Below, piece after piece: positions 1-64,000 of a stretch of 64,000 nt of DNA (the stretch's first letter is position 1; every line of letters starts with the position of its first letter). The translations under genes were made by a program, and so were the position numbers. Source of the stretch: an uncultured Alphaproteobacteria bacterium (GTDB lineage: Bacteria; Pseudomonadota; Alphaproteobacteria; HIMB59; GCA-002718135); assembly GCA_902614085.1 (NCBI GenBank), contig CACMJS010000001.1, positions 673,127 to 737,126 of the forward strand, read 5' to 3'. Below the pieces are notes generated by a model that was not told where the DNA came from, ran no database searches, and saw only the letters and a program-made list of their open reading frames with translations.

Positions 1-1
1 T

Positions 2-430
2 AATATTAAAAACAAAAAATTAAATAAGACTTCATCCCACAGGAAAGCAATGTTTATGAATATGTCTAATGCTCTTATAAAACATGAGCAAATAACTACA
101 ACTTTGGCGAAAGCAAAAGAACTTAAAAGATTTGTTGAAAAAATTGTTACACTAGGAAAAAAAGGAGATTTATTTTCACGAAGAAAAGCAGTTTCCATTC
201 TACAAGATCAAAAAATCTCAAAGAAAGTTTTTGATGTTCTTGCCGAAAGATATAAGTCTAGGGCTGGTGGATATACAAGAATTGTTAAGTTAGGTAATAG
301 ATACGGTGATAATGCACCAACTGCTGTTATCGAATTTGTTGATAGAGATGAGGCAGCTAAGGGATTAGATAGTGGTCCAGTTATTGAAAAAAAATCTACT
401 GAAGAAGTAGAACAACAACCTCCAGTTTAG
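2..430 (+). CDS. rplQ: 50S ribosomal protein L17 (5' end cut by window edge)
   Basis: Large-subunit ribosomal protein L17. The frame is open back to base 2, and the residues before the first ATG at 50 read ...[10 protein letters not shown], the conserved L17 N-terminus, so the true start lies just outside the window and only about five residues are missing. The core follows with ANALIKHEQ-like ([15 protein letters not shown]), a [12 protein letters not shown] segment and an AGGYTRI segment. After residue ~125 of the visible frame there is an acidic, family-variable tail ([11 protein letters not shown]). It normally closes the rpoA/ribosomal protein operon in alphaproteobacteria, so the window edge probably cuts that operon. 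Identification is firm. Confidence 0.97.
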
Positions 431-436
431 AAAATA

Positions 437-805
437 TTGATTAATTTAATTTTTGTAGCTGCAGGTGGAGCAACTGGAGCAATACTAAGATATATTCTAA
501 CAAACTTAAGCAAAACTATATTTACCTCAAGTATTTATGGAACTCTTACAGTAAATATTATAGGCTGTTTTTTGATTGGATATCTTGTAACTTCGGATTT
601 CTCAAAAAATATTAACGAAAATTTTGTTAAATTTTTTTTAATTATAGGTTTACTTGGATCATTCACTACTTTTTCCGCATTTTCCTATGAAGTTGTTAAT
701 TTAATTATTTCTAAAAAAATCCTTATAGCATTTATATATATTTCTATTTCAATATTCGTCTGCATTTTATTTGCATACTTTGGAATGTTAATTAATAAGT
801 TTTAA
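437..805 (+). CDS. crcB: CrcB/Fluc fluoride ion exporter
   Basis: Small membrane protein of 122 residues, the usual CrcB length, expected to work as a dual-topology dimeric fluoride channel in the inner membrane. Visible family signatures are GGATGAILRY near the N-terminus, GTLTVNIIGCFLIG around residue 35, and GLLGSFTTFSAFSYE around residue 75. Four hydrophobic helices span the whole chain. The start is TTG at 437, six bases after the rplQ stop, and no ATG lies before the first conserved motif. It ends two bases before the next TTG-started gene, so the three are probably co-transcribed. No fluoride riboswitch fits in the six-base gap. Confidence 0.93.
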   Translation: MINLIFVAAGGATGAILRYILTNLSKTIFTSSIYGTLTVNIIGCFLIGYLVTSDFSKNINENFVKFFLIIGLLGSFTTFSAFSYEVVNLIISKKILIAFIYISISIFVCILFAYFGMLINKF

Positions 806-806
806 T

Positions 807-1721
807 TTGATAAAAAAAATACATATTAAGAAAGATTACGAAGTTAGGCTTGATAAATATTTAAAGAACTTATTTACCTCTCTTACACAAAGTTTTATTG
901 AAAAAAATATTAGAAAAAAAAATATTTTAATTAATAACGCTCGTACAAAAGCAAATTATGTTGTCAAATTAAATGATAATTTAATTATATTAAATTTCCA
1001 TGAAGAACTTTACAAAAATAAAATAATTTATAAGAGAAATATTAACATATCAGATAATGATTTAAAAAAGTTTAATAAATCAATTATTTTTCAAAATAAC
1101 AATTTTTTAGTTATCAATAAGTGGTCAGATATTGCAACACAAGGAGGTAGTAAAGTAAATGTTTCGATTGACCATATAATAAAAAATATTAACCCCGATT
1201 ATAGACTCGTTCACAGACTTGATAAAGAGACATCAGGTTTGCTTTTGATTTCAAAAAATTTAAAATATGCAAGATATTTTTCAACACTTTTTAAACAACA
1301 TTTAATTACAAAGTTTTACATTGCTATATGTGAGGGAAGTCCAAAAAATAAAAATTCTAAAGTTCTTTTAAATATAAAAAATAAAAATCAGGAAATTGAG
1401 AAAACTATAACTAACTACGTTGTTATAGGTAACAAAAATAACATAACACAAATTCTATATAACCCTGAGACTGGCAAAACTCATCAATTAAGAAAAGTTT
1501 CTAAAAATCTTGGTTGCTCAATAATAGGTGATCAAAAATATAATATCAATTCTAAGTACAATAATGAAAAACTAATGTTACATGCCTTTGCTCTGAAATT
1601 TACAATTTATGAAGAAAAATTTAGTTTTATTTCAGAATTACCCAATTATTTTCATACTTTTATTAAAAAAAATAAATTAAAATTTAAAGAAAATTTAGAA
1701 AAAGAATTAAATAGTTTTTAA
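807..1721 (+). CDS. rluC: RluC/RluD-family 23S rRNA pseudouridine synthase
   Basis: Converts specific uridines in large-subunit rRNA to pseudouridine. The N-terminal ~60 residues form an S4-like RNA-binding domain (RLDKYLKNLF... IRKKNILINN). The catalytic motif RLVHRLDKETSGLLL is at about residue 133-147, with the Asp of RLDK as nucleophile. GKTHQLRK near residue 228 is the second family signature. At 304 residues the length is normal. The start is TTG at 807. The rplQ-crcB-rluC order is common in alphaproteobacteria, where this gene is usually called rluC; RluD specificity cannot be excluded from sequence alone. Its last 15 bases overlap the convergent lipB. Confidence 0.85.
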   Translation: MIKKIHIKKDYEVRLDKYLKNLFTSLTQSFIEKNIRKKNILINNARTKANYVVKLNDNLIILNFHEELYKNKIIYKRNINISDNDLKKFNKSIIFQNNNFLVINKWSDIATQGGSKVNVSIDHIIKNINPDYRLVHRLDKETSGLLLISKNLKYARYFSTLFKQHLITKFYIAICEGSPKNKNSKVLLNIKNKNQEIEKTITNYVVIGNKNNITQILYNPETGKTHQLRKVSKNLGCSIIGDQKYNINSKYNNEKLMLHAFALKFTIYEEKFSFISELPNYFHTFIKKNKLKFKENLEKELNSF

Positions 1722-2363
1722 TTTGTCTAAAAAAATTTTTTTAAAACCTTCATCAAATTCTTTTTGATCTATTTTAATACCTAACTCATTCAATGAAGTA
1801 TTTTTATACTCTTTTAATCCACATGAATGAATAGAATTATAATATTTTAAATCAGGATTAATATTAAAACTCATTCCATGATAAGTAATCCATTTTTTAA
1901 CTCTAAGACCAATAGCGCTAATTTTTTTTTCCTTATCAAGTGTCATTTTATTATTCTTAATTACCCAAATACCGACTCTATCTTTAAATGCTCTTGCTTC
2001 AACATTGTAGTTCTTTAAAAAATCAATTACAGAATTTTCAATTACAGAAATAAACTTTCTTATATCCTTTTTTTTATTATTTAAGTTTAACATAAAATAA
2101 ACAATTCTTTGGCCTGGTCCATGATAAGTCGTTTTTCCACCACGATTTGTCTTTAATACTTCTATAACATCTGAATTTAATATTTCATCGTCTGAAGCAC
2201 TTGTGCCTTGAGTAAATATATGATTATGACTGAGAAACCATAGTAATTCTTTTGAATGATTTTCACTTATATCTCTTACCTTAGACTCCATAAATAAAAC
2301 AGCCTCCTTATAATTTATTTCTTCATTAGATATTTTAATTTCAATCTGATTCATGTCATTCAT
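1707..2363 (-). CDS. lipB: Lipoyl(octanoyl) transferase LipB
   Basis: Transfers octanoyl groups from acyl carrier protein to the lipoyl domains of 2-oxoacid dehydrogenases and GcvH, the first step of protein lipoylation. The 218-residue chain has the diagnostic RGGKTTYHGPGQ motif near residue 75. It also has a KISAIGLRVKKWITYHG segment with the active-site Lys, and IHSCGLKEY with the active-site Cys near residue 180. It is convergent with the pseudouridine synthase gene, and the two stops overlap by 15 bases. Its start faces the tRNA gene across ~50 bases that probably hold both promoters. Confidence 0.95.
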   Translation of the reverse strand: MNDMNQIEIKISNEEINYKEAVLFMESKVRDISENHSKELLWFLSHNHIFTQGTSASDDEILNSDVIEVLKTNRGGKTTYHGPGQRIVYFMLNLNNKKKDIRKFISVIENSVIDFLKNYNVEARAFKDRVGIWVIKNNKMTLDKEKKISAIGLRVKKWITYHGMSFNINPDLKYYNSIHSCGLKEYKNTSLNELGIKIDQKEFDEGFKKIFLDKLKTI

Positions 2364-2371
2364 ATACTTTA

Positions 2372-2400
2372 TTGATAGTTAATATCCTATCTGATATTTA
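2372..2400 (+). promoter_or_regulatory. Candidate sigma-70 promoter for tRNA-Leu
   Basis: TTGATA at 2372-2377, a 17-base spacer, and TATTTA at 2395-2400 would start transcription a few bases before the tRNA 5' end at 2415. The spacing is ideal but the region is AT-rich, so a chance match is possible. This is inference from pattern only. Confidence 0.35.
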
Positions 2401-2414
2401 ATTCTAGTATATAT

Positions 2415-2501
2415 GCGGCTGTGGCGGAATTGGTATACGCGCAGCGTTGAGGTCGCTGTGGGATTTATCCTGTGGAAGTTCAAGTCTTCTCAGCCGCACC
2501 A
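2415..2501 (+). tRNA. tRNA-Leu (anticodon GAG)
   Basis: An 87-base class II tRNA. The acceptor arms GCGGCTG (2415-2421) and CAGCCGC (2491-2497) pair perfectly, followed by discriminator A and an encoded CCA. The anticodon stem CAGCG/CGCTG encloses the loop TTGAGGT, giving anticodon GAG for CUC/CUU leucine codons. A long variable arm and a T-arm with TTCAAGT follow, as expected for leucine tRNAs. The 3' end lies only six bases before the mgtE start, so the tRNA and mgtE transcripts may be processed from one precursor. Confidence 0.95.
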
Positions 2502-2507
2502 ATTAAT

Positions 2508-3875
2508 ATGGAAGAAATTATAATTAAAAAAGATGATGACAATTCTAATAAATCAATTCGATTAGTAACTGATTATCTAGAAAATTATAAATATGATAAA
2601 ATTTTATCTTTATTAAAAGACTTTCATAATGCAGACATAGCAGAAATTCTTCAAAATTTAGATCCAGTTTTAAGATTAAGTCTTCTAAATATAATGGATA
2701 AAAATTTTGATCCTGAAATCTTAACTTATTTGAATGATAGTCTTAGAGAAGAAATAATTGAAACTTTAGATATAAAACAGTTAGCTAATAACGCAAAAAG
2801 TTTAGACATAGATGATGCCGTAGATTTAGCAGAAGATTTAGAAGAAAAAAATCAAAATATTTTTTTAGAAAACTTAGACAAAGAAGAAAGAACTTTAGTT
2901 AAAGAAGGTTTAAATTACCCTGAGGATTCCGCTGGAAGATTAATGCAAAGACAATTTGTTGCTATTGATCAATCATGGAATGTTGGTCAAGCAATTGATT
3001 ATTTGAGAAATAATAAAGAAAATTTACCTGAAGATTTCTACGATATTTATTTAATTAATCAAAACAAAGTAGCAAAAGGGATAGTTCCATTAGGAAGATT
3101 AATGGGCTCAAAAAGAGAAATAGAATTAAATTCAATAATAAATAAAGAATTAAGATTAATTGATGTAAATACAGATCAAGAAGATGTAGCTCTTTTATTT
3201 AATAAATATGGATTAGTAAGTGCTCCTGTTATTAACAATCAAAAAAAAATTATTGGCTCAATTACAGTTGATGATGTTGTCGAAGTTATTGAGGAAGAAA
3301 GGGAAGAAGATATTTTAAAGCTTGGAGGCGTAGATCATACCGATTTATATGAATCAGTTATTAGTACAACAAAATCTAGAATTTCATGGTTAATTGTAAA
3401 TTTAATGACAGCTGTTGTGGCTTCAATAGTTATAGGTTTGTTTGAAGCTGCAATAGAAAAAGTAGTTGCTCTAGCTATATTAATGCCAATAGTAGCTTCT
3501 ATGGGTGCTAACGCAGGTACTCAAACCTTAACTGTTGCAGTGAGAGCTATTGCAGTTAAAGAACTAACTACTAGTAATGCAATAAAAATAATAACCAAAG
3601 AAACTTTAATCGGTGGCATAAATGGAATCATATTCGCTATCATAATATCTTTAATTTCTATTTATTGGTTTGAAAGTTTAATGTTGGGTTTTATAATAGG
3701 TCTTGCTATGATACTAAATTTACTAATCGCTGGTTTTTCAGGAATTGCAATTCCACTAGTTTTAGATAAGCTAAAAATTGATCCTGCTTTAGCATCTGCA
3801 GTAATTTTGACTACAATCACAGATGTATTTGGTTTTCTTTCTTTTCTTGGATTAGCAACTTTATTTTTAATATAA
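2508..3875 (+). CDS. mgtE: MgtE-family magnesium transporter
   Basis: Inner-membrane Mg2+ channel/transporter of 455 residues. The N-terminal helical MgtE_N domain (about 10-120) is acidic. Two CBS repeats follow (about 125-255), then a membrane domain from about residue 300 with five hydrophobic helices and the pore motif region PIVASMGANAGTQTLTV. The start is taken at ATG 2508 (MEEIIIKKDDD). An upstream in-frame GTG at 2472 lies inside the tRNA-Leu gene and is rejected. The gene stands alone between the tRNA and the glutathione genes. No M-box-like leader can fit in the six-base gap, so classic riboswitch control is excluded. Confidence 0.92.
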   Translation: MEEIIIKKDDDNSNKSIRLVTDYLENYKYDKILSLLKDFHNADIAEILQNLDPVLRLSLLNIMDKNFDPEILTYLNDSLREEIIETLDIKQLANNAKSLDIDDAVDLAEDLEEKNQNIFLENLDKEERTLVKEGLNYPEDSAGRLMQRQFVAIDQSWNVGQAIDYLRNNKENLPEDFYDIYLINQNKVAKGIVPLGRLMGSKREIELNSIINKELRLIDVNTDQEDVALLFNKYGLVSAPVINNQKKIIGSITVDDVVEVIEEEREEDILKLGGVDHTDLYESVISTTKSRISWLIVNLMTAVVASIVIGLFEAAIEKVVALAILMPIVASMGANAGTQTLTVAVRAIAVKELTTSNAIKIITKETLIGGINGIIFAIIISLISIYWFESLMLGFIIGLAMILNLLIAGFSGIAIPLVLDKLKIDPALASAVILTTITDVFGFLSFLGLATLFLI

Positions 3876-3898
3876 TTAAGTCTATTTAAGTTAAATAA

Positions 3899-5239
3899 AT
3901 GTTAAAAAAAAACGATCTAATAGATTACTTTTATAAAGGAATCAAAAATAAGAATGATTTACGCATAGGAGTAGAACACGAGAAATTTGTACTAAAAAAA
4001 GAAAGTTTACATCAATTATCTTATGAAGAACCCAAAGGTATAAAAGAAATTCTTTTAAAATTTGTAGATAAGGGATGGAAACCAAAGTATGATGATAAAA
4101 ATACTACAATAATCGCCTTAGAAAGATTTGGTGAAAGTATAACTTTAGAACCTGGCGGTCAGATCGAATTGTCAGGAGCACAATTAAAAAATATCCATCA
4201 AACCTGTACTGAAACTAATAGGCATTTAAAGGAATTAAAAGATATTGGTGAAGAATTTGGTTTTATATTATTAGGATTAGGCGTTGAGCCAAGTTTATCT
4301 CTTGATGATTTTCCCTGGATGCCAAAACAAAGATATTCCATAATGAAAAAATATATGCCTAAAGTTGGTGCTCTTGGACATCATATGATGAAACGCACAT
4401 GTACAAACCAAGTAAATTTGGATTATCATTCTGAAGAAGATATGATCACTAAGTATCGATTAATGTTAAATCTTGAAGGTATAGCAACTGCAATATTTGC
4501 TAATTCACCTTTCGATCAAAAAAAAGTTTCCAAATATAAGAGTTTAAGATCTCATTTTTGGCACCACACAGACAAAGATAGAACAGGTTTATTGCCATTT
4601 GTTTTTGATAAAGATTTTAATTTTGAAAAATATGCGGAGTATGCTCTTGATGTGCCAATGTATTTTGTAATTAGAAATCATAATTATATAGATATGACAG
4701 ATTATACTTTTAGAGATTTTATGAAAAATAATATTTCTAAAGATTTAAACATTGAACCTACTATTGAAGATTGGATAAACCACTTATCAACTTTATTTCC
4801 TCAAGTTAGATTAAAGCAATTCTTAGAAATTCGTTCTATGGACGCATGTTCATGGGATTTAATATGTTCTCAGCCTGCTTTTTGGATTGGTATTTTATAT
4901 AATGATGAAGCGATTGATAAAACAAATGAAATTGTTGAGGGTTGGACTCAAAGTGATAGAAATTTAATAAATAGATTTGTTCCAGAGCATGGCTTGAAAA
5001 GCAAATTTAAAAATGGCAATCTATTGGATGTTGCACTAAAATTATTTGAAATTTCAAAATCAGGTTTAGAGAAAAGAAATATTCTAGTCAACAATGGCAA
5101 ATATAATGAAACATTTTATTTAAGAGATTTAGAAAAAAATCTATCAAATAGTTTTTCACCTGCTGATTTATTAATTAATAAATATAACGGTAAATGGAAA
5201 AAAAATATTACAAAAATATATGAGGAAGAAATTTTCTAA
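3899..5239 (+). CDS. gshA: Glutamate-cysteine ligase, plant/alphaproteobacterial type
   Basis: First, ATP-dependent step of glutathione synthesis, joining glutamate and cysteine through the gamma-carboxyl. The 446-residue protein matches the GCS2/plant-type family seen in alphaproteobacteria. Visible marks are RIGVEHEKFVL near residue 20, the TLEPGGQIELSGAQ segment near residue 85, GHHMMKRTCTNQVNLDY near residue 163, and LEIRSMDACSWD near residue 310. The stop codon shares one base with the gshB start (TAATG), so the two genes are translationally coupled. Confidence 0.93.
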   Translation: MLKKNDLIDYFYKGIKNKNDLRIGVEHEKFVLKKESLHQLSYEEPKGIKEILLKFVDKGWKPKYDDKNTTIIALERFGESITLEPGGQIELSGAQLKNIHQTCTETNRHLKELKDIGEEFGFILLGLGVEPSLSLDDFPWMPKQRYSIMKKYMPKVGALGHHMMKRTCTNQVNLDYHSEEDMITKYRLMLNLEGIATAIFANSPFDQKKVSKYKSLRSHFWHHTDKDRTGLLPFVFDKDFNFEKYAEYALDVPMYFVIRNHNYIDMTDYTFRDFMKNNISKDLNIEPTIEDWINHLSTLFPQVRLKQFLEIRSMDACSWDLICSQPAFWIGILYNDEAIDKTNEIVEGWTQSDRNLINRFVPEHGLKSKFKNGNLLDVALKLFEISKSGLEKRNILVNNGKYNETFYLRDLEKNLSNSFSPADLLINKYNGKWKKNITKIYEEEIF

Positions 5240-6177
5240 TGAAAAAAAGTATAGCAATCCAAATGGATCATATTGAAAAGATTGATTATGAATTCGATAC
5301 ATCTTTTTTGATAGGTTATGAAGCGCAAGAAAGAGGTTATGATATTTTTTATTACAATCCAAAAGACTTATTCATAAAAGAAAATTGTATTCAAGCATCT
5401 GGATATTATCTAGAGTTATTTTTAAATGAAAATAATTATTTTAATTTTAAATCTAAAAAAATAATTTCTAAATTAGAAGATTTTCAATTTATCTTTTTAA
5501 GACAAGACCCTCCTTTTGATATGAATTATATCACATCTACATATATTTTGGATTTACTTCCATCCTCAACAATTGTTGTCAATGATCCAACTGCAGTCAG
5601 AAATTCTACTGAAAAGTTATTTACATTTAATTTTAAAGAATTTATGCCACCTACTTTGGTGACAAAAGATTTAAAAATTATTGAAGAATTTTTAGATAAA
5701 GAAGAAGATATTATAACTAAACCACTTTATGGTAATGGAGGAGAGGGCATACATAGATTTGATAAAAGTAATTTTAATTCTAACAAATTAGAAGAATATT
5801 TACATTTGCCTATAATGGTTCAAAAATTTATTAATGAGATAAATGATGGGGACAGAAGAGTTGTTTTTTTCGATGGTGAATATTACGGTTCAGTTGCTAG
5901 AATACCTCAAGAAGACAATGTAAAGGCAAATTTCCATGCTGGTGGTAAGGCAGTTAAAACTGGCCTAGTTTATAGAGATAAAGAAATTATCGAAATTTTG
6001 GGACCAAAACTAAAAGAACATAATCTATTTTTTGTGGGAATTGATATAATTGGAAATTATCTAACAGAAATAAACGTAACTTCGCCTACAGGATTGAAGC
6101 AAATTAATGCATTAAATAATGTAAATTTAGAAAAAGATTTTTGGGATAAGCTTGAAGCAAAATATAAATTAGTTTAA
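5239..6177 (+). CDS. gshB: Glutathione synthetase
   Basis: Second step of glutathione synthesis, adding glycine to gamma-glutamylcysteine, with an ATP-grasp fold. The 312-residue length is normal for the bacterial enzyme. Marks include IAIQMDHIEKIDYEFDTS at the N-terminus, VNDPTAVRNSTEKLF near residue 114, the ATP-grasp loop GNGGEGIHRF near residue 165, DGDRRVVFFDG near residue 198 and the metal-binding NVTSPTG near residue 278. It is directly coupled to gshA. Confidence 0.95.
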   Translation: MKKSIAIQMDHIEKIDYEFDTSFLIGYEAQERGYDIFYYNPKDLFIKENCIQASGYYLELFLNENNYFNFKSKKIISKLEDFQFIFLRQDPPFDMNYITSTYILDLLPSSTIVVNDPTAVRNSTEKLFTFNFKEFMPPTLVTKDLKIIEEFLDKEEDIITKPLYGNGGEGIHRFDKSNFNSNKLEEYLHLPIMVQKFINEINDGDRRVVFFDGEYYGSVARIPQEDNVKANFHAGGKAVKTGLVYRDKEIIEILGPKLKEHNLFFVGIDIIGNYLTEINVTSPTGLKQINALNNVNLEKDFWDKLEAKYKLV

Positions 6178-6200
6178 TTACAATAATTAAAGGAAAATAT

Positions 6201-6767
6201 ATGCACGAAGATAGAATTTTAATTAACAAATTAAAAAATTTTGAAAATATTAATTCAAATTTTCTTACAATAACATTGATTTTAATTGGTTCAATTTTAC
6301 TAGCGATTTCAGCTAAGGTTCAAGTGCCATTTTGGCCAGTGCCAATGACAATGCAGACATTTGTCATTTTCTTAATAGGAATGACTTATAGTATTAGATT
6401 ATCTTTTGCCACAGTTGCATTTTACCTTTTTCAAGGAGCTATAGGACTTCCTGTATTTGCAGCAGGTGGAGGAATTGCTTATTTAGTTGGACCAACAGCA
6501 GGATATCTTTATGGTATGTTATTTGCCTCTATCGTTATAAGTTATTTAGCAAATTTAGGTTTTTGCAAAACATATTTTAAGGCTGCATTATCTCTATTAA
6601 TTGGTTCTGTTGTTATATTCTCATTTGGTATCATCTATCTTGGTTATATTATTGGTTTCGAAAAAGCATTAGCAGCTGGTCTTTTACCATTTATTCCTAG
6701 TGAGTTATTTAAAATAGCATTAGCAGTTGCTCTGATCCCTACTTTACATAAAATTATTACAAAATAA
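6201..6767 (+). CDS. bioY: BioY biotin transporter substrate-binding membrane subunit
   Basis: S component of an ECF-type biotin importer, 188 residues with about six hydrophobic segments. The signature KVQVPFWPVPMTMQTF at about residue 38 is the typical BioY motif, and a glycine-rich GAIGLPVFAAGGG segment follows. AAAGGAAAATAT just upstream gives a plausible ribosome binding site. No bioM/bioN energising genes or biotin synthesis genes lie in the window. BioY may work alone, as described for some bacteria, or use shared ECF modules elsewhere. Confidence 0.92.
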   Translation: MHEDRILINKLKNFENINSNFLTITLILIGSILLAISAKVQVPFWPVPMTMQTFVIFLIGMTYSIRLSFATVAFYLFQGAIGLPVFAAGGGIAYLVGPTAGYLYGMLFASIVISYLANLGFCKTYFKAALSLLIGSVVIFSFGIIYLGYIIGFEKALAAGLLPFIPSELFKIALAVALIPTLHKIITK

Positions 6768-6773
6768 TAATTA

Positions 6774-7664
6774 ATGAAAATAGGTATTGATGTAGGAGGT
6801 ACCAAAACTGAAGGTATTCTTCTAAATTCAAATGGAACTGAAATAGATAGAAAAAGAATTAATACTGAAAAAAGTTATGATGGTACAATTAACGGTATAC
6901 TCTCCATTATAAATCATTTTGAAGAAAAACATGGTAAAGCAGAATCTGTAGGCATGGGAATGCCAGGAGCCATTTCAAACGATACAGCTTTAATTAAAAA
7001 TGCTAATTCTATATGGTTAAATGGTAAACCATTTAAGCAAGATTTAGATAAAATTCTTAATAGGAGTATTAATATAGAAAATGATGCTAATTGTTTTACG
7101 CTCTCTGAAGCAGTAGATGGAGCAGGCAAGGGTTATCAAGTTGTTTTTGGAGTAATTATTGGAACAGGTGTTGGTGGTGGTATAAGTATTAATCAAAAAG
7201 TTATAAGGGGTCGTAATAGTATAAGCGGAGAGTGGGGTCATATAGTACTGCCAGGTAGAACTGAAGAAGAAAAAAAATATGTAAAAAAATGTTATTGTGG
7301 CAAAAATGGTTGTTTAGAAACTTATATATCTGGCCCGGGATTTTCATCGGCTTATAATTTGCGCTTCAACAAAAATTATAACTCACACCAAATATTAGAA
7401 GGCTTTCATAATAAAGAAGAAAATAGTATTTTTGCACTAAATCAATACATTGATCATTTAGCTAGAGGCTTATCTGTCGTGTGTAATATCCTTGATCCAG
7501 ATGTAATTGTTTTGGGTGGCGGCATGTCTAATATAGATTTTATTTATGAAAATATTAACGATACTCTAAAAAAATATGTTTTTACTGATACGTTACAAAC
7601 AAAAGTTGTTAAAAATGTTTATGGGGATTCAAGTGGTGTAAGAGGAGCTGCTTGGCTTTCTTAA
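6774..7664 (+). CDS. ROK-family sugar kinase (fructokinase or N-acetylglucosamine kinase)
   Basis: ATP-dependent hexose kinase of 296 residues. The phosphate loop IGIDVGGTKTEG is at the N-terminus, ENDANCFTLSE near residue 102 carries the catalytic Asp, IGTGVGGGI near residue 125, and GEWGHIVL plus KCYCGKNGCLETY hold the ROK zinc site. No DNA-binding domain is present, so it is a kinase and not a NagC-like repressor. It follows bioY by six bases. The amino-sugar operon at 47-60 kb has nagA and a deaminase but no kinase, so this enzyme could supply GlcNAc-6-phosphate; that link is inference. Confidence 0.85.
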   Translation: MKIGIDVGGTKTEGILLNSNGTEIDRKRINTEKSYDGTINGILSIINHFEEKHGKAESVGMGMPGAISNDTALIKNANSIWLNGKPFKQDLDKILNRSINIENDANCFTLSEAVDGAGKGYQVVFGVIIGTGVGGGISINQKVIRGRNSISGEWGHIVLPGRTEEEKKYVKKCYCGKNGCLETYISGPGFSSAYNLRFNKNYNSHQILEGFHNKEENSIFALNQYIDHLARGLSVVCNILDPDVIVLGGGMSNIDFIYENINDTLKKYVFTDTLQTKVVKNVYGDSSGVRGAAWLS

Positions 7665-9112
7665 ATACCGCCCATTGAAATATATTTTATAGTTAAATAG
7701 TCATCAAGACCATATCGAGAACCTTCTCTTCCCATTCCCGATTCTTTTACACCTCCAAAAGGAACCTCTGCAATTGTTGGTAGTCCATTATTAATAGATA
7801 CAATTCCATATTCAAGTGCTTCAGCAACTCGCCAAATTCTTCCTATGTCTCTCGAATAGAAATATGAAGCTAATCCATATGGAGTGTCATTAGCCATTTT
7901 AATCACCTCATCATCACTGGAAAATTTATAAAGAGGAGCAACAGGTCCAAATGTTTCTTCAAAAGTAATTTTTGCCTTTGTAGATACATTTGAGAGAACA
8001 GTTGGTTGATAGAAATTCCCACCAAGTGAATGTACATCTCCACCAATTGCTATTTTAGCTCCCGTATTTACTGCATCTTGTACATGATCAATTACTTTTT
8101 CTAAAGAGGATTGATCAATTAACGGACCAGATGTAATTCCATCCTCAAGTCCATTACCCACTGTTATTTTACTCACTTCATTTGTAAATTTCTCTAGGAA
8201 TTCATCATAAATGTTTTCATGCACAAATATTCTATTTGAACAAATACATGTTTGACCACTATTTCTAAATTTACTTTGAAGTGCGCCTGCAACAGCTTCA
8301 TCCATATCTGCATCATCGAAAACAATAAATGGTGCATGACCACCAAGTTCCATAGACACTTTTTTTACTGTTGAGGCACTTTGCTCTAAAAGTATTTTTC
8401 CAACCTCCGTAGATCCTGTAAAAGAAATTTTTCTTACAATTGGGTTACTTGTTAGCTCTTTACCAATTTCACTTGCCGATCCAGTGATTACATTAAATAC
8501 ACCATCTGGAAAACCCGCTTCTTTAGCAAGTACTGCTACAGCTAATGCTGAATATGGTGTTTGGCTTGCTGGTTTAACGACTGTCGTACAACCAACAGCA
8601 AGAGCGGCTGCACATTTTCTTGTGATCATTGAATTTGGAAAGTTCCATGGAGTTATTGCTCCCACAACACCAACAGGCTGTTTAATTATTACGATTCTTT
8701 TTCCAGGTCTTGGATCAGGAACTATATCGCCATACACTCTTTTAGCTTCTTCAGCATAGAACTCAATGTAAGAAGCGCCCATTAGTATTTCACCCTTTGC
8801 CTCAGCCAGAGGTTTACCTTGCTCAATGGTCATGATTTTAGCTAAATCATCTGCATTTTCAGTGATGAGCTCCCCCCATTTTTTAAGAATAATTGATCTT
8901 TCTTTCGCAGTAGTTTCTTTCCAAGTTTGGAAAGCAGTATTTGCATCATCTATGGCTTTTTTAGTTTCTGAAACTGAGCATTTTGGGACATTGCCAATAA
9001 TTTCCATAGAAGCTGGATTATTTACCTCAAGAGTTTCACTTGAAGAGCTGTCAACCCATTCCCCATTTATGAAACATTTTTGTTTAAAGAGTGATTTGTT
9101 ATTTAATTCCAT
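7661..9112 (-). CDS. gabD: NAD(P)-dependent succinate-semialdehyde dehydrogenase family enzyme
   Basis: Aldehyde dehydrogenase of 483 residues. VGAITPWNFPNSMI near residue 150 is the cofactor-loop region. MELGGHAPFIVF carries the general-base Glu near residue 255, and NSGQTCICSNR the catalytic Cys near residue 288. Overall it reads as the GabD/SSDH subfamily. In ectoine-utilising marine bacteria an SSDH-like enzyme (DoeC/Ssd) oxidises aspartate semialdehyde next to eut/doe genes. Its place just before the eutABC-like genes makes that role possible here. It is divergent from the amidinotransferase gene across 43 bases and overlaps the ROK stop by four bases. Confidence 0.85.
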   Translation of the reverse strand: MELNNKSLFKQKCFINGEWVDSSSSETLEVNNPASMEIIGNVPKCSVSETKKAIDDANTAFQTWKETTAKERSIILKKWGELITENADDLAKIMTIEQGKPLAEAKGEILMGASYIEFYAEEAKRVYGDIVPDPRPGKRIVIIKQPVGVVGAITPWNFPNSMITRKCAAALAVGCTTVVKPASQTPYSALAVAVLAKEAGFPDGVFNVITGSASEIGKELTSNPIVRKISFTGSTEVGKILLEQSASTVKKVSMELGGHAPFIVFDDADMDEAVAGALQSKFRNSGQTCICSNRIFVHENIYDEFLEKFTNEVSKITVGNGLEDGITSGPLIDQSSLEKVIDHVQDAVNTGAKIAIGGDVHSLGGNFYQPTVLSNVSTKAKITFEETFGPVAPLYKFSSDDEVIKMANDTPYGLASYFYSRDIGRIWRVAEALEYGIVSINNGLPTIAEVPFGGVKESGMGREGSRYGLDDYLTIKYISMGGI

Positions 9113-9155
9113 ATGTTTTAATTATAATGCATAGTTTTAAATTAAGGAAAATATA

Positions 9156-10259
9156 ATGACAATAGTTAATTCTTGGAATGAATGGGATCCATTAAAACAT
9201 GTTATAGTTGGAGCAGTTGAAAATGCTAACATACCTCCAATGGAACCAGCACTTGAACCAAAAATTAGTAAAGATAGTGGTATGGCAGGATCTCACGGAC
9301 CACGTTCAAAGGAATCAATTGATAAAGCAAATATACAATTAGAAAACTTTGTTAAAATTTTAAATTCCTTAAATATAAAAGTTGATAGACCAACACCTAT
9401 TGACTTTTCTCAAAGTATCGAGACACCCGATTGGTCTAATGACGGTATGTTTGGTTGCATGCCTCCAAGAGATGTTATTCTTACTGTAGGAAATGAAATG
9501 CTAGAGGCGCCAATGTCTTACAGATGTAGATGGTTTGAGTACCTTGCTTACAGACCACTACTTGAAAAATATTATGCAGAAGATAAAAACATGAGATGGG
9601 AATCGGCACCTAAACCAAGATTAACTAATCAATCGTATAAGTCTAATTATCTTCCTGAAGGAATAACGGAAGAAGAACGATATAAAAAAATCGAAAATAG
9701 AGACATGATATTGACAGAAATAGAACCACTTTTTGATGCAGCAGAAATTTTACGCTTTGGAAAAGATCTATTTTATCATAACAATTTTACATCAAATTTA
9801 AGCGGTTTAGATTGGTTAAGAAGACATTATCCAAATCATCGCGTACATCAAATTAATTTACCAGGTGATTTAATTCCAACTCACATTGATGCATGTTTTA
9901 CCCCTATTAAACCAGGAGTTATAATTATTAATCCGAATAGAAAAATATCATCAGAGCAAAGAAAAATTTTCGATGATAATAAATGGGAAATTCATGAGGC
10001 AGCACCTTCCATTCATAATAGCCCACCACCTATGTGTTATTCATCAATCTGGTTATCAATGAACGTTTTGATAATTGATCCTAAAACTATATGCGTTGAG
10101 GCAACTGAAGAAAAAATGATCAAACAAATGGAAAGTTTTGGATTGGATGTTATTCCAGTTCCTTTTAGAGACGTTTATGCATTTGGGGGTAGTCTACATT
10201 GTGCCACTACTGATGTTCATAGAGAGGGTGAGTGTGAGGATTATTTTCCAAATCAATAA
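9156..10259 (+). CDS. Glycine amidinotransferase-like enzyme
   Basis: Member of the amidinotransferase superfamily closest, by eye, to eukaryotic L-arginine:glycine amidinotransferase. All three residues equivalent to human Asp254, His303 and Cys407 are recognisable: LFDAAEIL (about Asp194), PTHIDA (about His243) and SLHCATTDV (about Cys349). The conserved GLDWLRRHYPNHRVHQI and SIWLSMNVLI segments are also present. The family moves an amidino group from arginine to an amine, or hydrolyses guanidino compounds. Length is 367 residues; the start has AAGGAAA upstream. The gene is coupled to the eutA-like gene by a shared base and precedes two creatinase-fold genes and a sarcosine-oxidase complex, so a guanidino substrate is plausible. 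The exact substrate is unknown. Confidence 0.8.
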   Translation: MTIVNSWNEWDPLKHVIVGAVENANIPPMEPALEPKISKDSGMAGSHGPRSKESIDKANIQLENFVKILNSLNIKVDRPTPIDFSQSIETPDWSNDGMFGCMPPRDVILTVGNEMLEAPMSYRCRWFEYLAYRPLLEKYYAEDKNMRWESAPKPRLTNQSYKSNYLPEGITEEERYKKIENRDMILTEIEPLFDAAEILRFGKDLFYHNNFTSNLSGLDWLRRHYPNHRVHQINLPGDLIPTHIDACFTPIKPGVIIINPNRKISSEQRKIFDDNKWEIHEAAPSIHNSPPPMCYSSIWLSMNVLIIDPKTICVEATEEKMIKQMESFGLDVIPVPFRDVYAFGGSLHCATTDVHREGECEDYFPNQ

Positions 10260-11014
10260 TGGATAATTTTAATCAAAATAATTTTAAAGCAAATTTACAT
10301 GATACAAACTTTTCTAGAATTGGCATAATTACACTATCAACGGATTTTACCATAGAACAGGATTTTAGAAAAATTTGCCATAATTTACCAGTTGATCTAT
10401 TTTTTAATAGGATACCTTTTTTAAATCCTCTAACTCATGAAAATTATATGAGGATGGCTGATCATCTTACAGAGACAACAAAACAAATACTACCCAATGA
10501 AAAAATACAAGTTGTAGCGTATGGATGTACTTCGGGTACTATTGAAATTGGTGAAAAAAGAATAAGATCTGAAATTTTCAAGGCTAAACCTGATGCTTTA
10601 ATTACTACACCTATTACAGCAGCTGTCAAAGCACTTAAATTGTTAAACCATAAAAAAATTGCTGTTCTTACTCCTTATCCAAAAGATGTTAATGTAAAAG
10701 TTTACAAATATTTAATTGATAGTGGATTTGAAATTAAATCATTTAGTTCGTTTAATTTAAAGTATGATTCGGAAATTGCTAAAGTTACTCATGATAGTTT
10801 AATGCAAACAATTTCCTCAATTGATTTAATAGATGTTGATAGTATTTTTGTTTCTTGTACTGCATTAAAAGTAATTGATATTATCGAAACATTAGAGTCA
10901 AAATTAAGCACAGATATCATTTCAAGTAATCAAGCTATTATTTGGGATTCATTAAGATTATCTAATATTAATCAAAAAATTGATGGTTTTGGTAACCTAT
11001 TTAAATTACATTAA
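10259..11014 (+). CDS. eutA: EutA-like Asp/Glu racemase / arylmalonate decarboxylase family protein
   Basis: Cofactor-independent racemase-fold protein of 251 residues. The two cysteine motifs expected for the Asp/Glu racemase superfamily are present, AYGCTSGT near residue 85 and VSCTALK near residue 200. In hydroxyectoine-degrading bacteria EutA of this family precedes EutB and EutC, exactly the order seen here, and is thought to act on hydroxylated diaminobutyrate stereochemistry. The start ATG overlaps the stop of the amidinotransferase. Maleate isomerase-like activity is an alternative; gene order favours EutA. Confidence 0.7.
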   Translation: MDNFNQNNFKANLHDTNFSRIGIITLSTDFTIEQDFRKICHNLPVDLFFNRIPFLNPLTHENYMRMADHLTETTKQILPNEKIQVVAYGCTSGTIEIGEKRIRSEIFKAKPDALITTPITAAVKALKLLNHKKIAVLTPYPKDVNVKVYKYLIDSGFEIKSFSSFNLKYDSEIAKVTHDSLMQTISSIDLIDVDSIFVSCTALKVIDIIETLESKLSTDIISSNQAIIWDSLRLSNINQKIDGFGNLFKLH

Positions 11015-11026
11015 ATAGGGTTTAAA

Positions 11027-11989
11027 TTGATTACACTTCAACAAATACAAGATGCACATAAGAAAATTTTACCTTATGTTAATTATACACCATTAATTAA
11101 TTCTAATTTCTTATCAAAAAATACTACAGTAAAACTAAAGTTAGAAAATTTTCAAATCACTGGTTCATTTAAGTTAAGAGGCGCTGTTAATAAACTTCTT
11201 TCTTTAAGTGAAGATGACAAAAGCAAAGGAGTCATCGCAGTCTCTACAGGCAATCATGGCAAAGGCGTTGCTTATGCTTCAAAAGTATTAGGTATTAAAT
11301 CAACAATATACATGTCTTCAATGGTACCAGAATATAGAAAAGAGGCTATTGAAAAATTAGGAGCTAAAGTAAAAATTATTGGAAAGAATAGTGATGAAGC
11401 TGATTTGTATGCTAAACAAATTGCGAAAGAAAAAAATATCCCATTAATTCATCCTTTTGATGATAAAGATATTATAATAGGCCAAGGTACAGTTGGACTT
11501 GAAATGCTTACTGAATTTCCTGAAGTTGATACAGTAATTATACCAACATCTGGTGGCGGTCTTATATCTGGAATAGCGCAAGCTATTAAACTTCAAAAAC
11601 CTAATACAAAAATTATTGCCGTATCTATGGAAAGAGGTCCTTCAATGTATGAAAGTCTAAAAGAAGGTAAGCCTGTTGATGTAGAGGAAACTGAAACTTT
11701 AGCTGATTGTTTAGGGGGTAGTATTGGTTTAGATAATAAATTTACATTTAATATTGTACAACAATACGTTGATGACTTTGTTTTAGTAAGTGAAGAAAAA
11801 ATAGCTGAGGGAATTAGAATAAATTTTTTAGAACATAAAATTGTATCTGAAGGTGCGGCAGCAACAAGTGTAATGGTTGTTAAAGAAAAATTAACATCAC
11901 ACTTAGGAAAAAATATAATTTGTTTAATTTGTGGTGGAAATATTGACTCGGAACTATTTAACAAAGTTTTAAGCCATGCTCATCCTTAA
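11027..11989 (+). CDS. eutB: EutB-like PLP-dependent threonine/serine dehydratase
   Basis: Fold-type II PLP enzyme of 320 residues. The Schiff-base lysine lies in ITGSFKLRGA near residue 50, the STGNHGKGVAYA segment near residue 82, and the glycine loop SGGGLISG near residue 180. ADCLGGSIGLDN followed by a VLVSEEKIAEG segment matches the hydroxyectoine-utilisation dehydratase EutB better than IlvA, and there is no regulatory ACT domain. The start codon is TTG. It overlaps the eutC-like gene by 14 bases. Serine/threonine dehydratase activity remains an alternative. Confidence 0.75.
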   Translation: MITLQQIQDAHKKILPYVNYTPLINSNFLSKNTTVKLKLENFQITGSFKLRGAVNKLLSLSEDDKSKGVIAVSTGNHGKGVAYASKVLGIKSTIYMSSMVPEYRKEAIEKLGAKVKIIGKNSDEADLYAKQIAKEKNIPLIHPFDDKDIIIGQGTVGLEMLTEFPEVDTVIIPTSGGGLISGIAQAIKLQKPNTKIIAVSMERGPSMYESLKEGKPVDVEETETLADCLGGSIGLDNKFTFNIVQQYVDDFVLVSEEKIAEGIRINFLEHKIVSEGAAATSVMVVKEKLTSHLGKNIICLICGGNIDSELFNKVLSHAHP

Positions 11990-12950
11990 TAAAAATGATA
12001 TTATTCAATATGTAGATTTGAATAAAAATCTCATTCCAATAATAGAAGACGCATTTAATAGTTTATCAAAGGGATTGGTAATGATGCCACCTATAATGAG
12101 AATTGATATTGAAAAATATCATGGTGAATCAGATGTTAAAGCTGCATACGTTGAAGGTCTTGATAGTTTTGCAATAAAAATTGCCTCAGGTTTTTTTGAT
12201 AATCCAAAACTTGGTTTGCCATCTAGTAATGGACTGATGGTTTTATTAGATTCAAAGACTGGAGTTGTAAAATCTGTTTTATTAGATGAAGGTTATCTTA
12301 CAGATACTAGAACAGCTATAGCAGGAGCAATAGCTACAAAATACTTATCAAATCAAAATGCTAATTCTGTCGGTATTATCGGGGCTGGAATTCAAGCCAA
12401 ATTACAACTTCAAGCAATAATGTTAGTTAGAAAAATAAATAAAATTATAGTCTGGGCAAGAGATGAGACAAAAGCGAACCAATTAATAGAAAGTTTCAAA
12501 AATTTAGATATAGATTTGTATATAGCTTCTTCTTGCAAAGAATTGGCAAGCTTATCAGAAATAATTGTTACAACGACTCCAAGTAAAAAACCGCTTTTGG
12601 AATTTGATTGGATAAATAAAGGAACTCACATAACAGCAATGGGATCAGATGCAGAACAAAAAAATGAATTAGATCCTTATATGTTAAAACATTGCGATCA
12701 ATATGTGCCTGATAATCAATTACAAACAAGTGTTTTGGGTGAATTACATCATGCTTTAAAACAAAATATAATTTCTTCCAAAGAAAAATTTAATGAACTC
12801 GGCGATATAATTAACGATCCAAGTTTAGGAAGAAAAAATAAAGAAGATATAACGATATGTGATTTGACAGGAACTGGTGTACAAGATACTGCAATAGCTA
12901 GATTTGCTTATAATCTTTGTAAAAAAAATAATTTAGGCATCAATATTTAA
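11976..12950 (+). CDS. eutC: EutC-like ornithine cyclodeaminase / imine reductase family enzyme
   Basis: NAD(P)-dependent ornithine cyclodeaminase / mu-crystallin family protein of 324 residues. The substrate-side segment DSFAIKIASGFFDNP is near residue 62, GYLTDTRTAIAGA near residue 105, and the nucleotide-binding GIIGAGIQAKLQL near residue 135. EutC in hydroxyectoine clusters has this architecture. The same family also contains delta1-pyrroline-2-carboxylate reductase, which would fit the 3-hydroxyproline-dehydratase-like gene 4 kb downstream. Both readings make it an imine reductase rather than a true ornithine cyclodeaminase. Confidence 0.75.
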   Translation: MLILNKNDIIQYVDLNKNLIPIIEDAFNSLSKGLVMMPPIMRIDIEKYHGESDVKAAYVEGLDSFAIKIASGFFDNPKLGLPSSNGLMVLLDSKTGVVKSVLLDEGYLTDTRTAIAGAIATKYLSNQNANSVGIIGAGIQAKLQLQAIMLVRKINKIIVWARDETKANQLIESFKNLDIDLYIASSCKELASLSEIIVTTTPSKKPLLEFDWINKGTHITAMGSDAEQKNELDPYMLKHCDQYVPDNQLQTSVLGELHHALKQNIISSKEKFNELGDIINDPSLGRKNKEDITICDLTGTGVQDTAIARFAYNLCKKNNLGINI

Positions 12951-12953
12951 TTT

Positions 12954-14396
12954 ATGAGTCAAGCAATAGTAAAAAAAACATCTGACTATTTCAAATCAAA
13001 AGGAGTCGTCTTACCTAGTATAAATGAACTTCAAGATCCTCAAATTATTAATGACGATATTAAAAATTCTCTAAAAAAAATTAATAATAATGATATTAAT
13101 CCTCTTAACCTTTTTCGAGTTCATTGGTTTAATAAAAGAGATCAATCAGGTTTTGGAAATGAGCCTGAATATATTGTGCTTCCAACAGAATTCACAGGTG
13201 TAAAGGCAAAGATAATTGTAAATATGGGACGATATTTTCCTTTAATAACAGCTCATAAAGTTTTGGCAGCTTATGGTTGTTTGCTTCCAAGAATATTGAA
13301 TGGCACTTTTGATTATGAAAAACATAAAGCAGTTTGGCCTTCTACAGGAAATTATTGTAGGGGTGGAGTGGCAATATCTCGGATAATGGGTCTTAATAGT
13401 ATTGCAATACTTCCTGAAGGAATGAGTAATGAGAGATTTGAATGGTTGAATAATTGGGTTGAAGATAAAAAAAATATCATAAAGACAAAAGGCACAGAAA
13501 GTAATGTTAAAGAAATCTACGATGCTTGTAATGAATTAAAAAAAGATAGTCAAAATGATATAATAAATCAATTTGATGAGTATTATAATTACGGTATTCA
13601 TCGTTCTGTAACTGGCCCATCTTTTGAAAAATCATTTCTTAGAGTTAAAGGTAGCAGTAATTTAACGCCTAGATTTTACGTAAGTGCTTCAGGATCAAGC
13701 GGTACTCTAGCAGCAGGAGATTATCTGAAAGATAAATTACAGACGAAGATTGCAGTTGTTGAAGCTTTGGAGTGTCCAACATTACTTCACGGAGGTTATG
13801 GTGAACATAATATACAAGGAATTGGTGACAAACATGTTCCTCTTATTCATAATGTAATGAATACAGATTTTGTTGTCGATGTTTCTGATCAAGCTACCAA
13901 TAATTTAAATATGATTTTTAACACTGAAATAGGAAAAAATTTTTTGATTGAGAAAAAAAATTTTGACCCTGGTTTTGTTTCTCGACTTCCTGAATTTGGT
14001 TTCTCAGCAATAGCAAATATATTGGCATCAATAAAACTAGCTAAATATATGGATTTAAATAGTGATGACGCAATTATAACGGTTGCTACTGATGGTGCAG
14101 ATTTATATATGTCAGAGTTAAACAAGACCATTGCTGATTTTAATAATAATTATGATGAAATAGTTTGTGCTGAATTATTTGGACAATACTTATCAGGAAT
14201 ATCCACTGATAATATGCTTGAACTCTCTCACATGGATAAGAAAAGAATATTTAATTTAGGATACTTTACTTGGGTAGAGCAACAAGGTGTTAGTCTTGAA
14301 GAATTTGAAAAAAGAAAAGATCAAAAATTTTGGAATTCACATTATGATTATATGCTTTCTCTAGACAATAAAATTAAAGAATTTAATAGTATGTAG
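12954..14396 (+). CDS. PLP-dependent fold-II enzyme, cysteine-synthase-like, unknown substrate
   Basis: A 480-residue member of the tryptophan synthase beta / cysteine synthase superfamily. A likely PLP lysine is in LITAHKVLAAYG near residue 102, followed by WPSTGNYCRGGVAISRIMG near residue 128 and a phosphate-cup-like VSASGSSGTLAAGDY segment near residue 245. It is longer than cysteine synthase (about 310), with extra N- and C-terminal stretches. It starts four bases after the eutC-like stop, so it belongs to the same operon. I do not know its reaction. Beta-elimination or replacement on a diamino or hydroxy amino acid would fit the context. Confidence 0.65.
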   Translation: MSQAIVKKTSDYFKSKGVVLPSINELQDPQIINDDIKNSLKKINNNDINPLNLFRVHWFNKRDQSGFGNEPEYIVLPTEFTGVKAKIIVNMGRYFPLITAHKVLAAYGCLLPRILNGTFDYEKHKAVWPSTGNYCRGGVAISRIMGLNSIAILPEGMSNERFEWLNNWVEDKKNIIKTKGTESNVKEIYDACNELKKDSQNDIINQFDEYYNYGIHRSVTGPSFEKSFLRVKGSSNLTPRFYVSASGSSGTLAAGDYLKDKLQTKIAVVEALECPTLLHGGYGEHNIQGIGDKHVPLIHNVMNTDFVVDVSDQATNNLNMIFNTEIGKNFLIEKKNFDPGFVSRLPEFGFSAIANILASIKLAKYMDLNSDDAIITVATDGADLYMSELNKTIADFNNNYDEIVCAELFGQYLSGISTDNMLELSHMDKKRIFNLGYFTWVEQQGVSLEEFEKRKDQKFWNSHYDYMLSLDNKIKEFNSM

Positions 14397-14399
14397 GTT

Positions 14400-15554
14400 A
14401 TGAAAACACAGTCATTACATAACCAATTAGTAGAATGGCGTCATGATCTACATATGCACCCACAAATTAGTTTTGAAGAAGAATATGCTGCAGCAAAAGT
14501 TTCAACTCTTTTAAAAGATTTTGGAATAGAAGTGCATTCTGGTATTGCCAGGACTGGAGTAGTTGGAATTTTAAAAAAAGGAAATAGTTCGAAATCAATT
14601 GGTATAAGAGCAGATATGGATGCTCTCCCTATACACGAAACTAATGAGTTTAGTTATAAGTCTAAGTTTGATAACAGAATGCATGCATGTGGACATGACG
14701 GTCACACTACTATGTTATTAGGAGCAGCAAAATATTTATCAGAAAAAGGTAACTTTAACGGCACAGTATATTTTATTTTTCAACCTGATGAAGAAAATAC
14801 TTTTGGTGCAAGAACAATGATAGATGAGGGCTTGTTTGATAAATTTAAAATTGATGAAGTTTACGCTATGCACAATATTCCTAACATGGAAATTGGAACA
14901 TTTGGCACTAGAAAAGGAGCAATCACAGCAAGTGAAAATTTATTTGAAATTGAAATAAAAGCTAAAGGTGGGCATGCTGCATTACCTCATATGGGCGTTG
15001 ATGCAATAACTGTCGGTTCTCAAATAGCAGTAGCACTTCAATCGATAGTCTCTAGGAAATTAAATCCAGCAGATAATGGTATAGTTTCTATTACTGAATT
15101 TATAACCGATGGTAAAAAAAACGTTCTGCCAGGTATGGTAAAAATGACTGGTGATGCAAGAGCTTTATCAAAAGAAACAAATGAAAAAATTGCATCAAAA
15201 ATGTTACAAATTGTTGAGGGCATTTGCAATGCACATGGTGTTAATGGAAGTGTTAAATATGAAACAACCTGTCCTATAACTTTTAATTCAAAAAACCAAA
15301 CTGAGTCTGCAACAAAAGCTGCAGTTTCATTGCTTGGAAACGATAAATGTAATGGTGATATTGAACCACGTTTATTCTCAGAAGATTTTTCAGTAATGGC
15401 AAATGAAAAACCTGGCTGCTTTGTTTTAATGGGTAACGGTACATCAGAGCAGCATTCCAGACCTTTACATGCTGATAATTATGATTTTAATGACGAATTA
15501 TTAGTCGTAGGTTCTTCATATTGGACTGAATTAGTAGAACAACAATTAAAATAA
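14400..15554 (+). CDS. M20D-family amidohydrolase / N-acyl amino acid deacylase
   Basis: Metal-dependent deacylase of 384 residues in the hippurate/IAA-amino acid hydrolase group. Metal-binding marks are MHACGHDGHTTMLLGAA near residue 97 and FQPDEENTFGARTMI near residue 130, with AMHNIPNMEIG following. The dimerisation-domain segment KGGHAALPHMGVDAI is near residue 190. Within this eut/doe-like operon it could play the N-acetyl-diaminobutyrate deacetylase step usually done by the unrelated DoeB/EutE, which is absent here. That role is inference; the family assignment is firm. Confidence 0.82.
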   Translation: MKTQSLHNQLVEWRHDLHMHPQISFEEEYAAAKVSTLLKDFGIEVHSGIARTGVVGILKKGNSSKSIGIRADMDALPIHETNEFSYKSKFDNRMHACGHDGHTTMLLGAAKYLSEKGNFNGTVYFIFQPDEENTFGARTMIDEGLFDKFKIDEVYAMHNIPNMEIGTFGTRKGAITASENLFEIEIKAKGGHAALPHMGVDAITVGSQIAVALQSIVSRKLNPADNGIVSITEFITDGKKNVLPGMVKMTGDARALSKETNEKIASKMLQIVEGICNAHGVNGSVKYETTCPITFNSKNQTESATKAAVSLLGNDKCNGDIEPRLFSEDFSVMANEKPGCFVLMGNGTSEQHSRPLHADNYDFNDELLVVGSSYWTELVEQQLK

Positions 15555-16712
15555 ATGTTTTCTGAAAATTTAAATAAACTTAAGAAAAAAATGTCTGAGA
15601 ATAATATTGATCTCTCAATTATAACAGATGATGACTCTATTTATTATTTTACAGGATATCATGACTTCCTTCATATGGATTTTTTTCGACCAACACTTTT
15701 AGTTGTTTCAAATGATCATAAAACTTACTTAATTACACCTCTTCTTGATGTTTTATTAGTACCAGATGATTGCCCTGTGGATACAGTCAAAACATGGAAT
15801 GATGGTATTGGAAATGAATGGAGAGAATTATTACCTCAAATTATTAATCAGCATAAAAATATTTTTATTGAAAAATTTAAAATCAATCCAATGGTTAAAA
15901 GTTATTTAGACGAATTACTTCAAGATCATCCAGGGGATTTAACCAAATTAATAGATAATATAAGAATGATTAAATCTAATCATGAATTGAATATAGCTCG
16001 GCATGCCGGCGAAGTTGGTATGGCTATGATGGAGGCAGCAAAAAAAACAATTGGCCATAATGTTCCTGAGTATGAGGTTGCACTTGCACAATCACAAGCT
16101 GGAACAAGAAAAGCTGCAGATCTTTTAAAAGAATTTTATCCTGATAATATCAATATGTCTCCAAATATTCATTTTTTGCCTGTTATGACATCGGGTCATG
16201 ATTTACCTAAAACTCACCATCGTGCTTCGACCAAAATTATACAAAAAGGTGATCCCGTATTTGTATGTTATTGTGGTTCTACAAATTTTCATAGGTTTAA
16301 ATTAGGTTTTGACAGAATATTTTGGGTAGAAGAAATTCAATCAGATGAACAAATAAAAGCTTTTGAGACTGCAGTTAAATCTCAAAAAGCTGCTCTTGAA
16401 ATTCTTGGTCCTGGAGTAACAGCTGAAGAAGTTCATGCTGCTTATGCAGATACTATACAGTCTGAGGGATACCCTTATCCTACATTTCGATGTGGAAGAG
16501 GTACAGGCTTTAGCTTTTTAGAGGAACCACAATTAGTAGTTGGGAACAAAACAGTTCTTGAGCCTGGAATGGTATTTGCTGTTGATGGCGGAGCAAGTGC
16601 AAATAATTTTAGATCACAAGTTGGTGATAGCTTTATTATAACAAAAGATGGATACGAACAAATTACACATCATTCTAAAAATATTGATGATCTAATAATT
16701 CCACATGGATGA
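15555..16712 (+). CDS. M24 (creatinase / aminopeptidase P fold) hydrolase, first paralogue
   Basis: A pita-bread-fold protein of 385 residues with an N-terminal creatinase domain (SIITDDDSIYYFTGYHDF) and a C-terminal M24 domain from about residue 135. Canonical M24 metal ligands are not all kept: the region FVCYCGSTNFHRFKLGFDR lacks the usual Asp pair, as in creatinase and ectoine hydrolase, which are metal-free. It begins immediately after the M20 stop and overlaps the next gene by 8 bases. Creatinase, ectoine hydrolase or a related C-N hydrolase are the candidates. It differs clearly from the second M24 gene at 22.9 kb. Confidence 0.72.
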   Translation: MFSENLNKLKKKMSENNIDLSIITDDDSIYYFTGYHDFLHMDFFRPTLLVVSNDHKTYLITPLLDVLLVPDDCPVDTVKTWNDGIGNEWRELLPQIINQHKNIFIEKFKINPMVKSYLDELLQDHPGDLTKLIDNIRMIKSNHELNIARHAGEVGMAMMEAAKKTIGHNVPEYEVALAQSQAGTRKAADLLKEFYPDNINMSPNIHFLPVMTSGHDLPKTHHRASTKIIQKGDPVFVCYCGSTNFHRFKLGFDRIFWVEEIQSDEQIKAFETAVKSQKAALEILGPGVTAEEVHAAYADTIQSEGYPYPTFRCGRGTGFSFLEEPQLVVGNKTVLEPGMVFAVDGGASANNFRSQVGDSFIITKDGYEQITHHSKNIDDLIIPHG

Positions 16713-17730
16713 AATCACAGTATTTAACACACATTGCTGTGGTGAAATTGGGGATGTCGTAACTGGAATTAAAGGTTTGAAGTTTAATTCACCTGAGGAA
16801 GCTTCTAAAAAACTTTTTTTAGATAAAAAATGGAGAAATTTTTTTTTAAATGAACCTCGAGGAGGGGTCTTTAAACATTGTAATATTGTTTTAGAACCTT
16901 CAAATAAAAATGCAGATGCTGGATTTGTAATTATGGAACCAGAAGATAATCCTCCAATGAGTGGATCAAATGCAATTTGTGTAACAACAGTCTTATTAGA
17001 AAAAAATATTGTTCAAATGAAATATCCTACAACCATGCTTACACTTGAAGCTCCCGGTGGTTTAATAAAAGTTGTTGCTGATTGTGAAAATAAGAAAGTT
17101 AAAAGTGTCACTTTAACTAATCTTGCCTGCTTTGCAGATAAAATAGATGTAGATTTAAAGACTAAAAATTATGGCACAATTAAAGTAAGTACCGCTTTTG
17201 GAGGTGACAGTTTTTTAATTTGTAATGCTAGTGATTTTAATCTTACAATTGAACCAAAGAATGCAAATAAATTTGTAAATGTTGCCAAAGAATTATTGAA
17301 AGAAGCAAACGCATTTATAGGATTTGAACATCCTACTATTAAAGGATTAGATTATCTTTCCTTTTGCCAATTTATTGAACCTTTAAAAAAAAATAATCAA
17401 TCATTACTTACAGGAGTAAATACAGTTGTTATACGACCTGGAAAACTTGATCGCTCACCTTGTGGTACAGGCACTTCAGCAAGATTAGCAGTAATGAGAG
17501 AAAAAAATGAAATACAAATAAATGAAGAATTTATATCAAAGTCTATTATAGGATCTACATTTAAAGCAAGTATTGAAAAGGAAATTACAATTAATAACAA
17601 AAATTGTATTATTCCAAAAATAACAGGTAGTGCATTTATTACTGGAAAACAAAGTTTATATATAGATAAGGATGATCCTTTTCCAGAAGGTTATAGATTA
17701 AATGACACATGGCCAGATTCATTAAGTTAA
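16705..17730 (+). CDS. Proline racemase family enzyme, probable trans-3-hydroxyproline dehydratase
   Basis: Proline racemase superfamily protein of 341 residues. The first catalytic position, normally the Cys of MCGH, is serine here (PPMSGSNAIC, about Ser86). The second Cys is kept in SPCGTGTSARL (about Cys253). The Ser/Cys combination is known for hydroxyproline dehydratases of this superfamily, whereas epimerases and racemases carry Cys/Cys. The predicted reaction is dehydration of trans-3-hydroxy-L-proline to delta1-pyrroline-2-carboxylate, which the OCD-family enzyme at 12 kb could reduce to proline. It overlaps the preceding M24 gene by 8 bases and is last before a 76-base spacer. Confidence 0.78.
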   Translation: MDEITVFNTHCCGEIGDVVTGIKGLKFNSPEEASKKLFLDKKWRNFFLNEPRGGVFKHCNIVLEPSNKNADAGFVIMEPEDNPPMSGSNAICVTTVLLEKNIVQMKYPTTMLTLEAPGGLIKVVADCENKKVKSVTLTNLACFADKIDVDLKTKNYGTIKVSTAFGGDSFLICNASDFNLTIEPKNANKFVNVAKELLKEANAFIGFEHPTIKGLDYLSFCQFIEPLKKNNQSLLTGVNTVVIRPGKLDRSPCGTGTSARLAVMREKNEIQINEEFISKSIIGSTFKASIEKEITINNKNCIIPKITGSAFITGKQSLYIDKDDPFPEGYRLNDTWPDSLS

Positions 17731-17806
17731 CTGTGATTAAATAACACCAGCATGGCGATTTAATTCATTTTACTTTCATCAACTATTCTAATAATTAATA
17801 AAACAA

Positions 17807-19072
17807 ATGACAAAATTTAATGCCTGGAATGTAATTAAAAACGGTTTAAATGGTCAGTCTTATTGGACTAGACAATGGCGTGATCCAGAACCAAAAAGTA
17901 GTTATGATGTTGTAATAATTGGGGGAGGTTTACACGGTCTTGCAACAGCATATTATTTAGCAAAGAATCATAATATAAAAAATGTAGCTGTCTTAGAAAA
18001 AGGCTGGATTGGTGGAGGAAACGCTGGACGTAATACAACTATTGTAAGATCAAATTATATGATGCCAGGCAACCACGAATTTTATGAACATTCTTTAAAG
18101 TTATGGGAAAATTTAAGTCACGAATTAAATTATAATGTAATGTTTAGCCAACGAGCTCATGTATCATTATTTCATAGCCCTGGTGCTAAAGATTCAGTTT
18201 CACGGATTTATAATATTATGCGACTCCATGGAACTGATGCAGAACTTTGGGATTTAAAAACTTTAAAGAAAAAAATTCCGCATTTAAATTATCATAATTC
18301 TAGATTTCCAATACTTGGAGCTGCAGTTCAAAAAAGAGCAGGCAATGCAAGACACGATGCAGTTGCATGGGGTTATGCAAGGGCTGCAGATACATTAGGT
18401 GTAGACATTCTGCAAAATTGTGAAGTTACAGGTTTTACAAGAAAGAATGGAAATATTGAAAGTATTCAAACTTCAAGAGGAATTATAAAAGGAAAGAAAA
18501 TAGGATTTGCTGTTGCAGGCAATACTTCAGTATTATGGCAAATGGCAGAATTAGGCAACCTGCCAATTGAGTCTCATAAACTACAAGCATTTGTATCTGA
18601 GGCTGTTAAGCCACTTCTAGATCAGGTTGTTGTTTACGGTGTAGGTGGTGCACATTTCTATATATCGCAGTCAGATAAAGGAAGTATGGTTTTTGGTGGT
18701 GATCTTGACTGGTATAAATCATATGCGCAAAGAGGAAATCTTCCTATGGTTCAAGATGTTGCCGAAGCAGCCATGGCAATATTTCCTTCACTTGGAAGAA
18801 TAAGATTACTTCGTCATTGGGCAGGTGTTATGGACATGACAATGGATGGATCATTTTTTATTTGTAAAACGCCGATATCTAATCTCTATTTAAATGCTGG
18901 TTGGAACTATGGGGGTTTTAAAGCAAGTCCAGCATCAGGTTGGTATTTTGCTGATTTAATTGCAAATGAAAGCCCGCATAACTACGTGCAAAATCATAAT
19001 TTAGAAAGATTTGAAAAAGGTATCAATATAGATGAACGTGGTGCAGGACCTGATCCGAAATTGCACGGTTAA
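17807..19072 (+). CDS. soxB: Sarcosine oxidase-type complex, beta subunit
   Basis: FAD/FMN-binding oxidoreductase of 421 residues with the N-terminal dinucleotide fold VVIIGGGLHGLATAYYLA near residue 36. The segment GGGNAGRNTTIVRSNYM near residue 75 is typical of heterotetrameric sarcosine oxidase beta subunits. It is first of four genes in the classical order beta-delta-alpha-gamma. Such complexes oxidatively demethylate N-methyl amino acids, passing the one-carbon unit to tetrahydrofolate. Sarcosine is the default substrate; N-methylglutamate dehydrogenase complexes share this architecture and cannot be excluded. Confidence 0.88.
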   Translation: MTKFNAWNVIKNGLNGQSYWTRQWRDPEPKSSYDVVIIGGGLHGLATAYYLAKNHNIKNVAVLEKGWIGGGNAGRNTTIVRSNYMMPGNHEFYEHSLKLWENLSHELNYNVMFSQRAHVSLFHSPGAKDSVSRIYNIMRLHGTDAELWDLKTLKKKIPHLNYHNSRFPILGAAVQKRAGNARHDAVAWGYARAADTLGVDILQNCEVTGFTRKNGNIESIQTSRGIIKGKKIGFAVAGNTSVLWQMAELGNLPIESHKLQAFVSEAVKPLLDQVVVYGVGGAHFYISQSDKGSMVFGGDLDWYKSYAQRGNLPMVQDVAEAAMAIFPSLGRIRLLRHWAGVMDMTMDGSFFICKTPISNLYLNAGWNYGGFKASPASGWYFADLIANESPHNYVQNHNLERFEKGINIDERGAGPDPKLHG

Positions 19073-19357
19073 ATGATTAGAATCAATTGTCCTTATTGTG
19101 GTGAAAGAGATCATAGTGAATTTAGTTATGGAGGAGATGCAACAATCAATTATCCTTCGTTAGATGCATCAGAGAAAGAATGGACTGAAGCTATATTTTT
19201 CAGAAAAAATATAAAAGGGTTTCAATTTGAAACATGGCATCATTCTAATGGATGTAGAATGTGGTTGGTAGTTGAACGTTCTACAGTCACTCATGAAATA
19301 AAAAGTGTCAAACCATGTCATCCGAACTTACAGAAGGTTGTAGAAAATAATAAATGA
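19073..19357 (+). CDS. soxD: Sarcosine oxidase-type complex, delta subunit
   Basis: Small zinc-binding subunit of 94 residues. The N-terminal CPYCGERDHSEFSYGGDA motif holds the cysteine/histidine zinc ligands, and HHSNGCRMWLVVERSTVTHEI closes the conserved part. It starts directly after the soxB stop and its stop overlaps the soxA start as ATGA, so the three genes are translationally coupled. Length and motifs are typical. Confidence 0.92.
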   Translation: MIRINCPYCGERDHSEFSYGGDATINYPSLDASEKEWTEAIFFRKNIKGFQFETWHHSNGCRMWLVVERSTVTHEIKSVKPCHPNLQKVVENNK

Positions 19358-22311
19358 AAACAAGAAGATTAGATAATTATGGAAAAATTAATAGAGATAA
19401 AATTCTATCCTTTAGATGGGATAAAAAGAATTACAAAGGTTTTGAAGGAGATACACTAGCATCAGCATTACTTGCAAATAATATTGGTATAGTTGGTAGA
19501 AGTTTTAAATATCATAGACCAAGAGGAATATTTTCTAGTGGAGTCGAGGAATCTGGCGCCTTAGTTACCATTGGTTCAAAAGATAGAAGAGATCCAAATG
19601 TAAGAGCAACAACACAAGAATTATATAATGGTTTGGAAGCCAGTGGTCAAAATGCATTTCCAAATGTAAATTTTGATCTAGCAGGAATAAATAATTACTT
19701 AGGTAGATTTTTTGCAGCTGGCTTTTATTATAAAACTTTTATGGGAATACCTCCATTTGAATGGGGTAGAGGGACAGCTATATGGATGTTTTTCGAAAAG
19801 TTTATTAGAAAAGCGGCGGGAATGGGAAGTGCTTCTGAGTTACCTGATCCAGATTCTTATGAACATGCTCATGATTTTTGTGATTTAATTGTTGTAGGAT
19901 CAGGACCTGCTGGTGTTGCAGCTGCAATAGAGGCAGCAGAAAAAAAATTAGATGTTATTTTAGTTGAGCAAGATAGTCTTGTTGGAGGAGATCAACTTGC
20001 AGAAAATAATTTTGATAACTCACAGATTAAAAATCAACTTGAAAATCTAGGAATAAAAATAATGACTAGAACTACTGCGTTCGGACTATATGATAATTGT
20101 GTTGTTGGTTTATTAGAGAGAGTAACAGATCATATATCAGCACCAAATGTAAACATTCCACGTCAAAGATTTTGGACTATTAGAGCAAAGCATATAATTG
20201 TTGGCGCTGGAGCAATTGAAAGACATATTGCATTTAATAATAATGATATTCCTGGTGTAATGACTGTAAATGCATCGAAGCATTATTTGAATAGATATGG
20301 TGTACTAACAGGAAAAAGAATTGCGATAGCTACAAATAATGATTCTGTTTATGAAACAGCACAACAATTATCAGAAGCTGGAGCTAATGTAACTGTTCTT
20401 GACTCACGAACTAATTTTGAAATTGAAACAAATAAATGTTTTGAAATTAGAAAAGGGTATGTGCCTTATAATATTAATGGTTCAAAAAAAATTCATAGTT
20501 TAGATGTGTCAAAAAGTGAAAATATGAATAAATCTGAAACTATAAATTGTGATCAGGTTCTATTATCAGGCGGTTGGTCGCCTGCTGTACATTTGTTATC
20601 TCACAGGGGTGTAAGGCCTAAATGGGATTATAGCAATGCTTGTTTTTTACCGAGTGACTCAAAAGAAAATATTACAATGGTAGGTTCTTCTAGAGGTTTA
20701 TGGAATAAAAATGATTGTATTGCTTCTGGGATAGCAGGAACTACAGATGCGTTGAACCGTTTAGGTATTTCTAAAACAAATTATTTTTTCCCAAAACCTG
20801 GTGGATGGAAAAATCCCATACAACCACTTTATGAAGTAAAATATAAAAAATCTAGATCAAAAAGTTTTGTAGATTATCAACATGATGTGACGACAGATGA
20901 CGTAAGACTCGCACATCGTGAAGGTTTCATTTCTGTAGAGCATCTTAAAAGATACACAACTTTAGGTATGGCAAACGATCAAGGAAAAATGGGAAATATC
21001 ATTGGATTATCTTTAATGGCTGAACTTTTAAAGAAAGAAATTCCAGAAGTTGGAACTACTGTTTTCAGACCTCCTTATACTTCTGTATCTATAGGTGCCT
21101 TAAGTGGAAGAAATGTTGGAAAACATTTTAGGCCGTTAAGAGTAACACCAATGCATCAATGGAATATTGATAATGGTGCAAAAATGATTGAAGTTGGATT
21201 GTATCAAAGGCCTTGGTATTATCCTAAAGAAAATGAAACTTTAAGTGACTCTTATATAAGAGAAGCATCAACAGTAAGAAAAACAGTTGGAATTTGTGAT
21301 ATAACATCATTAGGCAAAATTGCTATTCAAGGACCAGACTCTACCGAATTTTTAAATAGAATTTATTCGAATGGTTTTTCAAAACTACAAGTTGGAAAAG
21401 CTAGATACGGTATCATGTTGCGTGATGACGGTATTGTAATGGATGATGGCACATCTTGGAGATTAGCAGAAAATGAATATTTTATGACTACGTCTACAGG
21501 TGAAGCTGCAAAAGTGATGTCATGGTTAGAAGAATTACTTCAAACTAGATGGACAGATCTTAATGTTAATGTGACAAGTGTTTCTGAACAATGGGCAGGC
21601 GTATCAGTTGCAGGACCTAAATCTAGAGAAGTTCTCAATAATTGTGTCGATGATTCTTTGGTTATAACTAATAATAACTTACCTTTTATGGGTGTTACTT
21701 CAACATTTCTTAAAGGTAATATTCCTTGTAGAATTGCTAGAATTAGTTTTTCAGGTGAATTAGCTTTTGAAGTTTATGTCAAATCAGATTTTGCTAATAC
21801 AATGATGGACCTACTTTGGGAAAATGCAAAAAAATATGATGGATGTTTATATGGATTAGAAGCTTTAGGTGCACTTAGAGTTGAAAAAGGTCATGTAACA
21901 GCCGCTGAGCTTGATGGAAGGGTAACAATTGATGATGCAGGTTTAAGCAAAATGGCTTCTACAAAAAAATCATATATTGGAAGCGCAATGAGAAAACGAG
22001 GAGTATTAAAAAATAATGATCGAGAAATTCTAGTAGGTTTCTTTCCAACAAACTTAAAAGAAACTTTTAATGCTGGAACTATTGTCTGTGAAAAAAATAA
22101 TATTAAAGGACAGGGTATCGGAAGAATTACCTCAGTTACTTATTCTCCTGAACTTGGACATTGGATTGGATTAGGTTTTGTCAAAGGTGGTTTAGATAAA
22201 TGGAAAGATACCAATTTAGTTGGGGCAGATCCTGTAAGAAATAAACAAATGAATTTAAAAGTTGTTTCACCACATATGATTGATCCTAAAGGAGAACGAA
22301 TGTATGCATAG
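19354..22311 (+). CDS. soxA: Sarcosine oxidase-type complex, alpha subunit
   Basis: Large subunit of 985 residues, close to the family length. The N-terminal ~90 residues form a ferredoxin-like domain (FKYHRPRGIFSSGVEE). A FAD/NAD-binding pyridine nucleotide oxidoreductase domain follows from about residue 175 (DLIVVGSGPAGVAAAIEAAE). A GcvT-type tetrahydrofolate-binding domain occupies about residue 600 to the end (REASTVRKTVGICDITSLGK at about 635, YGLEALGALRVEKGH at about 845). The GcvT part captures formaldehyde as methylene-tetrahydrofolate. The 3' end overlaps the gamma subunit gene by 8 bases. Confidence 0.92.
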   Translation: MKTRRLDNYGKINRDKILSFRWDKKNYKGFEGDTLASALLANNIGIVGRSFKYHRPRGIFSSGVEESGALVTIGSKDRRDPNVRATTQELYNGLEASGQNAFPNVNFDLAGINNYLGRFFAAGFYYKTFMGIPPFEWGRGTAIWMFFEKFIRKAAGMGSASELPDPDSYEHAHDFCDLIVVGSGPAGVAAAIEAAEKKLDVILVEQDSLVGGDQLAENNFDNSQIKNQLENLGIKIMTRTTAFGLYDNCVVGLLERVTDHISAPNVNIPRQRFWTIRAKHIIVGAGAIERHIAFNNNDIPGVMTVNASKHYLNRYGVLTGKRIAIATNNDSVYETAQQLSEAGANVTVLDSRTNFEIETNKCFEIRKGYVPYNINGSKKIHSLDVSKSENMNKSETINCDQVLLSGGWSPAVHLLSHRGVRPKWDYSNACFLPSDSKENITMVGSSRGLWNKNDCIASGIAGTTDALNRLGISKTNYFFPKPGGWKNPIQPLYEVKYKKSRSKSFVDYQHDVTTDDVRLAHREGFISVEHLKRYTTLGMANDQGKMGNIIGLSLMAELLKKEIPEVGTTVFRPPYTSVSIGALSGRNVGKHFRPLRVTPMHQWNIDNGAKMIEVGLYQRPWYYPKENETLSDSYIREASTVRKTVGICDITSLGKIAIQGPDSTEFLNRIYSNGFSKLQVGKARYGIMLRDDGIVMDDGTSWRLAENEYFMTTSTGEAAKVMSWLEELLQTRWTDLNVNVTSVSEQWAGVSVAGPKSREVLNNCVDDSLVITNNNLPFMGVTSTFLKGNIPCRIARISFSGELAFEVYVKSDFANTMMDLLWENAKKYDGCLYGLEALGALRVEKGHVTAAELDGRVTIDDAGLSKMASTKKSYIGSAMRKRGVLKNNDREILVGFFPTNLKETFNAGTIVCEKNNIKGQGIGRITSVTYSPELGHWIGLGFVKGGLDKWKDTNLVGADPVRNKQMNLKVVSPHMIDPKGERMYA

Positions 22312-22867
22312 ACATTCTGCACTAGAAACAATTTATAAGGTTGGAAAATATTCATCAAGCGAGAAACAATCTCTAACATTTAAAGAATTAAAAAGTTTAG
22401 AAATTTTGCAAATTGCCTGTTGGCCTGACAAAATTGATGAAATGAATAATTTACTGTCAAAAGAACTAAAAATTAAAAATATTCCTAGTTTTAATAAAGG
22501 GATAATATTTGAAAATAAATCATTATGGAGAATGGAACCTTTGAAATGGTGGCTATTTAATAAAGAAATTGAAATAAGTGAGCAAATCGCAACAATTTTA
22601 GACATGTCTCATGCTTTCACAGGTATTGAAATATCAGGAGATAATTCATCATTATTTTTAAATAGACATCTTCCAATTGATTTAAGACCTAGGAATTTTC
22701 CAGATTTATCTTCTGCTAGCACAGCCATTCATCATGTCAGTGTTAAGTTATTTAAAATATCCTCTAATAATTACTGTCTATATATACCAAGAGGTTTTGC
22801 CTTATCAATTTGGGAGATCCTTCTTGAAACAGCAGATCAGTTTGGATATGAAGTATTAGAGAGATAA
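22304..22867 (+). CDS. soxG: Sarcosine oxidase-type complex, gamma subunit
   Basis: Gamma subunit, 187 residues from ATG 22304. That start is preferred over an in-frame TTG at 22280 because GGAG lies ten bases before it and the overlap with soxA is only 8 bases. The fold is GcvT-like; ISEQIATILDMSHAFTGIEI, RHLPIDLRPRNFP and HHVSVKLFKISS are recognisable SoxG segments. Sequence divergence is high, as usual for this subunit, and position in the operon gives much of the confidence. Confidence 0.85.
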   Translation: MHRHSALETIYKVGKYSSSEKQSLTFKELKSLEILQIACWPDKIDEMNNLLSKELKIKNIPSFNKGIIFENKSLWRMEPLKWWLFNKEIEISEQIATILDMSHAFTGIEISGDNSSLFLNRHLPIDLRPRNFPDLSSASTAIHHVSVKLFKISSNNYCLYIPRGFALSIWEILLETADQFGYEVLER

Positions 22868-22886
22868 AGAGATTATCTAAAAAATT

Positions 22887-24062
22887 ATGATTTTTTCACA
22901 AGAAGAATTTAATTCAAGAATTGCAAAAGTAAAACAGTCTATGAGTAAAAGAGGTGTTGATATTCTATTAACTACTGATCCCTCTAATATGAATTATCTC
23001 ACTGGCTATGATGGATGGTCATTTTATGTTCCACAAGGAGTAATAATTTCTATAGATGAAGACCAACCTTTTTGGTTTGGAAGAAAGCAAGACTCGAATG
23101 GTGCAAGGATCACAACCTATTTAAATGAGGAAAATATATTTGGTTATCCTGAGCATCTTATTCAATGTCCGCCATTACACCCATATGATTATGTAGTACA
23201 ATTGTTCAAAGATAAGAAGTGGTCAGATAAAAATATTGGTGTAGAAATGGATAGCTACTATTATACTGCAGAAAATCATAAGAGATTAAAAGATAATTTA
23301 ACAAATGCCAATTTTATTAATGCTCATCTTTTAATTAACTGGGTCAGATATATAAAATCTGAAAAGGAAATACAGTATATGAAAGATGCTGGAACATTAG
23401 TTAAAGCAGGAATGCAAACAGCATTTGATTCAATAAGAGAAGGTGTAAAACAAAGCACAGTTGCTGGAAAAATTCAAAATACTCTTATTGCTGGAAATGA
23501 AACTACACAAATGGGGGGAGAATATTCAAGCTTAGGCATAATACTTGCAAGTGGTCGGTCTGCATCTGCATCACACTTAACACCTAGTGATAAAAAATTT
23601 GAAAATAATGAGGGAACAATAATTGAATTAGGTGGTGTTAAGCATCGTTATCATTGTCCTTTATCTAGAACTGTATATGTAGGTTCACCTGATCCAAAAA
23701 CATCCGATACATTGAAAGTAACTAATGAAGGTATTGAAAAAGCGCTCGATCAAACAAAGCCAGGAAATACTTGCCATGATGTTGCCACTGCTTTCTGGGC
23801 TGTATTGGAAAAATATGGATTAGAAAAAGAATCACGAGCTGGATACTCTATTGGTATTGGTTATCCTCCTGATTGGGGCGAACACACATTTAGCATTAGA
23901 AAAAATGAAAAAACACTTTTAGAGTCTAATGTTACTTTTCATCTTATGTGTGGAATGTGGATGGATACATGGGGGTTAGAACTAAGTGAGTCAGTTAGGG
24001 TGACGGAAACTGGTTATGAGCTACTTACAAATGTACCTAGAGATTTGCATATAGTAAATTAA
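22887..24062 (+). CDS. doeA: DoeA/EutD-like ectoine hydrolase (M24 fold), second paralogue
   Basis: Creatinase-fold protein of 391 residues. The N-terminal stretch TDPSNMNYLTGYDGWSFYV and the C-terminal YPPDWGEHTFSIRK and HLMCGMWMDTWGLELSESV strongly resemble ectoine hydrolase DoeA/EutD, which opens the ectoine ring to N-acetyl-diaminobutyrate. Metal ligands of true aminopeptidases are not evident; IELGGVKHRYHCPLSRTVYVG replaces them, again as in DoeA and creatinase. It sits 19 bases after soxG and overlaps the convergent DUF3726-like gene by four bases. Creatinase activity is the main alternative, given the adjacent sarcosine oxidase genes. Confidence 0.75.
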   Translation: MIFSQEEFNSRIAKVKQSMSKRGVDILLTTDPSNMNYLTGYDGWSFYVPQGVIISIDEDQPFWFGRKQDSNGARITTYLNEENIFGYPEHLIQCPPLHPYDYVVQLFKDKKWSDKNIGVEMDSYYYTAENHKRLKDNLTNANFINAHLLINWVRYIKSEKEIQYMKDAGTLVKAGMQTAFDSIREGVKQSTVAGKIQNTLIAGNETTQMGGEYSSLGIILASGRSASASHLTPSDKKFENNEGTIIELGGVKHRYHCPLSRTVYVGSPDPKTSDTLKVTNEGIEKALDQTKPGNTCHDVATAFWAVLEKYGLEKESRAGYSIGIGYPPDWGEHTFSIRKNEKTLLESNVTFHLMCGMWMDTWGLELSESVRVTETGYELLTNVPRDLHIVN

Positions 24063-24775
24063 TCATTTGCATCACCACCTCCGGCACCTTTTGCTCTAGA
24101 CTCCTCTGACTCAGGAAGAAAAGTTCTAAAAGCTATTTTAGATATTTGCTCCCAAGATTTTTTATCAGGATTAATACCCTTAGAGAGCAAATTATTTATA
24201 TTTGATGATGAAATATTAATATCTAACTTTTGTTCATTTAAAATATTCTTTGTGAGTAGAAGATCAAAATTTCTTTGATAATTTGTAGAGATAATATCAC
24301 TATTAACGCTAATATTTTTATTAGTTATTTGTGCATAAACTTTTTGATCTAACAGAAACTGTGAATTGATATTTTTTTTGGCATACTTGTAAAGTAAGGG
24401 TATTAAGAATATAGGGTCACTACAATTTTTTAAAGTTAATTTAAAATTATCTCTTTTATCTATTTTTGATATTAAATAATCGATTAACCCTGGACCTATC
24501 ACTAAAAAAGATTTATTTTTACAATCAAACTCATCATTTATTTTTGACGGATCTATACTGGCATTAAAGTTGTTATCTAATTCTTCAATCTTAAATGTTA
24601 ATAATTTGATTCCATCAAAACCAAATACTTCAAGCCAAGTTGTAATAAATGCAGCATCTTCATCTGATCCATAGGTGAAACCTAATCCTGAAAAAGCTCT
24701 TTGTGTATTAGTGAAGACTTCATAGTAAGAATAACTCACAGATATTAATATGAACTCATTGTTGCAAAACCCCAT
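24059..24775 (-). CDS. DUF3726-like protein of unknown function
   Basis: 238 residues from ATG 24775. By memory the middle motif (RAFSGLGFTYGSDEDAAFI) and the C-terminal SEESRAKGAGGGDAND tail match the uncharacterised DUF3726 family, which occurs beside amino acid catabolism genes in alphaproteobacteria. No signal peptide or membrane segment is seen. The ATG start gives a 31-base overlap with the upstream gene. A GTG at 24739, leaving a five-base gap after that gene's stop, would give 226 residues beginning just before the conserved part and may be the real start. Function unknown. Confidence 0.65.
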   Translation of the reverse strand: MGFCNNEFILISVSYSYYEVFTNTQRAFSGLGFTYGSDEDAAFITTWLEVFGFDGIKLLTFKIEELDNNFNASIDPSKINDEFDCKNKSFLVIGPGLIDYLISKIDKRDNFKLTLKNCSDPIFLIPLLYKYAKKNINSQFLLDQKVYAQITNKNISVNSDIISTNYQRNFDLLLTKNILNEQKLDINISSSNINNLLSKGINPDKKSWEQISKIAFRTFLPESEESRAKGAGGGDAND

Positions 24776-26409
24776 TCATCAACATTTTTATTATTTAGGT
24801 CTGATAAATAAGGAGCTCCAGAAAAAAAACTTACTCTTAACCATCTGTCTGACTTAGGATCATAACGATTGGCACCAAAAAAAGATAATTTAAATCTTAA
24901 CATATCAATTGGTATTGTTTTTCTATCAAGAACATTATCTTGAACTTCCGAGTAAGGGTAATTTTTTAAGGATTGAATTCTTTTAACAATTCCTCTGTAT
25001 TTAGGGCGCACTAATAAAAATTCACAAATTAATTGATTTTCATCTACATTTTTTATTTCCTTAAATAATTCATTAACCATTTTTGCAATTCCTAAATTTT
25101 GCTCCAATTCACTTCCTTGTTCATTATATCTTTCACCCAGTCTAGGTTCTAACTTTGCTGCTGAAACATACCAAAATAAATAATTGCTATTTTTGTTATT
25201 AAAATCAATATCTTTTATCCAAGAATATTTATCATTAATTATTTTTTTCAAATCTCCGATAGATTGATTTCCATCAATTTCCATTATTTCCTCATCAGCC
25301 ATATCTTCTGCTAACTCTTCTGATATTTGAGGATACAATTCAATTAGTTGTACTCTTGCAATTTCCTGAGTATCATTATTAAAATTCGAATCACAATAAT
25401 CTAGAATATCTAACCATTTAAATTTTTGAGAAAGATCTAAGTCATTAATATAGTAAATATATTTTTTTAAATCTTCAGTAGTTAATTTATTTTTATTAAC
25501 TTGGAATTCATCACTTGTATTAACTTCTTCAAGATAATTTAGGGCTTTATTCAAAAGTTTTTTATATTTTTCGAAAATTATATTATCTAACTCGATTTGA
25601 GAAATTTCTTCTAATGTCTTTGTGTACTGTTTCATCCACTTATTAATCAATTTTGGATGTTTAATGATAAAAGGTGCCATACCTAAACCTGTTGAATTAC
25701 CAATACCTAAATGTTGTTTAATTTTTCTATCTAACCTTACTGCTTTTTTTGGATTTATTTGCTTTGCAACATGTTCAACTAATTCAATACTAAATTCTCT
25801 AATTAAATAAACTGATAACATTTCTGCTCTAAAGGGTTGATTGAAAACAGTTGTATTTTTTGTGTTAGTAAAATCTGATAATCCAAATTTACCACTACCA
25901 TAAACAGCAGTAGTTCTTAGTAAATACCCAACTTTATTTATTTCGTAAATATCTGGCTGATTACCATTTGAAAGACAATCTACAACATACTGAAACAGTC
26001 TTACACTTTTATTTGCTCTACTAAGAATTAACTCATCTGGAGAATTTCGACCTGACTCTTGAAGGGGAATTGTTTTTTTTAATCTATTTAGATCTTGATC
26101 AGATAATTTACCTACATGTAATGTATAGGCTGTATCCCATTTACTAGCGATAACTCTATCACTTCTATCCTTATCATCTAGAAAAGCAGAGAAACATACA
26201 AGTGAATAAGTTTGTTTATTAATAATTATTTCATAAACAACCGTACCGTAACCATCCTTATCTAAATCAAATTTTGATTTATGTATTGCCCAGTTGTCGT
26301 TGATCAATCTTCTTAACATACTTCTAGAAAAACTAAGGCGACAAGGATAGCGTGAACCCATTCTTGATAGTTTCATGTAGTTATGGTTTTCTCTTACTTT
26401 TTGTAACAT
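24745..26409 (-). CDS. Conserved hypothetical protein paired with the DUF3726-like gene
   Basis: 554 residues, soluble, no recognised catalytic motif. The N-terminus KLSRMGSRYPCRLSFSRSML is basic and looks conserved. The middle is rich in Lys, Asn and Glu with predicted helices; an acidic patch (EELAEDMADEEIMEIDG) lies near residue 365. C-terminal DRWLRVSFFSGAPYLSDLNN and EWGFATMSSY look like conserved end motifs. The called start is ATG 26409; an internal ATG at 26376 (MKLSRMGS) is an equally good start. It forms a two-gene unit with the DUF3726-like gene. I do not recognise its function. Confidence 0.6.
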   Translation of the reverse strand: MLQKVRENHNYMKLSRMGSRYPCRLSFSRSMLRRLINDNWAIHKSKFDLDKDGYGTVVYEIIINKQTYSLVCFSAFLDDKDRSDRVIASKWDTAYTLHVGKLSDQDLNRLKKTIPLQESGRNSPDELILSRANKSVRLFQYVVDCLSNGNQPDIYEINKVGYLLRTTAVYGSGKFGLSDFTNTKNTTVFNQPFRAEMLSVYLIREFSIELVEHVAKQINPKKAVRLDRKIKQHLGIGNSTGLGMAPFIIKHPKLINKWMKQYTKTLEEISQIELDNIIFEKYKKLLNKALNYLEEVNTSDEFQVNKNKLTTEDLKKYIYYINDLDLSQKFKWLDILDYCDSNFNNDTQEIARVQLIELYPQISEELAEDMADEEIMEIDGNQSIGDLKKIINDKYSWIKDIDFNNKNSNYLFWYVSAAKLEPRLGERYNEQGSELEQNLGIAKMVNELFKEIKNVDENQLICEFLLVRPKYRGIVKRIQSLKNYPYSEVQDNVLDRKTIPIDMLRFKLSFFGANRYDPKSDRWLRVSFFSGAPYLSDLNNKNVDEWGFATMSSY

Positions 26410-26463
26410 TTATTAAATATGTATAGTTAATTTTGGTTTTTTCATTAATAGAAGTATTAATCT

Positions 26464-27450
26464 ATGTCAAAAATAAGTGAAGATATACTTCTAATTGATG
26501 GATTGGAATATTGTAACTGGAATAGGGAATTATTTGAAAATGCCCACCAAGCTGGATTAACTGCAATCCATGTCACATTAGTATATTGGGAAAATACTGA
26601 AGAGTCTTTCGAAAAAATAAATGATTGGAAACGTATTTTTAAAGAGCATCATGACATTATTGCTCACGCAAAAACTACCGAAGATATTTTGAGTGCTAAA
26701 AAAAATAATAAAGTTGCAATTATTTTTGGTTTTCAAAATTCTGCTCCTATTGCCAATGATATATTTTTAATTGAAAAATTTTTTGAAGCAGGTGTGAGAT
26801 TTATGCAACTCACCTATAATAATCAAACTCCGCTTGCTGGAGGATGCTTTGAACCTAAAGACTCAGGTGTATCACGATTTGGAAAAGCTGTTATTGAAGA
26901 AATGAATAGACTTGGAATGATTGTAGATTTAAGTCACGCAGGAAAGCAAACTTGTCTTGATGCCATTGAAGCCTCAAATAAACCTGTTGCAATTTCTCAT
27001 GCTAACCCAAATTTCTTTCATAAATCTAAAAGAAACATTGATACTGATATTTTACAAAAACTTGTGAAAAAAAATGGTTTTATTGGTTTAAGTTTATATC
27101 CTTACCATCTTAAAAATTTAGGTGATTGTACCATAGAAGATTTTTGTGAAATGATTAAGGAGCTTGTAAACCTAATTGGTGAAGACAATATTGGAATAGG
27201 GTCTGATCTTTGTTTAAATTGGTCAGATGATGTAGTTATGTGGATGAGAAATGGAAAGTGGACCAAAGATATTGACTATGGAGAATCTAAGGATAAAAAT
27301 CCAAAATGGCCTAAGTTACCAAGTTGGTATAAGCAACCAAGTGACTTAAATAATTTATTTAATTTAATGTGTGAAAATAATATTCCAGAAAAAGTTTCAA
27401 TAAAAATAATTGGTCAGAATTGGTTTAACTTCATGAAAAATCAATTTTAG
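26464..27450 (+). CDS. Membrane dipeptidase-like (M19 / renal dipeptidase family) amidohydrolase
   Basis: TIM-barrel hydrolase of 328 residues in the M19 family. VRFMQLTYNNQTPLAGGCFE near residue 115, MIVDLSHAG near residue 155, VAISHANP near residue 177 and GIGSDLC near residue 243 follow the family order. The first metal motif, Asp-x-His-x-Asp in classical dipeptidases, is replaced by LIDGLEYCNWN, so the metal centre is altered. Despite the name there is no signal peptide, so it should be cytoplasmic. It may hydrolyse an amide or lactam in the neighbouring pathway. It starts 54 bases from the divergent hypothetical gene. Confidence 0.78.
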   Translation: MSKISEDILLIDGLEYCNWNRELFENAHQAGLTAIHVTLVYWENTEESFEKINDWKRIFKEHHDIIAHAKTTEDILSAKKNNKVAIIFGFQNSAPIANDIFLIEKFFEAGVRFMQLTYNNQTPLAGGCFEPKDSGVSRFGKAVIEEMNRLGMIVDLSHAGKQTCLDAIEASNKPVAISHANPNFFHKSKRNIDTDILQKLVKKNGFIGLSLYPYHLKNLGDCTIEDFCEMIKELVNLIGEDNIGIGSDLCLNWSDDVVMWMRNGKWTKDIDYGESKDKNPKWPKLPSWYKQPSDLNNLFNLMCENNIPEKVSIKIIGQNWFNFMKNQF

Positions 27451-28310
27451 TTTTTACGACTAATAAAAGAAGCTGATAACAAACTTATTATTACAATCGA
27501 AGCACCAATCATTTGATAAGTTTCTAAATTTTCGTTTAATAAAAAAACAGCTCCTAGAACACCGACCACTGGCTCTAAATATAAAAATAAAGCAGTATAT
27601 GATTGCCCTATCTTTGGGATAGCAATTAATTGTGACAAAAGTGCAAAGCTATAACATACCGAAGGAATTAAAATTAAAAGATAAATATTAATATCAAAAT
27701 TAAAATTTAAAGAAAAAAATATTTTTAATATTACAAAGAAGAAAATAGTATTAAAAATATTTATAAAGATATTAATTGGTATTGGTGAAATACCTTTAAT
27801 AGACATTTTTTGATTTACTATAATCATACTAGTTGACCCAAGTGATGCAAGAAAAGCTAAAAGAATACCTACTATATTTATGACTTTAAAAGATGGTCCT
27901 ATAACTAAAACAATTCCTAAAAATGTTACAAAAAATAAGATCTTTACAGTTAGTGAAATTTTTTCTTTATCGACAATTATAGAAAATAAAAGAACATATA
28001 TTGGATAGAGGCAAAAAATAAGAATTGTTAAACTAACTTCAATAAATATAACTGAAGTCAATAATCCGAGTGTTAATAATATAGAACCTGCTGATATAGA
28101 TAAAAAGTATTTTAGGTTCTTTTTAAAAATTTCTAATAGATTTTTTTGATAAGGGATAAAAGGTAATATAATAATCGAGGCAACTGCGTAACGTAAAAAA
28201 ATAGTTAATGCTACAGAGGCACCTGAATTATATGCTATTTTTGTGGTAGGGCCAATTAAGCCAAATAAAATTCCAGCAACTAAAGCAAAAATAACACCAA
28301 ATATGAACAT
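27447..28310 (-). CDS. EamA/DMT-superfamily transporter
   Basis: Inner-membrane protein of 287 residues with about ten hydrophobic helices arranged as two EamA repeats (about 5-135 and 145-285). Segments such as FGLIGPTTKIAYNSGAS near the start and LYLEPVVGVLGAVFLLNENL near residue 245 are typical of drug/metabolite transporters. It probably exports or imports amino acids or metabolites; the substrate is unknown. It is convergent with the M19 gene (four-base overlap) and divergent from the PotA-type gene. Confidence 0.85.
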   Translation of the reverse strand: MFIFGVIFALVAGILFGLIGPTTKIAYNSGASVALTIFLRYAVASIIILPFIPYQKNLLEIFKKNLKYFLSISAGSILLTLGLLTSVIFIEVSLTILIFCLYPIYVLLFSIIVDKEKISLTVKILFFVTFLGIVLVIGPSFKVINIVGILLAFLASLGSTSMIIVNQKMSIKGISPIPINIFINIFNTIFFFVILKIFFSLNFNFDINIYLLILIPSVCYSFALLSQLIAIPKIGQSYTALFLYLEPVVGVLGAVFLLNENLETYQMIGASIVIISLLSASFISRKN

Positions 28311-28325
28311 TTTTTAAATTAACTT

Positions 28326-28354
28326 TTGACTATTTGTTTTCATGCAGTTATTCA
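28326..28354 (+). promoter_or_regulatory. Candidate promoter of the PotADBC-type operon
   Basis: TTGACT at 28326-28331, a 17-base spacer and TATTCA at 28349-28354, followed about 20 bases later by the ATG at 28376. The -35 element is near consensus, the -10 element weaker. Pattern-based inference. Confidence 0.4.
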
Positions 28355-28375
28355 AGCTTCATTACAAAATATATT

Positions 28376-29464
28376 ATGAATGACACATCACAAAGTTTCG
28401 TTAAATTTGAAAAGATTGATAAAAGCTATGATGGAGAAGTACTAGTAGTAAAAAACTTAAACTTGGATATTGCTAAGGGTGAGTTTGTAACAATGTTGGG
28501 TCCATCAGGATCAGGTAAAACAACAACTTTGATGATGTTAGCTGGTTTTGAAACACCTACAAACGGTGAAATATTTTTAGATACTAAACCAATAAGTAAA
28601 ATACCTCCTTATGAAAGAGAAATTGGAATGGTATTTCAAAACTATGCTTTATTTCCCCATATGACTGTTGCGGAAAATTTATCATTCCCTTTAGAAGTAA
28701 GAAAAATTTCAAAACCAGATATTAAAGAAAAAGTGCAGAAAGCTCTTGATATGGTTGAGTTAGGTAATTTCGGTACTAGATTTCCTGCTCAATTATCTGG
28801 TGGACAACAACAAAGAGTTGCTTTGGCAAGAGCACTTGTATTTGAACCTCGCCTTGTATTGATGGATGAGCCTTTAGGTGCTCTTGATAAGAATTTGCGT
28901 GAACAGATGCAATACGAAATTAAACATATTCATGATAGAATTGGAATAACAGTTGTGTATGTTACGCATGATCAAAGCGAAGCTTTAACAATGTCTAATA
29001 GGATTGCAGTATTCAATGATGGTGTTGTACAACAATTATCTACACCTGATATTTTATATGAGAAACCTGAAAATTCTTTTGTAGCTAAATTTATTGGAGA
29101 AAATAATACACTAAATGGTGTTGTAAAAGAAATTAATGGATCGTCATGTGAAGTTGAATTAGAAGGTGGTTTTGGAACCGTTAAAGCATTAAAAATAAAT
29201 GTAAATGAAGTTGGAGAAAAAACTCAACTATCAATTAGACCAGAACGTGTTTCAATAGACAGTTCTACTTCTGGCGCCAATAATTTTTCAGGAAAAATTG
29301 AAGAATTAATTTACCTAGGTGATCATATTAGGGCTAGGCTTGATGTTTGTGGGAACAATGAGTTTATAGTAAAAGTCCCAAATGAAGGAAGTTTTAGACA
29401 TAAAGAAGGAGATCAACTTAATTTAAGTTGGGATTCAAAGGATGTTAGAGCACTAGATATCTAA
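28376..29464 (+). CDS. potA: PotA-type ABC transporter ATP-binding protein
   Basis: ATPase subunit of a polyamine/opine/amine importer, 362 residues from ATG 28376; an upstream in-frame TTG at 28334 is less likely because it lies at the proposed promoter. Walker A GPSGSGKTT, Q-loop FQNYALFPHMTV, signature LSGGQQQRVALARAL and Walker B LVLMDEPLGALD are intact. A TOBE/OB regulatory domain fills the last ~110 residues. It leads the cluster potA, potD, potB, potC. Binding proteins of this family import putrescine, spermidine or other amines, so substrate naming is provisional. Confidence 0.88.
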   Translation: MNDTSQSFVKFEKIDKSYDGEVLVVKNLNLDIAKGEFVTMLGPSGSGKTTTLMMLAGFETPTNGEIFLDTKPISKIPPYEREIGMVFQNYALFPHMTVAENLSFPLEVRKISKPDIKEKVQKALDMVELGNFGTRFPAQLSGGQQQRVALARALVFEPRLVLMDEPLGALDKNLREQMQYEIKHIHDRIGITVVYVTHDQSEALTMSNRIAVFNDGVVQQLSTPDILYEKPENSFVAKFIGENNTLNGVVKEINGSSCEVELEGGFGTVKALKINVNEVGEKTQLSIRPERVSIDSSTSGANNFSGKIEELIYLGDHIRARLDVCGNNEFIVKVPNEGSFRHKEGDQLNLSWDSKDVRALDI

Positions 29465-29556
29465 ATATTTTTTTTTATAGGTTTTCTGCCAAAAATTTTT
29501 ATTATTACTTCTTTTTTTTCATTTAATGACATGTTATTAAACCAATATTACGGACA

Positions 29557-29570
29557 TAATCTTAAGATTA
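29557..29570. repeat. 14-base perfect palindrome upstream of the PotD-type gene
   Basis: TAATCTTAAGATTA reads the same on both strands and lies 26 bases before the binding-protein start, in a 131-base spacer that is otherwise AT-rich and has a strong AGGAGG ribosome binding site at 29584. It could be an operator or a short hairpin. Nothing in the window encodes an obvious partner regulator. Confidence 0.45.
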
Positions 29571-29595
29571 ATTAATAAAAAATAGGAGGATATAT

Positions 29596-30699
29596 ATGTC
29601 TAAATTTTTAAAAGCCTTCTTATTTGCGTCATTAGTTTTTGCGCCTTTTACAGCTAGTGCTGTAACAGTAGCTTCATGGGGTGGTGCTTATACAGAAAGT
29701 CAACAAAAAGCTTATGCTGATACATATTCTGATCCTAGCTCAATTGTTTTTGAGAACTACAACGGAGGTTTAGGAGAAGTAAGAGCTCAAGTAGAAAGTG
29801 GAAGTGTTACTTGGGATTTAGTAGATGTATTACCATCTGACGCAATTACAGGTTGTGATGAAGGGTTATTTGAAGATATTTCTTCAGAAATTGCTGAATT
29901 ATCAACTCCAGGTCCTGATGGTGAATCAATGTTAGAAGATATGGAAAATAATGGTCTTGAATACCACTCTGGTTGGGATTGTTGTGTACCACAAATCTTT
30001 TGGACATACGTTGTATTCTATGATCCTGACGCATTCCCTGGTGAAAAGCCAGACAGTATGGCAGATTTCTTTGATACAGAAAAATTTCCTGGTAAAAGAG
30101 GTATTCATACTTGGGCAACAGGTGTAATCGAAAAAGCTATGGTAGCAGATGGAGTAAGTCCAAATGCAGTTCCTACAGTTTTAGCTAACCAAACAGGTGC
30201 TATTGATAGAGCATTTGAGGTTATGGACAGAATCAAGGACGATGTTGTTTTCTGGTCTGCTGGTTCACAACCACTTGAATTAGTAAAAAGTGGTGAAGTT
30301 ATTATGGCTATTGCATATAACGGTCGTGTAGGTGCAGCTAACTTAGCTGAAGGTGAAAACTTTGAGTATATTTGGGAAGGTCAGGTTTTAGACCAAGAGT
30401 ATCTTTGTTTAACTGCTGGAGCTCCTAATAGAGATGCAGCTATTGACTTTATGATGCATGCTTCAACTCCTGAAGCTCAAGCTGAACAAGCTAAATATAT
30501 TACATATGGACCAATGAGAGCATCTGGTATTCCAATCATTCAAAATAATGAGCCATGGGGACCAGGAGGTGTTGATATTATGCCTCACATGCCTAACACG
30601 CCAGAACGTTTAAAAGTTTCAATCGTGAGTGATCCACAATGGTGGTCAGATTACGGTGCAGAAATCAATGAGCGTTATGCTGCATGGATGGGCAACTAA
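29596..30699 (+). CDS. potD: PotD-type ABC transporter periplasmic binding protein
   Basis: Extracytoplasmic solute receptor of 367 residues. A signal peptide (FLKAFLFASLVFAPFTASA, cleavage after about residue 22) is followed by VTVASWGGAYTESQQKAYAD, the standard N-terminus of this family. Three cysteines, CDEGLF near residue 87 and a CC pair in HSGWDCCVPQIFW near residue 131, may form a disulfide. ATAGGAGGATATAT is one of the strongest ribosome binding sites in the window. A terminator-like hairpin follows the gene, so it is probably made in excess over the permeases. Confidence 0.88.
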   Translation: MSKFLKAFLFASLVFAPFTASAVTVASWGGAYTESQQKAYADTYSDPSSIVFENYNGGLGEVRAQVESGSVTWDLVDVLPSDAITGCDEGLFEDISSEIAELSTPGPDGESMLEDMENNGLEYHSGWDCCVPQIFWTYVVFYDPDAFPGEKPDSMADFFDTEKFPGKRGIHTWATGVIEKAMVADGVSPNAVPTVLANQTGAIDRAFEVMDRIKDDVVFWSAGSQPLELVKSGEVIMAIAYNGRVGAANLAEGENFEYIWEGQVLDQEYLCLTAGAPNRDAAIDFMMHASTPEAQAEQAKYITYGPMRASGIPIIQNNEPWGPGGVDIMPHMPNTPERLKVSIVSDPQWWSDYGAEINERYAAWMGN

Positions 30700-30730
30700 G
30701 CTTGATTAATTAAAATTTGTAATTTAATCT

Positions 30731-30760
30731 AAAGGCGAGAATTATCTCGCCTTTTTATTT
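30731..30760 (+). terminator. Rho-independent terminator/attenuator between potD and potB
   Basis: Perfect 10-base-pair stem, AAAGGCGAGA (30731-30740) with TCTCGCCTTT (30745-30754), four-base loop ATTA, continuing into TTATTT. It should end most transcripts after the binding protein while letting some read through to the permeases. Confidence 0.85.
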
Positions 30761-30770
30761 GGAGGTTACT

Positions 30771-32036
30771 ATTTCTACAGCTGAATTATTAACTACAGAC
30801 GGTATCCCACTTAAACAAAGTCTACGTAAAGCTGAAAGAAGGAATAAACTTCGAGCCTTTCTTCTAGTTTTTCCATTACTTCTATTTATTATTGTTACTT
30901 TTGTAATGCCAATCGGGGATATGCTTCTTAGGAGTGTTGATGATAGTCAAATTAATTCAGTTTTTCCTAACACTTTTAATGAATACAAAAACTGGGATAA
31001 AGGAGCCGACGAACTACCTCCGGAAGAAGTATATAAAAGTCTTTTTTTTGAACTAGCCAATGGTGATAAAAGACAGATAGGTAAAGCTCTAACTAGGATG
31101 AATTATGCTAAATCTGGTTGGAAAAGCTTAATAAAAAAAACCACTAGAGAAATAAAAAAAATTGTAAAAAAAGGTGAGGAACCTGTTTCGTATAAAGATA
31201 CATTTATCAAAATAAATAAGTTTTGGGGAGATCCAACTTACTGGTACTCTTTTAATCAAATGGTAAATGATAGATCTTCAATTTATTATTGGAACGCACT
31301 TGATCGAACATTTGATGAAGATGGAGATGTTGTTCTACAAGATGAAAAAAGAAGAATGTATATTAAAACTTGGCTTAGAACTTTTAAGGTAAGTGTCTAT
31401 GTAACAATTTTTTGCTTAATTCTTGGTTTTCCCGTTGCTCATCTACTGGCTAATTTACCTCTTAGATACAGTAATCTTTTAATGATTTTTGTATTATTAC
31501 CTTTTTGGACCTCCTTATTAGTGAGAACAACCGCATGGATTGTAATGCTTCAACAAAATGGTGTTATAAATGGAATTTTAGTTTGGTTAGGTGTTATAAG
31601 CGATGATGGTCGTATTCAAATGGTTTATAATGAAGCTGGAACTTTAATTGCTATGACGCAAATTTTACTGCCATTTATGATTTTACCTTTGTACAGCGTA
31701 ATGAGAGTAATTCCAAAAAGTCATATGAGAGCAGCTCAAAACTTAGGCGCTAAACCTGCAATGGCATTTTGGCGTGTTTACTTGCCGCAAACTATTCCTG
31801 GAATAAGTGCTGGCGGTTTATTAGTATTTGTTCTTGCTATTGGATATTTTATAACACCTGAATTAGTTGGTGGAAAAGATGGTAAATTAATTGGAAGTTG
31901 GATAGCATACCATTTAAAAACTACACTCAATTGGGGATTATGCGCTGCTCTTGGAGGTATACTTCTTGGTATAATGCTGATCTTCTATTGGCTTTACAAT
32001 AAGATTGTCGGAATAGACAATATAAAATTAGGATAA
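30771..32036 (+). CDS. potB: PotB-type ABC transporter permease, probable ATT start
   Basis: Inner-membrane permease. The frame has no ATG before the first helix (LRAFLLVFPLLLFIIVTFVMP). GGAGG at 30761-30765 is the only good ribosome binding site, and the in-frame codon at ideal distance is ATT at 30771; the alternative TTG at 30759 overlaps the preceding hairpin tail and has no site. With ATT the protein has 421 residues, against about 275 for E. coli PotB. The extra length is a ~140-residue periplasmic insert after helix 1, as in related long permeases. The core loop MRAAQNLGAKPAMAFWRVYLP (EAA motif) is intact. Confidence 0.85.
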   Translation: MSTAELLTTDGIPLKQSLRKAERRNKLRAFLLVFPLLLFIIVTFVMPIGDMLLRSVDDSQINSVFPNTFNEYKNWDKGADELPPEEVYKSLFFELANGDKRQIGKALTRMNYAKSGWKSLIKKTTREIKKIVKKGEEPVSYKDTFIKINKFWGDPTYWYSFNQMVNDRSSIYYWNALDRTFDEDGDVVLQDEKRRMYIKTWLRTFKVSVYVTIFCLILGFPVAHLLANLPLRYSNLLMIFVLLPFWTSLLVRTTAWIVMLQQNGVINGILVWLGVISDDGRIQMVYNEAGTLIAMTQILLPFMILPLYSVMRVIPKSHMRAAQNLGAKPAMAFWRVYLPQTIPGISAGGLLVFVLAIGYFITPELVGGKDGKLIGSWIAYHLKTTLNWGLCAALGGILLGIMLIFYWLYNKIVGIDNIKLG

Positions 32037-32040
32037 TAAA

Positions 32041-32937
32041 ATGGCTCTACCAAGTTACGCATCTCCGGTTCAAAGAACATATTATTACTTTTATTTATTT
32101 TTTTGCACTGTAGTTTTCTTCTTTTTAATAGCTCCACTATTTGCAATTATTCCAATATCTTTCAGTGTTTCACCTTTTATGGTTTTTACAGAAGGAATGC
32201 TGGCCTGGCCTCCTGATCCTGAAGCTTGGTCAATAAGATGGTATAAAAATATGATTGGTGATTGTAGTGCTGATGTCGTTTCTTCTACAGTTCCATGTTC
32301 AACAAAGTGGATGGTTGGTACAGTAAATAGTTTTTATATTGGTATTATTGCCACTGTTATTGCTACAGCTTTAGGAACATTGGCAGCTCTTGGTTTAAGT
32401 AGACCACATATGCCATATAAAGGTTTGATAATGGCAATATTAATTTCACCAATGATTGTTCCACTAATTATAACAGCTGCAGGAATGTTCTTCTTCTATG
32501 CAAGAATAAATCTTGTTTATACTTTTACAGGTGTAATTCTTGCTCACGTTGCTCTTGCTACACCTTTTGTAGTAATCACTGTAACGGCAACATTAGTTGG
32601 TTTCGATATGAATATGGTAAAAGCAGCACAAAGCTTAGGTGCTAAACCAATGAGAACATTTTTTAAAGTCATTATGCCTTTGATTTTACCAGGTATTATA
32701 TCAGGAGCTTTATTTGCTTTTATTACATCTTTTGATGAAGTCGTTATAGTTATGTTTATGGCAAGTATTGATCAGTTAACTATTCCAAAACAAATGTGGG
32801 CCGGAATACGACAAGAAATTAGCCCTGTTATTTTATGTATGGCTACTTGTTTAGTACTTCTTTCTATATTTTTATTAACTACAGTTGAGCTACTGAGAAG
32901 AAGGTCTGAAAAACTCAGAGGTATTAAAGCTCGATAG
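32041..32937 (+). CDS. potC: PotC-type ABC transporter permease
   Basis: Second permease of the amine importer, 298 residues with about six helices. The EAA loop reads VKAAQSLGAKPMRTFFKVIMP near residue 195. A short periplasmic insert after helix 1 holds two cysteines (DCSADVVSSTVPCS) that could pair. It starts four bases after potB and is followed four bases later by a GTG-started oxidoreductase, so importer and enzyme are co-expressed. Confidence 0.9.
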   Translation: MALPSYASPVQRTYYYFYLFFCTVVFFFLIAPLFAIIPISFSVSPFMVFTEGMLAWPPDPEAWSIRWYKNMIGDCSADVVSSTVPCSTKWMVGTVNSFYIGIIATVIATALGTLAALGLSRPHMPYKGLIMAILISPMIVPLIITAAGMFFFYARINLVYTFTGVILAHVALATPFVVITVTATLVGFDMNMVKAAQSLGAKPMRTFFKVIMPLILPGIISGALFAFITSFDEVVIVMFMASIDQLTIPKQMWAGIRQEISPVILCMATCLVLLSIFLLTTVELLRRRSEKLRGIKAR

Positions 32938-32941
32938 AACA

Positions 32942-34171
32942 GTGAAGAACATTGCTGTTATTGGCGCTGGCATAGTTGGTATATGTAGCGCATATTTTTT
33001 AAAAAAATCTGGATTTAATGTAACTTTAATTGATAGGGAGCAGCCAGGCTCAATGACAAGTTTTGGGCATGCTTGTACTTTTGCAGATTATGCCAATGTT
33101 CCTGTTAATTATCCTGGATTGATCTGGGATATACCATCAATGCTTTTAAGAAAAGATGGACCTTTGGCAGTAGATTTTTTTTATATTTTAAAGAACTTGC
33201 CTTGGGCAATAAGTTTTTTAAAAAACTCTAAAAAAGAAAGAGTTAATGAAATAGCAAACTCTCTCACCAACTTATTAAAACACTCACAAATATCTTACGA
33301 TGAAATTTTTAAAGATGTAAATGTAAAAGAATATATTAGCTATGAAGAAAATCTTTACCTTTTTGATTCAAAAAAATCTTATGAAAATTATGAATACGCA
33401 AACATTATTAGAAAAAATAATAATGTTAAAGTAAGAAATTTAAATAAAGATGAAGTTAAAGAATTAGAACCAAATTTAGCCGATGTTTATTATGCTGGGC
33501 AAGTCTTTACTGGATCAAGACACACAACAAATCCATTAGCGATAAGTACTAAGATTTTTAAAAAGTTTTTAGAACTAGGTGGTGTTTATATAAAACAAAA
33601 TATAAAAAATTTAACACAGAAAGAAAAAAATATAGAATTATTTTTAGAAAATAAAAAACTTAAATTTGATAAAATAATTGTAAGTGCTGGTGCTTGGTCC
33701 AATCAAATTGCAAATAAGCTTGGAGATAAATTCCCTCTTGATACTGAAAGAGGGTATCACCTTTTATTTGAAACTGAAGAGAAATTAATAAATCGTCCCG
33801 TTGCTTGGTCTGAGTCTGGATTTTACTTAATACAAATTCATGATGGTATAAGAGCTGCAGGTACAGTTGAAATAGCAGGTTTAAATAAACCACCCAATAA
33901 AAAACGTCTTGAAATGATAGAGAGACAATCAAGAAAGGTTTTACCCCAATTAAAAGAAGTAAGATCAACATGGATGGGTAGAAGACCTACCTTACCAGAC
34001 TCATTACCTGTTATTGGGAAGTCTCAGAAAAATAATAATGTCATTTATGCATTTGGACATCAACATATTGGCTGGACTTTAGGAGCTGTTACGGGAAAAA
34101 TTATTGATAGTTTATCAAAAGATCAACTGCCGAATATAGATATTAGCGCTTATTCTCCTGGACGATTTTAA
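32942..34171 (+). CDS. FAD-dependent D-amino acid dehydrogenase-like oxidoreductase (DadA/DAO family)
   Basis: Flavoprotein of 409 residues. The N-terminal IAVIGAGIVGICSAYFLKK binds FAD; the segment MTSFGHACTFADYANVP near residue 40 is DadA-like, and WMGRRPTLPDSLPVIG near residue 345 matches the C-terminal FAD motif. The start is GTG 32942, one base after the potC stop region. It oxidises an amine or amino acid; next to a PotADBC importer and a GS-like gene it could play the PuuB-type role on a gamma-glutamylated amine. DadA-type D-amino acid dehydrogenase is the alternative. Confidence 0.8.
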   Translation: MKNIAVIGAGIVGICSAYFLKKSGFNVTLIDREQPGSMTSFGHACTFADYANVPVNYPGLIWDIPSMLLRKDGPLAVDFFYILKNLPWAISFLKNSKKERVNEIANSLTNLLKHSQISYDEIFKDVNVKEYISYEENLYLFDSKKSYENYEYANIIRKNNNVKVRNLNKDEVKELEPNLADVYYAGQVFTGSRHTTNPLAISTKIFKKFLELGGVYIKQNIKNLTQKEKNIELFLENKKLKFDKIIVSAGAWSNQIANKLGDKFPLDTERGYHLLFETEEKLINRPVAWSESGFYLIQIHDGIRAAGTVEIAGLNKPPNKKRLEMIERQSRKVLPQLKEVRSTWMGRRPTLPDSLPVIGKSQKNNNVIYAFGHQHIGWTLGAVTGKIIDSLSKDQLPNIDISAYSPGRF

Positions 34172-35601
34172 CCTAAACTAATTCCAACATTTTTGACTTG
34201 AAGATATGATTTAAGTCCATCTATTCCTTTTTCACGACTATATCCTGATTGTTTATAACCTCCAAAAGGTGTTGCATGATTTCCAGTGAACCATTTATTT
34301 ACATATACTTGACCAGCTTCTAATTTGCTTGCAGTCCAAGATGCTTTTTTTAGATCTTTTGTAAAAACACCAGCACCTAAACCATACTCAGTATCATTCG
34401 CAATATCAATTGCTTCTTCTTGATCTTCATATTCAAGAATCGAGAGTACTGGACCAAAAATTTCTTCTCTAGCTACAGTCATACTTTGTTTAACATTGTT
34501 TAGAACTGTTGGTTCCATAAAATATCCTTCACGATCTAATCTTTTTCCACCATATGCTGCTTCTGCTCCTTCTTGGATTCCTGATCTTGCATAACCTTCA
34601 ACTTTTTGAAGCTGATTTTCTGATATAACTGGAGTTAGATCTGTATCTTTTTCTATGCCAGGTCCAATTTTTAAAGATTTACTCATATCGACAAGCTTAT
34701 CAACTAATTCATCTTTGATTGATTTATGAACTACCAATCTAGACATTGCTGTACAAATTTGTCCTGCAACACTAAATATTCCTGAACGTGCACTTTCCAA
34801 AACTTCATTTAGATCTGCGTCAGGGTACACTATACCAGCTGACTTACCGCCTAATTCAACAACAGCAGGTATAGCTTTGTCAGCACAAGCATGAAGTATC
34901 TTTTTTCCAGTTGCGACTGAACCTGTAAATACTACGTGATTTACATCTTCATGAGATACAAGATATGATCCTGCTTCATTTCCATAACCACAAATTATGT
35001 TTATTAATCCTTCTGGCACATCAGCATTTAGTATTGCTTTAGCTAAAATTGTTGCAGACAAAGGAGTTAATTCTGCAGTTTTAATAATTGTTGAATTTCC
35101 TGTAGCAAAAGAGCAAGATAGTGATCTTCCAATCATAGATAATGGAAAATTCCAAGGTACAACATGTGCAGATACACCAAATGGCTCTAAAACTGTGTAG
35201 TCAAAAACATTTTTTGCAACAGGTATTGTTTTACCTTCAAGTTTATCAGTTAAGCCTGCATAGTAATCAAACATATCTGCTACATCATTGAATTCTTTAA
35301 TTGCAGAAGCAATATTTTTTCCATTTTCATAACAAAGAAGTTCACCACCTTCTTTTGAAACCTTTCTCGTCTCTTCAGCAATTTTTCTCATTAGCTTTGC
35401 TCTTGAAAGTAAAGGCATATCTACAAGAACTCTGCTATTGTATGATTTCTTAGCTGCTTCTACTGCAAGATCAACTTCATTTTTTTTTGCACACGAAATT
35501 TCACCAATGATTTTACCATTTGAAGGATCATCAACCTTTATTGTTTCTTTGGACTCACTTTCAATCAATTTATTATTTATAAAATTCTTATATTTTTCCA
35601 T
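34168..35601 (-). CDS. NAD(P)-dependent aldehyde dehydrogenase
   Basis: 477-residue aldehyde dehydrogenase of the betaine-aldehyde/gamma-aminobutyraldehyde type. VVPWNFPLSMIGRSL is near residue 138, the general-base motif VELGGKSAGIV near residue 240, and the catalytic Cys in VAGQICTAMSRL near residue 275. It is convergent with the DadA-like gene (four-base overlap) and divergent from the GS-like gene. Oxidation of an aldehyde from amine deamination is the natural role (PuuC-like); substrate not determined. Confidence 0.85.
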   Translation of the reverse strand: MEKYKNFINNKLIESESKETIKVDDPSNGKIIGEISCAKKNEVDLAVEAAKKSYNSRVLVDMPLLSRAKLMRKIAEETRKVSKEGGELLCYENGKNIASAIKEFNDVADMFDYYAGLTDKLEGKTIPVAKNVFDYTVLEPFGVSAHVVPWNFPLSMIGRSLSCSFATGNSTIIKTAELTPLSATILAKAILNADVPEGLINIICGYGNEAGSYLVSHEDVNHVVFTGSVATGKKILHACADKAIPAVVELGGKSAGIVYPDADLNEVLESARSGIFSVAGQICTAMSRLVVHKSIKDELVDKLVDMSKSLKIGPGIEKDTDLTPVISENQLQKVEGYARSGIQEGAEAAYGGKRLDREGYFMEPTVLNNVKQSMTVAREEIFGPVLSILEYEDQEEAIDIANDTEYGLGAGVFTKDLKKASWTASKLEAGQVYVNKWFTGNHATPFGGYKQSGYSREKGIDGLKSYLQVKNVGISLG

Positions 35602-35640
35602 TTTCTGCGTTTTTTAATTAATTATTTTTGTTTCATTCTT

Positions 35641-35665
35641 TATCATTTAGGATATGAAAATGATA
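35641..35665. promoter_or_regulatory. Candidate operator dyad between divergent ALDH and GS-like genes
   Basis: Inverted repeat TATCATTT (35641-35648) and AAATGATA (35658-35665) with nine bases between, in the only 84-base spacer separating two divergently transcribed catabolic genes. Arm spacing fits a dimeric regulator. The regulator itself is not in the window. Confidence 0.45.
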
Positions 35666-35685
35666 CAAATTTAATTTTAAGAAAC

Positions 35686-37044
35686 ATGAGTATTACATTT
35701 AATCAGTTAAAAAAACTAATAACAAAAAGAGAAATAGATACAGTTTTAGTTTGTGTATCAGATATGCAAGGTAGACTAAATGGTAAAAGAGTTACTGGAA
35801 AAGCTTTTCTCGATTATGTGTATAAAGAAACACATATGTGCGACTATCTCTATACCGTTGATATGGATATGTTTACTGTACCTGGATATAAATCCTCTTC
35901 ATGGGAAACTGGCTATGGAGATATGACTGTAATTCCAGATCTCAAAACAATAAAGATCGCTAATTGGTTAAATAAAACAGCTATAGTAATATGTGATTGT
36001 TTAGACCATTCAGGAAAAAAACCTCTTATTCATTCAACAAGACAAATATTAAAAGATGTTTTAGCTAAGGCTGACAAAATGGGATTTCAATCTATGGTTG
36101 GTTCAGAATTAGAATTTTTTCTTTTCAATCAAACTTATGAAGAAATTCATAATAATAATTATACTAAACTTAAAGAGTCTTCTTGGTATATTGAAGATTA
36201 CATGATTTTCCAAACTACTAAAGAAGAGGATGTGATGCAGGAATTAAGAAATTCTCTTTTAGATAGTGGAATTTATGTAGAATGTTCAAAGGGTGAAGCA
36301 GCTCCAGGACAAGAAGAAATTAATGTTGTTTTTTCAGATGCATTAAACATGGCTGACAATCATATTTTAATTAAAAATGCGACAAAAGAAATTGCTTACA
36401 AACATAACAAGGCCGTAACCTTTATGGCGAAATACAACAAAGAAGTTTGTGGAAGTTCATGTCATATTCATAACTCTTTATTCGATAAGAAAACAAAGAA
36501 AAATATTTTTTATAACCCTAAGGATAAATATGGAATGTCTGATATTTTTAAAAGTTATCTTGCGGGACAAATAAAATTATTACCAGATATTTCAATTTTT
36601 TTAGCACCAAATATTAATTCTTATAAAAGATTTCAAGATGGATCATTTGCTCCTACAAAATCTGTTTGGGGAATTGATAATCGTACTGCTGGGTTTAGAT
36701 TAGCTGGTCATGGGTCATCCATAAGAATTGAATGTCGAGTCCCAGGAGCAGATGTTAACCCTTATCTTTCTTTTGCTGCTTTAGTTGGTGCTGGCTTATA
36801 TGGTATTAAAAATAAACTTAAATTAGATAAGCCTTATTCTGGGAATATTTATGAGAAAAAAGTAAACGAAGTTCCTAAAACACTTAACGAAGCAATTCAA
36901 CTTGCTAAAAAATCTAAATTTTTAAAAGAGATATTTCCACAAGATGTACTAGATCATTATATCCATGCTGCTGAATGGGAACAAAAAGATTATGATGGTT
37001 CAGTTAATGATTGGCAGTTACGAAGATACTTCGAACGAGGCTAA
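35686..37044 (+). CDS. Glutamine synthetase family protein, gamma-glutamyl-amine synthetase-like
   Basis: 452-residue glutamine synthetase-fold ligase. Metal and nucleotide motifs are present: GSELEFFLF near residue 140, KGEAAPGQEEINV near residue 204, SSCHIHNSL near residue 263 and IRIECRVPGADVNPY near residue 345. N-terminal VSDMQGRLNGKR replaces the true GlnA sequence, and there is no adenylylation tyrosine segment, so it belongs to the PuuA-like group that glutamylates amines. Its neighbours (amine importer, amine oxidase, aldehyde dehydrogenases) support polyamine or short-amine breakdown. Confidence 0.83.
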   Translation: MSITFNQLKKLITKREIDTVLVCVSDMQGRLNGKRVTGKAFLDYVYKETHMCDYLYTVDMDMFTVPGYKSSSWETGYGDMTVIPDLKTIKIANWLNKTAIVICDCLDHSGKKPLIHSTRQILKDVLAKADKMGFQSMVGSELEFFLFNQTYEEIHNNNYTKLKESSWYIEDYMIFQTTKEEDVMQELRNSLLDSGIYVECSKGEAAPGQEEINVVFSDALNMADNHILIKNATKEIAYKHNKAVTFMAKYNKEVCGSSCHIHNSLFDKKTKKNIFYNPKDKYGMSDIFKSYLAGQIKLLPDISIFLAPNINSYKRFQDGSFAPTKSVWGIDNRTAGFRLAGHGSSIRIECRVPGADVNPYLSFAALVGAGLYGIKNKLKLDKPYSGNIYEKKVNEVPKTLNEAIQLAKKSKFLKEIFPQDVLDHYIHAAEWEQKDYDGSVNDWQLRRYFERG

Positions 37045-37053
37045 TATTACTAA

Positions 37054-38430
37054 ATGTTTGAGACTATTACTCCAATAGACAACTCCGTCTTACTTAAAAG
37101 AGAATATGCAACAGAAGAAGATATAGAAACAAGTCTCAGCAATTCCTATTCTGTAAGAGAGCATTGGAAAAATATTTCTCTAGAAGAAAGAAAAAAATCA
37201 GTTTTAAATTTTGTAGAAATTTTTTTAAAGAATAAGGATGTTACTAGTAATTTATGTAAGCAAATAGGTAGACCTATAGCACAGTGCCCAGGAGAGATGC
37301 GAGGTTTTGAAGAAAGAGCTCGTTATATGATTGATAATGCTGATAGAGCATTATCAAGAGTTGTTTCAGTTAAAAATGATGAATTTGATAATTATATAAA
37401 AAAAGAACCACTAGGCACTATATTTGTGATTGCGCCGTGGAATTACCCTTTCAACACTTCTGTTAATTCAATTGTACCAAGTTTACTTGCAGGTAATGCT
37501 GTAATATTAAAACATTCTTCTCAAACTCCACTTTGTGCTGAAGAATTATATGAGGCAGCAAAACAATCTTCATTACCAAAAAATATTTTTCAGTATTTAC
37601 ATTTAGATCATGATCAAACATCAAGAATAATTTCAGATTCAAGAATTAATCATGTTTTATTTACAGGTTCTGTAAGTGGTGGAAAACAAATAAAAAAATC
37701 TATAGGCACTAGATTTATTGGAGCTGGTTTAGAATTAGGTGGAAAAGACCCAGCTTATGTTAGAGCTGATTGTGATTTAGATCATGCTGTTGAAAATTTA
37801 GTCGATGGATCATACTTCAATTCTGGTCAATCTTGTTGTGGTATTGAAAGAATTTATGTTGATAAAAAAATATACAATACATTTGTAGAAAAATTTAAAG
37901 ATGTAACAGAGAAATATATTTTAGGAAATCCATTAGAGATGGAGACAAATTTAGGTCCAGTAGTAAAGCAATCTGCTGCAAATAATATTAGGTCTGAAGT
38001 TAACAACGCAATTAGTCAAGGTGGAAAGAACATTATAGATAACAAAAAATTTAATTTAGATGATGGTAATAATTGTTATGTAAGTCCAAGTGCACTTATC
38101 AATGTCGATCATTCGATGAAATATATGATGGAAGAAATATTTGGCCCTTCAGTGGGAATAATGAAAGTAGAAAATGAAAATGAAGCTTTATCTTTGATGA
38201 ATGATAGTTCTTATGGATTAACAGCAAGTATTTGGACAAATGATAAGTCTTTTGCAGAAAATTTTGGAAAAAATGTTGAGACAGGAACTTTTTTTATGAA
38301 TAGATGTGATTACTTAGATCCTGGTTTAGCATGGACTGGTGTAAAAGATACTGGAATTGGTGTTACTTTATCTGTTCTAGGATTTGATCATTTAACAAGA
38401 GCAAAAAGTTATCATATAAGAAATATTTAA
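37054..38430 (+). CDS. NAD(P)-dependent aldehyde dehydrogenase (second)
   Basis: 458-residue aldehyde dehydrogenase. VIAPWNYPFNTSVNSIVPSL near residue 127, LELGGKDPAYVRADCDLDHA near residue 227 and the catalytic NSGQSCCGIERIYV near residue 258 are intact. It lies ten bases after the GS-like gene and five bases before the iron alcohol dehydrogenase, making a three-gene unit. It is clearly a different subfamily from the ALDH at 34-35.6 kb. Confidence 0.85.
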   Translation: MFETITPIDNSVLLKREYATEEDIETSLSNSYSVREHWKNISLEERKKSVLNFVEIFLKNKDVTSNLCKQIGRPIAQCPGEMRGFEERARYMIDNADRALSRVVSVKNDEFDNYIKKEPLGTIFVIAPWNYPFNTSVNSIVPSLLAGNAVILKHSSQTPLCAEELYEAAKQSSLPKNIFQYLHLDHDQTSRIISDSRINHVLFTGSVSGGKQIKKSIGTRFIGAGLELGGKDPAYVRADCDLDHAVENLVDGSYFNSGQSCCGIERIYVDKKIYNTFVEKFKDVTEKYILGNPLEMETNLGPVVKQSAANNIRSEVNNAISQGGKNIIDNKKFNLDDGNNCYVSPSALINVDHSMKYMMEEIFGPSVGIMKVENENEALSLMNDSSYGLTASIWTNDKSFAENFGKNVETGTFFMNRCDYLDPGLAWTGVKDTGIGVTLSVLGFDHLTRAKSYHIRNI

Positions 38431-38434
38431 ATTT

Positions 38435-39583
38435 ATGGAAAATATAAATTGGAATTATCCAACTACAATCTGGTTTGGTGTTGATAGAATAGTAGAAATA
38501 CAAAAAGCCTGTGAAGAATTAAATATTCAAAAACCATTAATAGTTACTGATAATGGAATTTTAAAAACAAAAATTATTAACAAGTTAAATGATTGTTTAG
38601 ATAAACACGCATCTGTTTTTAGTAATGTTAAATCAAATCCTACAGGTGAGAATGTTGAAGATGGTGTTAAAGTTTTTAATGAAAATAAACATGATGGAGT
38701 AATAGCCGTTGGTGGAGGCTCGGGTATGGATACAGGAAAGGCAATTGCATTCATGGCTAAGCAAGAAAGACCTATCTGGGATTTTGAAGATATTGATGAT
38801 TGGTGGACTAGAGCTAATGCAGATTCAATTTTTCCTATAATTGCTCTACCTACTACAGCTGGAACAGGTTCTGAAACTGGAAGAGCGTCAGTTTTTACTA
38901 ATGAAAAAACACAAGAAAAAAAAATAATTTTCCATCCAAAAATGCTTCCATCAATTGTTATCCTTGATCCAAATTTGACAATTCCACTTCCTGCAAATTT
39001 AACAGCCTTTACAGGAATGGATGCACTAGCTCATTGCTTAGAAGCATATTTGTCTAATATTTTCCATCCTTATTCTCAAGGTATTGCATTAGAGGGTATT
39101 AGATTAGTAAAAAATAATCTTGTTCATGCTTTTAATAATGGATCAAACTTAGAAGCTAGATCGCATATGCTAGCATCTTCATCTATGGGCTCAATAGCTT
39201 TCCAAAAAGGTTTAGGCGCTATCCATTCTTTAAGTCATCCTGTTGGTGCAATTTATAATACACATCATGGATTAACCAATGCAGTGTTTATGCCATATGT
39301 TTTACAATATAATAAAAAAGGTATTGAAGAAAAAATTATAGATATTTCAAGATATATAAATTTAAAATCAGCAACATTTAATAATTTTATGGATTGGATT
39401 TTAGAGCTTAGATCTAATTTAAATATTCCTCATACTTTAAGTGAAATAATTGATGATGACAAAAATTTAGAAAAAATGAGTTTAATGGCTTTTAATGATC
39501 CTTCAACAAGTACAAATCCTATACCAGTTAATGCAGAAGATTTTTTAAAAATGTATGTTAACGCCTTTAAAGGTGATTTATAA
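38435..39583 (+). CDS. Iron-containing alcohol dehydrogenase
   Basis: Group III metal-dependent alcohol dehydrogenase, 382 residues. The cofactor loop GGGSGMDTGKAIAFMA is near residue 92, the substrate/metal motifs ALPTTAGTGSETGRASVF near residue 135, GMDALAHCLEAYLS near residue 193 and AIHSLSHPVGAIYNTHHG near residue 260, giving Asp and three His ligands. It reduces or oxidises a small aldehyde/alcohol produced by the preceding aldehyde dehydrogenase branch. Substrate unknown. Confidence 0.88.
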   Translation: MENINWNYPTTIWFGVDRIVEIQKACEELNIQKPLIVTDNGILKTKIINKLNDCLDKHASVFSNVKSNPTGENVEDGVKVFNENKHDGVIAVGGGSGMDTGKAIAFMAKQERPIWDFEDIDDWWTRANADSIFPIIALPTTAGTGSETGRASVFTNEKTQEKKIIFHPKMLPSIVILDPNLTIPLPANLTAFTGMDALAHCLEAYLSNIFHPYSQGIALEGIRLVKNNLVHAFNNGSNLEARSHMLASSSMGSIAFQKGLGAIHSLSHPVGAIYNTHHGLTNAVFMPYVLQYNKKGIEEKIIDISRYINLKSATFNNFMDWILELRSNLNIPHTLSEIIDDDKNLEKMSLMAFNDPSTSTNPIPVNAEDFLKMYVNAFKGDL

Positions 39584-39585
39584 AT

Positions 39586-41088
39586 TTATAATGTTGCTCC
39601 AATTATCCAAGGATTAAATTCATCATCCCCATAATCATTTATTTCACTCTTTGATTTTTCACCTGATGCAACAGAAATTATTTTATCAAATATTTCTTTG
39701 CCAACCTCATTAACGCTTGCAACGTTATCCATAATAGTACCAGCATTGATATCCATATCTTCACTAAGTTTATTATACATATTTGTATTTGTTGCTATTT
39801 TAATACTTGGAGTGGGTTTAAATCCAAAGCAAGAACCTCGACCAGTAGTAAAACAAATAACATTAGCGCCAGAAGCAACTTGACCAGTTACAGATACAGG
39901 ATCGTAACCTGGAGAATTCATAAAGTTAAAACCTTTAGTTTTTACCTGTTCAGCATAATCGAGGACATCAACCATATTTCTATTACCAGCTTTGGATACT
40001 GCACCTAATGATTTTTCCAGAATTGTAGTTAAACCTCCTTTTTTATTACCAGGACTTGGATTATTATCTAATGTGCTATCGTTGCTAGCTACATAATCTT
40101 TCCACCAATCAATTTGTTTGTTTAGTTTTTCTATATTTTTTTCATTTGATGATTTTTCAAATAATAAATGCTCTGCTCCATATATTTCTGGGGTCTCTGA
40201 TAGTAATGTTGTTCCTCCATGATCAATAATCAAATCTGAAGCAAAGCCTAGTGCAGGATTTGCAGTTATCCCAGAATACGAATCTGAGCCACCACATTGC
40301 AAAGCAACTGTTAGTTCTGAAACAGGAATATTTGTTCTAGAAATACTATTAATTTGATTTAGTTGATTAATGATTTTTGAAGTCACTTTCTTTATTATTT
40401 CACTTGTTCCACCTTCATCTTGAATGTTCAAATATTCAATATTTCTTTTTTCTTGATCATTGTTATACAAGCTTATTTGGGCACATTCACATCCTAGTCC
40501 GATAACAAAAACTTTTCCAAAGTTTGGATGAATTTTAAAACCTTCAATAGTTCTGTTAAATACACTCATAGCGTATCCAGAAGTATTCATGCCACAACCT
40601 GATGAATGTTTTAAACAAACCGCTCCATCAATATTTTCAAAATTATTATCTTTTAAATAATTATTTATGTTATCTGATATTTTTTTTACAACAGTTGCAG
40701 AACAATTAACTGTACTAATTAAACCTATATAATTTCTAGTACCTGATGATCCATTATTTCTTTTGAAACCCTTAAAGTATTCTGTTTTTTCATTTTTGAT
40801 AATATCATTTTTAAAATTATTACGGGTATACTCTCTTTTAAAATCACTATATCCCATATTATGTGAATGCACATGTTCACCAGGTTCTATATTTTGATTA
40901 GATATTCCAATTATTTGTCCATACTTAAAAATAAAATCACCACTTTTAATTTTTTTTAAAGAAATTTTATGGCCATAGGGAATGTTATCAATTGATCTAA
41001 TTCCATAATTTATATTAATATTCTGAGGAATATCCATTGGAGCAATTCCAATATTATCTTTTTCATTTAATTTGATTATGTTAAACAT
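39586..41088 (-). CDS. UxaA-family altronate/galactarate dehydratase-like protein
   Basis: 500-residue sugar-acid dehydratase. The N-terminal ~90 residues form a SAF domain (APMDIPQNININYGI... GEHVHSHNM). The C-terminal dehydratase part has GTRNYIGLISTVNCSATV near residue 116, KHSSGCGMNTSGYAM near residue 160, QCGGSDSYSGITANPALG near residue 265 and CFTTGRGSCFG near residue 418. It acts on an aldonic or aldaric acid. It is divergent from the SDR gene across 30 bases, and the block of oxidoreductases downstream could make its acid substrate. Confidence 0.85.
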   Translation of the reverse strand: MFNIIKLNEKDNIGIAPMDIPQNININYGIRSIDNIPYGHKISLKKIKSGDFIFKYGQIIGISNQNIEPGEHVHSHNMGYSDFKREYTRNNFKNDIIKNEKTEYFKGFKRNNGSSGTRNYIGLISTVNCSATVVKKISDNINNYLKDNNFENIDGAVCLKHSSGCGMNTSGYAMSVFNRTIEGFKIHPNFGKVFVIGLGCECAQISLYNNDQEKRNIEYLNIQDEGGTSEIIKKVTSKIINQLNQINSISRTNIPVSELTVALQCGGSDSYSGITANPALGFASDLIIDHGGTTLLSETPEIYGAEHLLFEKSSNEKNIEKLNKQIDWWKDYVASNDSTLDNNPSPGNKKGGLTTILEKSLGAVSKAGNRNMVDVLDYAEQVKTKGFNFMNSPGYDPVSVTGQVASGANVICFTTGRGSCFGFKPTPSIKIATNTNMYNKLSEDMDINAGTIMDNVASVNEVGKEIFDKIISVASGEKSKSEINDYGDDEFNPWIIGATL

Positions 41089-41118
41089 ATTTTACATAAA
41101 CATATAACATAAAAAATC

Positions 41119-41889
41119 ATGAACGAAATCGCAACTTATCCATCACTTAAAGATAGGGTGGTTCTTATTACAGGTGGCGCCTCAGGAATTGGAGAAAGTA
41201 TCGTCGAACAATTTGTTTCTCAAAAATCAAAAGTAGCATTTTTAGACATAAATGATGATTTAGGTAATGAGTTATTAAAAAAAATCAAAAACAAATATGA
41301 TGTTGATAGTCTATTTGTAAAATGTGATTTAAAAAATATAGAACAGCTTAAAAGTTCATTAGAAAAAGTAAAAAAAGAAATTGGTCCAATTTCAATTCTA
41401 GTCAATAATGCAGCTAATGATGAAAGACATGACATAGATAGTGTCACTCCTGAATATTGGGATGATAGAATGAATATTAATTTGAGACATTATTTTTTTG
41501 CAACGCAAGCTGTCTATAAAGATATGAAAAATTTTGGTAAAGGATCTGTTGTAAACATTGGAAGTTTTTCATGGATGATTTCCCAAGGCGGTATGGCTGG
41601 ATATACCACTGCAAAATCTGCTATTATGGGATTAACGAGAACCTTAGCAAGAGATTTAGGTGTTTATAATATCAGAGTAAATTGTATTGTTCCTGGCTGG
41701 ATCATCACGGACAGGCAAAAAAAATTATGGCTTACTCCAGAAATTGAAAAAACCCAACTTGAGAGACAATGTATAAAGAGAATGCTTATGCCAGAAGATA
41801 TATCAAAACCAGTTTTGTTTTTTGCATCTGATCAAAGTTCTGGTTGTACTGCACAAAATTATGTCATTGATGGCGGCATAGTTAATTAA
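41119..41889 (+). CDS. SDR-family oxidoreductase
   Basis: Classical short-chain dehydrogenase, 256 residues. Cofactor motif LITGGASGIGESIV near residue 17, NNAAND near residue 96, catalytic Ser in NIGSFSW near residue 145 and YTTAK near residue 160, followed by VNCIVPGWI. Likely oxidises a sugar or sugar lactol. Its stop shares one base with the next start, so it is coupled to the Gfo/Idh gene. Confidence 0.87.
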   Translation: MNEIATYPSLKDRVVLITGGASGIGESIVEQFVSQKSKVAFLDINDDLGNELLKKIKNKYDVDSLFVKCDLKNIEQLKSSLEKVKKEIGPISILVNNAANDERHDIDSVTPEYWDDRMNINLRHYFFATQAVYKDMKNFGKGSVVNIGSFSWMISQGGMAGYTTAKSAIMGLTRTLARDLGVYNIRVNCIVPGWIITDRQKKLWLTPEIEKTQLERQCIKRMLMPEDISKPVLFFASDQSSGCTAQNYVIDGGIVN

Positions 41890-43076
41890 TGAAAAAAAAA
41901 TCCAAAATTGCTTTTGGTAGATTAGATTTACTCAGAAATGATACTTTAAATAATAAAAGTAAAATTCGAATTGGTTTTATTGGTGGAGGTCCTAATTCAT
42001 TTATTGGATACACACATAGGTTATCAGCTAGATTTGATAATAAATTTGAATTTGTTGCTGGAATATTTTCAAAAGATAAAAAAAAATCTAAATCTTTTGG
42101 TTCGTCATTGGGATTGGCTGATGATCGTTGTTATAGCGATTATAAGTCTATGGCATCCGCAGAAACAAAAAGAAATGATGGTATTCAAGCTCTTGGAATA
42201 ATGACTCCATCTGGTGATCATTATAAGATAGCAAAAGCATTTATTGAAAAAGGAATACATATTATTTGTGACAAACCTTTAACTGCAACAGTTGAAGATG
42301 CTATTAAATTAAAAAAAGCCATTTTAAAAAATAAAATTGTGTTTGCATTAACACACAATTACTCAAGCTACCCAATGCTAAGAGAGGCAAAAAATATTAT
42401 TTCAAATCAAAAATTAGGAAAAATCAATTTGATAAATGTTGAGTACCCCCAAGGTTATACAGTCGGGGTAAAAAAGAAAGATGAAAGAGCAACATTAAAA
42501 TGGAGATTAGATAAAAAACAATCTGGGCCATCAATGATATTATCTGAAATTGGAACTCACGCATATCATTTGTTGAGATATGTGACTGGATTAGAAGCTA
42601 ACGAAATATCTGCAGAGGTAAATTCTTTATCCTCAGAAATTTCAGTTGATGATAATGCTTTTGTTTTATTAAGAATGCGCAATAAGGCAAGAGGTATAAT
42701 ATGGGTATCATCTGCTGCTACTGGTGGAGAAAATGGTTTAAAAATTAGGGTGTATGGAACAAAAGGTTCAATAGAGTGGTTACAGGATGATCCAAATAAT
42801 CTAAAGTTTACAGAATTGGATAAACCAATGAAAGTTATAACAAGAGCAAGTAAATTAGTATCTAATTTTTCACTTTCATCTTCCAGAATTGCTGCTGGTC
42901 ACCCAGAAGGTTTTTTTGAAGCTTTTGCAAATATTTATTCAGAATTCGCTGATCAGATTCATAATAAAAATAAAAAATATTCATTTCCAACAATTGATGA
43001 CGGTGTTGCTGGTATTAAATTTATTTATGCAGCAAAAAAATCTTCTAATTTAAATTCAAAGTGGGTAAAAATCTAA
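41889..43076 (+). CDS. Gfo/Idh/MocA-family oxidoreductase
   Basis: 395-residue NAD(P)-dependent sugar or inositol oxidoreductase. RIGFIGGGPNSFIGYTHR near residue 27 binds the cofactor, and IICDKPLTATVEDA near residue 128 is the catalytic EKP-type motif in CDKP form. The C-terminal domain carries SEIGTHAYHLLRYVTG near residue 220. It sits between an SDR and an IolG-like gene, all closely spaced. Confidence 0.85.
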   Translation: MKKKSKIAFGRLDLLRNDTLNNKSKIRIGFIGGGPNSFIGYTHRLSARFDNKFEFVAGIFSKDKKKSKSFGSSLGLADDRCYSDYKSMASAETKRNDGIQALGIMTPSGDHYKIAKAFIEKGIHIICDKPLTATVEDAIKLKKAILKNKIVFALTHNYSSYPMLREAKNIISNQKLGKINLINVEYPQGYTVGVKKKDERATLKWRLDKKQSGPSMILSEIGTHAYHLLRYVTGLEANEISAEVNSLSSEISVDDNAFVLLRMRNKARGIIWVSSAATGGENGLKIRVYGTKGSIEWLQDDPNNLKFTELDKPMKVITRASKLVSNFSLSSSRIAAGHPEGFFEAFANIYSEFADQIHNKNKKYSFPTIDDGVAGIKFIYAAKKSSNLNSKWVKI

Positions 43077-43077
43077 A

Positions 43078-44079
43078 ATGATTAATTTTGCCTTATTGGG
43101 AACAGGAAGAATTGGGAAATTACATGCGTCAATCATAAATGCCCATCCAGAAGCAAGTCTTAAATATGTTTATGATATTGATACAAGCTCTGCCAAAAAA
43201 ATTGCAAAAAAATATAGTTGTGAAGTTGCAAAGACTGCAAAGGAAGCGATTTCTTCAGATCAAATTAATGCTATTTTAATTGCGTCTGCAACACCGACTC
43301 ACACAGATTATATTGCTCAAGGAGCAGAATTTAACAAAGCTATATTATGTGAAAAGCCAATTGATTTAGATATAAATAAAGTAAATAAATGTTGGCAAAA
43401 AATTAAAAAATATAAACCAACTATTCAAATTGGGTTTAATCGAAGATTTGATCCTAATCATAATAAAGTTCAAAGTGAGGTTCTATCAGGAAAGATTGGA
43501 AATATTGAAATGATTGTAATCACAAGTAGGGATCCTTCTCCTCCTGGCATTGATTATTTAAAACAATCTGGAGGTATTTTCAGAGATTGTTCAATTCATG
43601 ATTTTGATTTAGCACGATTTATTCTTAATAATGATCCAATTGTAGAAGTTTTTGCACAAGGTTCAGTAAATGTTTCAAATGATTTTAAGGTTACAAATGA
43701 TTATGATACAACTATGTGTTTTATGAAATCTAAAAAAGGGGTTTTAGTTCATATAAATAATTCAAGAAGAGCTGTATATGGTTATGATCAAAGACTCGAA
43801 GTATTTGGAAGTAATGGTATGCTAATTTCTGATAATGTTCCTAATAATGATATCAATTATTATAATCAAAATTTATCATTTGCAAAAAAACCAATTAAAA
43901 ATTTTTTTATAGAAAGATATAAAGATGCTTATCAAATACAATTAGATCAATTTATTAAATCAATAAGAAATAAAAAAAATACATTAGTCACTTTTGAAGA
44001 TGGAAAGAATGCTTTAATTCTTGCTAATTCAGCAACTAAATCAGTAAAATCAAATAAAGTTATAAAACCAAAATTTTAG
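43078..44079 (+). CDS. iolG: Inositol 2-dehydrogenase-like (Gfo/Idh/MocA) oxidoreductase
   Basis: 333-residue enzyme with FALLGTGRIGKLHASII at the N-terminus, LCEKPIDLDINKV near residue 93, GFNRRFDPNH near residue 121 and FRDCSIHDFDLARFI near residue 165. This motif set is that of myo-inositol 2-dehydrogenase and relatives. No other iol genes (iolE, iolB, iolC, iolD) are in the window, so the natural substrate may be another cyclitol or sugar. It begins one base after the previous stop. Confidence 0.75.
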   Translation: MINFALLGTGRIGKLHASIINAHPEASLKYVYDIDTSSAKKIAKKYSCEVAKTAKEAISSDQINAILIASATPTHTDYIAQGAEFNKAILCEKPIDLDINKVNKCWQKIKKYKPTIQIGFNRRFDPNHNKVQSEVLSGKIGNIEMIVITSRDPSPPGIDYLKQSGGIFRDCSIHDFDLARFILNNDPIVEVFAQGSVNVSNDFKVTNDYDTTMCFMKSKKGVLVHINNSRRAVYGYDQRLEVFGSNGMLISDNVPNNDINYYNQNLSFAKKPIKNFFIERYKDAYQIQLDQFIKSIRNKKNTLVTFEDGKNALILANSATKSVKSNKVIKPKF

Positions 44080-44094
44080 TTATAGGTAAATTTT

Positions 44095-44925
44095 ATGAAT
44101 GAACAATTTAAAGATAAGGTCATTATAGTAACAGGAAGTACACAAGGTAGTGGTGCTGAAACAGCGAGATTATTAGCTGGCAGAGGTGCTAAAGCAATTA
44201 CAATTTGTGGGAGACAAGAAAATAAAGGTCTTGAAGTTAAAAATCAGATTGAAAAATTAGGCACTGAGTGTTTGTATATAAAAGCAGACCTTAAAAATGT
44301 TGATGATTGCAAAAAAATTGTTTCAGAAACTGATAAAAAATTTGGAACGATAAATTCTTTAATTAATGTTGCTGGATATACAGAAAGAGGTACAATTTTA
44401 AGTGCTACTCTAGAAAATTATGAAAATAATTATAATATAAATACCCGTGCGCCTTTCATATTAATGCAAGAGACAATTAAAATAATGATTAGAGATAAGA
44501 ACAAAGGAACAATTGCAAATGTATTATCTATGGCAATGTATAGTGGTATGCCATTTATTGTTGCTTACAGTGGGTCAAAAGCTGCTTTAGCTACAATGAC
44601 AAAAAATATTGCAAATTCTGTTGCTAGTTATCAAATAAGAGTAAATGCGTTAAATATTGGATGGACAGATACTCCTGCTGAACATGATATACAGACAAGA
44701 GTTCACAAAAAAAATCCTAATTGGTTGAAAGATGAAGAAAAAAAAGTTCCTTTTAATAGATTGATTAAACCTATTGATGTAGCAAAAGGATTAGCATTTA
44801 TGTGCTCAGAAGAATCTGGATTAATGACAGGCAGTGTAATTGATTTTGATCAAACAGTACATGGTTGGCACTCTTATTCGGCATATGAAACTAGATTATT
44901 GGATGATTCTCTATTAGGAGAATAA
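44095..44925 (+). CDS. SDR-family oxidoreductase (second)
   Basis: 276-residue short-chain dehydrogenase. IVTGSTQGSGAETARLLAGR near residue 11 is the cofactor loop, NVAGYTERG near residue 92, and YSGSKAALATM near residue 155 the catalytic Tyr/Lys. It ends with a GSVIDFDQTVHGW segment. Sixteen bases separate it from the inositol dehydrogenase-like gene. Substrate unknown, probably a polyol or sugar. Confidence 0.85.
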   Translation: MNEQFKDKVIIVTGSTQGSGAETARLLAGRGAKAITICGRQENKGLEVKNQIEKLGTECLYIKADLKNVDDCKKIVSETDKKFGTINSLINVAGYTERGTILSATLENYENNYNINTRAPFILMQETIKIMIRDKNKGTIANVLSMAMYSGMPFIVAYSGSKAALATMTKNIANSVASYQIRVNALNIGWTDTPAEHDIQTRVHKKNPNWLKDEEKKVPFNRLIKPIDVAKGLAFMCSEESGLMTGSVIDFDQTVHGWHSYSAYETRLLDDSLLGE

Positions 44926-45009
44926 TTAGTTTTTTATTTCTCAACCATTTTTTAATTTTTAACTATATTTTATAATTTACACAAATTTAAATATTAATTA
45001 AAAAACTAA
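44926..45009. repeat. 11-base inverted repeat flanking the spacer before the oxygenase gene
   Basis: TTAGTTTTTTA at 44926-44936 and TAAAAAACTAA at 44999-45009 are exact reverse complements bracketing 62 bases of AT-rich spacer between the SDR stop and the oxygenase start. It could fold as a long hairpin or be chance in such AT-rich DNA. Confidence 0.35.
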
Positions 45010-45011
45010 AA

Positions 45012-46088
45012 ATGGGAAAAAAAATCATTTCTATAAATGAAGGAAAATTATCAGATTTTAAACTTCATAGTATTTGGCTTCGTGAGAGATTAAATGGGAG
45101 TGAATTTGTAGACCAAAATAATCTACAACGATTGTATGAACCAAGCCTATTAGATGATGATTTATTAATAAATACTCATAGTGTTAATGAAAATATATTA
45201 AATGTTGAATTTAGTGATGGAGCAAAAGGATCTTTTAATATCGATGATCTTTATAATGAAATCAACAATATAGATGTCATACCTGAAAAAAAAATATGGG
45301 ATGTCAGTGAACATAATTTGGAAATTTTTGATAATAATAAAATCTTTGAAAATAAAAATGAACTTATCAAGATGCTTAAAGTATTTTATCAATATGGTTA
45401 CGTAATAATCGAAAATACAAAAGCAGAAGAAAATGAAGTTATAAATTTTGCTGAAAAATTAGGCCCGGTCCGAGCAACAAATTTTGGAAAATTATTTAAC
45501 GTTGTCTCAAAGCCAAATCCAAATGATCTTGCTTATACTGCATTAGAGTTAACATCGCATTCAGATAACCCATATAGAAAACCTGTCCCTGGAATTCAAT
45601 TACTTCATTGTATTGCTAATGAATCTTCAGGAGGCGATTCAAGTTTAGTTGATGGTTTTAGTGTTGCAAATTTTTTAAAACTTAATCAACCTGAATTTTA
45701 TGAAGTATTATCTAAAACTAATGTTACTTTTAAATTTACAGATATTGATACTATTTTAGTTGATGAAGCAAAATTAATTGAACTTGATCATAATAATAAT
45801 TTTAGACAAATACGATTTAGTGGAAGACTTGATTATGTTCCATTATTAGACGAAAATAATCTTGATCTTTTTTATAGAGCTAGAAAATATATGTTTAAAC
45901 TTTGTAATTCTGATGATTTCAAAATTAAATTTAGATTATCTAAAGGAATGATTGCAATGTTTGATAACTTGAGATTATTACATGGAAGAACTAAATTTGA
46001 TCCAAATACTGGCTTTAGACATCTACAAGGATGTTATGTTGACCATGATGTAACTGAAGGTAAGCTTAGAAGGTTATTAAAACCCTAA
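45012..46088 (+). CDS. Gamma-butyrobetaine hydroxylase-like 2-oxoglutarate dioxygenase
   Basis: Fe(II)/2-oxoglutarate-dependent oxygenase of 358 residues. The N-terminal ~90 residues resemble the DUF971-like domain of gamma-butyrobetaine and trimethyllysine hydroxylases (LHSIWLRERLNG), but the zinc-binding cysteines usual there are missing. The catalytic domain has the iron motif His-x-Asp in TSHSDNPYRKP near residue 185 and the distal His/Arg region LLHGRTKFDPNTGFRHLQGCY near residue 325. Hydroxylation of a quaternary or methylated amine is the family theme. Here it follows sugar oxidoreductases, so the substrate is open. Confidence 0.8.
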   Translation: MGKKIISINEGKLSDFKLHSIWLRERLNGSEFVDQNNLQRLYEPSLLDDDLLINTHSVNENILNVEFSDGAKGSFNIDDLYNEINNIDVIPEKKIWDVSEHNLEIFDNNKIFENKNELIKMLKVFYQYGYVIIENTKAEENEVINFAEKLGPVRATNFGKLFNVVSKPNPNDLAYTALELTSHSDNPYRKPVPGIQLLHCIANESSGGDSSLVDGFSVANFLKLNQPEFYEVLSKTNVTFKFTDIDTILVDEAKLIELDHNNNFRQIRFSGRLDYVPLLDENNLDLFYRARKYMFKLCNSDDFKIKFRLSKGMIAMFDNLRLLHGRTKFDPNTGFRHLQGCYVDHDVTEGKLRRLLKP

Positions 46089-47152
46089 TTGACTTCGAAG
46101 ATCTTTTCAGCAGGATAAAAATTTAATATTTTACTATACCAATTACTAAAATTATTTCTTTCAATTAATGAAACTGTAAAACCACCAAATCCTCCGCCAG
46201 TTAATCTAGCGCCTAGAGCACCACATTCAACAGATCTTTGAATAATTAAATCAACATCTAAAGTAGATGCTTCAAAATCTTTAGAATATGATTCGTGACT
46301 TTCATTCATTAATTTTCCAAAATCCTGAATATTATTTTCTATTAAATTTTTTTTCGCATTAATCACTCTATCATTTTCAAAAACTACATGCTTTGCTCTT
46401 TTTGCAATAGTATTATTGTCAAATTTATCTGTTTGAAAATTCTCTTTTTTAACACCACCCAAATATTCTACACCAAGTTTTTTTTCAGCTTCTTGGAGTT
46501 CAGCAAATCTTTCATTGTAAGAGCTATCTCTTAAATTTCGTTGTACTTCAGAGTCAATCAAACAAAATTTCCAATTTTCTGGAAAATTAATAAGTTCGTA
46601 TTCTAAATTCTTACAATTCATAAAAAATGCTTTGCCATGAATACCAATAGAAGAAACCATTTGATCCATTATTCCTCCAGAAACACCTATGTAGTTAAAT
46701 TCTACTTTTTTAGCTAATTTTGCAATTTCTGGATCTTTTATCTTTGTTTCAAAAAAACTATTAAGTGCCTTTAGTGTGGCTACACACAATGCTGAAGATG
46801 ATGAAATACCTCTTTCTAAAGGTATATCAGATGAAATATAAATATTTAAAAATTTTGATGAAATCTTATTTTCATCAAAAAAAATATACAAACAACCTTT
46901 TATATAATCAACCCACTCATTGTTGCTCGATTTTTTGAAATCATTGAATATTTTTTTTTCTTTAAAATGTTGAGAATAAACGGTGAATTCATTAGAATTA
47001 TTTTTAGATATCTCAATAGTATTTTTAAAAGACAAGAGCGTAGGCATGACATATCCACCTGTATAATCAGTATGTTCACCAATTAAATTTACTCTTGCAT
47101 GAGCACTTTCCTTTACTTCTGGATCTATATTAAATATATCATTAAAACTCAT
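46085..47152 (-). CDS. galK: Galactokinase
   Basis: GHMP-family kinase of 355 residues. The N-terminal sugar motif ARVNLIGEHTDYTGGYVMP near residue 20 is the galactokinase signature, followed by PLERGISSSSALCVATLKA near residue 113 (ATP loop) and TGGGFGGFTVSLIE near residue 317. It phosphorylates galactose or, in some family members, N-acetylgalactosamine. galT and galE are not present, and beside a GH20 hexosaminidase an amino-sugar role is possible. Convergent with the oxygenase (four-base overlap); its start is only 13 bases from the divergent GH20 start. Confidence 0.85.
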   Translation of the reverse strand: MSFNDIFNIDPEVKESAHARVNLIGEHTDYTGGYVMPTLLSFKNTIEISKNNSNEFTVYSQHFKEKKIFNDFKKSSNNEWVDYIKGCLYIFFDENKISSKFLNIYISSDIPLERGISSSSALCVATLKALNSFFETKIKDPEIAKLAKKVEFNYIGVSGGIMDQMVSSIGIHGKAFFMNCKNLEYELINFPENWKFCLIDSEVQRNLRDSSYNERFAELQEAEKKLGVEYLGGVKKENFQTDKFDNNTIAKRAKHVVFENDRVINAKKNLIENNIQDFGKLMNESHESYSKDFEASTLDVDLIIQRSVECGALGARLTGGGFGGFTVSLIERNNFSNWYSKILNFYPAEKIFEVN

Positions 47153-47165
47153 ATAATTATTAGTT

Positions 47166-49028
47166 ATGACTCATCAAATTAATATATCTTTTACAAAAGA
47201 AAATAAATTAAAAATTATTCTTGATGATAAATTAATAGATTCAAATTTTAAGCTATGTTTTTCATTAGTTTATTCAATAAAATCTATAACAGGAGCTCAA
47301 ATAACTAAGCAAATTGGAAGGTATTATGAGTTATCTTTAGAAAAAAATATAATTTTATTAGATTTACAAATACCAAGAATTGGTAATTTTAACCTTTCGT
47401 GTGGTCCGGAGGGTATTTTTATTATCGATACATTAAACAATTGTAAATTAGATATAAATGTTTCAGATTTGATATTTGAAACACCCATAGAAAAAAGAAT
47501 TTATGAAGATTTAAAAACAAAAAATTTTATACCTATTATTCCTGAGCCAGAAAAAATTCATTTACAAAATGAATTTATAAATATTGTAAATAAAACATTT
47601 AATCTAAATACGGAAACTGAAATTATTTCTAATTTGCAAAATATTATTTCCAAATTGGATATTAATTTTACTTCTGAAAAAGGATTTCCAATTTTCTTTA
47701 AAAAAGATTATCAGTTATTAAACGATCAATATTTTATTCAGATAACAAAAGATAATATTGAGATTAAATATAACACATATGGTGGAAAACTTTATGCACT
47801 TATATCTTTGGTTCATTTAATTGATTTCTATCAAACAAAGCTTCCAATTTGCATAATACACGACAATCCAAAATATCAATGGAGAGGAATGCATCTCGAT
47901 TGTGCAAGACAATTCTATACTATTGATGAAATTAAACGCTTATTTGATTACATGGTATTATTTAAGCTTAATAGATTTCACTGGCATTTAACAGATAATG
48001 AAGCTTGGAGAATTGAAATTAAAAAATATCCAGATTTGGCATTAAATGGAGGATACAGAGGATATAATTTTAAAATACCACCATTGTATGGAAGTGGTTA
48101 TGATAAATATGGTGGTTATTATTCACAGGAAGATATCAAAGATTTAATTATACATGCAAAAAAATTAAATATTGAAATTATGCCTGAAATTGATCTACCT
48201 GCACATTCTTGGGCATTACTAGAAATTATGCCAGAGCTTAGAGATCAATCTTCAAATATAGAAAGTGAAGATGTTGGTAATTATAAGAATAATACAATTA
48301 ATCCTGCTTTAGATAAAACAATAACTTTTTTAAAAGATATGTTGAATGAGGTAAGTGCTATTTTTTCATATGATGTAATTCATGTTGGCGTTGATGAAAG
48401 ACCAAGTAATGCGTGGGAAGGTTCTCCAGCAATTATCGAATTTATGAAAAAAAATAATATAAAATCACCAGAAGAATATCAAGATTACTATATGAATTTT
48501 TTAATAGATTTTCTAAAATCAAAAAATAAAAGAACAGCTGCATGGAATGAGGCGGCAGTGTCACCTCATATTGATCATGATGTGGGTGGAAGTGCTGGAA
48601 AAATTGATAAATCATGTCTGATTTTTTCATGGGAGCATTCAGATGTCGCAAAAGAAACTACAAATAAGGGATTTGAAACAATACTTTGTCCTGGTCAAAA
48701 AACATATTTTGATATGGCTTATAATAATTCGACTGAAGAAAGAGGTATTTGTTGGGCTGCAACTATAGAAGTAAAAGATATTTATGAATGGAACCCAATA
48801 AAAGATATTAATAAATCAGAATTGATAAAAGGCTTACAAGGTCAACTGTGGTCAGAGACAATTACTGATAAAACATTTTTTGATCAAATGATTAATCCAA
48901 GATTAGCAACTTTATCAGAAGTTGCATGGAAAGGAAAAATTTCGAGAAAATGGATAGAATTTCGTTCAGCTTTACTAAATTCTATGAATTTTTTAAAAAA
49001 ATTAGGCTGGCGATATCACAATTTTTAA
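47166..49028 (+). CDS. Beta-N-acetylhexosaminidase, GH20
   Basis: 620-residue glycoside hydrolase. An N-terminal immunoglobulin-like/unknown domain (~130 residues) is followed by a GH20b-like domain and the GH20 barrel from about residue 235 (YQWRGMHLDCARQFYTIDEI). NRFHWHLTDNEAWRIEIK near residue 270, EIDLPAHSWA near residue 340 and the catalytic Asp-Glu in HVGVDERPSNAW near residue 408 are present. No signal peptide is visible, so it probably cleaves imported chito- or glyco-oligosaccharides in the cytoplasm. It heads the amino-sugar operon. Confidence 0.88.
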   Translation: MTHQINISFTKENKLKIILDDKLIDSNFKLCFSLVYSIKSITGAQITKQIGRYYELSLEKNIILLDLQIPRIGNFNLSCGPEGIFIIDTLNNCKLDINVSDLIFETPIEKRIYEDLKTKNFIPIIPEPEKIHLQNEFINIVNKTFNLNTETEIISNLQNIISKLDINFTSEKGFPIFFKKDYQLLNDQYFIQITKDNIEIKYNTYGGKLYALISLVHLIDFYQTKLPICIIHDNPKYQWRGMHLDCARQFYTIDEIKRLFDYMVLFKLNRFHWHLTDNEAWRIEIKKYPDLALNGGYRGYNFKIPPLYGSGYDKYGGYYSQEDIKDLIIHAKKLNIEIMPEIDLPAHSWALLEIMPELRDQSSNIESEDVGNYKNNTINPALDKTITFLKDMLNEVSAIFSYDVIHVGVDERPSNAWEGSPAIIEFMKKNNIKSPEEYQDYYMNFLIDFLKSKNKRTAAWNEAAVSPHIDHDVGGSAGKIDKSCLIFSWEHSDVAKETTNKGFETILCPGQKTYFDMAYNNSTEERGICWAATIEVKDIYEWNPIKDINKSELIKGLQGQLWSETITDKTFFDQMINPRLATLSEVAWKGKISRKWIEFRSALLNSMNFLKKLGWRYHNF

Positions 49029-49046
49029 TGTTAAAGTAAAATAAAT

Positions 49047-50192
49047 ATGAAAATAGGTGCAGTAGGTTTTGGGAGTAGAACAGCAGGTGTTTATAATGAA
49101 TTTTCAAAAGTTAATCCAAATTTTGAAATGGTTGCTTATGTAGATCCTCAACCAATAGGTAAAGATTTTGCTGAGAAAAATAATTTTTTTCCAAATAAAT
49201 CATATTCAAGTTTAAGCGAAATGTTGGATCAAGAGAAATTAGATATGTTAATGATTGGGTCTCCTAATCATCTACATTTAGATCATATTAAGCTTGGATT
49301 AAGAGCAGGATTACAAATATTTGCTGAGAAACCTATAGTAATAAGCGAACAGGAAACTTTTGAGTTAGCAAAATTAATAAAAGAATATGGCAAAGAAAGA
49401 ATTATAGTTGGCTTAGTTCTTAGATATTCACAACAAGCAAGATCTGTAAGAAAATTACTAGATCAAAATGCTATTGGAAATATAATATCGATTGAAGCTT
49501 CAGAACATATAGTACCTTCGCACGGTGCTTTTTTTATGAGAAATTGGAGAAGAAAACAAAAATATTCAGGAGGCTTTATGCTGGAAAAATGTTGCCATGA
49601 TATTGACTTCTATTCAATGATTACAAAAAGTAGACCTATTAAAGTTGCTAGTTTTGGTTCAAGAAGATCTTTTATTCCTGAAAATCTTCCAACAGGTTCT
49701 CAAGAACAATATACAAAGGATAGACTAAAAGGTTGGGAGTCAAAATCAAATGTTTTTGATAGTGATGCTGATATCGTAGATCATCAAGTAGCAATAATAG
49801 AATATCAAAATAAAGCAGTACTATCTTTTCACACTAATATGAAAGTTCCAGACGAATTTAGAAGATTTGCAGTCATAGGATCTGCAGGAATGATTGAGGG
49901 AGATTTTGTTAAAGGATTTATGAAAGCTCATGATGAAAATAATAATGTACTTATTGATGAAGATTATGGAGCAGCTTTTGGAAAAGAAATTAAAGGTCAT
50001 TATGGCGCAGATAGCATGATGGCTCAAGACATTAACAATTATTTATTAAAAAATAATAAAGAATTACCAGTTGGTGTAATAGAATGTATGGAGGCAGGAA
50101 TTGTGGCTATGAAAATTGATGAAGCTAGAAATACTGGTAAAGTAATTGACTTAACAAGCACTTGGGATAAATTCGACTCTCTATTAAATTAG
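49047..50192 (+). CDS. Gfo/Idh/MocA-family oxidoreductase (third)
   Basis: 381-residue oxidoreductase: KIGAVGFGSRTAGVYNEFS cofactor fold at the start, IFAEKPIVISEQE near residue 93 with the catalytic Lys, GFMLEKCCHDIDFYSMIT near residue 175. Nineteen bases follow the GH20 stop and six precede the permease. It may oxidise a sugar released by the hexosaminidase, including NAD-dependent GH109-like chemistry, but this is inference. Confidence 0.82.
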   Translation: MKIGAVGFGSRTAGVYNEFSKVNPNFEMVAYVDPQPIGKDFAEKNNFFPNKSYSSLSEMLDQEKLDMLMIGSPNHLHLDHIKLGLRAGLQIFAEKPIVISEQETFELAKLIKEYGKERIIVGLVLRYSQQARSVRKLLDQNAIGNIISIEASEHIVPSHGAFFMRNWRRKQKYSGGFMLEKCCHDIDFYSMITKSRPIKVASFGSRRSFIPENLPTGSQEQYTKDRLKGWESKSNVFDSDADIVDHQVAIIEYQNKAVLSFHTNMKVPDEFRRFAVIGSAGMIEGDFVKGFMKAHDENNNVLIDEDYGAAFGKEIKGHYGADSMMAQDINNYLLKNNKELPVGVIECMEAGIVAMKIDEARNTGKVIDLTSTWDKFDSLLN

Positions 50193-50197
50193 CAATT

Positions 50198-51097
50198 ATG
50201 AATCAAAAATTAAAATCATATACCGCCCAAACATATATAGCATATGCACTAATTGCTCCTGCCGCTCTTTATATAATTCTTATTGTTGCTTGGCCATTAT
50301 TGGAAACAATTAGATTATCTTTTACAAATTCTAGCTTAGCAGGAGAAGATTATGTTGGTTTAGAAAATTATCAAAAAATGTTTTCTAGTAAAAAATTTAA
50401 TGGAATAGTGACCAGAACATTTGTTTGGATGTTTTTTTCAGTCTCTTTAAAACTTATTATTGGTTTAATTGGAGCTGTTTTACTTAATGCTAATTTAAAA
50501 GGAAGATCAATTTTTAGGGTACTTGTAATGCCTCCATGGGTAGTCCCAATAGCAATTGGGATGCTTGGCTGGTTATGGTTATATAACGGGTATTTTGGAA
50601 TTATCGCAGGTGTAGGTATGCGAACTGGAATTTTGGACGGTCCTTTTGGATTTCTTGCTTACAAACAAAGTGCCTTTATTTCTACAATCATTGCAGATGT
50701 TTGGGTTGGAACACCAATGGTAACCGTTTTCTTTTTAGCTGCAATGCAGGGTGTGCCAAGAGATTTATATGAAGCTGCTTATTGTGATGGCGCTTCAAGA
50801 TGGGATAGATTTTTTAAAATTACATTACCTCAAATCACTCCTGTCATTATTACAATGTCATTATTATCTGCTATTTGGACATTCAACTCATTCGAAATAA
50901 TTTGGATATTGACAGAAGGTGGGCCAAGAGGTTCTACAACTACTTTAATTATCGACACCTATAAACAAGCATTAGGAAATTATAAATTTGGAAGAGGTGC
51001 TGCTAGAGCTGTAGTTGTAATGATTTTATTAATGTTATTTGCAGGATTTTACTTAGCTTTACTTGCTAGAATTAATAAGAAAATTTCTCATGAATAA
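50198..51097 (+). CDS. Sugar ABC transporter permease, MalF/UgpA type
   Basis: 299-residue permease with six hydrophobic helices. AYALIAPAALYIILIVAWPL forms helix 1, and the EAA loop YEAAYCDGASRWDRFFKITLP near residue 190 contacts the ATPase. It belongs with the two following MalG-type permeases and the binding protein. The ATPase gene is missing from this cluster. Confidence 0.9.
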   Translation: MNQKLKSYTAQTYIAYALIAPAALYIILIVAWPLLETIRLSFTNSSLAGEDYVGLENYQKMFSSKKFNGIVTRTFVWMFFSVSLKLIIGLIGAVLLNANLKGRSIFRVLVMPPWVVPIAIGMLGWLWLYNGYFGIIAGVGMRTGILDGPFGFLAYKQSAFISTIIADVWVGTPMVTVFFLAAMQGVPRDLYEAAYCDGASRWDRFFKITLPQITPVIITMSLLSAIWTFNSFEIIWILTEGGPRGSTTTLIIDTYKQALGNYKFGRGAARAVVVMILLMLFAGFYLALLARINKKISHE

Positions 51098-51929
51098 ATA
51101 TAATCCTTTTGAAAAAATATTGATCTATTTTGGCATTTTTGTCTTCATGACTTTTATTCTTTTGCCTTTTATCGAAATGTTTTATGCATCGCTTCGACCT
51201 TTAGATCATTTATTTAGATCTCCTTATCAATTTTATTCTGATGATTTATCTTTTTGGGCTTATCGAGAAATGTGGAATACTGTACCTATGCTTGGAAGAT
51301 ATATCTTTAATAGTTTTTTTCTGGCTTCTTGCGTTGCTATACTAACTCTTATCTTTGTTATTCCTGCAGCTTACGCTTACGCGCGTTTTAAATTTCCAGC
51401 GAAGAATACGAGCTTATACATACTCTTAGCAATTAATATGTTTTCAGGAGCAGTAATTTTAATACCTCTATATAAACTCTTAAGGACTTTAGGTTTATTA
51501 AATAGTTATCAATCTATGATTATTCCTGGTGTTGCTTTTTTAATACCAACTGCAATTTGGTTACTTAAGTCTTACTTTGAAAAAATACCAATAGATTTAG
51601 AAGAGGCAGCTTTTGTTGATGGGGCTTCAAGAGTACAAATACTCAGACACATTATAGCTCCTTTAAGTACACCTGGATTAGTTGTAGTTGGTATTTATGC
51701 ATTCATTGGTGCATATGCTCAACAATTTTTATTCGCGATTACATTTAACCAAAAGAAAGAATACATGCCAATTCCAACAGGGTTATATGAATTTATAGGA
51801 TATCAAAGTGTTAAATGGAATGAAATGATGGCAGCTGCCTTAGTAGGAATGCTACCTGTGTTATTATTATTTATATTTTTACAAAAGTATATTGTAGAGG
51901 GACTTACTGCGGGTGCAGTAAAAAACTAA
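51090..51929 (+). CDS. Sugar ABC transporter permease, MalG type, copy 1
   Basis: 279 residues from ATG 51090, which overlaps the MalF-type stop by eight bases; an in-frame TTG at 51063 is less likely. Six helices and the EAA loop LEEAAFVDGASRVQILRHI near residue 170. By my count it differs from copy 2 at about 35 of 279 positions, so about 87% identical, with a 115-base stretch that is identical in DNA (51172-51286). MalG-type subunits normally occur once per transporter. Confidence 0.88.
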   Translation: MNKYNPFEKILIYFGIFVFMTFILLPFIEMFYASLRPLDHLFRSPYQFYSDDLSFWAYREMWNTVPMLGRYIFNSFFLASCVAILTLIFVIPAAYAYARFKFPAKNTSLYILLAINMFSGAVILIPLYKLLRTLGLLNSYQSMIIPGVAFLIPTAIWLLKSYFEKIPIDLEEAAFVDGASRVQILRHIIAPLSTPGLVVVGIYAFIGAYAQQFLFAITFNQKKEYMPIPTGLYEFIGYQSVKWNEMMAAALVGMLPVLLLFIFLQKYIVEGLTAGAVKN

Positions 51930-52127
51930 ATTGGATAAATATAATATATACGAAAAGATATTATTATATTCAGGAATATTAGTCTTTATGATTTTTATTC
52001 TTTTGCCTTTTGTCGAAATGTTTTATGCATCGCTTCGACCTTTAGATCATTTATTTAGATCTCCTTATCAATTTTATTCTGATGATTTATCTTTTTGGGC
52101 TTATCGAGAAATGTGGAATACTGTACC
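51172..52127. repeat. Direct repeat inside the tandem MalG-type genes (identical 115-base arms)
   Basis: Bases 51172-51286 and 52013-52127 are identical over 115 bases, offset 841. Flanking parts of the two genes are clearly diverged at silent sites, so identity is patchy. A second near-identical patch covers the region encoding EKIPIDLEEAAFVDGASR. This pattern fits gene conversion or a duplication with local selection. Confidence 0.9.
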
Positions 52128-52770
52128 AATGCTTCCACGATATATTTTTAATAGTTTCTTTCTTGCCTCAGTAACTTCTATTATTACTTTGCTTTTTGTA
52201 ATTCCTGCAGCTTACTCTTACGCACGTTTTAAATTTCCTTTTAAAAATTCTTCACTCTATATTTTATTAGCAATTAATATGTTTTCAGGCGCAGTTTTAT
52301 TAATTCCTCTTTATAAAGTATTAAGAACATTTGGTTTGCTAAATACATATCAAGCTATGATAGTGCCCGGTGTTGCTTTTTTAATACCGACTGCAATTTG
52401 GTTATTAAAGTCATATTTTGAAAAAATACCAATAGATTTAGAAGAGGCAGCTTTTGTAGATGGAGCTTCAAGAGTACAAATACTCAGACACATCATCGCA
52501 CCTCTTAGTACACCTGGTCTGGTAGTTGTTGGGATATACGCTTTTATAGGATCTTATGCCCAACAATTCTTATTTGCGATCACATTTAACCAGAAAAAAG
52601 AATATATGCCAATCCCCTCGGGTCTCTATGAATTTATAGGATACACAACAGTCAAATGGAATGAAATGATGGCAGCTTCTCTTGTTGGGATAGCCCCTGT
52701 CTTAATTATTTTTCTTTTTTTACAGAAATATATCGTTGCTGGATTGACTTCTGGGGCAGTAAAAAACTAG
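51931..52770 (+). CDS. Sugar ABC transporter permease, MalG type, copy 2
   Basis: 279 residues from TTG 51931, two bases after the copy 1 stop. The chain is intact throughout with no frameshift, and the EAA loop is the same as in copy 1. Differences gather in helices 1, 3 and the C-terminal part, including LGR to LPR near residue 69 and SCVAI to SVTSI near residue 81. Retention of both frames suggests both are made, perhaps allowing two alternative transporters around one binding protein. Confidence 0.87.
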   Translation: MDKYNIYEKILLYSGILVFMIFILLPFVEMFYASLRPLDHLFRSPYQFYSDDLSFWAYREMWNTVPMLPRYIFNSFFLASVTSIITLLFVIPAAYSYARFKFPFKNSSLYILLAINMFSGAVLLIPLYKVLRTFGLLNTYQAMIVPGVAFLIPTAIWLLKSYFEKIPIDLEEAAFVDGASRVQILRHIIAPLSTPGLVVVGIYAFIGSYAQQFLFAITFNQKKEYMPIPSGLYEFIGYTTVKWNEMMAASLVGIAPVLIIFLFLQKYIVAGLTSGAVKN

Positions 52771-52845
52771 AGAAATATCCAAAAACTAACTTGCTTCATA
52801 GAGCCTCTTAATGTTATCTCTTTTCTATATTTAAATGGAGGAAAT

Positions 52846-54057
52846 ATGACTTTCAAAAAACTATCTTCATTTCTTACAATAGCTATACTTTCACTAGTTG
52901 GTTTTAAAACTTATGCTGCAGAAGTACACGGAGTATTCTGTGGTGGTGAGCTTCGACCTAACTATGTTGAAATAGCTGATAAGTACATGGAAGACAATCC
53001 TGGAGTTACTGTAACTCTAGAGGCTGTTCCTTGGGGAACATGTCAGGATAAAGTAATCAATCTTGCAATTGCAGGTGATCCCGTTGCATTTTCATATGTT
53101 GGATCAAGAACTCTAAAAGGTCTTGCAGAAAACGGACATATTTTAGAAACAAATATTCCTGCTTCACAAAAAGCAATGTATCAACCAGGTATCTTAAACA
53201 CAGTTACACACATGGGTAAAACTTGGGGTTTCCCTCATGCGTTTTCAACTAAAGCACTTTTCATGAATTGTGGTCTTTTAGAAAAAGCAGGTGTTGCATG
53301 TGAAGGTCCTCAAAGTTGGGATGAATTATATTCAATGGCTGAAGCTGTAACAAAAAATGTTGATGGAGCGGCAGGGATTGGACTAGCTGGTAAAGATTTT
53401 GATAATACTATGCACCAATTCTTAAACTACCTATACAGTAATGGGGGACAAGTTATTGATCCAATGACAAATGAAATAACTTTAAATTCTTCTAATACTG
53501 TTGAAACATTAGAATTTTATGGAAAGTTAGCAAACGTTGCTCAGGAAGGTCCTTTAGCTTGGGAGAGATCTCAGTTAACAGAACTATTTAATGACGAAAA
53601 AATTGCTATGTATATTAATGGACCTTGGGGTAGAGGTCAGCATAAGGAAGGTCTAGATGTTAAAACAGTTAGAATTCCAGCTGGACCACAAGGAAGCCAA
53701 GGTACGCTTTTAATCACTGATAGTGTTGCAGTTTTCTCAAACACAGGTGTTGAAAAAGAAGCAATGGAATTAGCTAGCATAATCACATCAGGTGATTCTC
53801 AATACAGTCTTGATACTGATTGGGGTCTAACACCAATTATGCAATATCCTCAAATTGGAAATGAAGCTCCATACAATGAAGATTATTGGATGATGTTTAT
53901 TGATTCTATTGGCGATGGTGGACCAGAGCCACTATTTGTAGACTACAAAGCTTTTCAAACTGTTATGAATTCTATGATCCAAGGTGCAATTCTTGGTGAA
54001 GGAGATGCTGCGGATTTAGTAGCTGAAGCAGCTGAAGAGTTAGAAGAATACAAATAA
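52846..54057 (+). CDS. Sugar ABC transporter periplasmic binding protein
   Basis: 403-residue extracellular solute-binding protein family 1 (MalE/UgpB-like). A signal peptide (LSSFLTIAILSLVGFKTYA, cleavage after about residue 24) precedes EVHGVFCGGELRPNYVEIAD. TWGFPHAFSTKALFMNCGLL near residue 125 and NGPWGRGQH near residue 262 are family-typical. ATGGAGGAAAT gives a strong ribosome binding site. A terminator hairpin follows. In this setting a chito-oligosaccharide, GlcNAc or other amino-sugar ligand is likely. Confidence 0.9.
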   Translation: MTFKKLSSFLTIAILSLVGFKTYAAEVHGVFCGGELRPNYVEIADKYMEDNPGVTVTLEAVPWGTCQDKVINLAIAGDPVAFSYVGSRTLKGLAENGHILETNIPASQKAMYQPGILNTVTHMGKTWGFPHAFSTKALFMNCGLLEKAGVACEGPQSWDELYSMAEAVTKNVDGAAGIGLAGKDFDNTMHQFLNYLYSNGGQVIDPMTNEITLNSSNTVETLEFYGKLANVAQEGPLAWERSQLTELFNDEKIAMYINGPWGRGQHKEGLDVKTVRIPAGPQGSQGTLLITDSVAVFSNTGVEKEAMELASIITSGDSQYSLDTDWGLTPIMQYPQIGNEAPYNEDYWMMFIDSIGDGGPEPLFVDYKAFQTVMNSMIQGAILGEGDAADLVAEAAEELEEYK

Positions 54058-54068
54058 TTACATTATTT

Positions 54069-54099
54069 TGCTAGGGCAATATTTGCCCTAGCATCTTTT
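54069..54099 (+). terminator. Terminator/attenuator after the sugar-binding protein gene
   Basis: Perfect 11-base-pair stem, TGCTAGGGCAA (54069-54079) with TTGCCCTAGCA (54083-54093), three-base loop TAT, followed by TCTTTT. Downstream SIS and nag genes begin 18 bases later, so read-through is needed or they have their own promoter inside this segment. Confidence 0.85.
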
Positions 54100-54110
54100 A
54101 TAAAATTCAA

Positions 54111-54839
54111 ATGAGTAAATTAACAAGATCCTATTCCTCAAAAATTAATTCAATTTTAAAGAAGATTTTAAAAGAAGAAGAAAAAAAATTTTTACAGTGT
54201 GCTAAGTTAATATGTAAATCATATAAAAAAGGTGGCCAGCTATATATTTTTGGAACTGGACACTCTAGATTACTTGGAGAAGAGTCATTTCATAGAGCAG
54301 GAGGTTTTGCTGCCGCATGTCCAATAAGAGACGATGATCTCAGTTTTAAAAAAGGAGCAAGAAAAGCTACTGCTTTAGAAAGAACTCCAAATATTGCAAA
54401 AAAAGCTCTAGCTAAATATAAAATTACTAGCAAAGATATTTTGATGATTGTATCTAATTCAGGTGTCAATCATGCACCAGTTGAAGCAGCATTAATTGCT
54501 AAAAAAAAGAAAATAAAAACTATTTCACTAACATCTGTGAAATACTCAAAACAAGCTCCTCTATCTAAATTGAATAAAAGATTATTTGAAATAACGGATA
54601 TATTCATTGATAATAAGATACCGCCAGGTGATGCAATCATAAATATTAAAGATAATATGGTTGGACCAGCTTCAACAATTACAGGATCTTTTATTTTAAA
54701 TTCAATTTTAATTGAAGTTGCAAATATCTTAAAGAATGAAAAATTGTTCCCATTCTACATAAGTGTAAATATGCCAAATGCTAAAAAAAATAATGATAAA
54801 TTAGAGAAAAAATTTAGTAAAATTAATCCTCATTTATAA
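54111..54839 (+). CDS. SIS-domain sugar isomerase-like protein
   Basis: 242-residue phosphosugar-binding protein with one SIS domain: LYIFGTGHSRLLGEESFHRAG near residue 45 and ILMIVSNSGVNHAPVEAALIA near residue 115. It resembles the UPF0309/sugar isomerase domain group often found in amino-sugar operons. It probably binds or isomerises an amino-sugar phosphate. Function not established. It follows the binding protein terminator and precedes nagA. Confidence 0.78.
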   Translation: MSKLTRSYSSKINSILKKILKEEEKKFLQCAKLICKSYKKGGQLYIFGTGHSRLLGEESFHRAGGFAAACPIRDDDLSFKKGARKATALERTPNIAKKALAKYKITSKDILMIVSNSGVNHAPVEAALIAKKKKIKTISLTSVKYSKQAPLSKLNKRLFEITDIFIDNKIPPGDAIINIKDNMVGPASTITGSFILNSILIEVANILKNEKLFPFYISVNMPNAKKNNDKLEKKFSKINPHL

Positions 54840-54894
54840 GTTTTTTTAATTTTTTTAAAAATCAACAAATTACTATATAAGATATTAAATTTAG

Positions 54895-55986
54895 ATGACT
54901 GATCAAAATAAAGTTAGTGGAAAAATTATCAATTATAATTCTTCCTATATTGGTGATGTATATTTCAGTGAAAAAATTAATGAGTTAAAAATAAACGACT
55001 CTGATGATTATGATAATATTATAATTCCTGGTTTTATTGATCTTCATTGTCATGGTGGTAATGGATTTGATGTAATGGAGGGTTCACAATCAATCATTGA
55101 AATGTCAAAGTATCATTTACGACATGGAACAACATCAATTATGCCAACTACTTGGACTAATTCCTTAGAAGATACTATTTCAGCATTAAAGGGATTTAAT
55201 GAATTAAAAAATGATAATCAAAACATTCTTGGTGTTCATTTGGAGGGACCTTTTATTAATCCTAATAAACTTGGTGCTCAACCAAATTTAACTGAGAAAC
55301 CATCTTTAGAGTTTGTAAAAAAAATTCTTGAAATTTCTGATGTAAAAATCATTACTTTAGCTCCAGAAATTGATGGAATGCAAGAATTTATAAATGATTT
55401 AGTGGAGCTAAATATTAAGATTCAATTTGGCCACACTTTGGCAGACTTTGATTGCTGTGAAAAAATTATGAAAGATCATGAAATTGGTTTTACACATTTG
55501 TATAATGCTATGTCTGGTAATGATCATAGATCTCCAGGAGTTTTATCAGCTGCTCTTTCAAAAGGAAAATATGCTGAAATAATCTGTGATAATATTCATG
55601 TTAGTAAAGAAGCAATTAAAATTGCAAAAAAATGTATTCCAGGGCTGTATGCAATAACAGATTCAATTAACGCAAGCGGACTGAATGATGGAGAATATAT
55701 TTTTGCAAAAAATAACATAAGAAAAGAAAAAAATTCAGTAAAAATTAAGTCTGATGGTACTTTAGCTGGAAGTATTGTTACTATGGATCAAACTTTTAAA
55801 AATTTAATATCAATGGATTTTACATTAGAAGAAGCAGTTGCTTTAACTAGTTATAATGCTTCTAAATATTTAAATCTAGATAGTGTCGGTATAATTCAAA
55901 AAAATTTTTTAAGTAATTTTCTTATTTTAGATAAAGAATTTAATCTTAAAGAAGTTTATTTAAGAGGAAAAAAAATTAATGTCTAG
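54895..55986 (+). CDS. nagA: N-acetylglucosamine-6-phosphate deacetylase
   Basis: Removes the acetyl group from GlcNAc-6-phosphate. The 363-residue amidohydrolase has the metal motif FIDLHCHGGNGFDVME near residue 45, LGVHLEGPFINPNKLGA near residue 115, QFGHTLADFD near residue 178, THLYNAMSG near residue 200 and YAITDSINASGL near residue 250. It overlaps the following deaminase gene by eight bases, giving deacetylation and deamination in tandem. Confidence 0.92.
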   Translation: MTDQNKVSGKIINYNSSYIGDVYFSEKINELKINDSDDYDNIIIPGFIDLHCHGGNGFDVMEGSQSIIEMSKYHLRHGTTSIMPTTWTNSLEDTISALKGFNELKNDNQNILGVHLEGPFINPNKLGAQPNLTEKPSLEFVKKILEISDVKIITLAPEIDGMQEFINDLVELNIKIQFGHTLADFDCCEKIMKDHEIGFTHLYNAMSGNDHRSPGVLSAALSKGKYAEIICDNIHVSKEAIKIAKKCIPGLYAITDSINASGLNDGEYIFAKNNIRKEKNSVKIKSDGTLAGSIVTMDQTFKNLISMDFTLEEAVALTSYNASKYLNLDSVGIIQKNFLSNFLILDKEFNLKEVYLRGKKINV

Positions 55987-57001
55987 TTCTCAAGTTTTAT
56001 CGGAAGCACTCTCTATTCCAAATAAAATTAATCATTTTATCTTGAATGATAAAAATAATTACCAGGAAATATCAAGTTTGATATCAGAAAAAAAAATTGA
56101 TTATATTGTTACTGTGGCAAGAGGTACTTCAGATTGTGCCGCTCTTTATTTGTCTTATATGTTTGCAAAATATCTTGGTTTACCAACATACAGCATGCCC
56201 CCATCTATAATAACTTTAGAAGAATCAAAATTTGATTTTTCGAGAGCATTAGTATTCATTATTTCTCAATCTGGAAAAAGTGAAGATTTGGTTGAATGTC
56301 ATAAAATGGTAAAAAAAATGGGAGCAAGGACCATATTAATAAGTAATAACTTAAATAGCCCCATGATAAAAACATCCAATTATTTTTTTGATATAAATGC
56401 TGGAGAAGAAAAAAGTGTTGCAGCAACAAAAACTTTTGTTTTGTCTTTACTAATAATTTTAAAGCTTGTTTTTAATACTCTTAATAAAAAAGATATTAAT
56501 AAGCATATTGAAAAGCTAAGTGATCATTTAATTTTAGATAGTAAAAATCAATGGAATCCAAATCTATTAGATAAAACTATAAGTAATGGCTATATAATTA
56601 GTAGGGGTGTTGGATACGCAATTTCTAATGAAATATCTTTAAAGTTTAAAGAGTTATGTCAAGAAATGATAGAACCTTTTAGTAGTGCTGAAGTAATGCA
56701 TGGACCAAAAAGCTTGATTGAAAACTCATTTAAGTTATTTACTATATCACTTAGAGATAAAAGTGGGATGATAGTAGCAAAAGATTCTAATCAAATTATT
56801 TCACTAACTAATCTTCACTATGAAATTACCTATGATGAAAACTCGAATACAAAATTAAGATATAACACTAGTGAAATGATAGAATTGGATCCAATTATAG
56901 TCCTATCAAAATTTTATCCATGGATAGTTAATTACTCTTTTGAAAAAGGATTAGATCCAGACAATCCTAGATATCTAACTAAAGTAACACAAACATTCTA
57001 A
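55979..57001 (+). CDS. NagB-II-type glucosamine-6-phosphate deaminase (SIS family)
   Basis: 340-residue protein with two SIS domains and no glutaminase domain, so not GlmS. VTVARGTSDCAALYLSYMFA near residue 42, FIISQSGKSEDLVECHKMV near residue 95, SVAATKTFVLSLLII near residue 145 and SRGVGYAISNEISLKFKE near residue 208 are GlmS-isomerase-like. Proteins of this type (NagB-II) replace classical NagB in marine bacteria and make fructose-6-phosphate plus ammonia. Coupling to nagA supports this. Confidence 0.85.
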   Translation: MSSSQVLSEALSIPNKINHFILNDKNNYQEISSLISEKKIDYIVTVARGTSDCAALYLSYMFAKYLGLPTYSMPPSIITLEESKFDFSRALVFIISQSGKSEDLVECHKMVKKMGARTILISNNLNSPMIKTSNYFFDINAGEEKSVAATKTFVLSLLIILKLVFNTLNKKDINKHIEKLSDHLILDSKNQWNPNLLDKTISNGYIISRGVGYAISNEISLKFKELCQEMIEPFSSAEVMHGPKSLIENSFKLFTISLRDKSGMIVAKDSNQIISLTNLHYEITYDENSNTKLRYNTSEMIELDPIIVLSKFYPWIVNYSFEKGLDPDNPRYLTKVTQTF

Positions 57002-57002
57002 T

Positions 57003-58622
57003 TTGAATAATATTGATATAGCAATTATTGGCGCAGGTTCTGCAGGAAGTATAATAGCAAATAAACTTCTGAGTGAAACTAATTTTAATATAGCTCTTAT
57101 TGAGGCTGGCCCTAAAGATAACAATCCTATTATTGATGTTCCTCTTGGTTATGGAATGACATTTTATAATAAAAAAATTAATTGGAACTTCTATTCAGAA
57201 AAACAAGACAATTTATTTAATCGGCAAATATATTATCCAAGAGGTAAAGTTTTAGGTGGTTCTGGCTCAATAAATGCAATGGTCTATGCAAGAGGATTAG
57301 AAACAGATTATGAGAATTGGGGTAGCAGCAATGAATGGAGTTTTGAAAATATAAAAAAAGTATACAGCTCTATGGAACAACAAATAAATGATGATAAAGA
57401 ATTTCTTATAAAAGAGAAGATTCCAGTAAATAATGTAAGTAAGTATCATCATCCAATTTTAGAATATTTTTTTAATGCTAGTAATGAAATTGGTATTAAA
57501 AAAAATACAAATTTAACTACATTAATTGAAAATCAAGTAGGTCATTACAATATTAATACTTACAAGGGTACCAGGCATTCATCATCAAAAGTATTTTTAA
57601 AGCCTGTATTAAAAAATCCAAGATTAATTGTGTTAGACAATACTCAGGTAAAAAATTTAATAATTAAAGATAAAAAAATTACTGGTATTAAAATTCAAAA
57701 TAAATCAACAGAACAAATACTCAAACTATCCCATGGAGCAATTTTATGTTCTGGCTCAATAATGACACCTTACTTGTTAATGCACTCTGGTATTGGTGAT
57801 AAAGATCATTTAAAACAATATGATAAAGAAATAATAATTGATAATTCTAATGTTGGAAGAAATCTTCAGGATCATCTTGGTTTAGATTATTTATTTAAAA
57901 CGCATCATCATTCTCTCAATAAATCCTTAGGAACTTGGTCAGGCAGAATTATTTCTGTATTAAGATACCTTTATAATAGAACAGGGCCATTATCTCTTAG
58001 TATTAATCAGTCTGGAGGATATATAAATTGGCACTCAAAGCATCTTTATCCCAATTTACAGATATATTTTAATCCGTTAACTTATTCAATTACTCATAAA
58101 AATAAAAGACCTTTACTAAAAACTGACAAATTTAATGGTTTTATTATTGGTTATAATTCTTGTCGGCCAAAAAGTTTAGGAACAGTTACTTTAAATTCTC
58201 CTAATTTTGATGATACTCCATTGATAAATCCAAATTTTCTATCACATGAAGAAGATATATATGATGTTAAATGTGCAATTAATTTTTCAAAAGTTTTGGC
58301 AAACACAAATAATATTAAAAAAATAAGAAATGAAAGTGTTACACATGATCTTTTAAATGCTACTGAAGAAGAAATGATTGATCATTTTAAATCTAATGCA
58401 GTTTCTATCTATCACCCATGTGGTACATGTAAAATGGATGAAGACCCTAAAAAAGGGGTTGTCTCTGAAAGATTAAAAGTTCATGGAATGGAGAATCTTT
58501 GGATTGCTGATGCATCTGTCTTTCCAAATATTACCTCGGGCAATATAAATGCTCCTGTAATGATGCTTGCTAATCTTGGAAGTAAATTTATTATTGAGGA
58601 TTTAAAAAAATTTAATTTATGA
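57003..58622 (+). CDS. GMC-family FAD oxidoreductase (choline dehydrogenase-like)
   Basis: 539-residue flavoprotein. IAIIGAGSAGSIIANKLLSE at the start binds FAD, RGKVLGGSGSINAMVYARG near residue 80 is GMC signature 1, and the catalytic His is in SIYHPCGTCKMDED near residue 470, with NINAPVMMLANLGSKFI near the end. The start is TTG, one base after the deaminase stop. It oxidises an alcohol group of a sugar, polyol or choline-like compound. The amino-sugar setting argues against simple choline. Confidence 0.85.
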   Translation: MNNIDIAIIGAGSAGSIIANKLLSETNFNIALIEAGPKDNNPIIDVPLGYGMTFYNKKINWNFYSEKQDNLFNRQIYYPRGKVLGGSGSINAMVYARGLETDYENWGSSNEWSFENIKKVYSSMEQQINDDKEFLIKEKIPVNNVSKYHHPILEYFFNASNEIGIKKNTNLTTLIENQVGHYNINTYKGTRHSSSKVFLKPVLKNPRLIVLDNTQVKNLIIKDKKITGIKIQNKSTEQILKLSHGAILCSGSIMTPYLLMHSGIGDKDHLKQYDKEIIIDNSNVGRNLQDHLGLDYLFKTHHHSLNKSLGTWSGRIISVLRYLYNRTGPLSLSINQSGGYINWHSKHLYPNLQIYFNPLTYSITHKNKRPLLKTDKFNGFIIGYNSCRPKSLGTVTLNSPNFDDTPLINPNFLSHEEDIYDVKCAINFSKVLANTNNIKKIRNESVTHDLLNATEEEMIDHFKSNAVSIYHPCGTCKMDEDPKKGVVSERLKVHGMENLWIADASVFPNITSGNINAPVMMLANLGSKFIIEDLKKFNL

Positions 58623-59719
58623 AAATAGTAAAACTTGAAACATTTACAAAATCATATGTAAGTTTTGTAAAAATAACAGTTGAGGATGGCTCAATTGGTT
58701 ATGGTCAAATGTCGACCTATCATGCAGATATTACAGCTCAAATTTTTCATAAACAAGTAGCACCTTGGGTTTTAGGAAAAGAATATTTTGATTTTGATGA
58801 TTTAGAAGATTTTATCTTTGAAAGAGAACATAAATTTCCAGGATCATATCTTTTACGTGCAATAGCTGGTTTAGATACAGCGTTGTGGGATTTGAAAGGT
58901 AAAATCGAAAATAAACCTATCGTTTCATTGATAGGAGGATCTCCAGGAAATTTAAGAATTTATGGTTCATCAATGAAAAGAGATATTACGCCAGATGATG
59001 AAGCAAATAGATTTAAAAAACTCTTTGATGAAAAAGGCGTTAATGCATTTAAATTTAGAGTTGGTTCTGAATGTGGAAGAGGAGTTGACGAATGGGAAGG
59101 AAGAACACCCAGTATAGTAAAAACAATAAATTCATCTTTAGATGAAAGTGTAATTAAAATGGTCGATGCAAATAGTTGTTATAGTTCTCATCAAGCAATA
59201 GAAATTGGCAAACTTTTAGAAGATAATAATGTTACACATTTTGAGGAACCTTGTCCTTACTGGAAGCCAGAGGAAACTAAAAAAGTTACTGATAGTTTAA
59301 AGATAGACGTTACTGGTGGTGAGCAGGATTGTGACCTTAGAATTTGGAGAGATATGGTTAACAGAAAAATTGTAAATATTTTTCAGCCTGATGTTATGTA
59401 TATGGGAGGATTAACAAAAGCTTTGAAGGTTGCGAAAATTATTGAAAAGGGTGGTTTTATATGTACTCCACATACAGCTAATTTATCTTTAGTAACAATT
59501 TGTACAATGCATTTTTTAAAAGCAATAAATAATTCAGGTCCCTATCTTGAATTTTCAATTGAAGGTAAAGATTATTATCCATGGCAACAGAATTTATTTT
59601 TAGGTGACCCTTTCAAAATATCTAATGGAATGGTTAAAATTGAAGATACTCCTGGTTGGGGTATCGAGATTAATCCTGACTGGTTAGATAAATCAGAATA
59701 TAAAAAAACAGAAATATAA
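58619..59719 (+). CDS. Enolase-superfamily (mandelate racemase/muconate lactonizing type) sugar acid dehydratase
   Basis: 366-residue enzyme. The capping domain precedes a barrel with VNAFKFRVGSECGRG near residue 150 (Lys-x-Arg instead of the usual Lys-x-Lys). Metal ligands are VDANSCY near residue 184, FEEPCPYW near residue 211 and TGGEQD near residue 237, and the catalytic His is in FICTPHTANLS near residue 280. This arrangement fits an acid-sugar dehydratase of the mandelate racemase group. It overlaps the GMC gene stop as ATGA, so the pair may oxidise and then dehydrate the same sugar. Confidence 0.82.
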   Translation: MKIVKLETFTKSYVSFVKITVEDGSIGYGQMSTYHADITAQIFHKQVAPWVLGKEYFDFDDLEDFIFEREHKFPGSYLLRAIAGLDTALWDLKGKIENKPIVSLIGGSPGNLRIYGSSMKRDITPDDEANRFKKLFDEKGVNAFKFRVGSECGRGVDEWEGRTPSIVKTINSSLDESVIKMVDANSCYSSHQAIEIGKLLEDNNVTHFEEPCPYWKPEETKKVTDSLKIDVTGGEQDCDLRIWRDMVNRKIVNIFQPDVMYMGGLTKALKVAKIIEKGGFICTPHTANLSLVTICTMHFLKAINNSGPYLEFSIEGKDYYPWQQNLFLGDPFKISNGMVKIEDTPGWGIEINPDWLDKSEYKKTEI

Positions 59720-59723
59720 CATA

Positions 59724-60383
59724 ATGATTAAAAATATAATTTTTGATTTTGATGGAGTAATAGTTGATAGTGAGGTCCTAGCTTCTAAGGCATTTTCTAA
59801 ATATTTTAGTAAATTTGATCAATCAATTAAAGAGGAGCAATTTTATAAATATGCTGGAAAAAAAACAGTCGAAGTAATAGATTTATTATCTGCTAAATAT
59901 AAGATTGAAAATAAAGAAAAATTTACAAACGAAATATTTGATATTGTTTCAGAAGTTTATTCCAAGGATTTAAAACTAGTCAATGGAGCAAAAGATTATA
60001 TTATTAAATCAGAAAGAAATCATTTCATTGGATCTAATAGTAATAAGGATAGAATTCTGGATGGATTAAAGCTTGTTAATTTAGATAAATTTTTTTTAAG
60101 TGATCAGGTTTACTCATTTGATATGGTTAAAAGACCAAAACCTGATCCCGATATATATTTGAAGGTTGTAAATGATAATTCACTTAATATAGAAGAAACA
60201 GTTATTATTGAAGATAGTGGAGTAGGTGTTAAAGCAGCTACTGCTGCAGGAGTAAGGGTATTTGGGCTTACCGCAGGAAAACATTGGCATTCAAATAGAG
60301 ATACAAATGAATTATTTGACAATGGTGCTTTGAATGTATTTAGTGATTATGAAAGTCTAGGTAGGGCAATAGAGGAGCTTTAA
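59724..60383 (+). CDS. HAD-superfamily phosphatase (beta-phosphoglucomutase-like)
   Basis: 219-residue haloacid dehalogenase-like hydrolase, IIFDFDGVIVDSEVLASKAF at the N-terminus with the nucleophile Asp, HFIGSNSNKDRI near residue 100, KRPKPDPDIYLKV near residue 133 and VIIEDSGVGVKAATAAGVRV near residue 157. It is of the beta-phosphoglucomutase / sugar phosphatase subgroup. It lies in the amino-sugar operon and probably dephosphorylates a sugar phosphate. Confidence 0.85.
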   Translation: MIKNIIFDFDGVIVDSEVLASKAFSKYFSKFDQSIKEEQFYKYAGKKTVEVIDLLSAKYKIENKEKFTNEIFDIVSEVYSKDLKLVNGAKDYIIKSERNHFIGSNSNKDRILDGLKLVNLDKFFLSDQVYSFDMVKRPKPDPDIYLKVVNDNSLNIEETVIIEDSGVGVKAATAAGVRVFGLTAGKHWHSNRDTNELFDNGALNVFSDYESLGRAIEEL

Positions 60384-60842
60384 ATGGGGCCAGATGTAAA
60401 AGGAAATCCACTGTATATTTCAGTTTATCTTTTGATAGCCTCTTATATTATTGGAGAATTTATCTTTCCTAAATATCCACTTCTATATATTCTTAATCTT
60501 TTTGGATTATTAATTATTATTTTAATGCCAATTGTATTTTTTTCCTCAAGAAACGCATTTAATGCACATGAAGAAAAATTACTTCCCCAAACTGAAACAA
60601 ATAAAATTATAAAAACTGGAATTTATGCTTACTCTAGAAATCCTATTTATCTATGTTTTGTTTTATTTCATTTTGGTATGTTTCTTACTTTCGAAAACAT
60701 TATGTATTTCATATGTTCTATAGGATTATTTTTTTGGTTAAATAATTTTGTAATATATGAAGAGGAAAAATACTTACAAGATAAATTTGGCGATGAGTTT
60801 GAAAGATATTGTAATTCGGTTAAAAGATGGATTTTTTTCTAG
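60384..60842 (+). CDS. Isoprenylcysteine/phospholipid methyltransferase-like membrane protein
   Basis: 152-residue integral membrane protein with four hydrophobic segments. GIYAYSRNPIYLCFVLFHFG near residue 75 and EEEKYLQDKFGDEFERYCN near residue 125 are the AdoMet-binding signatures of the PEMT/ICMT family. It begins directly after the HAD stop. Its substrate is unknown; members methylate lipids or small molecules. Convergent four-base overlap with the kinase gene. Confidence 0.82.
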   Translation: MGPDVKGNPLYISVYLLIASYIIGEFIFPKYPLLYILNLFGLLIIILMPIVFFSSRNAFNAHEEKLLPQTETNKIIKTGIYAYSRNPIYLCFVLFHFGMFLTFENIMYFICSIGLFFWLNNFVIYEEEKYLQDKFGDEFERYCNSVKRWIFF

Positions 60843-61699
60843 TTAAAATTTAGTGAAGAAATTTTATGATTTTTTTCAAATTTAATAACAATCTGAGCTT
60901 TTTTATTGAGATCCTGCATCATCCATTTAGTAATTTTTTCATAATGTTGAATAAAAAATTTAATTTCATTTGGTGTCATTCTTTTTGATTTTTTATTTTT
61001 TGATTGATTATTTTTTTCCTGATTTAACCGCCATTTAAAAATATTATCAAAAGAGGATGTTTTCAAAAAAATAAGTTCATCAAAAAGGTTAAATAATTTT
61101 TTATATTCTAATTTTAATTTATTATTATAGTAATTTCTCCATTGATATTTAGGGTCTTTAATTTTTTCTAAATTATTTATATTTTTATAAAGAAAATTTT
61201 TTGGAATTTCGAAACTTCCACAACACCAACCTTCTAAGAAAAGAATATCACATTTAGTTTTTGTTATTTTTGTTGATTTTGATGTGTCATCAATCAATTT
61301 ATCAAATAGGGGTGTTGTAATGGGATATTTACCTTTATTGAATTTTTTTATATGTTTAATCAATTTTTCAATATCATGTGTTCCTGGAACACCTCTAGTT
61401 ATTAATAATTGATGTATTTGTTTAGATAATATTAATCGTTGTTTTTTTGATAAATAATAATTATCTAAACTAAGCAAAAGTATTTTCTTATTATAAAATT
61501 TTTCAATAGTTTTAGAGATGATATTTATTAATGATGATTTTCCGATACCTTGAGAGCCTCCAAATAGGAATTTTTTTGATTTACTAGAGCAAATATAATT
61601 TATGATTGGAATTAATTTATTTTCTATGTACTTTTTGGAATATTTTTTATTATATGTTTTGTGTATTTCTATTTGAATATAGTCTATTAATGCAATCAT
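60839..61699 (-). CDS. D-glycerate kinase-like P-loop kinase (GLYK type)
   Basis: 286-residue P-loop kinase. Walker A FGGSQGIGKSSLINII near residue 48, LLSLDNYYLSKKQR near residue 75, RGVPGTHD near residue 103 and DILFLEGWCCG near residue 150 match plant/yeast glycerate kinase-like proteins and the related uridine kinase-like YggC group. D-glycerate 3-kinase would feed serine or glyoxylate metabolism. The chain is very Lys/Asn-rich, as is usual in such AT-rich genomes. Confidence 0.75.
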   Translation of the reverse strand: MIALIDYIQIEIHKTYNKKYSKKYIENKLIPIINYICSSKSKKFLFGGSQGIGKSSLINIISKTIEKFYNKKILLLSLDNYYLSKKQRLILSKQIHQLLITRGVPGTHDIEKLIKHIKKFNKGKYPITTPLFDKLIDDTSKSTKITKTKCDILFLEGWCCGSFEIPKNFLYKNINNLEKIKDPKYQWRNYYNNKLKLEYKKLFNLFDELIFLKTSSFDNIFKWRLNQEKNNQSKNKKSKRMTPNEIKFFIQHYEKITKWMMQDLNKKAQIVIKFEKNHKISSLNFN

Positions 61700-61731
61700 T
61701 TAATATTTATTTATAAACAAAATACTTATAC

Positions 61732-62322
61732 ATGAAATTTCTTTTTGATTTAGGCGGTGTTTTTTTTGATTGGGACCCCAACCATTTCTTTAAAAATGTG
61801 TTTGATGATGAAGAAAGAAAATATTTTTTAACTGAGGTGTGTAATGATCAATGGAACTTCCAACAAGATGCTGGAAGATCTATTGCAGAAGCAGAGTCAG
61901 AACTTATTCCTAAATTCCCACATTATGAAAATGAAATTAAAATGTATTACAAAAACCATCGTAAAATGATTAGAGGTATTTTTGAGGAATCAATAGAAGT
62001 ATTAAGACAACTTAAAGATAAAAATTATAAATGCTATGTTTTATCTAATTGGTCAGCAGAAACCTTTGAAGGAATACCAATAGATTATCCTTTTATGCAG
62101 TTATTTGACGGGCTTCTTATATCTGGCGAAGATAAACTTATAAAGCCTGATCAGGCTATTTATGAATTAGCGAAAAAACGATTTAATTTAGATCCAGAAG
62201 AGACTGTATTTATTGATGATAAGTTAGAAAATATAAAGGCTGCGCAAAAAATGAATTTTAAGACGATACATTTAATTAATCCAAAAAATATTAAAATGGA
62301 AATTAAAAAATTTCTAGTTTAA
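61732..62322 (+). CDS. HAD-superfamily hydrolase (YihX-like)
   Basis: 196-residue HAD hydrolase, FLFDLGGVFFDWDPNHFF at the N-terminus, CYVLSNWSAETFEGI near residue 104, KLIKPDQAIYELAKKRF near residue 137 and VFIDDKLENIKAAQKMNF near residue 162. It belongs to the alpha-D-glucose-1-phosphate phosphatase-like branch. It is divergent from the glycerate kinase-like gene across 32 bases and probably co-transcribed with glpD, which starts 24 bases later. Confidence 0.85.
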   Translation: MKFLFDLGGVFFDWDPNHFFKNVFDDEERKYFLTEVCNDQWNFQQDAGRSIAEAESELIPKFPHYENEIKMYYKNHRKMIRGIFEESIEVLRQLKDKNYKCYVLSNWSAETFEGIPIDYPFMQLFDGLLISGEDKLIKPDQAIYELAKKRFNLDPEETVFIDDKLENIKAAQKMNFKTIHLINPKNIKMEIKKFLV

Positions 62323-62345
62323 TAATTCAGAGGTTTTTTTTATAT

Positions 62346-63497
62346 ATGAAAAAGATGTTTGATATTTTTATTATTGGCGGAGGTATTAATGGAGCAGGAA
62401 TTGCACGAGATGCAAGTGGCAGAGGTCTTAAAGTTTATTTAGCAGAAAAGGGTAAGGTGGGATCTGCCACGTCTTCTTGGTCTTCAAAATTAATACATGG
62501 TGGATTAAGATATTTAGAAAATTATGAGTTCAAACTTGTAGCTGAGTCTCTTAGAGAAAGAGAAGTAATTACACAAATTGCCCCATCAATTACCAAACCT
62601 TTACCATTTGTTATTCCGCATACTAAAAAATTAAGATCTAAATTGTTAATTAGACTGGGTTTATTTTTATATGATAACCTTGGTGGTAAAACAAAAATTC
62701 CTAAATCATCCAAAGTAATTTTTGCGGAGCAATATCAAAATATTTTACAGTCTAAGTTTACAGAGGGTTTTAGATATTATGATGTTCAAGTAGATGATAA
62801 GAAATTAGTAGAAATGAATATTGATAATGCAAAAAAAATGGGTGCCATTATTGCAGAAGATACAAAAGTAATAAATGCAAACAGAATAGATAATTATTGG
62901 GAGATAACGCTTAATAATAATGAAAAAATTAAATCAAAAATATTAATTAATGCAGCAGGACCATGGATCAATGAAACTGTAAACAATGTTCTCAAAATTA
63001 ATGCAAAAAAATCTATCAGATTAGTAAGGGGTAGTCATATCATTACAAAAAAATTATATGAAGATGAAGTTGCGTTTACTTTGCAAAACGAGGATAATAG
63101 AGTTGTTTTTGTAATTCCTTATAAAGATGAATATTCTCTTATCGGTACAACTGAAGTTGATGTTGATACACCAGATAACCCTTCTATATCAAATGAAGAA
63201 AAAATTTATTTAATTAATACTATTAATAATCATTTTATTAAGCAAATCTCTCAAGAAGATATAGTCGAGACTTACTCTGGAATACGTCCTTTAATTGAAG
63301 ATTTTAAAGATGCGACAAAAGTTACGAGAGATTATATATTTGACTTAAATGAGGATGAATCTAAGGCCCCGCTACTAAATATTTACGGAGGAAAGCTCAC
63401 CACATATAGAAAATTAGCTGAAAATGTTCTTCTTGCTCTTAATAAATATATTCCTGTAAATAAAAAAAATTCCTGGACTGCTAAGCAAAAACTATAA
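62346..63497 (+). CDS. glpD: Glycerol-3-phosphate dehydrogenase, FAD type, short form
   Basis: Oxidises sn-glycerol-3-phosphate to dihydroxyacetone phosphate at the membrane. IFIIGGGINGAGIARDASGRG binds FAD; SSWSSKLIHGGLRYLE near residue 45, INAAGPWINETVN near residue 200, YSLIGTTEVD near residue 260 and YGGKLTTYRKLAE near residue 350 are GlpD motifs. At 383 residues it stops just where the ~115-residue C-terminal helical domain of the ~500-residue family should begin. No frame downstream continues that domain, so it is a true truncation or a short natural variant. Confidence 0.82.
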   Translation: MKKMFDIFIIGGGINGAGIARDASGRGLKVYLAEKGKVGSATSSWSSKLIHGGLRYLENYEFKLVAESLREREVITQIAPSITKPLPFVIPHTKKLRSKLLIRLGLFLYDNLGGKTKIPKSSKVIFAEQYQNILQSKFTEGFRYYDVQVDDKKLVEMNIDNAKKMGAIIAEDTKVINANRIDNYWEITLNNNEKIKSKILINAAGPWINETVNNVLKINAKKSIRLVRGSHIITKKLYEDEVAFTLQNEDNRVVFVIPYKDEYSLIGTTEVDVDTPDNPSISNEEKIYLINTINNHFIKQISQEDIVETYSGIRPLIEDFKDATKVTRDYIFDLNEDESKAPLLNIYGGKLTTYRKLAENVLLALNKYIPVNKKNSWTAKQKL

Positions 63498-63500
63498 TTG

Positions 63501-63613
63501 GTATCCCTCTTAAATAACTTTTCAAATTTCGTGGGCAGAAAAGTTTTATAAGAGGAATACTTCTTATAGGAGGAAATAATATGAACCCTCTGCCCAGAGT
63601 TATTTTAGTTTAA
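63501..63613 (+). promoter_or_regulatory. Structured RNA-like element with alternative helices and a ten-codon ORF
   Basis: A long imperfect hairpin, 63501-63523 with 63538-63560 (20 of 23 pairs; core CCTCTTA/TAAGAGG and AACTTTTC/GAAAAGTT), has a 14-base loop. A second helix, 63547-63555 with 63560-63568 and loop AATA, uses the same right arm, so the two exclude each other. TGGGCAGA in the loop region (63532-63539) is complementary to TCTGCCCA at 63589-63596. A perfect AGGAGG (63568-63573) precedes ATG 63581, opening a ten-codon ORF (MNPLPRVILV, stop ends 63613). No known RNA family is recognised. Confidence 0.55.
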
Positions 63614-63651
63614 ATTTATGATATTTATTAAAAATTTTTAAAAAAAGGATG

Positions 63652-63677
63652 TATTGCCCCTAATATTAAGGGCAATA
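63652..63677 (-). terminator. Terminator downstream of the ABC ATPase gene
   Basis: Stem TATTGCCC / GGGCAATA with an AT-rich middle. On the minus strand it is followed by CATCC and a run of seven T, so it fits termination of the leftward ATPase transcript 16 bases after its stop. On the plus strand no T run follows. Confidence 0.7.
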
Positions 63678-63692
63678 ATCAATACGATTCTA

Positions 63693-64000
63693 TTATTTAA
63701 ATGCTTGTCCTGAACTATCAAATAATTGACATCTTCCAGCAGGGAATCCAACTTTTACAGTGTCACCAACTTTAATTTCTGAATGTCCTTCAGTTTCAGC
63801 AACTAGAGGTTCTCCATCTTTTTCAAGGTATAGGTAAGTAACGTCACCAAGTTTTTCGACAACAAATACTTTACTTTCCCAAGATCCATCTGAGTCACCA
63901 TTTACTATTAAGTGCTCAGGTCTAATTCCTAAAGTTACTGCATCACCTTCTGAGGAGGATGCTGACATTTTAGAGACTGATATTTTTGACATTCCCATAA
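63693..64000 (-). CDS. ABC transporter ATP-binding protein, MalK/UgpC type (C-terminal part only)
   Basis: The C-terminal ~100 residues of a sugar or glycerol-phosphate importer ATPase; the N-terminal nucleotide-binding domain lies beyond the right window edge. TLGIRPEHLIV is the typical start of the TOBE domain, followed by VEKLGDVTYLYLE and VGFPAGRCQLFDSSGQAF. The ATG at 63998 is internal, not the start. It is convergent with glpD, suggesting a ugpC for glycerol-3-phosphate uptake, but it could equally serve the amino-sugar transporter at 50-54 kb, which lacks an ATPase. Confidence 0.85.
   Translation of the reverse strand, partial: MGMSKISVSKMSASSSEGDAVTLGIRPEHLIVNGDSDGSWESKVFVVEKLGDVTYLYLEKDGEPLVAETEGHSEIKVGDTVKVGFPAGRCQLFDSSGQAFK

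Follow-up and report, generated by a model that had tools for sequence, protein, structure and literature searches.

Does the run of co-directional genes described here dismantle one compound or several, and of what kind? It lies in a window of 64,000 nucleotides, the whole stretch that was analysed, from a genome that we take to be that of a small, open-ocean alphaproteobacterium of HIMB59/AEGEAN-169 type. To our knowledge, little is known of the dissolved organic nitrogen diet of this group, for which the island offers concrete candidate substrates and two enzyme families without assigned function (E5 and G7 in Table 1); it also ties amidinotransferase to creatinase in SAR11-sized genomes. 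In the South Pacific Gyre, the AEGEAN-169/HIMB59 group is reported to have accounted for as much as 6% of cells (PMC11366302). The terms ectoine, creatin-, sarcosine, amidino- and hydroxyproline do not occur in the main text of a 2023 paper on genomes of the clade (PMC10308909). An earlier note on this DNA knew of no described pathway with exactly this gene set, and searches of a library of open-access papers found none that describes it. In its gene content the island is a modular cargo site on a fixed core rather than one known pathway, and its enzymes look fit for degrading guanidine-bearing, N-methylated and hydroxylated amino-acid osmolytes.

The thirteen genes are all open, lie on the + strand between 9156 and 24062 and nearly touch, in line with their first description as co-directional and mostly overlapping. 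Spacing is at most 19 bp except for the 76 bp upstream of soxB: the gaps are, in order, -1, 12, -14, 3, 3, 0 and -8 bp from A1 to H8 and 76, 0, -4, -32 and 19 bp from H8 to M13, the overlap of SoxA and SoxG being -32 bp as first called and -8 bp if SoxG starts at ATG 22304. From this spacing we infer that the island forms one regulon or operon; the 76 bp could contain a promoter. The eut-like, doeA-like, guanidino and N-methyl parts had been named correctly, and family scores mostly agree. The divergent neighbour A0 exceeds the cut-off of TIGR01780 (731 bits) and is 43% identical to an incomplete Ssd (189 aa) of a rhizobial eut cluster.

Table 1. Genes of the island and the divergent neighbour A0, with positions in the window.
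Gene	Assignment	Coordinates	Strand	Basis or remark
A0	succinate-semialdehyde-type aldehyde dehydrogenase (DoeC/Ssd-like)	7661..9112	-	divergent, 43 bp from A1
A1	arginine:X amidinotransferase (AGAT family)	9156..10259	+	solved AGAT 1jdx, 265 bits
B2	EutA-like / arylmalonate-decarboxylase-fold isomerase	10259..11014	+	TIGR02990 211 bits, cut-off 318
C3	EutB-like PLP dehydratase	11027..11989	+	NF005680 379 bits, cut-off 413
D4	EutC-like ornithine-cyclodeaminase-fold imine reductase	11976..12950	+	NF006141 453 bits, cut-off 408
E5	fold-type-II PLP enzyme (CysK fold), 480 aa	12954..14396	+	AlphaFold2 model, fold match, motifs
F6	M20 amidohydrolase/deacylase, distantly DoeB2-like	14400..15554	+	TIGR01891 320 bits, over cut-off
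G7	metal-less pita-bread (M24) putative hydrolase, creatinase-related	15555..16712	+	alignment, F-x-R-P motif
H8	proline-racemase-superfamily enzyme (3-/4-hydroxyproline), Ser86/Cys253	16705..17730	+	NF047722 415 bits, cut-off 550
I9	SoxB, sarcosine oxidase beta	17807..19072	+	TIGR01373 606 bits, cut-off 529
J10	SoxD, sarcosine oxidase delta	19073..19357	+	PF04267 106 bits
K11	SoxA, sarcosine oxidase alpha with GCV_T folate domain	19354..22311	+	TIGR01372 1162 bits, cut-off 1164; PF01571, PF17806
L12	SoxG-like gamma subunit	22304..22867 (start = ATG 22304)	+	position and homology in relatives
M13	EutD/DoeA-like ectoine-hydrolase homologue, optional cargo	22887..24062	+	TIGR02993 470 bits, cut-off 613

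Gene order recurs in relatives, as seen through the neighbourhood conservation that the earlier note had proposed as a check. Of forty neighbourhoods fetched for the presence of amidinotransferase, 31 reach a length of 19 kb or more; the other nine, shortened by contig ends, were left out of the core count. The block from A0 to F6 (SSADH, amidinotransferase, EutA/B/C-like proteins, E5 and M20) is complete in all 31 long neighbourhoods so selected. The tail varies: G7-M13 is swapped for a transporter block in 3/31, H8 is absent from L042, L003, L067 and L093, and transporter genes occupy three different island sites among relatives. Across 110 genomes of the family, whose presence counts are all lowered because most of them are partial, AGAT is present in 89; both AGAT and E5 occur in 80, AGAT alone in 9, E5 alone in 4 and neither in 17, and the two lie on one contig at most 20 kb apart in 74 of the 80. 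Of the AGAT-positive genomes, many of them partial, 39/89 carry a DoeA-like gene of at least 65% identity. The list at this identity holds 48 genomes and leaves out G108 (55%), the inclusion of which gives 40/89; the matches of the AGAT-negative G103 and G104 (27-29%) fall outside the count, and DoeA-like matches at E <= 1e-30 occur in 51/110. These neighbourhoods show the island, as far as gene content goes, to be modular, with a constant core from A0 to F6 in long loci and variable G7-M13 and transporters. Independent occurrence of the genes, without shared presence and absence, which the earlier note had named as evidence against its reading, is found for parts of the tail and does not hold for the core.

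The island resembles the eutABCDE/doe clusters of S. meliloti, R. pomeroyi and H. elongata in its EutA-EutB-EutC order, with a DoeA-like M24 protein, SSADH and, in some relatives, an Ehu-type ABC transporter. It differs from them in lacking DoeB/EutE over cut-off, in the optional nature of the DoeA-like gene and in the additional AGAT, E5, G7, H8 and SoxBDAG. Whereas rhizobial and Leisingera Eut/Doe copies pass the curated cut-offs, the island proteins fall below them except for EutC on one of two models: D4, 49% identical to rhizobial EutC, passes NF006141 but not TIGR02992 (414 vs 472 bits). B2 is 38% identical to Leisingera EutA. C3 groups with five EutB proteins (support 99/97) and is drawn as the sister of EutB, which alone has 80/73 in a tree whose distant rows sit on long branches. 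M13 scores 376 bits to solved DoeA and is 45% identical to rhizobial DoeA, with which it has the RYHCPLSRT and YPPDWGE motifs in common; the rhizobial protein reaches 811 bits on TIGR02993. EutE/DoeB (TIGR02994) is found over cut-off in 0/110 family genomes and not in the window genome; 17/110 have matches below it (best 220 bits vs 403), 14 control genomes also have none over cut-off, and rhizobial DoeB scores 610 bits. EhuB has no match at E <= 1e-25 in the window genome and matches in 8/110 relatives, 5 over cut-off; all eight copies share a contig with AGAT, at distances of 3.8 to 7.6 kb, and 5/8 of these loci were read directly. Because no EutE/DoeB over cut-off is seen in the 110 genomes, the island is, judging by its genes, not a standard ectoine locus.

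The PRD, FDAA, HID, WLSMN and GG-x-HC patterns of A1 were found in 95/95 full-length loci (63 distinct proteins); motifs are counted per locus, some genes having been fetched twice, and distinct proteins are given separately. We take the catalytic Cys, His and Asp roles of the AGAT motifs to apply to these patterns; the Arg of the NxR motif is kept in 8/8 aligned rows. Two of the nearest amidinotransferases outside the family lie immediately next to creatinase, in SAR11-sized genomes that belong to a single genus. In G376, an AGAT of 61% identity immediately follows a true creatinase (544 bits to solved creatinase), and in G295 AGAT follows an 80% identical creatinase. Among 288 genomes of the class, with kinship and genome size ignored in the p values, creatinase accompanies AGAT (at least 60%) in 4/5 genomes vs 31/283 others (p 8.5e-4) and G7 in 13/15 vs 22/273 others (p 1.2e-11); AGAT and G7 coincide in 3/8 (p 0.0055), E5 and G7 in 2/10 (p 0.089), E5 and creatinase in 0/10 genomes with E5, and E5 and AGAT in the window genome as the sole case. 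True creatinase was found in 0/110 family genomes at E <= 1e-60 with a query that recovers it in 35/288 class genomes at 1e-90. The guanidino theme of the island is real, to judge by the two AGAT genes next to creatinase and by G7, which has lost the metal ligands, retains the F-x-R-P motif of creatinase and co-occurs with creatinase.

Both of the proteins first described as creatinase-fold hydrolases are pita-bread M24 proteins, of which only the second, M13, is DoeA-like; G7 belongs to a separate, metal-less family. A DoeA-like identity of G7 was ruled out (21% identity to rhizobial DoeA; 55-57 bits on DoeA models vs 575-613). At the prolidase positions of 1pv9 that we take to be the M24 metal ligands (D, D, H, E, E), the metallopeptidase residues are not found in G7, which has C238, G251, R315, D344 and G357, invariant across 13 aligned G7 proteins. 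The creatinase F-x-R-P motif and His/acid/acid pattern are kept, with Asp at two creatinase Glu positions, in an alignment that is partial from the G7 search and full from the L196 protein. Prolidases outrank creatinase in PDB searches with G7 or its parts, and the structure model has a mean pLDDT of 50.4. Since true creatinase was not found in the 110 family genomes and elsewhere co-occurs with G7, the latter is probably not simply a creatinase.

H8 carries PPMSGSN and RSPCGTG in 80/81 loci (55 distinct proteins), RSPCGTG being unmatched in one. It belongs to the proline-racemase superfamily; its first label, hydroxyproline dehydratase, is not secure: the catalytic pair of H8 is Ser/Cys, as described for a solved epimerase, vs Ser/Thr in solved trans-3-hydroxyproline dehydratase (eLife.03275). 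A secure 3-hydroxyproline dehydratase assignment was dropped on account of this pair. The superfamily and, in relatives L019 and L115, an Ldh_2 (MLD2) gene beside H8 are features in common with the catabolism of trans-3-hydroxy-L-proline and 4-hydroxyproline, but the window has no such gene between H8 and soxB. The heterotetrameric sarcosine oxidase set SoxB/D/A/G is present with the folate domain in SoxA, which scores 2 bits below its cut-off; SoxG, whose window copy has no Pfam match, is assigned by position and homology only.

E5 (12954-14396), the least known member of the island, was omitted from the title of the earlier note. Its AlphaFold2 model (mean pLDDT 85.5) matches OASS (cysteine synthase) with Z 32.5 and rmsd 2.7 over 314 aligned residues; the fold is common to both, but E5, of 480 aa, is about 22% identical and scores 71 bits on the cysK equivalog model (cut-off 351). 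Only OASS-type and cystathionine beta-synthase-type folds occur among the best 50 structure matches listed; diaminopropionate ammonia-lyase is not among these 50, which excludes nothing. AHKVL is found in 130/133 loci and PSTGNYCRGG in 133/133 (95 distinct proteins). Among the models scanned, E5 and G7 pass no curated function model, and F6 reaches 314 bits on the DoeB2 model (cut-off 550). Twenty-five E5 loci outside the family were read (23 and two annotated plasmids). An arginase-family gene lies beside or near E5 in 4/25 (assigned by Pfam in L057 and L131, and in L056 and L060 because the genes cluster with those two), CoA-transferase-type genes occur in 4/25 (L055, L058, L059 and L062 by clustering, L058 also by Pfam), AGAT in 1/25 (L126) and M20-G7-Sox in 1/25 (L139); the incomplete tables of both plasmids list neither arginase nor AGAT. 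Since the class sample gives no genome-level link of E5 with AGAT, G7 or creatinase beyond p 0.089, a possible role of E5 in the same chemistry is argued from neighbourhoods. Outside the family, plasmid loci of Roseovarius pelagicus and Aminobacter (L159, L160) share with the island G7, an AMDase-fold gene, SoxB/D/A, M20, a PALP lyase and an Ehu-type transporter; they differ in a diaminopropionate ammonia-lyase instead of E5 and in the absence of AGAT, EutB and EutC from the stretches read, and the Roseovarius locus, unlike the island, carries a Rieske gene. On a Rhodospirillales contig, G7, AMDase, SoxBDA, M20 and E5 are all present.

We propose a modular osmolyte-scavenging operon, a reading whose chances we put at about even, in which several guanidino, N-methyl and beta-hydroxy osmolytes, judged from the enzymes, would enter one transcript through a fixed core and exchangeable cargo. 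AGAT would trade the amidino group of a guanidino acid with an amine on the arginine/ornithine side and thereby retain guanidino nitrogen in the form of arginine. EutA/B/C would act on a beta-hydroxy alpha-amino acid by isomerising it, removing water and reducing it again, which would yield the deoxy amino acid; such a route has been proposed for products of 5-hydroxyectoine. F6 may take the acyl group off a diamino acid, E5, whose slot elsewhere is held by diaminopropionate ammonia-lyase, may split the free diamino or beta-substituted acid, and A0 would oxidise the resulting semialdehyde. G7 would free an N-methyl amino acid and SoxBDAG demethylate it to amino acid and CH2-THF; where present, H8 and M13 would let in hydroxyproline and ectoine-type rings. 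Several osmolytes under one regulon had been the second option of the earlier note and fits the separable downstream genes and constant core, the regulon being read from spacing. A bolder version, possible though doubtful, is that HIMB59/AEGEAN-169 bacteria possess an undescribed catabolic system in which AGAT runs catabolically alongside two new families, metal-independent creatinase-related hydrolases (G7) and PLP lyases of CysK fold (E5), dismantling guanidino/N-methyl osmolytes and salvaging the amidino group as arginine rather than losing it as urea.

A divergent ectoine/5-hydroxyectoine locus seems unlikely. In it EutABC and M13 would open and deoxygenate the ring, M20 would substitute for DoeB, A0 would be DoeC and the rest passengers, which agrees with the EutABC-like order, the grouping of C3 with true EutB, the motifs of M13, the SSADH next door and the EhuABCD-type genes within the island of some relatives. 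Yet the DoeA-like gene is patchy among AGAT-positive genomes while EutBC is constant in long loci, EutE/DoeB over cut-off and the window EhuB are missing, and the pathway as described gives AGAT and Sox no role. Still less probable is a creatine/creatinine-type pathway, with G7 releasing sarcosine by hydrolysis of creatine or a similar compound, Sox demethylating the sarcosine and AGAT handling guanidinoacetate. SoxBDAG, the superfamily and retained motifs of G7, its linkage to Sox in Roseovarius, Aminobacter and the Rhodospirillales contig, and the AGAT-creatinase adjacency speak for it; however, G7 shares just 24% identity with creatinase and has marginally higher scores to prolidases, true creatinase was not found in the 110 family genomes and accompanies G7 in most G7 genomes elsewhere, so that G7 likely acts otherwise, and EutBC and E5 are left without explanation.

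A single compound passing all 13 steps, the first option of the earlier note, would suit the tight co-directional spacing, but is very improbable given that G7-M13 is replaced as a block or lost singly in relatives, the H8 and DoeA-like genes among them, and that transporters enter at three sites. Least probable of all is a biosynthetic role, with the cluster producing a guanidinylated small molecule: Sox, M20, SSADH and the uptake transporters of relatives are catabolic, and the models scanned find a synthetase or exporter in 0/13 genes. On its side, solved AGAT relatives include SxtG, HsvA and inosamine-phosphate amidinotransferase, which have biosynthetic roles, and in L195 AGAT lies just upstream of serC- and serA-like genes.

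Among relatives of the window genome, a group that we take to be HIMB59/AEGEAN-169, this island is a genuine and conserved feature with a modular build. It is best read as a shared operon serving several nitrogen-rich osmolytes, built around a fixed core of an AGAT amidinotransferase, EutABC-like genes, the PALP enzyme E5 and an M20 hydrolase. The chemistry of this core, of the first M24 protein (G7) and of E5 is predicted. The assembly holding the window measures 1.65 Mb and is 96% complete, and the thirteen genes of the island match their description in the earlier note. On this gene combination nothing relevant was found in the open-access literature searched, outside which most subscription papers lie.

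Coordinates of the island, of nearby window features and of loci in other neighbourhoods (L)
Feature	Location	Orientation
A0, SSADH	43 bp before the 13-gene run	divergent
13-gene run	9156-24062	+
E5	12954-14396	+
G7	15555-16712	+
M13	22887-24062	+
V1 and V2	24059-26409	opposite to island in many relatives
Transporter-DAO-GlnT block	28334-39583	
Tandem ABC permease genes	51063-51929, 51931-52770	
Additional M24 pair, L013	5781-8113	
Additional M24 pair, L115	5674-8051	
Plasmid locus, L159	1353-22267	
Creatinase-amidinotransferase, L196	6809-9147	
Creatinase-amidinotransferase, L197	7376-9712	

Among 110 family genomes, AGAT was detected in 89 and E5 in 84 (both in 80, AGAT only in 9, E5 only in 4, neither in 17), and the two genes lie at most 20 kb apart on one contig in 74 of the 80 genomes having both. 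The neighbourhood conservation that was to be checked was borne out for the core: 40 neighbourhoods were fetched, 31 of at least 19 kb, and the segment from A0 to the M20 gene F6 is intact in all 31. Further along, G7 is kept in 28, SoxB in 27, the proline-racemase-superfamily gene H8 in 26 and the second M24 gene, M13, in 10. These distal counts are low because L013 stops right after G7, and L015, L016, L018 and L021 before the place of M13. At 65% identity or more, M13 occurs in 48 genomes, 39 of them AGAT-positive. In L017, L033 and L035, F6 is followed by a Pot-type ABC transporter, DAO and a GlnT-like gene instead of G7-M13. Ehu-type transporter genes are inserted with other genes between the EutA-like B2 and the EutB-like C3 in L013, follow B2 with other genes in L014, whose contig stops before C3, and stand between the EutC-like D4 and E5 in L015, L016 and L018, behind a 764-aa gene that in L015 encodes a molybdopterin oxidoreductase. 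The binding protein EhuB (E <= 1e-25) was found in 8 of the 110 genomes (5 over cut-off), always on the AGAT contig and 3.8 to 7.6 kb off.

In the window itself, the block that replaces G7-M13 in those three relatives has a similar counterpart. Judged by eye, it comprises a Pot-type ABC transporter, a GlnT-like synthetase, DAO, an iron-type alcohol dehydrogenase and a pair of aldehyde dehydrogenases; Pfam identified DAO and the binding protein. In many relatives the island is followed, on the other strand, by V1, a DUF3726 protein, and by V2, which has no Pfam hit; relatives of V2 and V3 (40-46%) also lie near E5 in L061. The additional M24 proteins of L013 and L115, two each, are 24-26% identical to M13 and directly precede the EutB-like gene.

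The gene A1 was assigned to the AGAT-family amidinotransferases and F6 to the M20 amidohydrolases. The name eutABC given earlier holds as a likeness: B2, C3 and D4 resemble EutA, EutB and EutC but score under the ectoine equivalog cut-offs, D4 passing only the related cyclodeaminase model, whereas the control proteins (Leisingera EutA; rhizobial EutB, EutC, DoeA and DoeB) all exceed their own. In a 19-protein tree with several outer rows on long branches, seven HIMB59 C3 proteins and five EutB proteins were joined at 99/97, the EutB group alone at 80/73, and threonine dehydratases and BhcB fall apart from them. By sequence comparison, M13 is the DoeA-like member of the island. EutE/DoeB exceeds the cut-off in none of the 110 family genomes (weaker matches in 17), and the island is therefore not classed as an ectoine locus. 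Two sources treat eut clusters and EutABC proposals (PMC5924519; PMC13188858).

Nor is the island classed as creatine catabolism, since no true creatinase was found in the 110 family genomes. In a class sample of 288 genomes, counted at the E limits of each search (E5 10, G7 15, AGAT 8, creatinase 35), creatinase occurs in 13 of 15 G7 genomes (p 1.2e-11) and in 4 of 5 with AGAT at 60% or more (p 8.5e-4; two of the four share a genus), and G7 in 3 of 8 AGAT genomes (p 0.0055), all three values ignoring kinship and genome size. Genomes with E5 carry creatinase in 0 of 10, G7 in 2 and AGAT in the window genome only. A creatinase gene directly precedes AGAT in two genomes of 1.2-1.3 Mb, each a single contig, G376 and G295. 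Against a solved creatinase the protein of G376 reaches 544 bits, and that of G295 is 80% identical to the G376 protein. In the other two genomes with both AGAT and creatinase, G368 and G382, the two genes lie on different contigs. The loci in which amidinotransferase directly follows creatinase, in SAR11-sized genomes, are L196 and L197, with a GntG/threonine-aldolase-type PLP gene next in L196. In SAR11, genes for using glycine betaine and creatine are reported to be enriched in the Red Sea (PMC3686209).

G7 can be aligned with prolidases and creatinase (profile scores: prolidase 153, creatinase 143, DoeA 96 bits). At five positions that we take to be prolidase metal ligands it has C238, G251, R315, D344 and G357, invariant in 13 aligned proteins, which is consistent with a metal-less protein. 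It shares the F-x-R-P motif with creatinase, and His221, Asp253 and Asp344 align with a His and two Glu that presumably form the creatinase active site. Among 110 loci (82 distinct proteins), 107 carry the first motif, R-P or R-A followed by T, and all carry the remaining motifs.

The hydroxyproline dehydratase of the earlier note stands as a superfamily member only: H8 is a proline-racemase-superfamily enzyme but has a Ser86/Cys253 pair where a solved dehydratase has Ser/Thr. According to one study, a solved epimerase has Ser/Cys, and an MLD2/Ldh_2 neighbour gene predicts the dehydratase pathway (eLife.03275, 2014). An Ldh_2 gene is found at the corresponding place in L019 and L115, so that H8 may have either activity.

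E5, a 480-aa PLP enzyme of the CysK fold, has its best match in named genomes on a contig of the near relative AG-893-M20 (identity printed as 100% over 480 aa). Outside the family, Roseovarius pelagicus and Aminobacter combine G7 with Sox genes, an AMDase-fold gene, an M20 hydrolase, a transporter of the Ehu type and a gene whose annotation reads diaminopropionate ammonia-lyase; a Rhodospirillales contig has G7 with AMDase, SoxB/D/A, M20 and E5. Because E5 there stands near M20 in the place that a diamino-acid lyase holds in the other loci, such a role is predicted for it. Neither AMDase nor Sox stands beside G7 in L166 and L167, and L168 has AMDase without Sox among its hits. In the R. pelagicus plasmid locus (L159) the annotated ammonia-lyase lies next to the Ehu-type transporter, and the locus also encodes a Rieske protein, AMDase, Sox and a pair of M24 proteins. 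Elsewhere in the window, the tandem permease genes are 87% identical over 279 aa and lie next to apparent amino-sugar genes (by eye).
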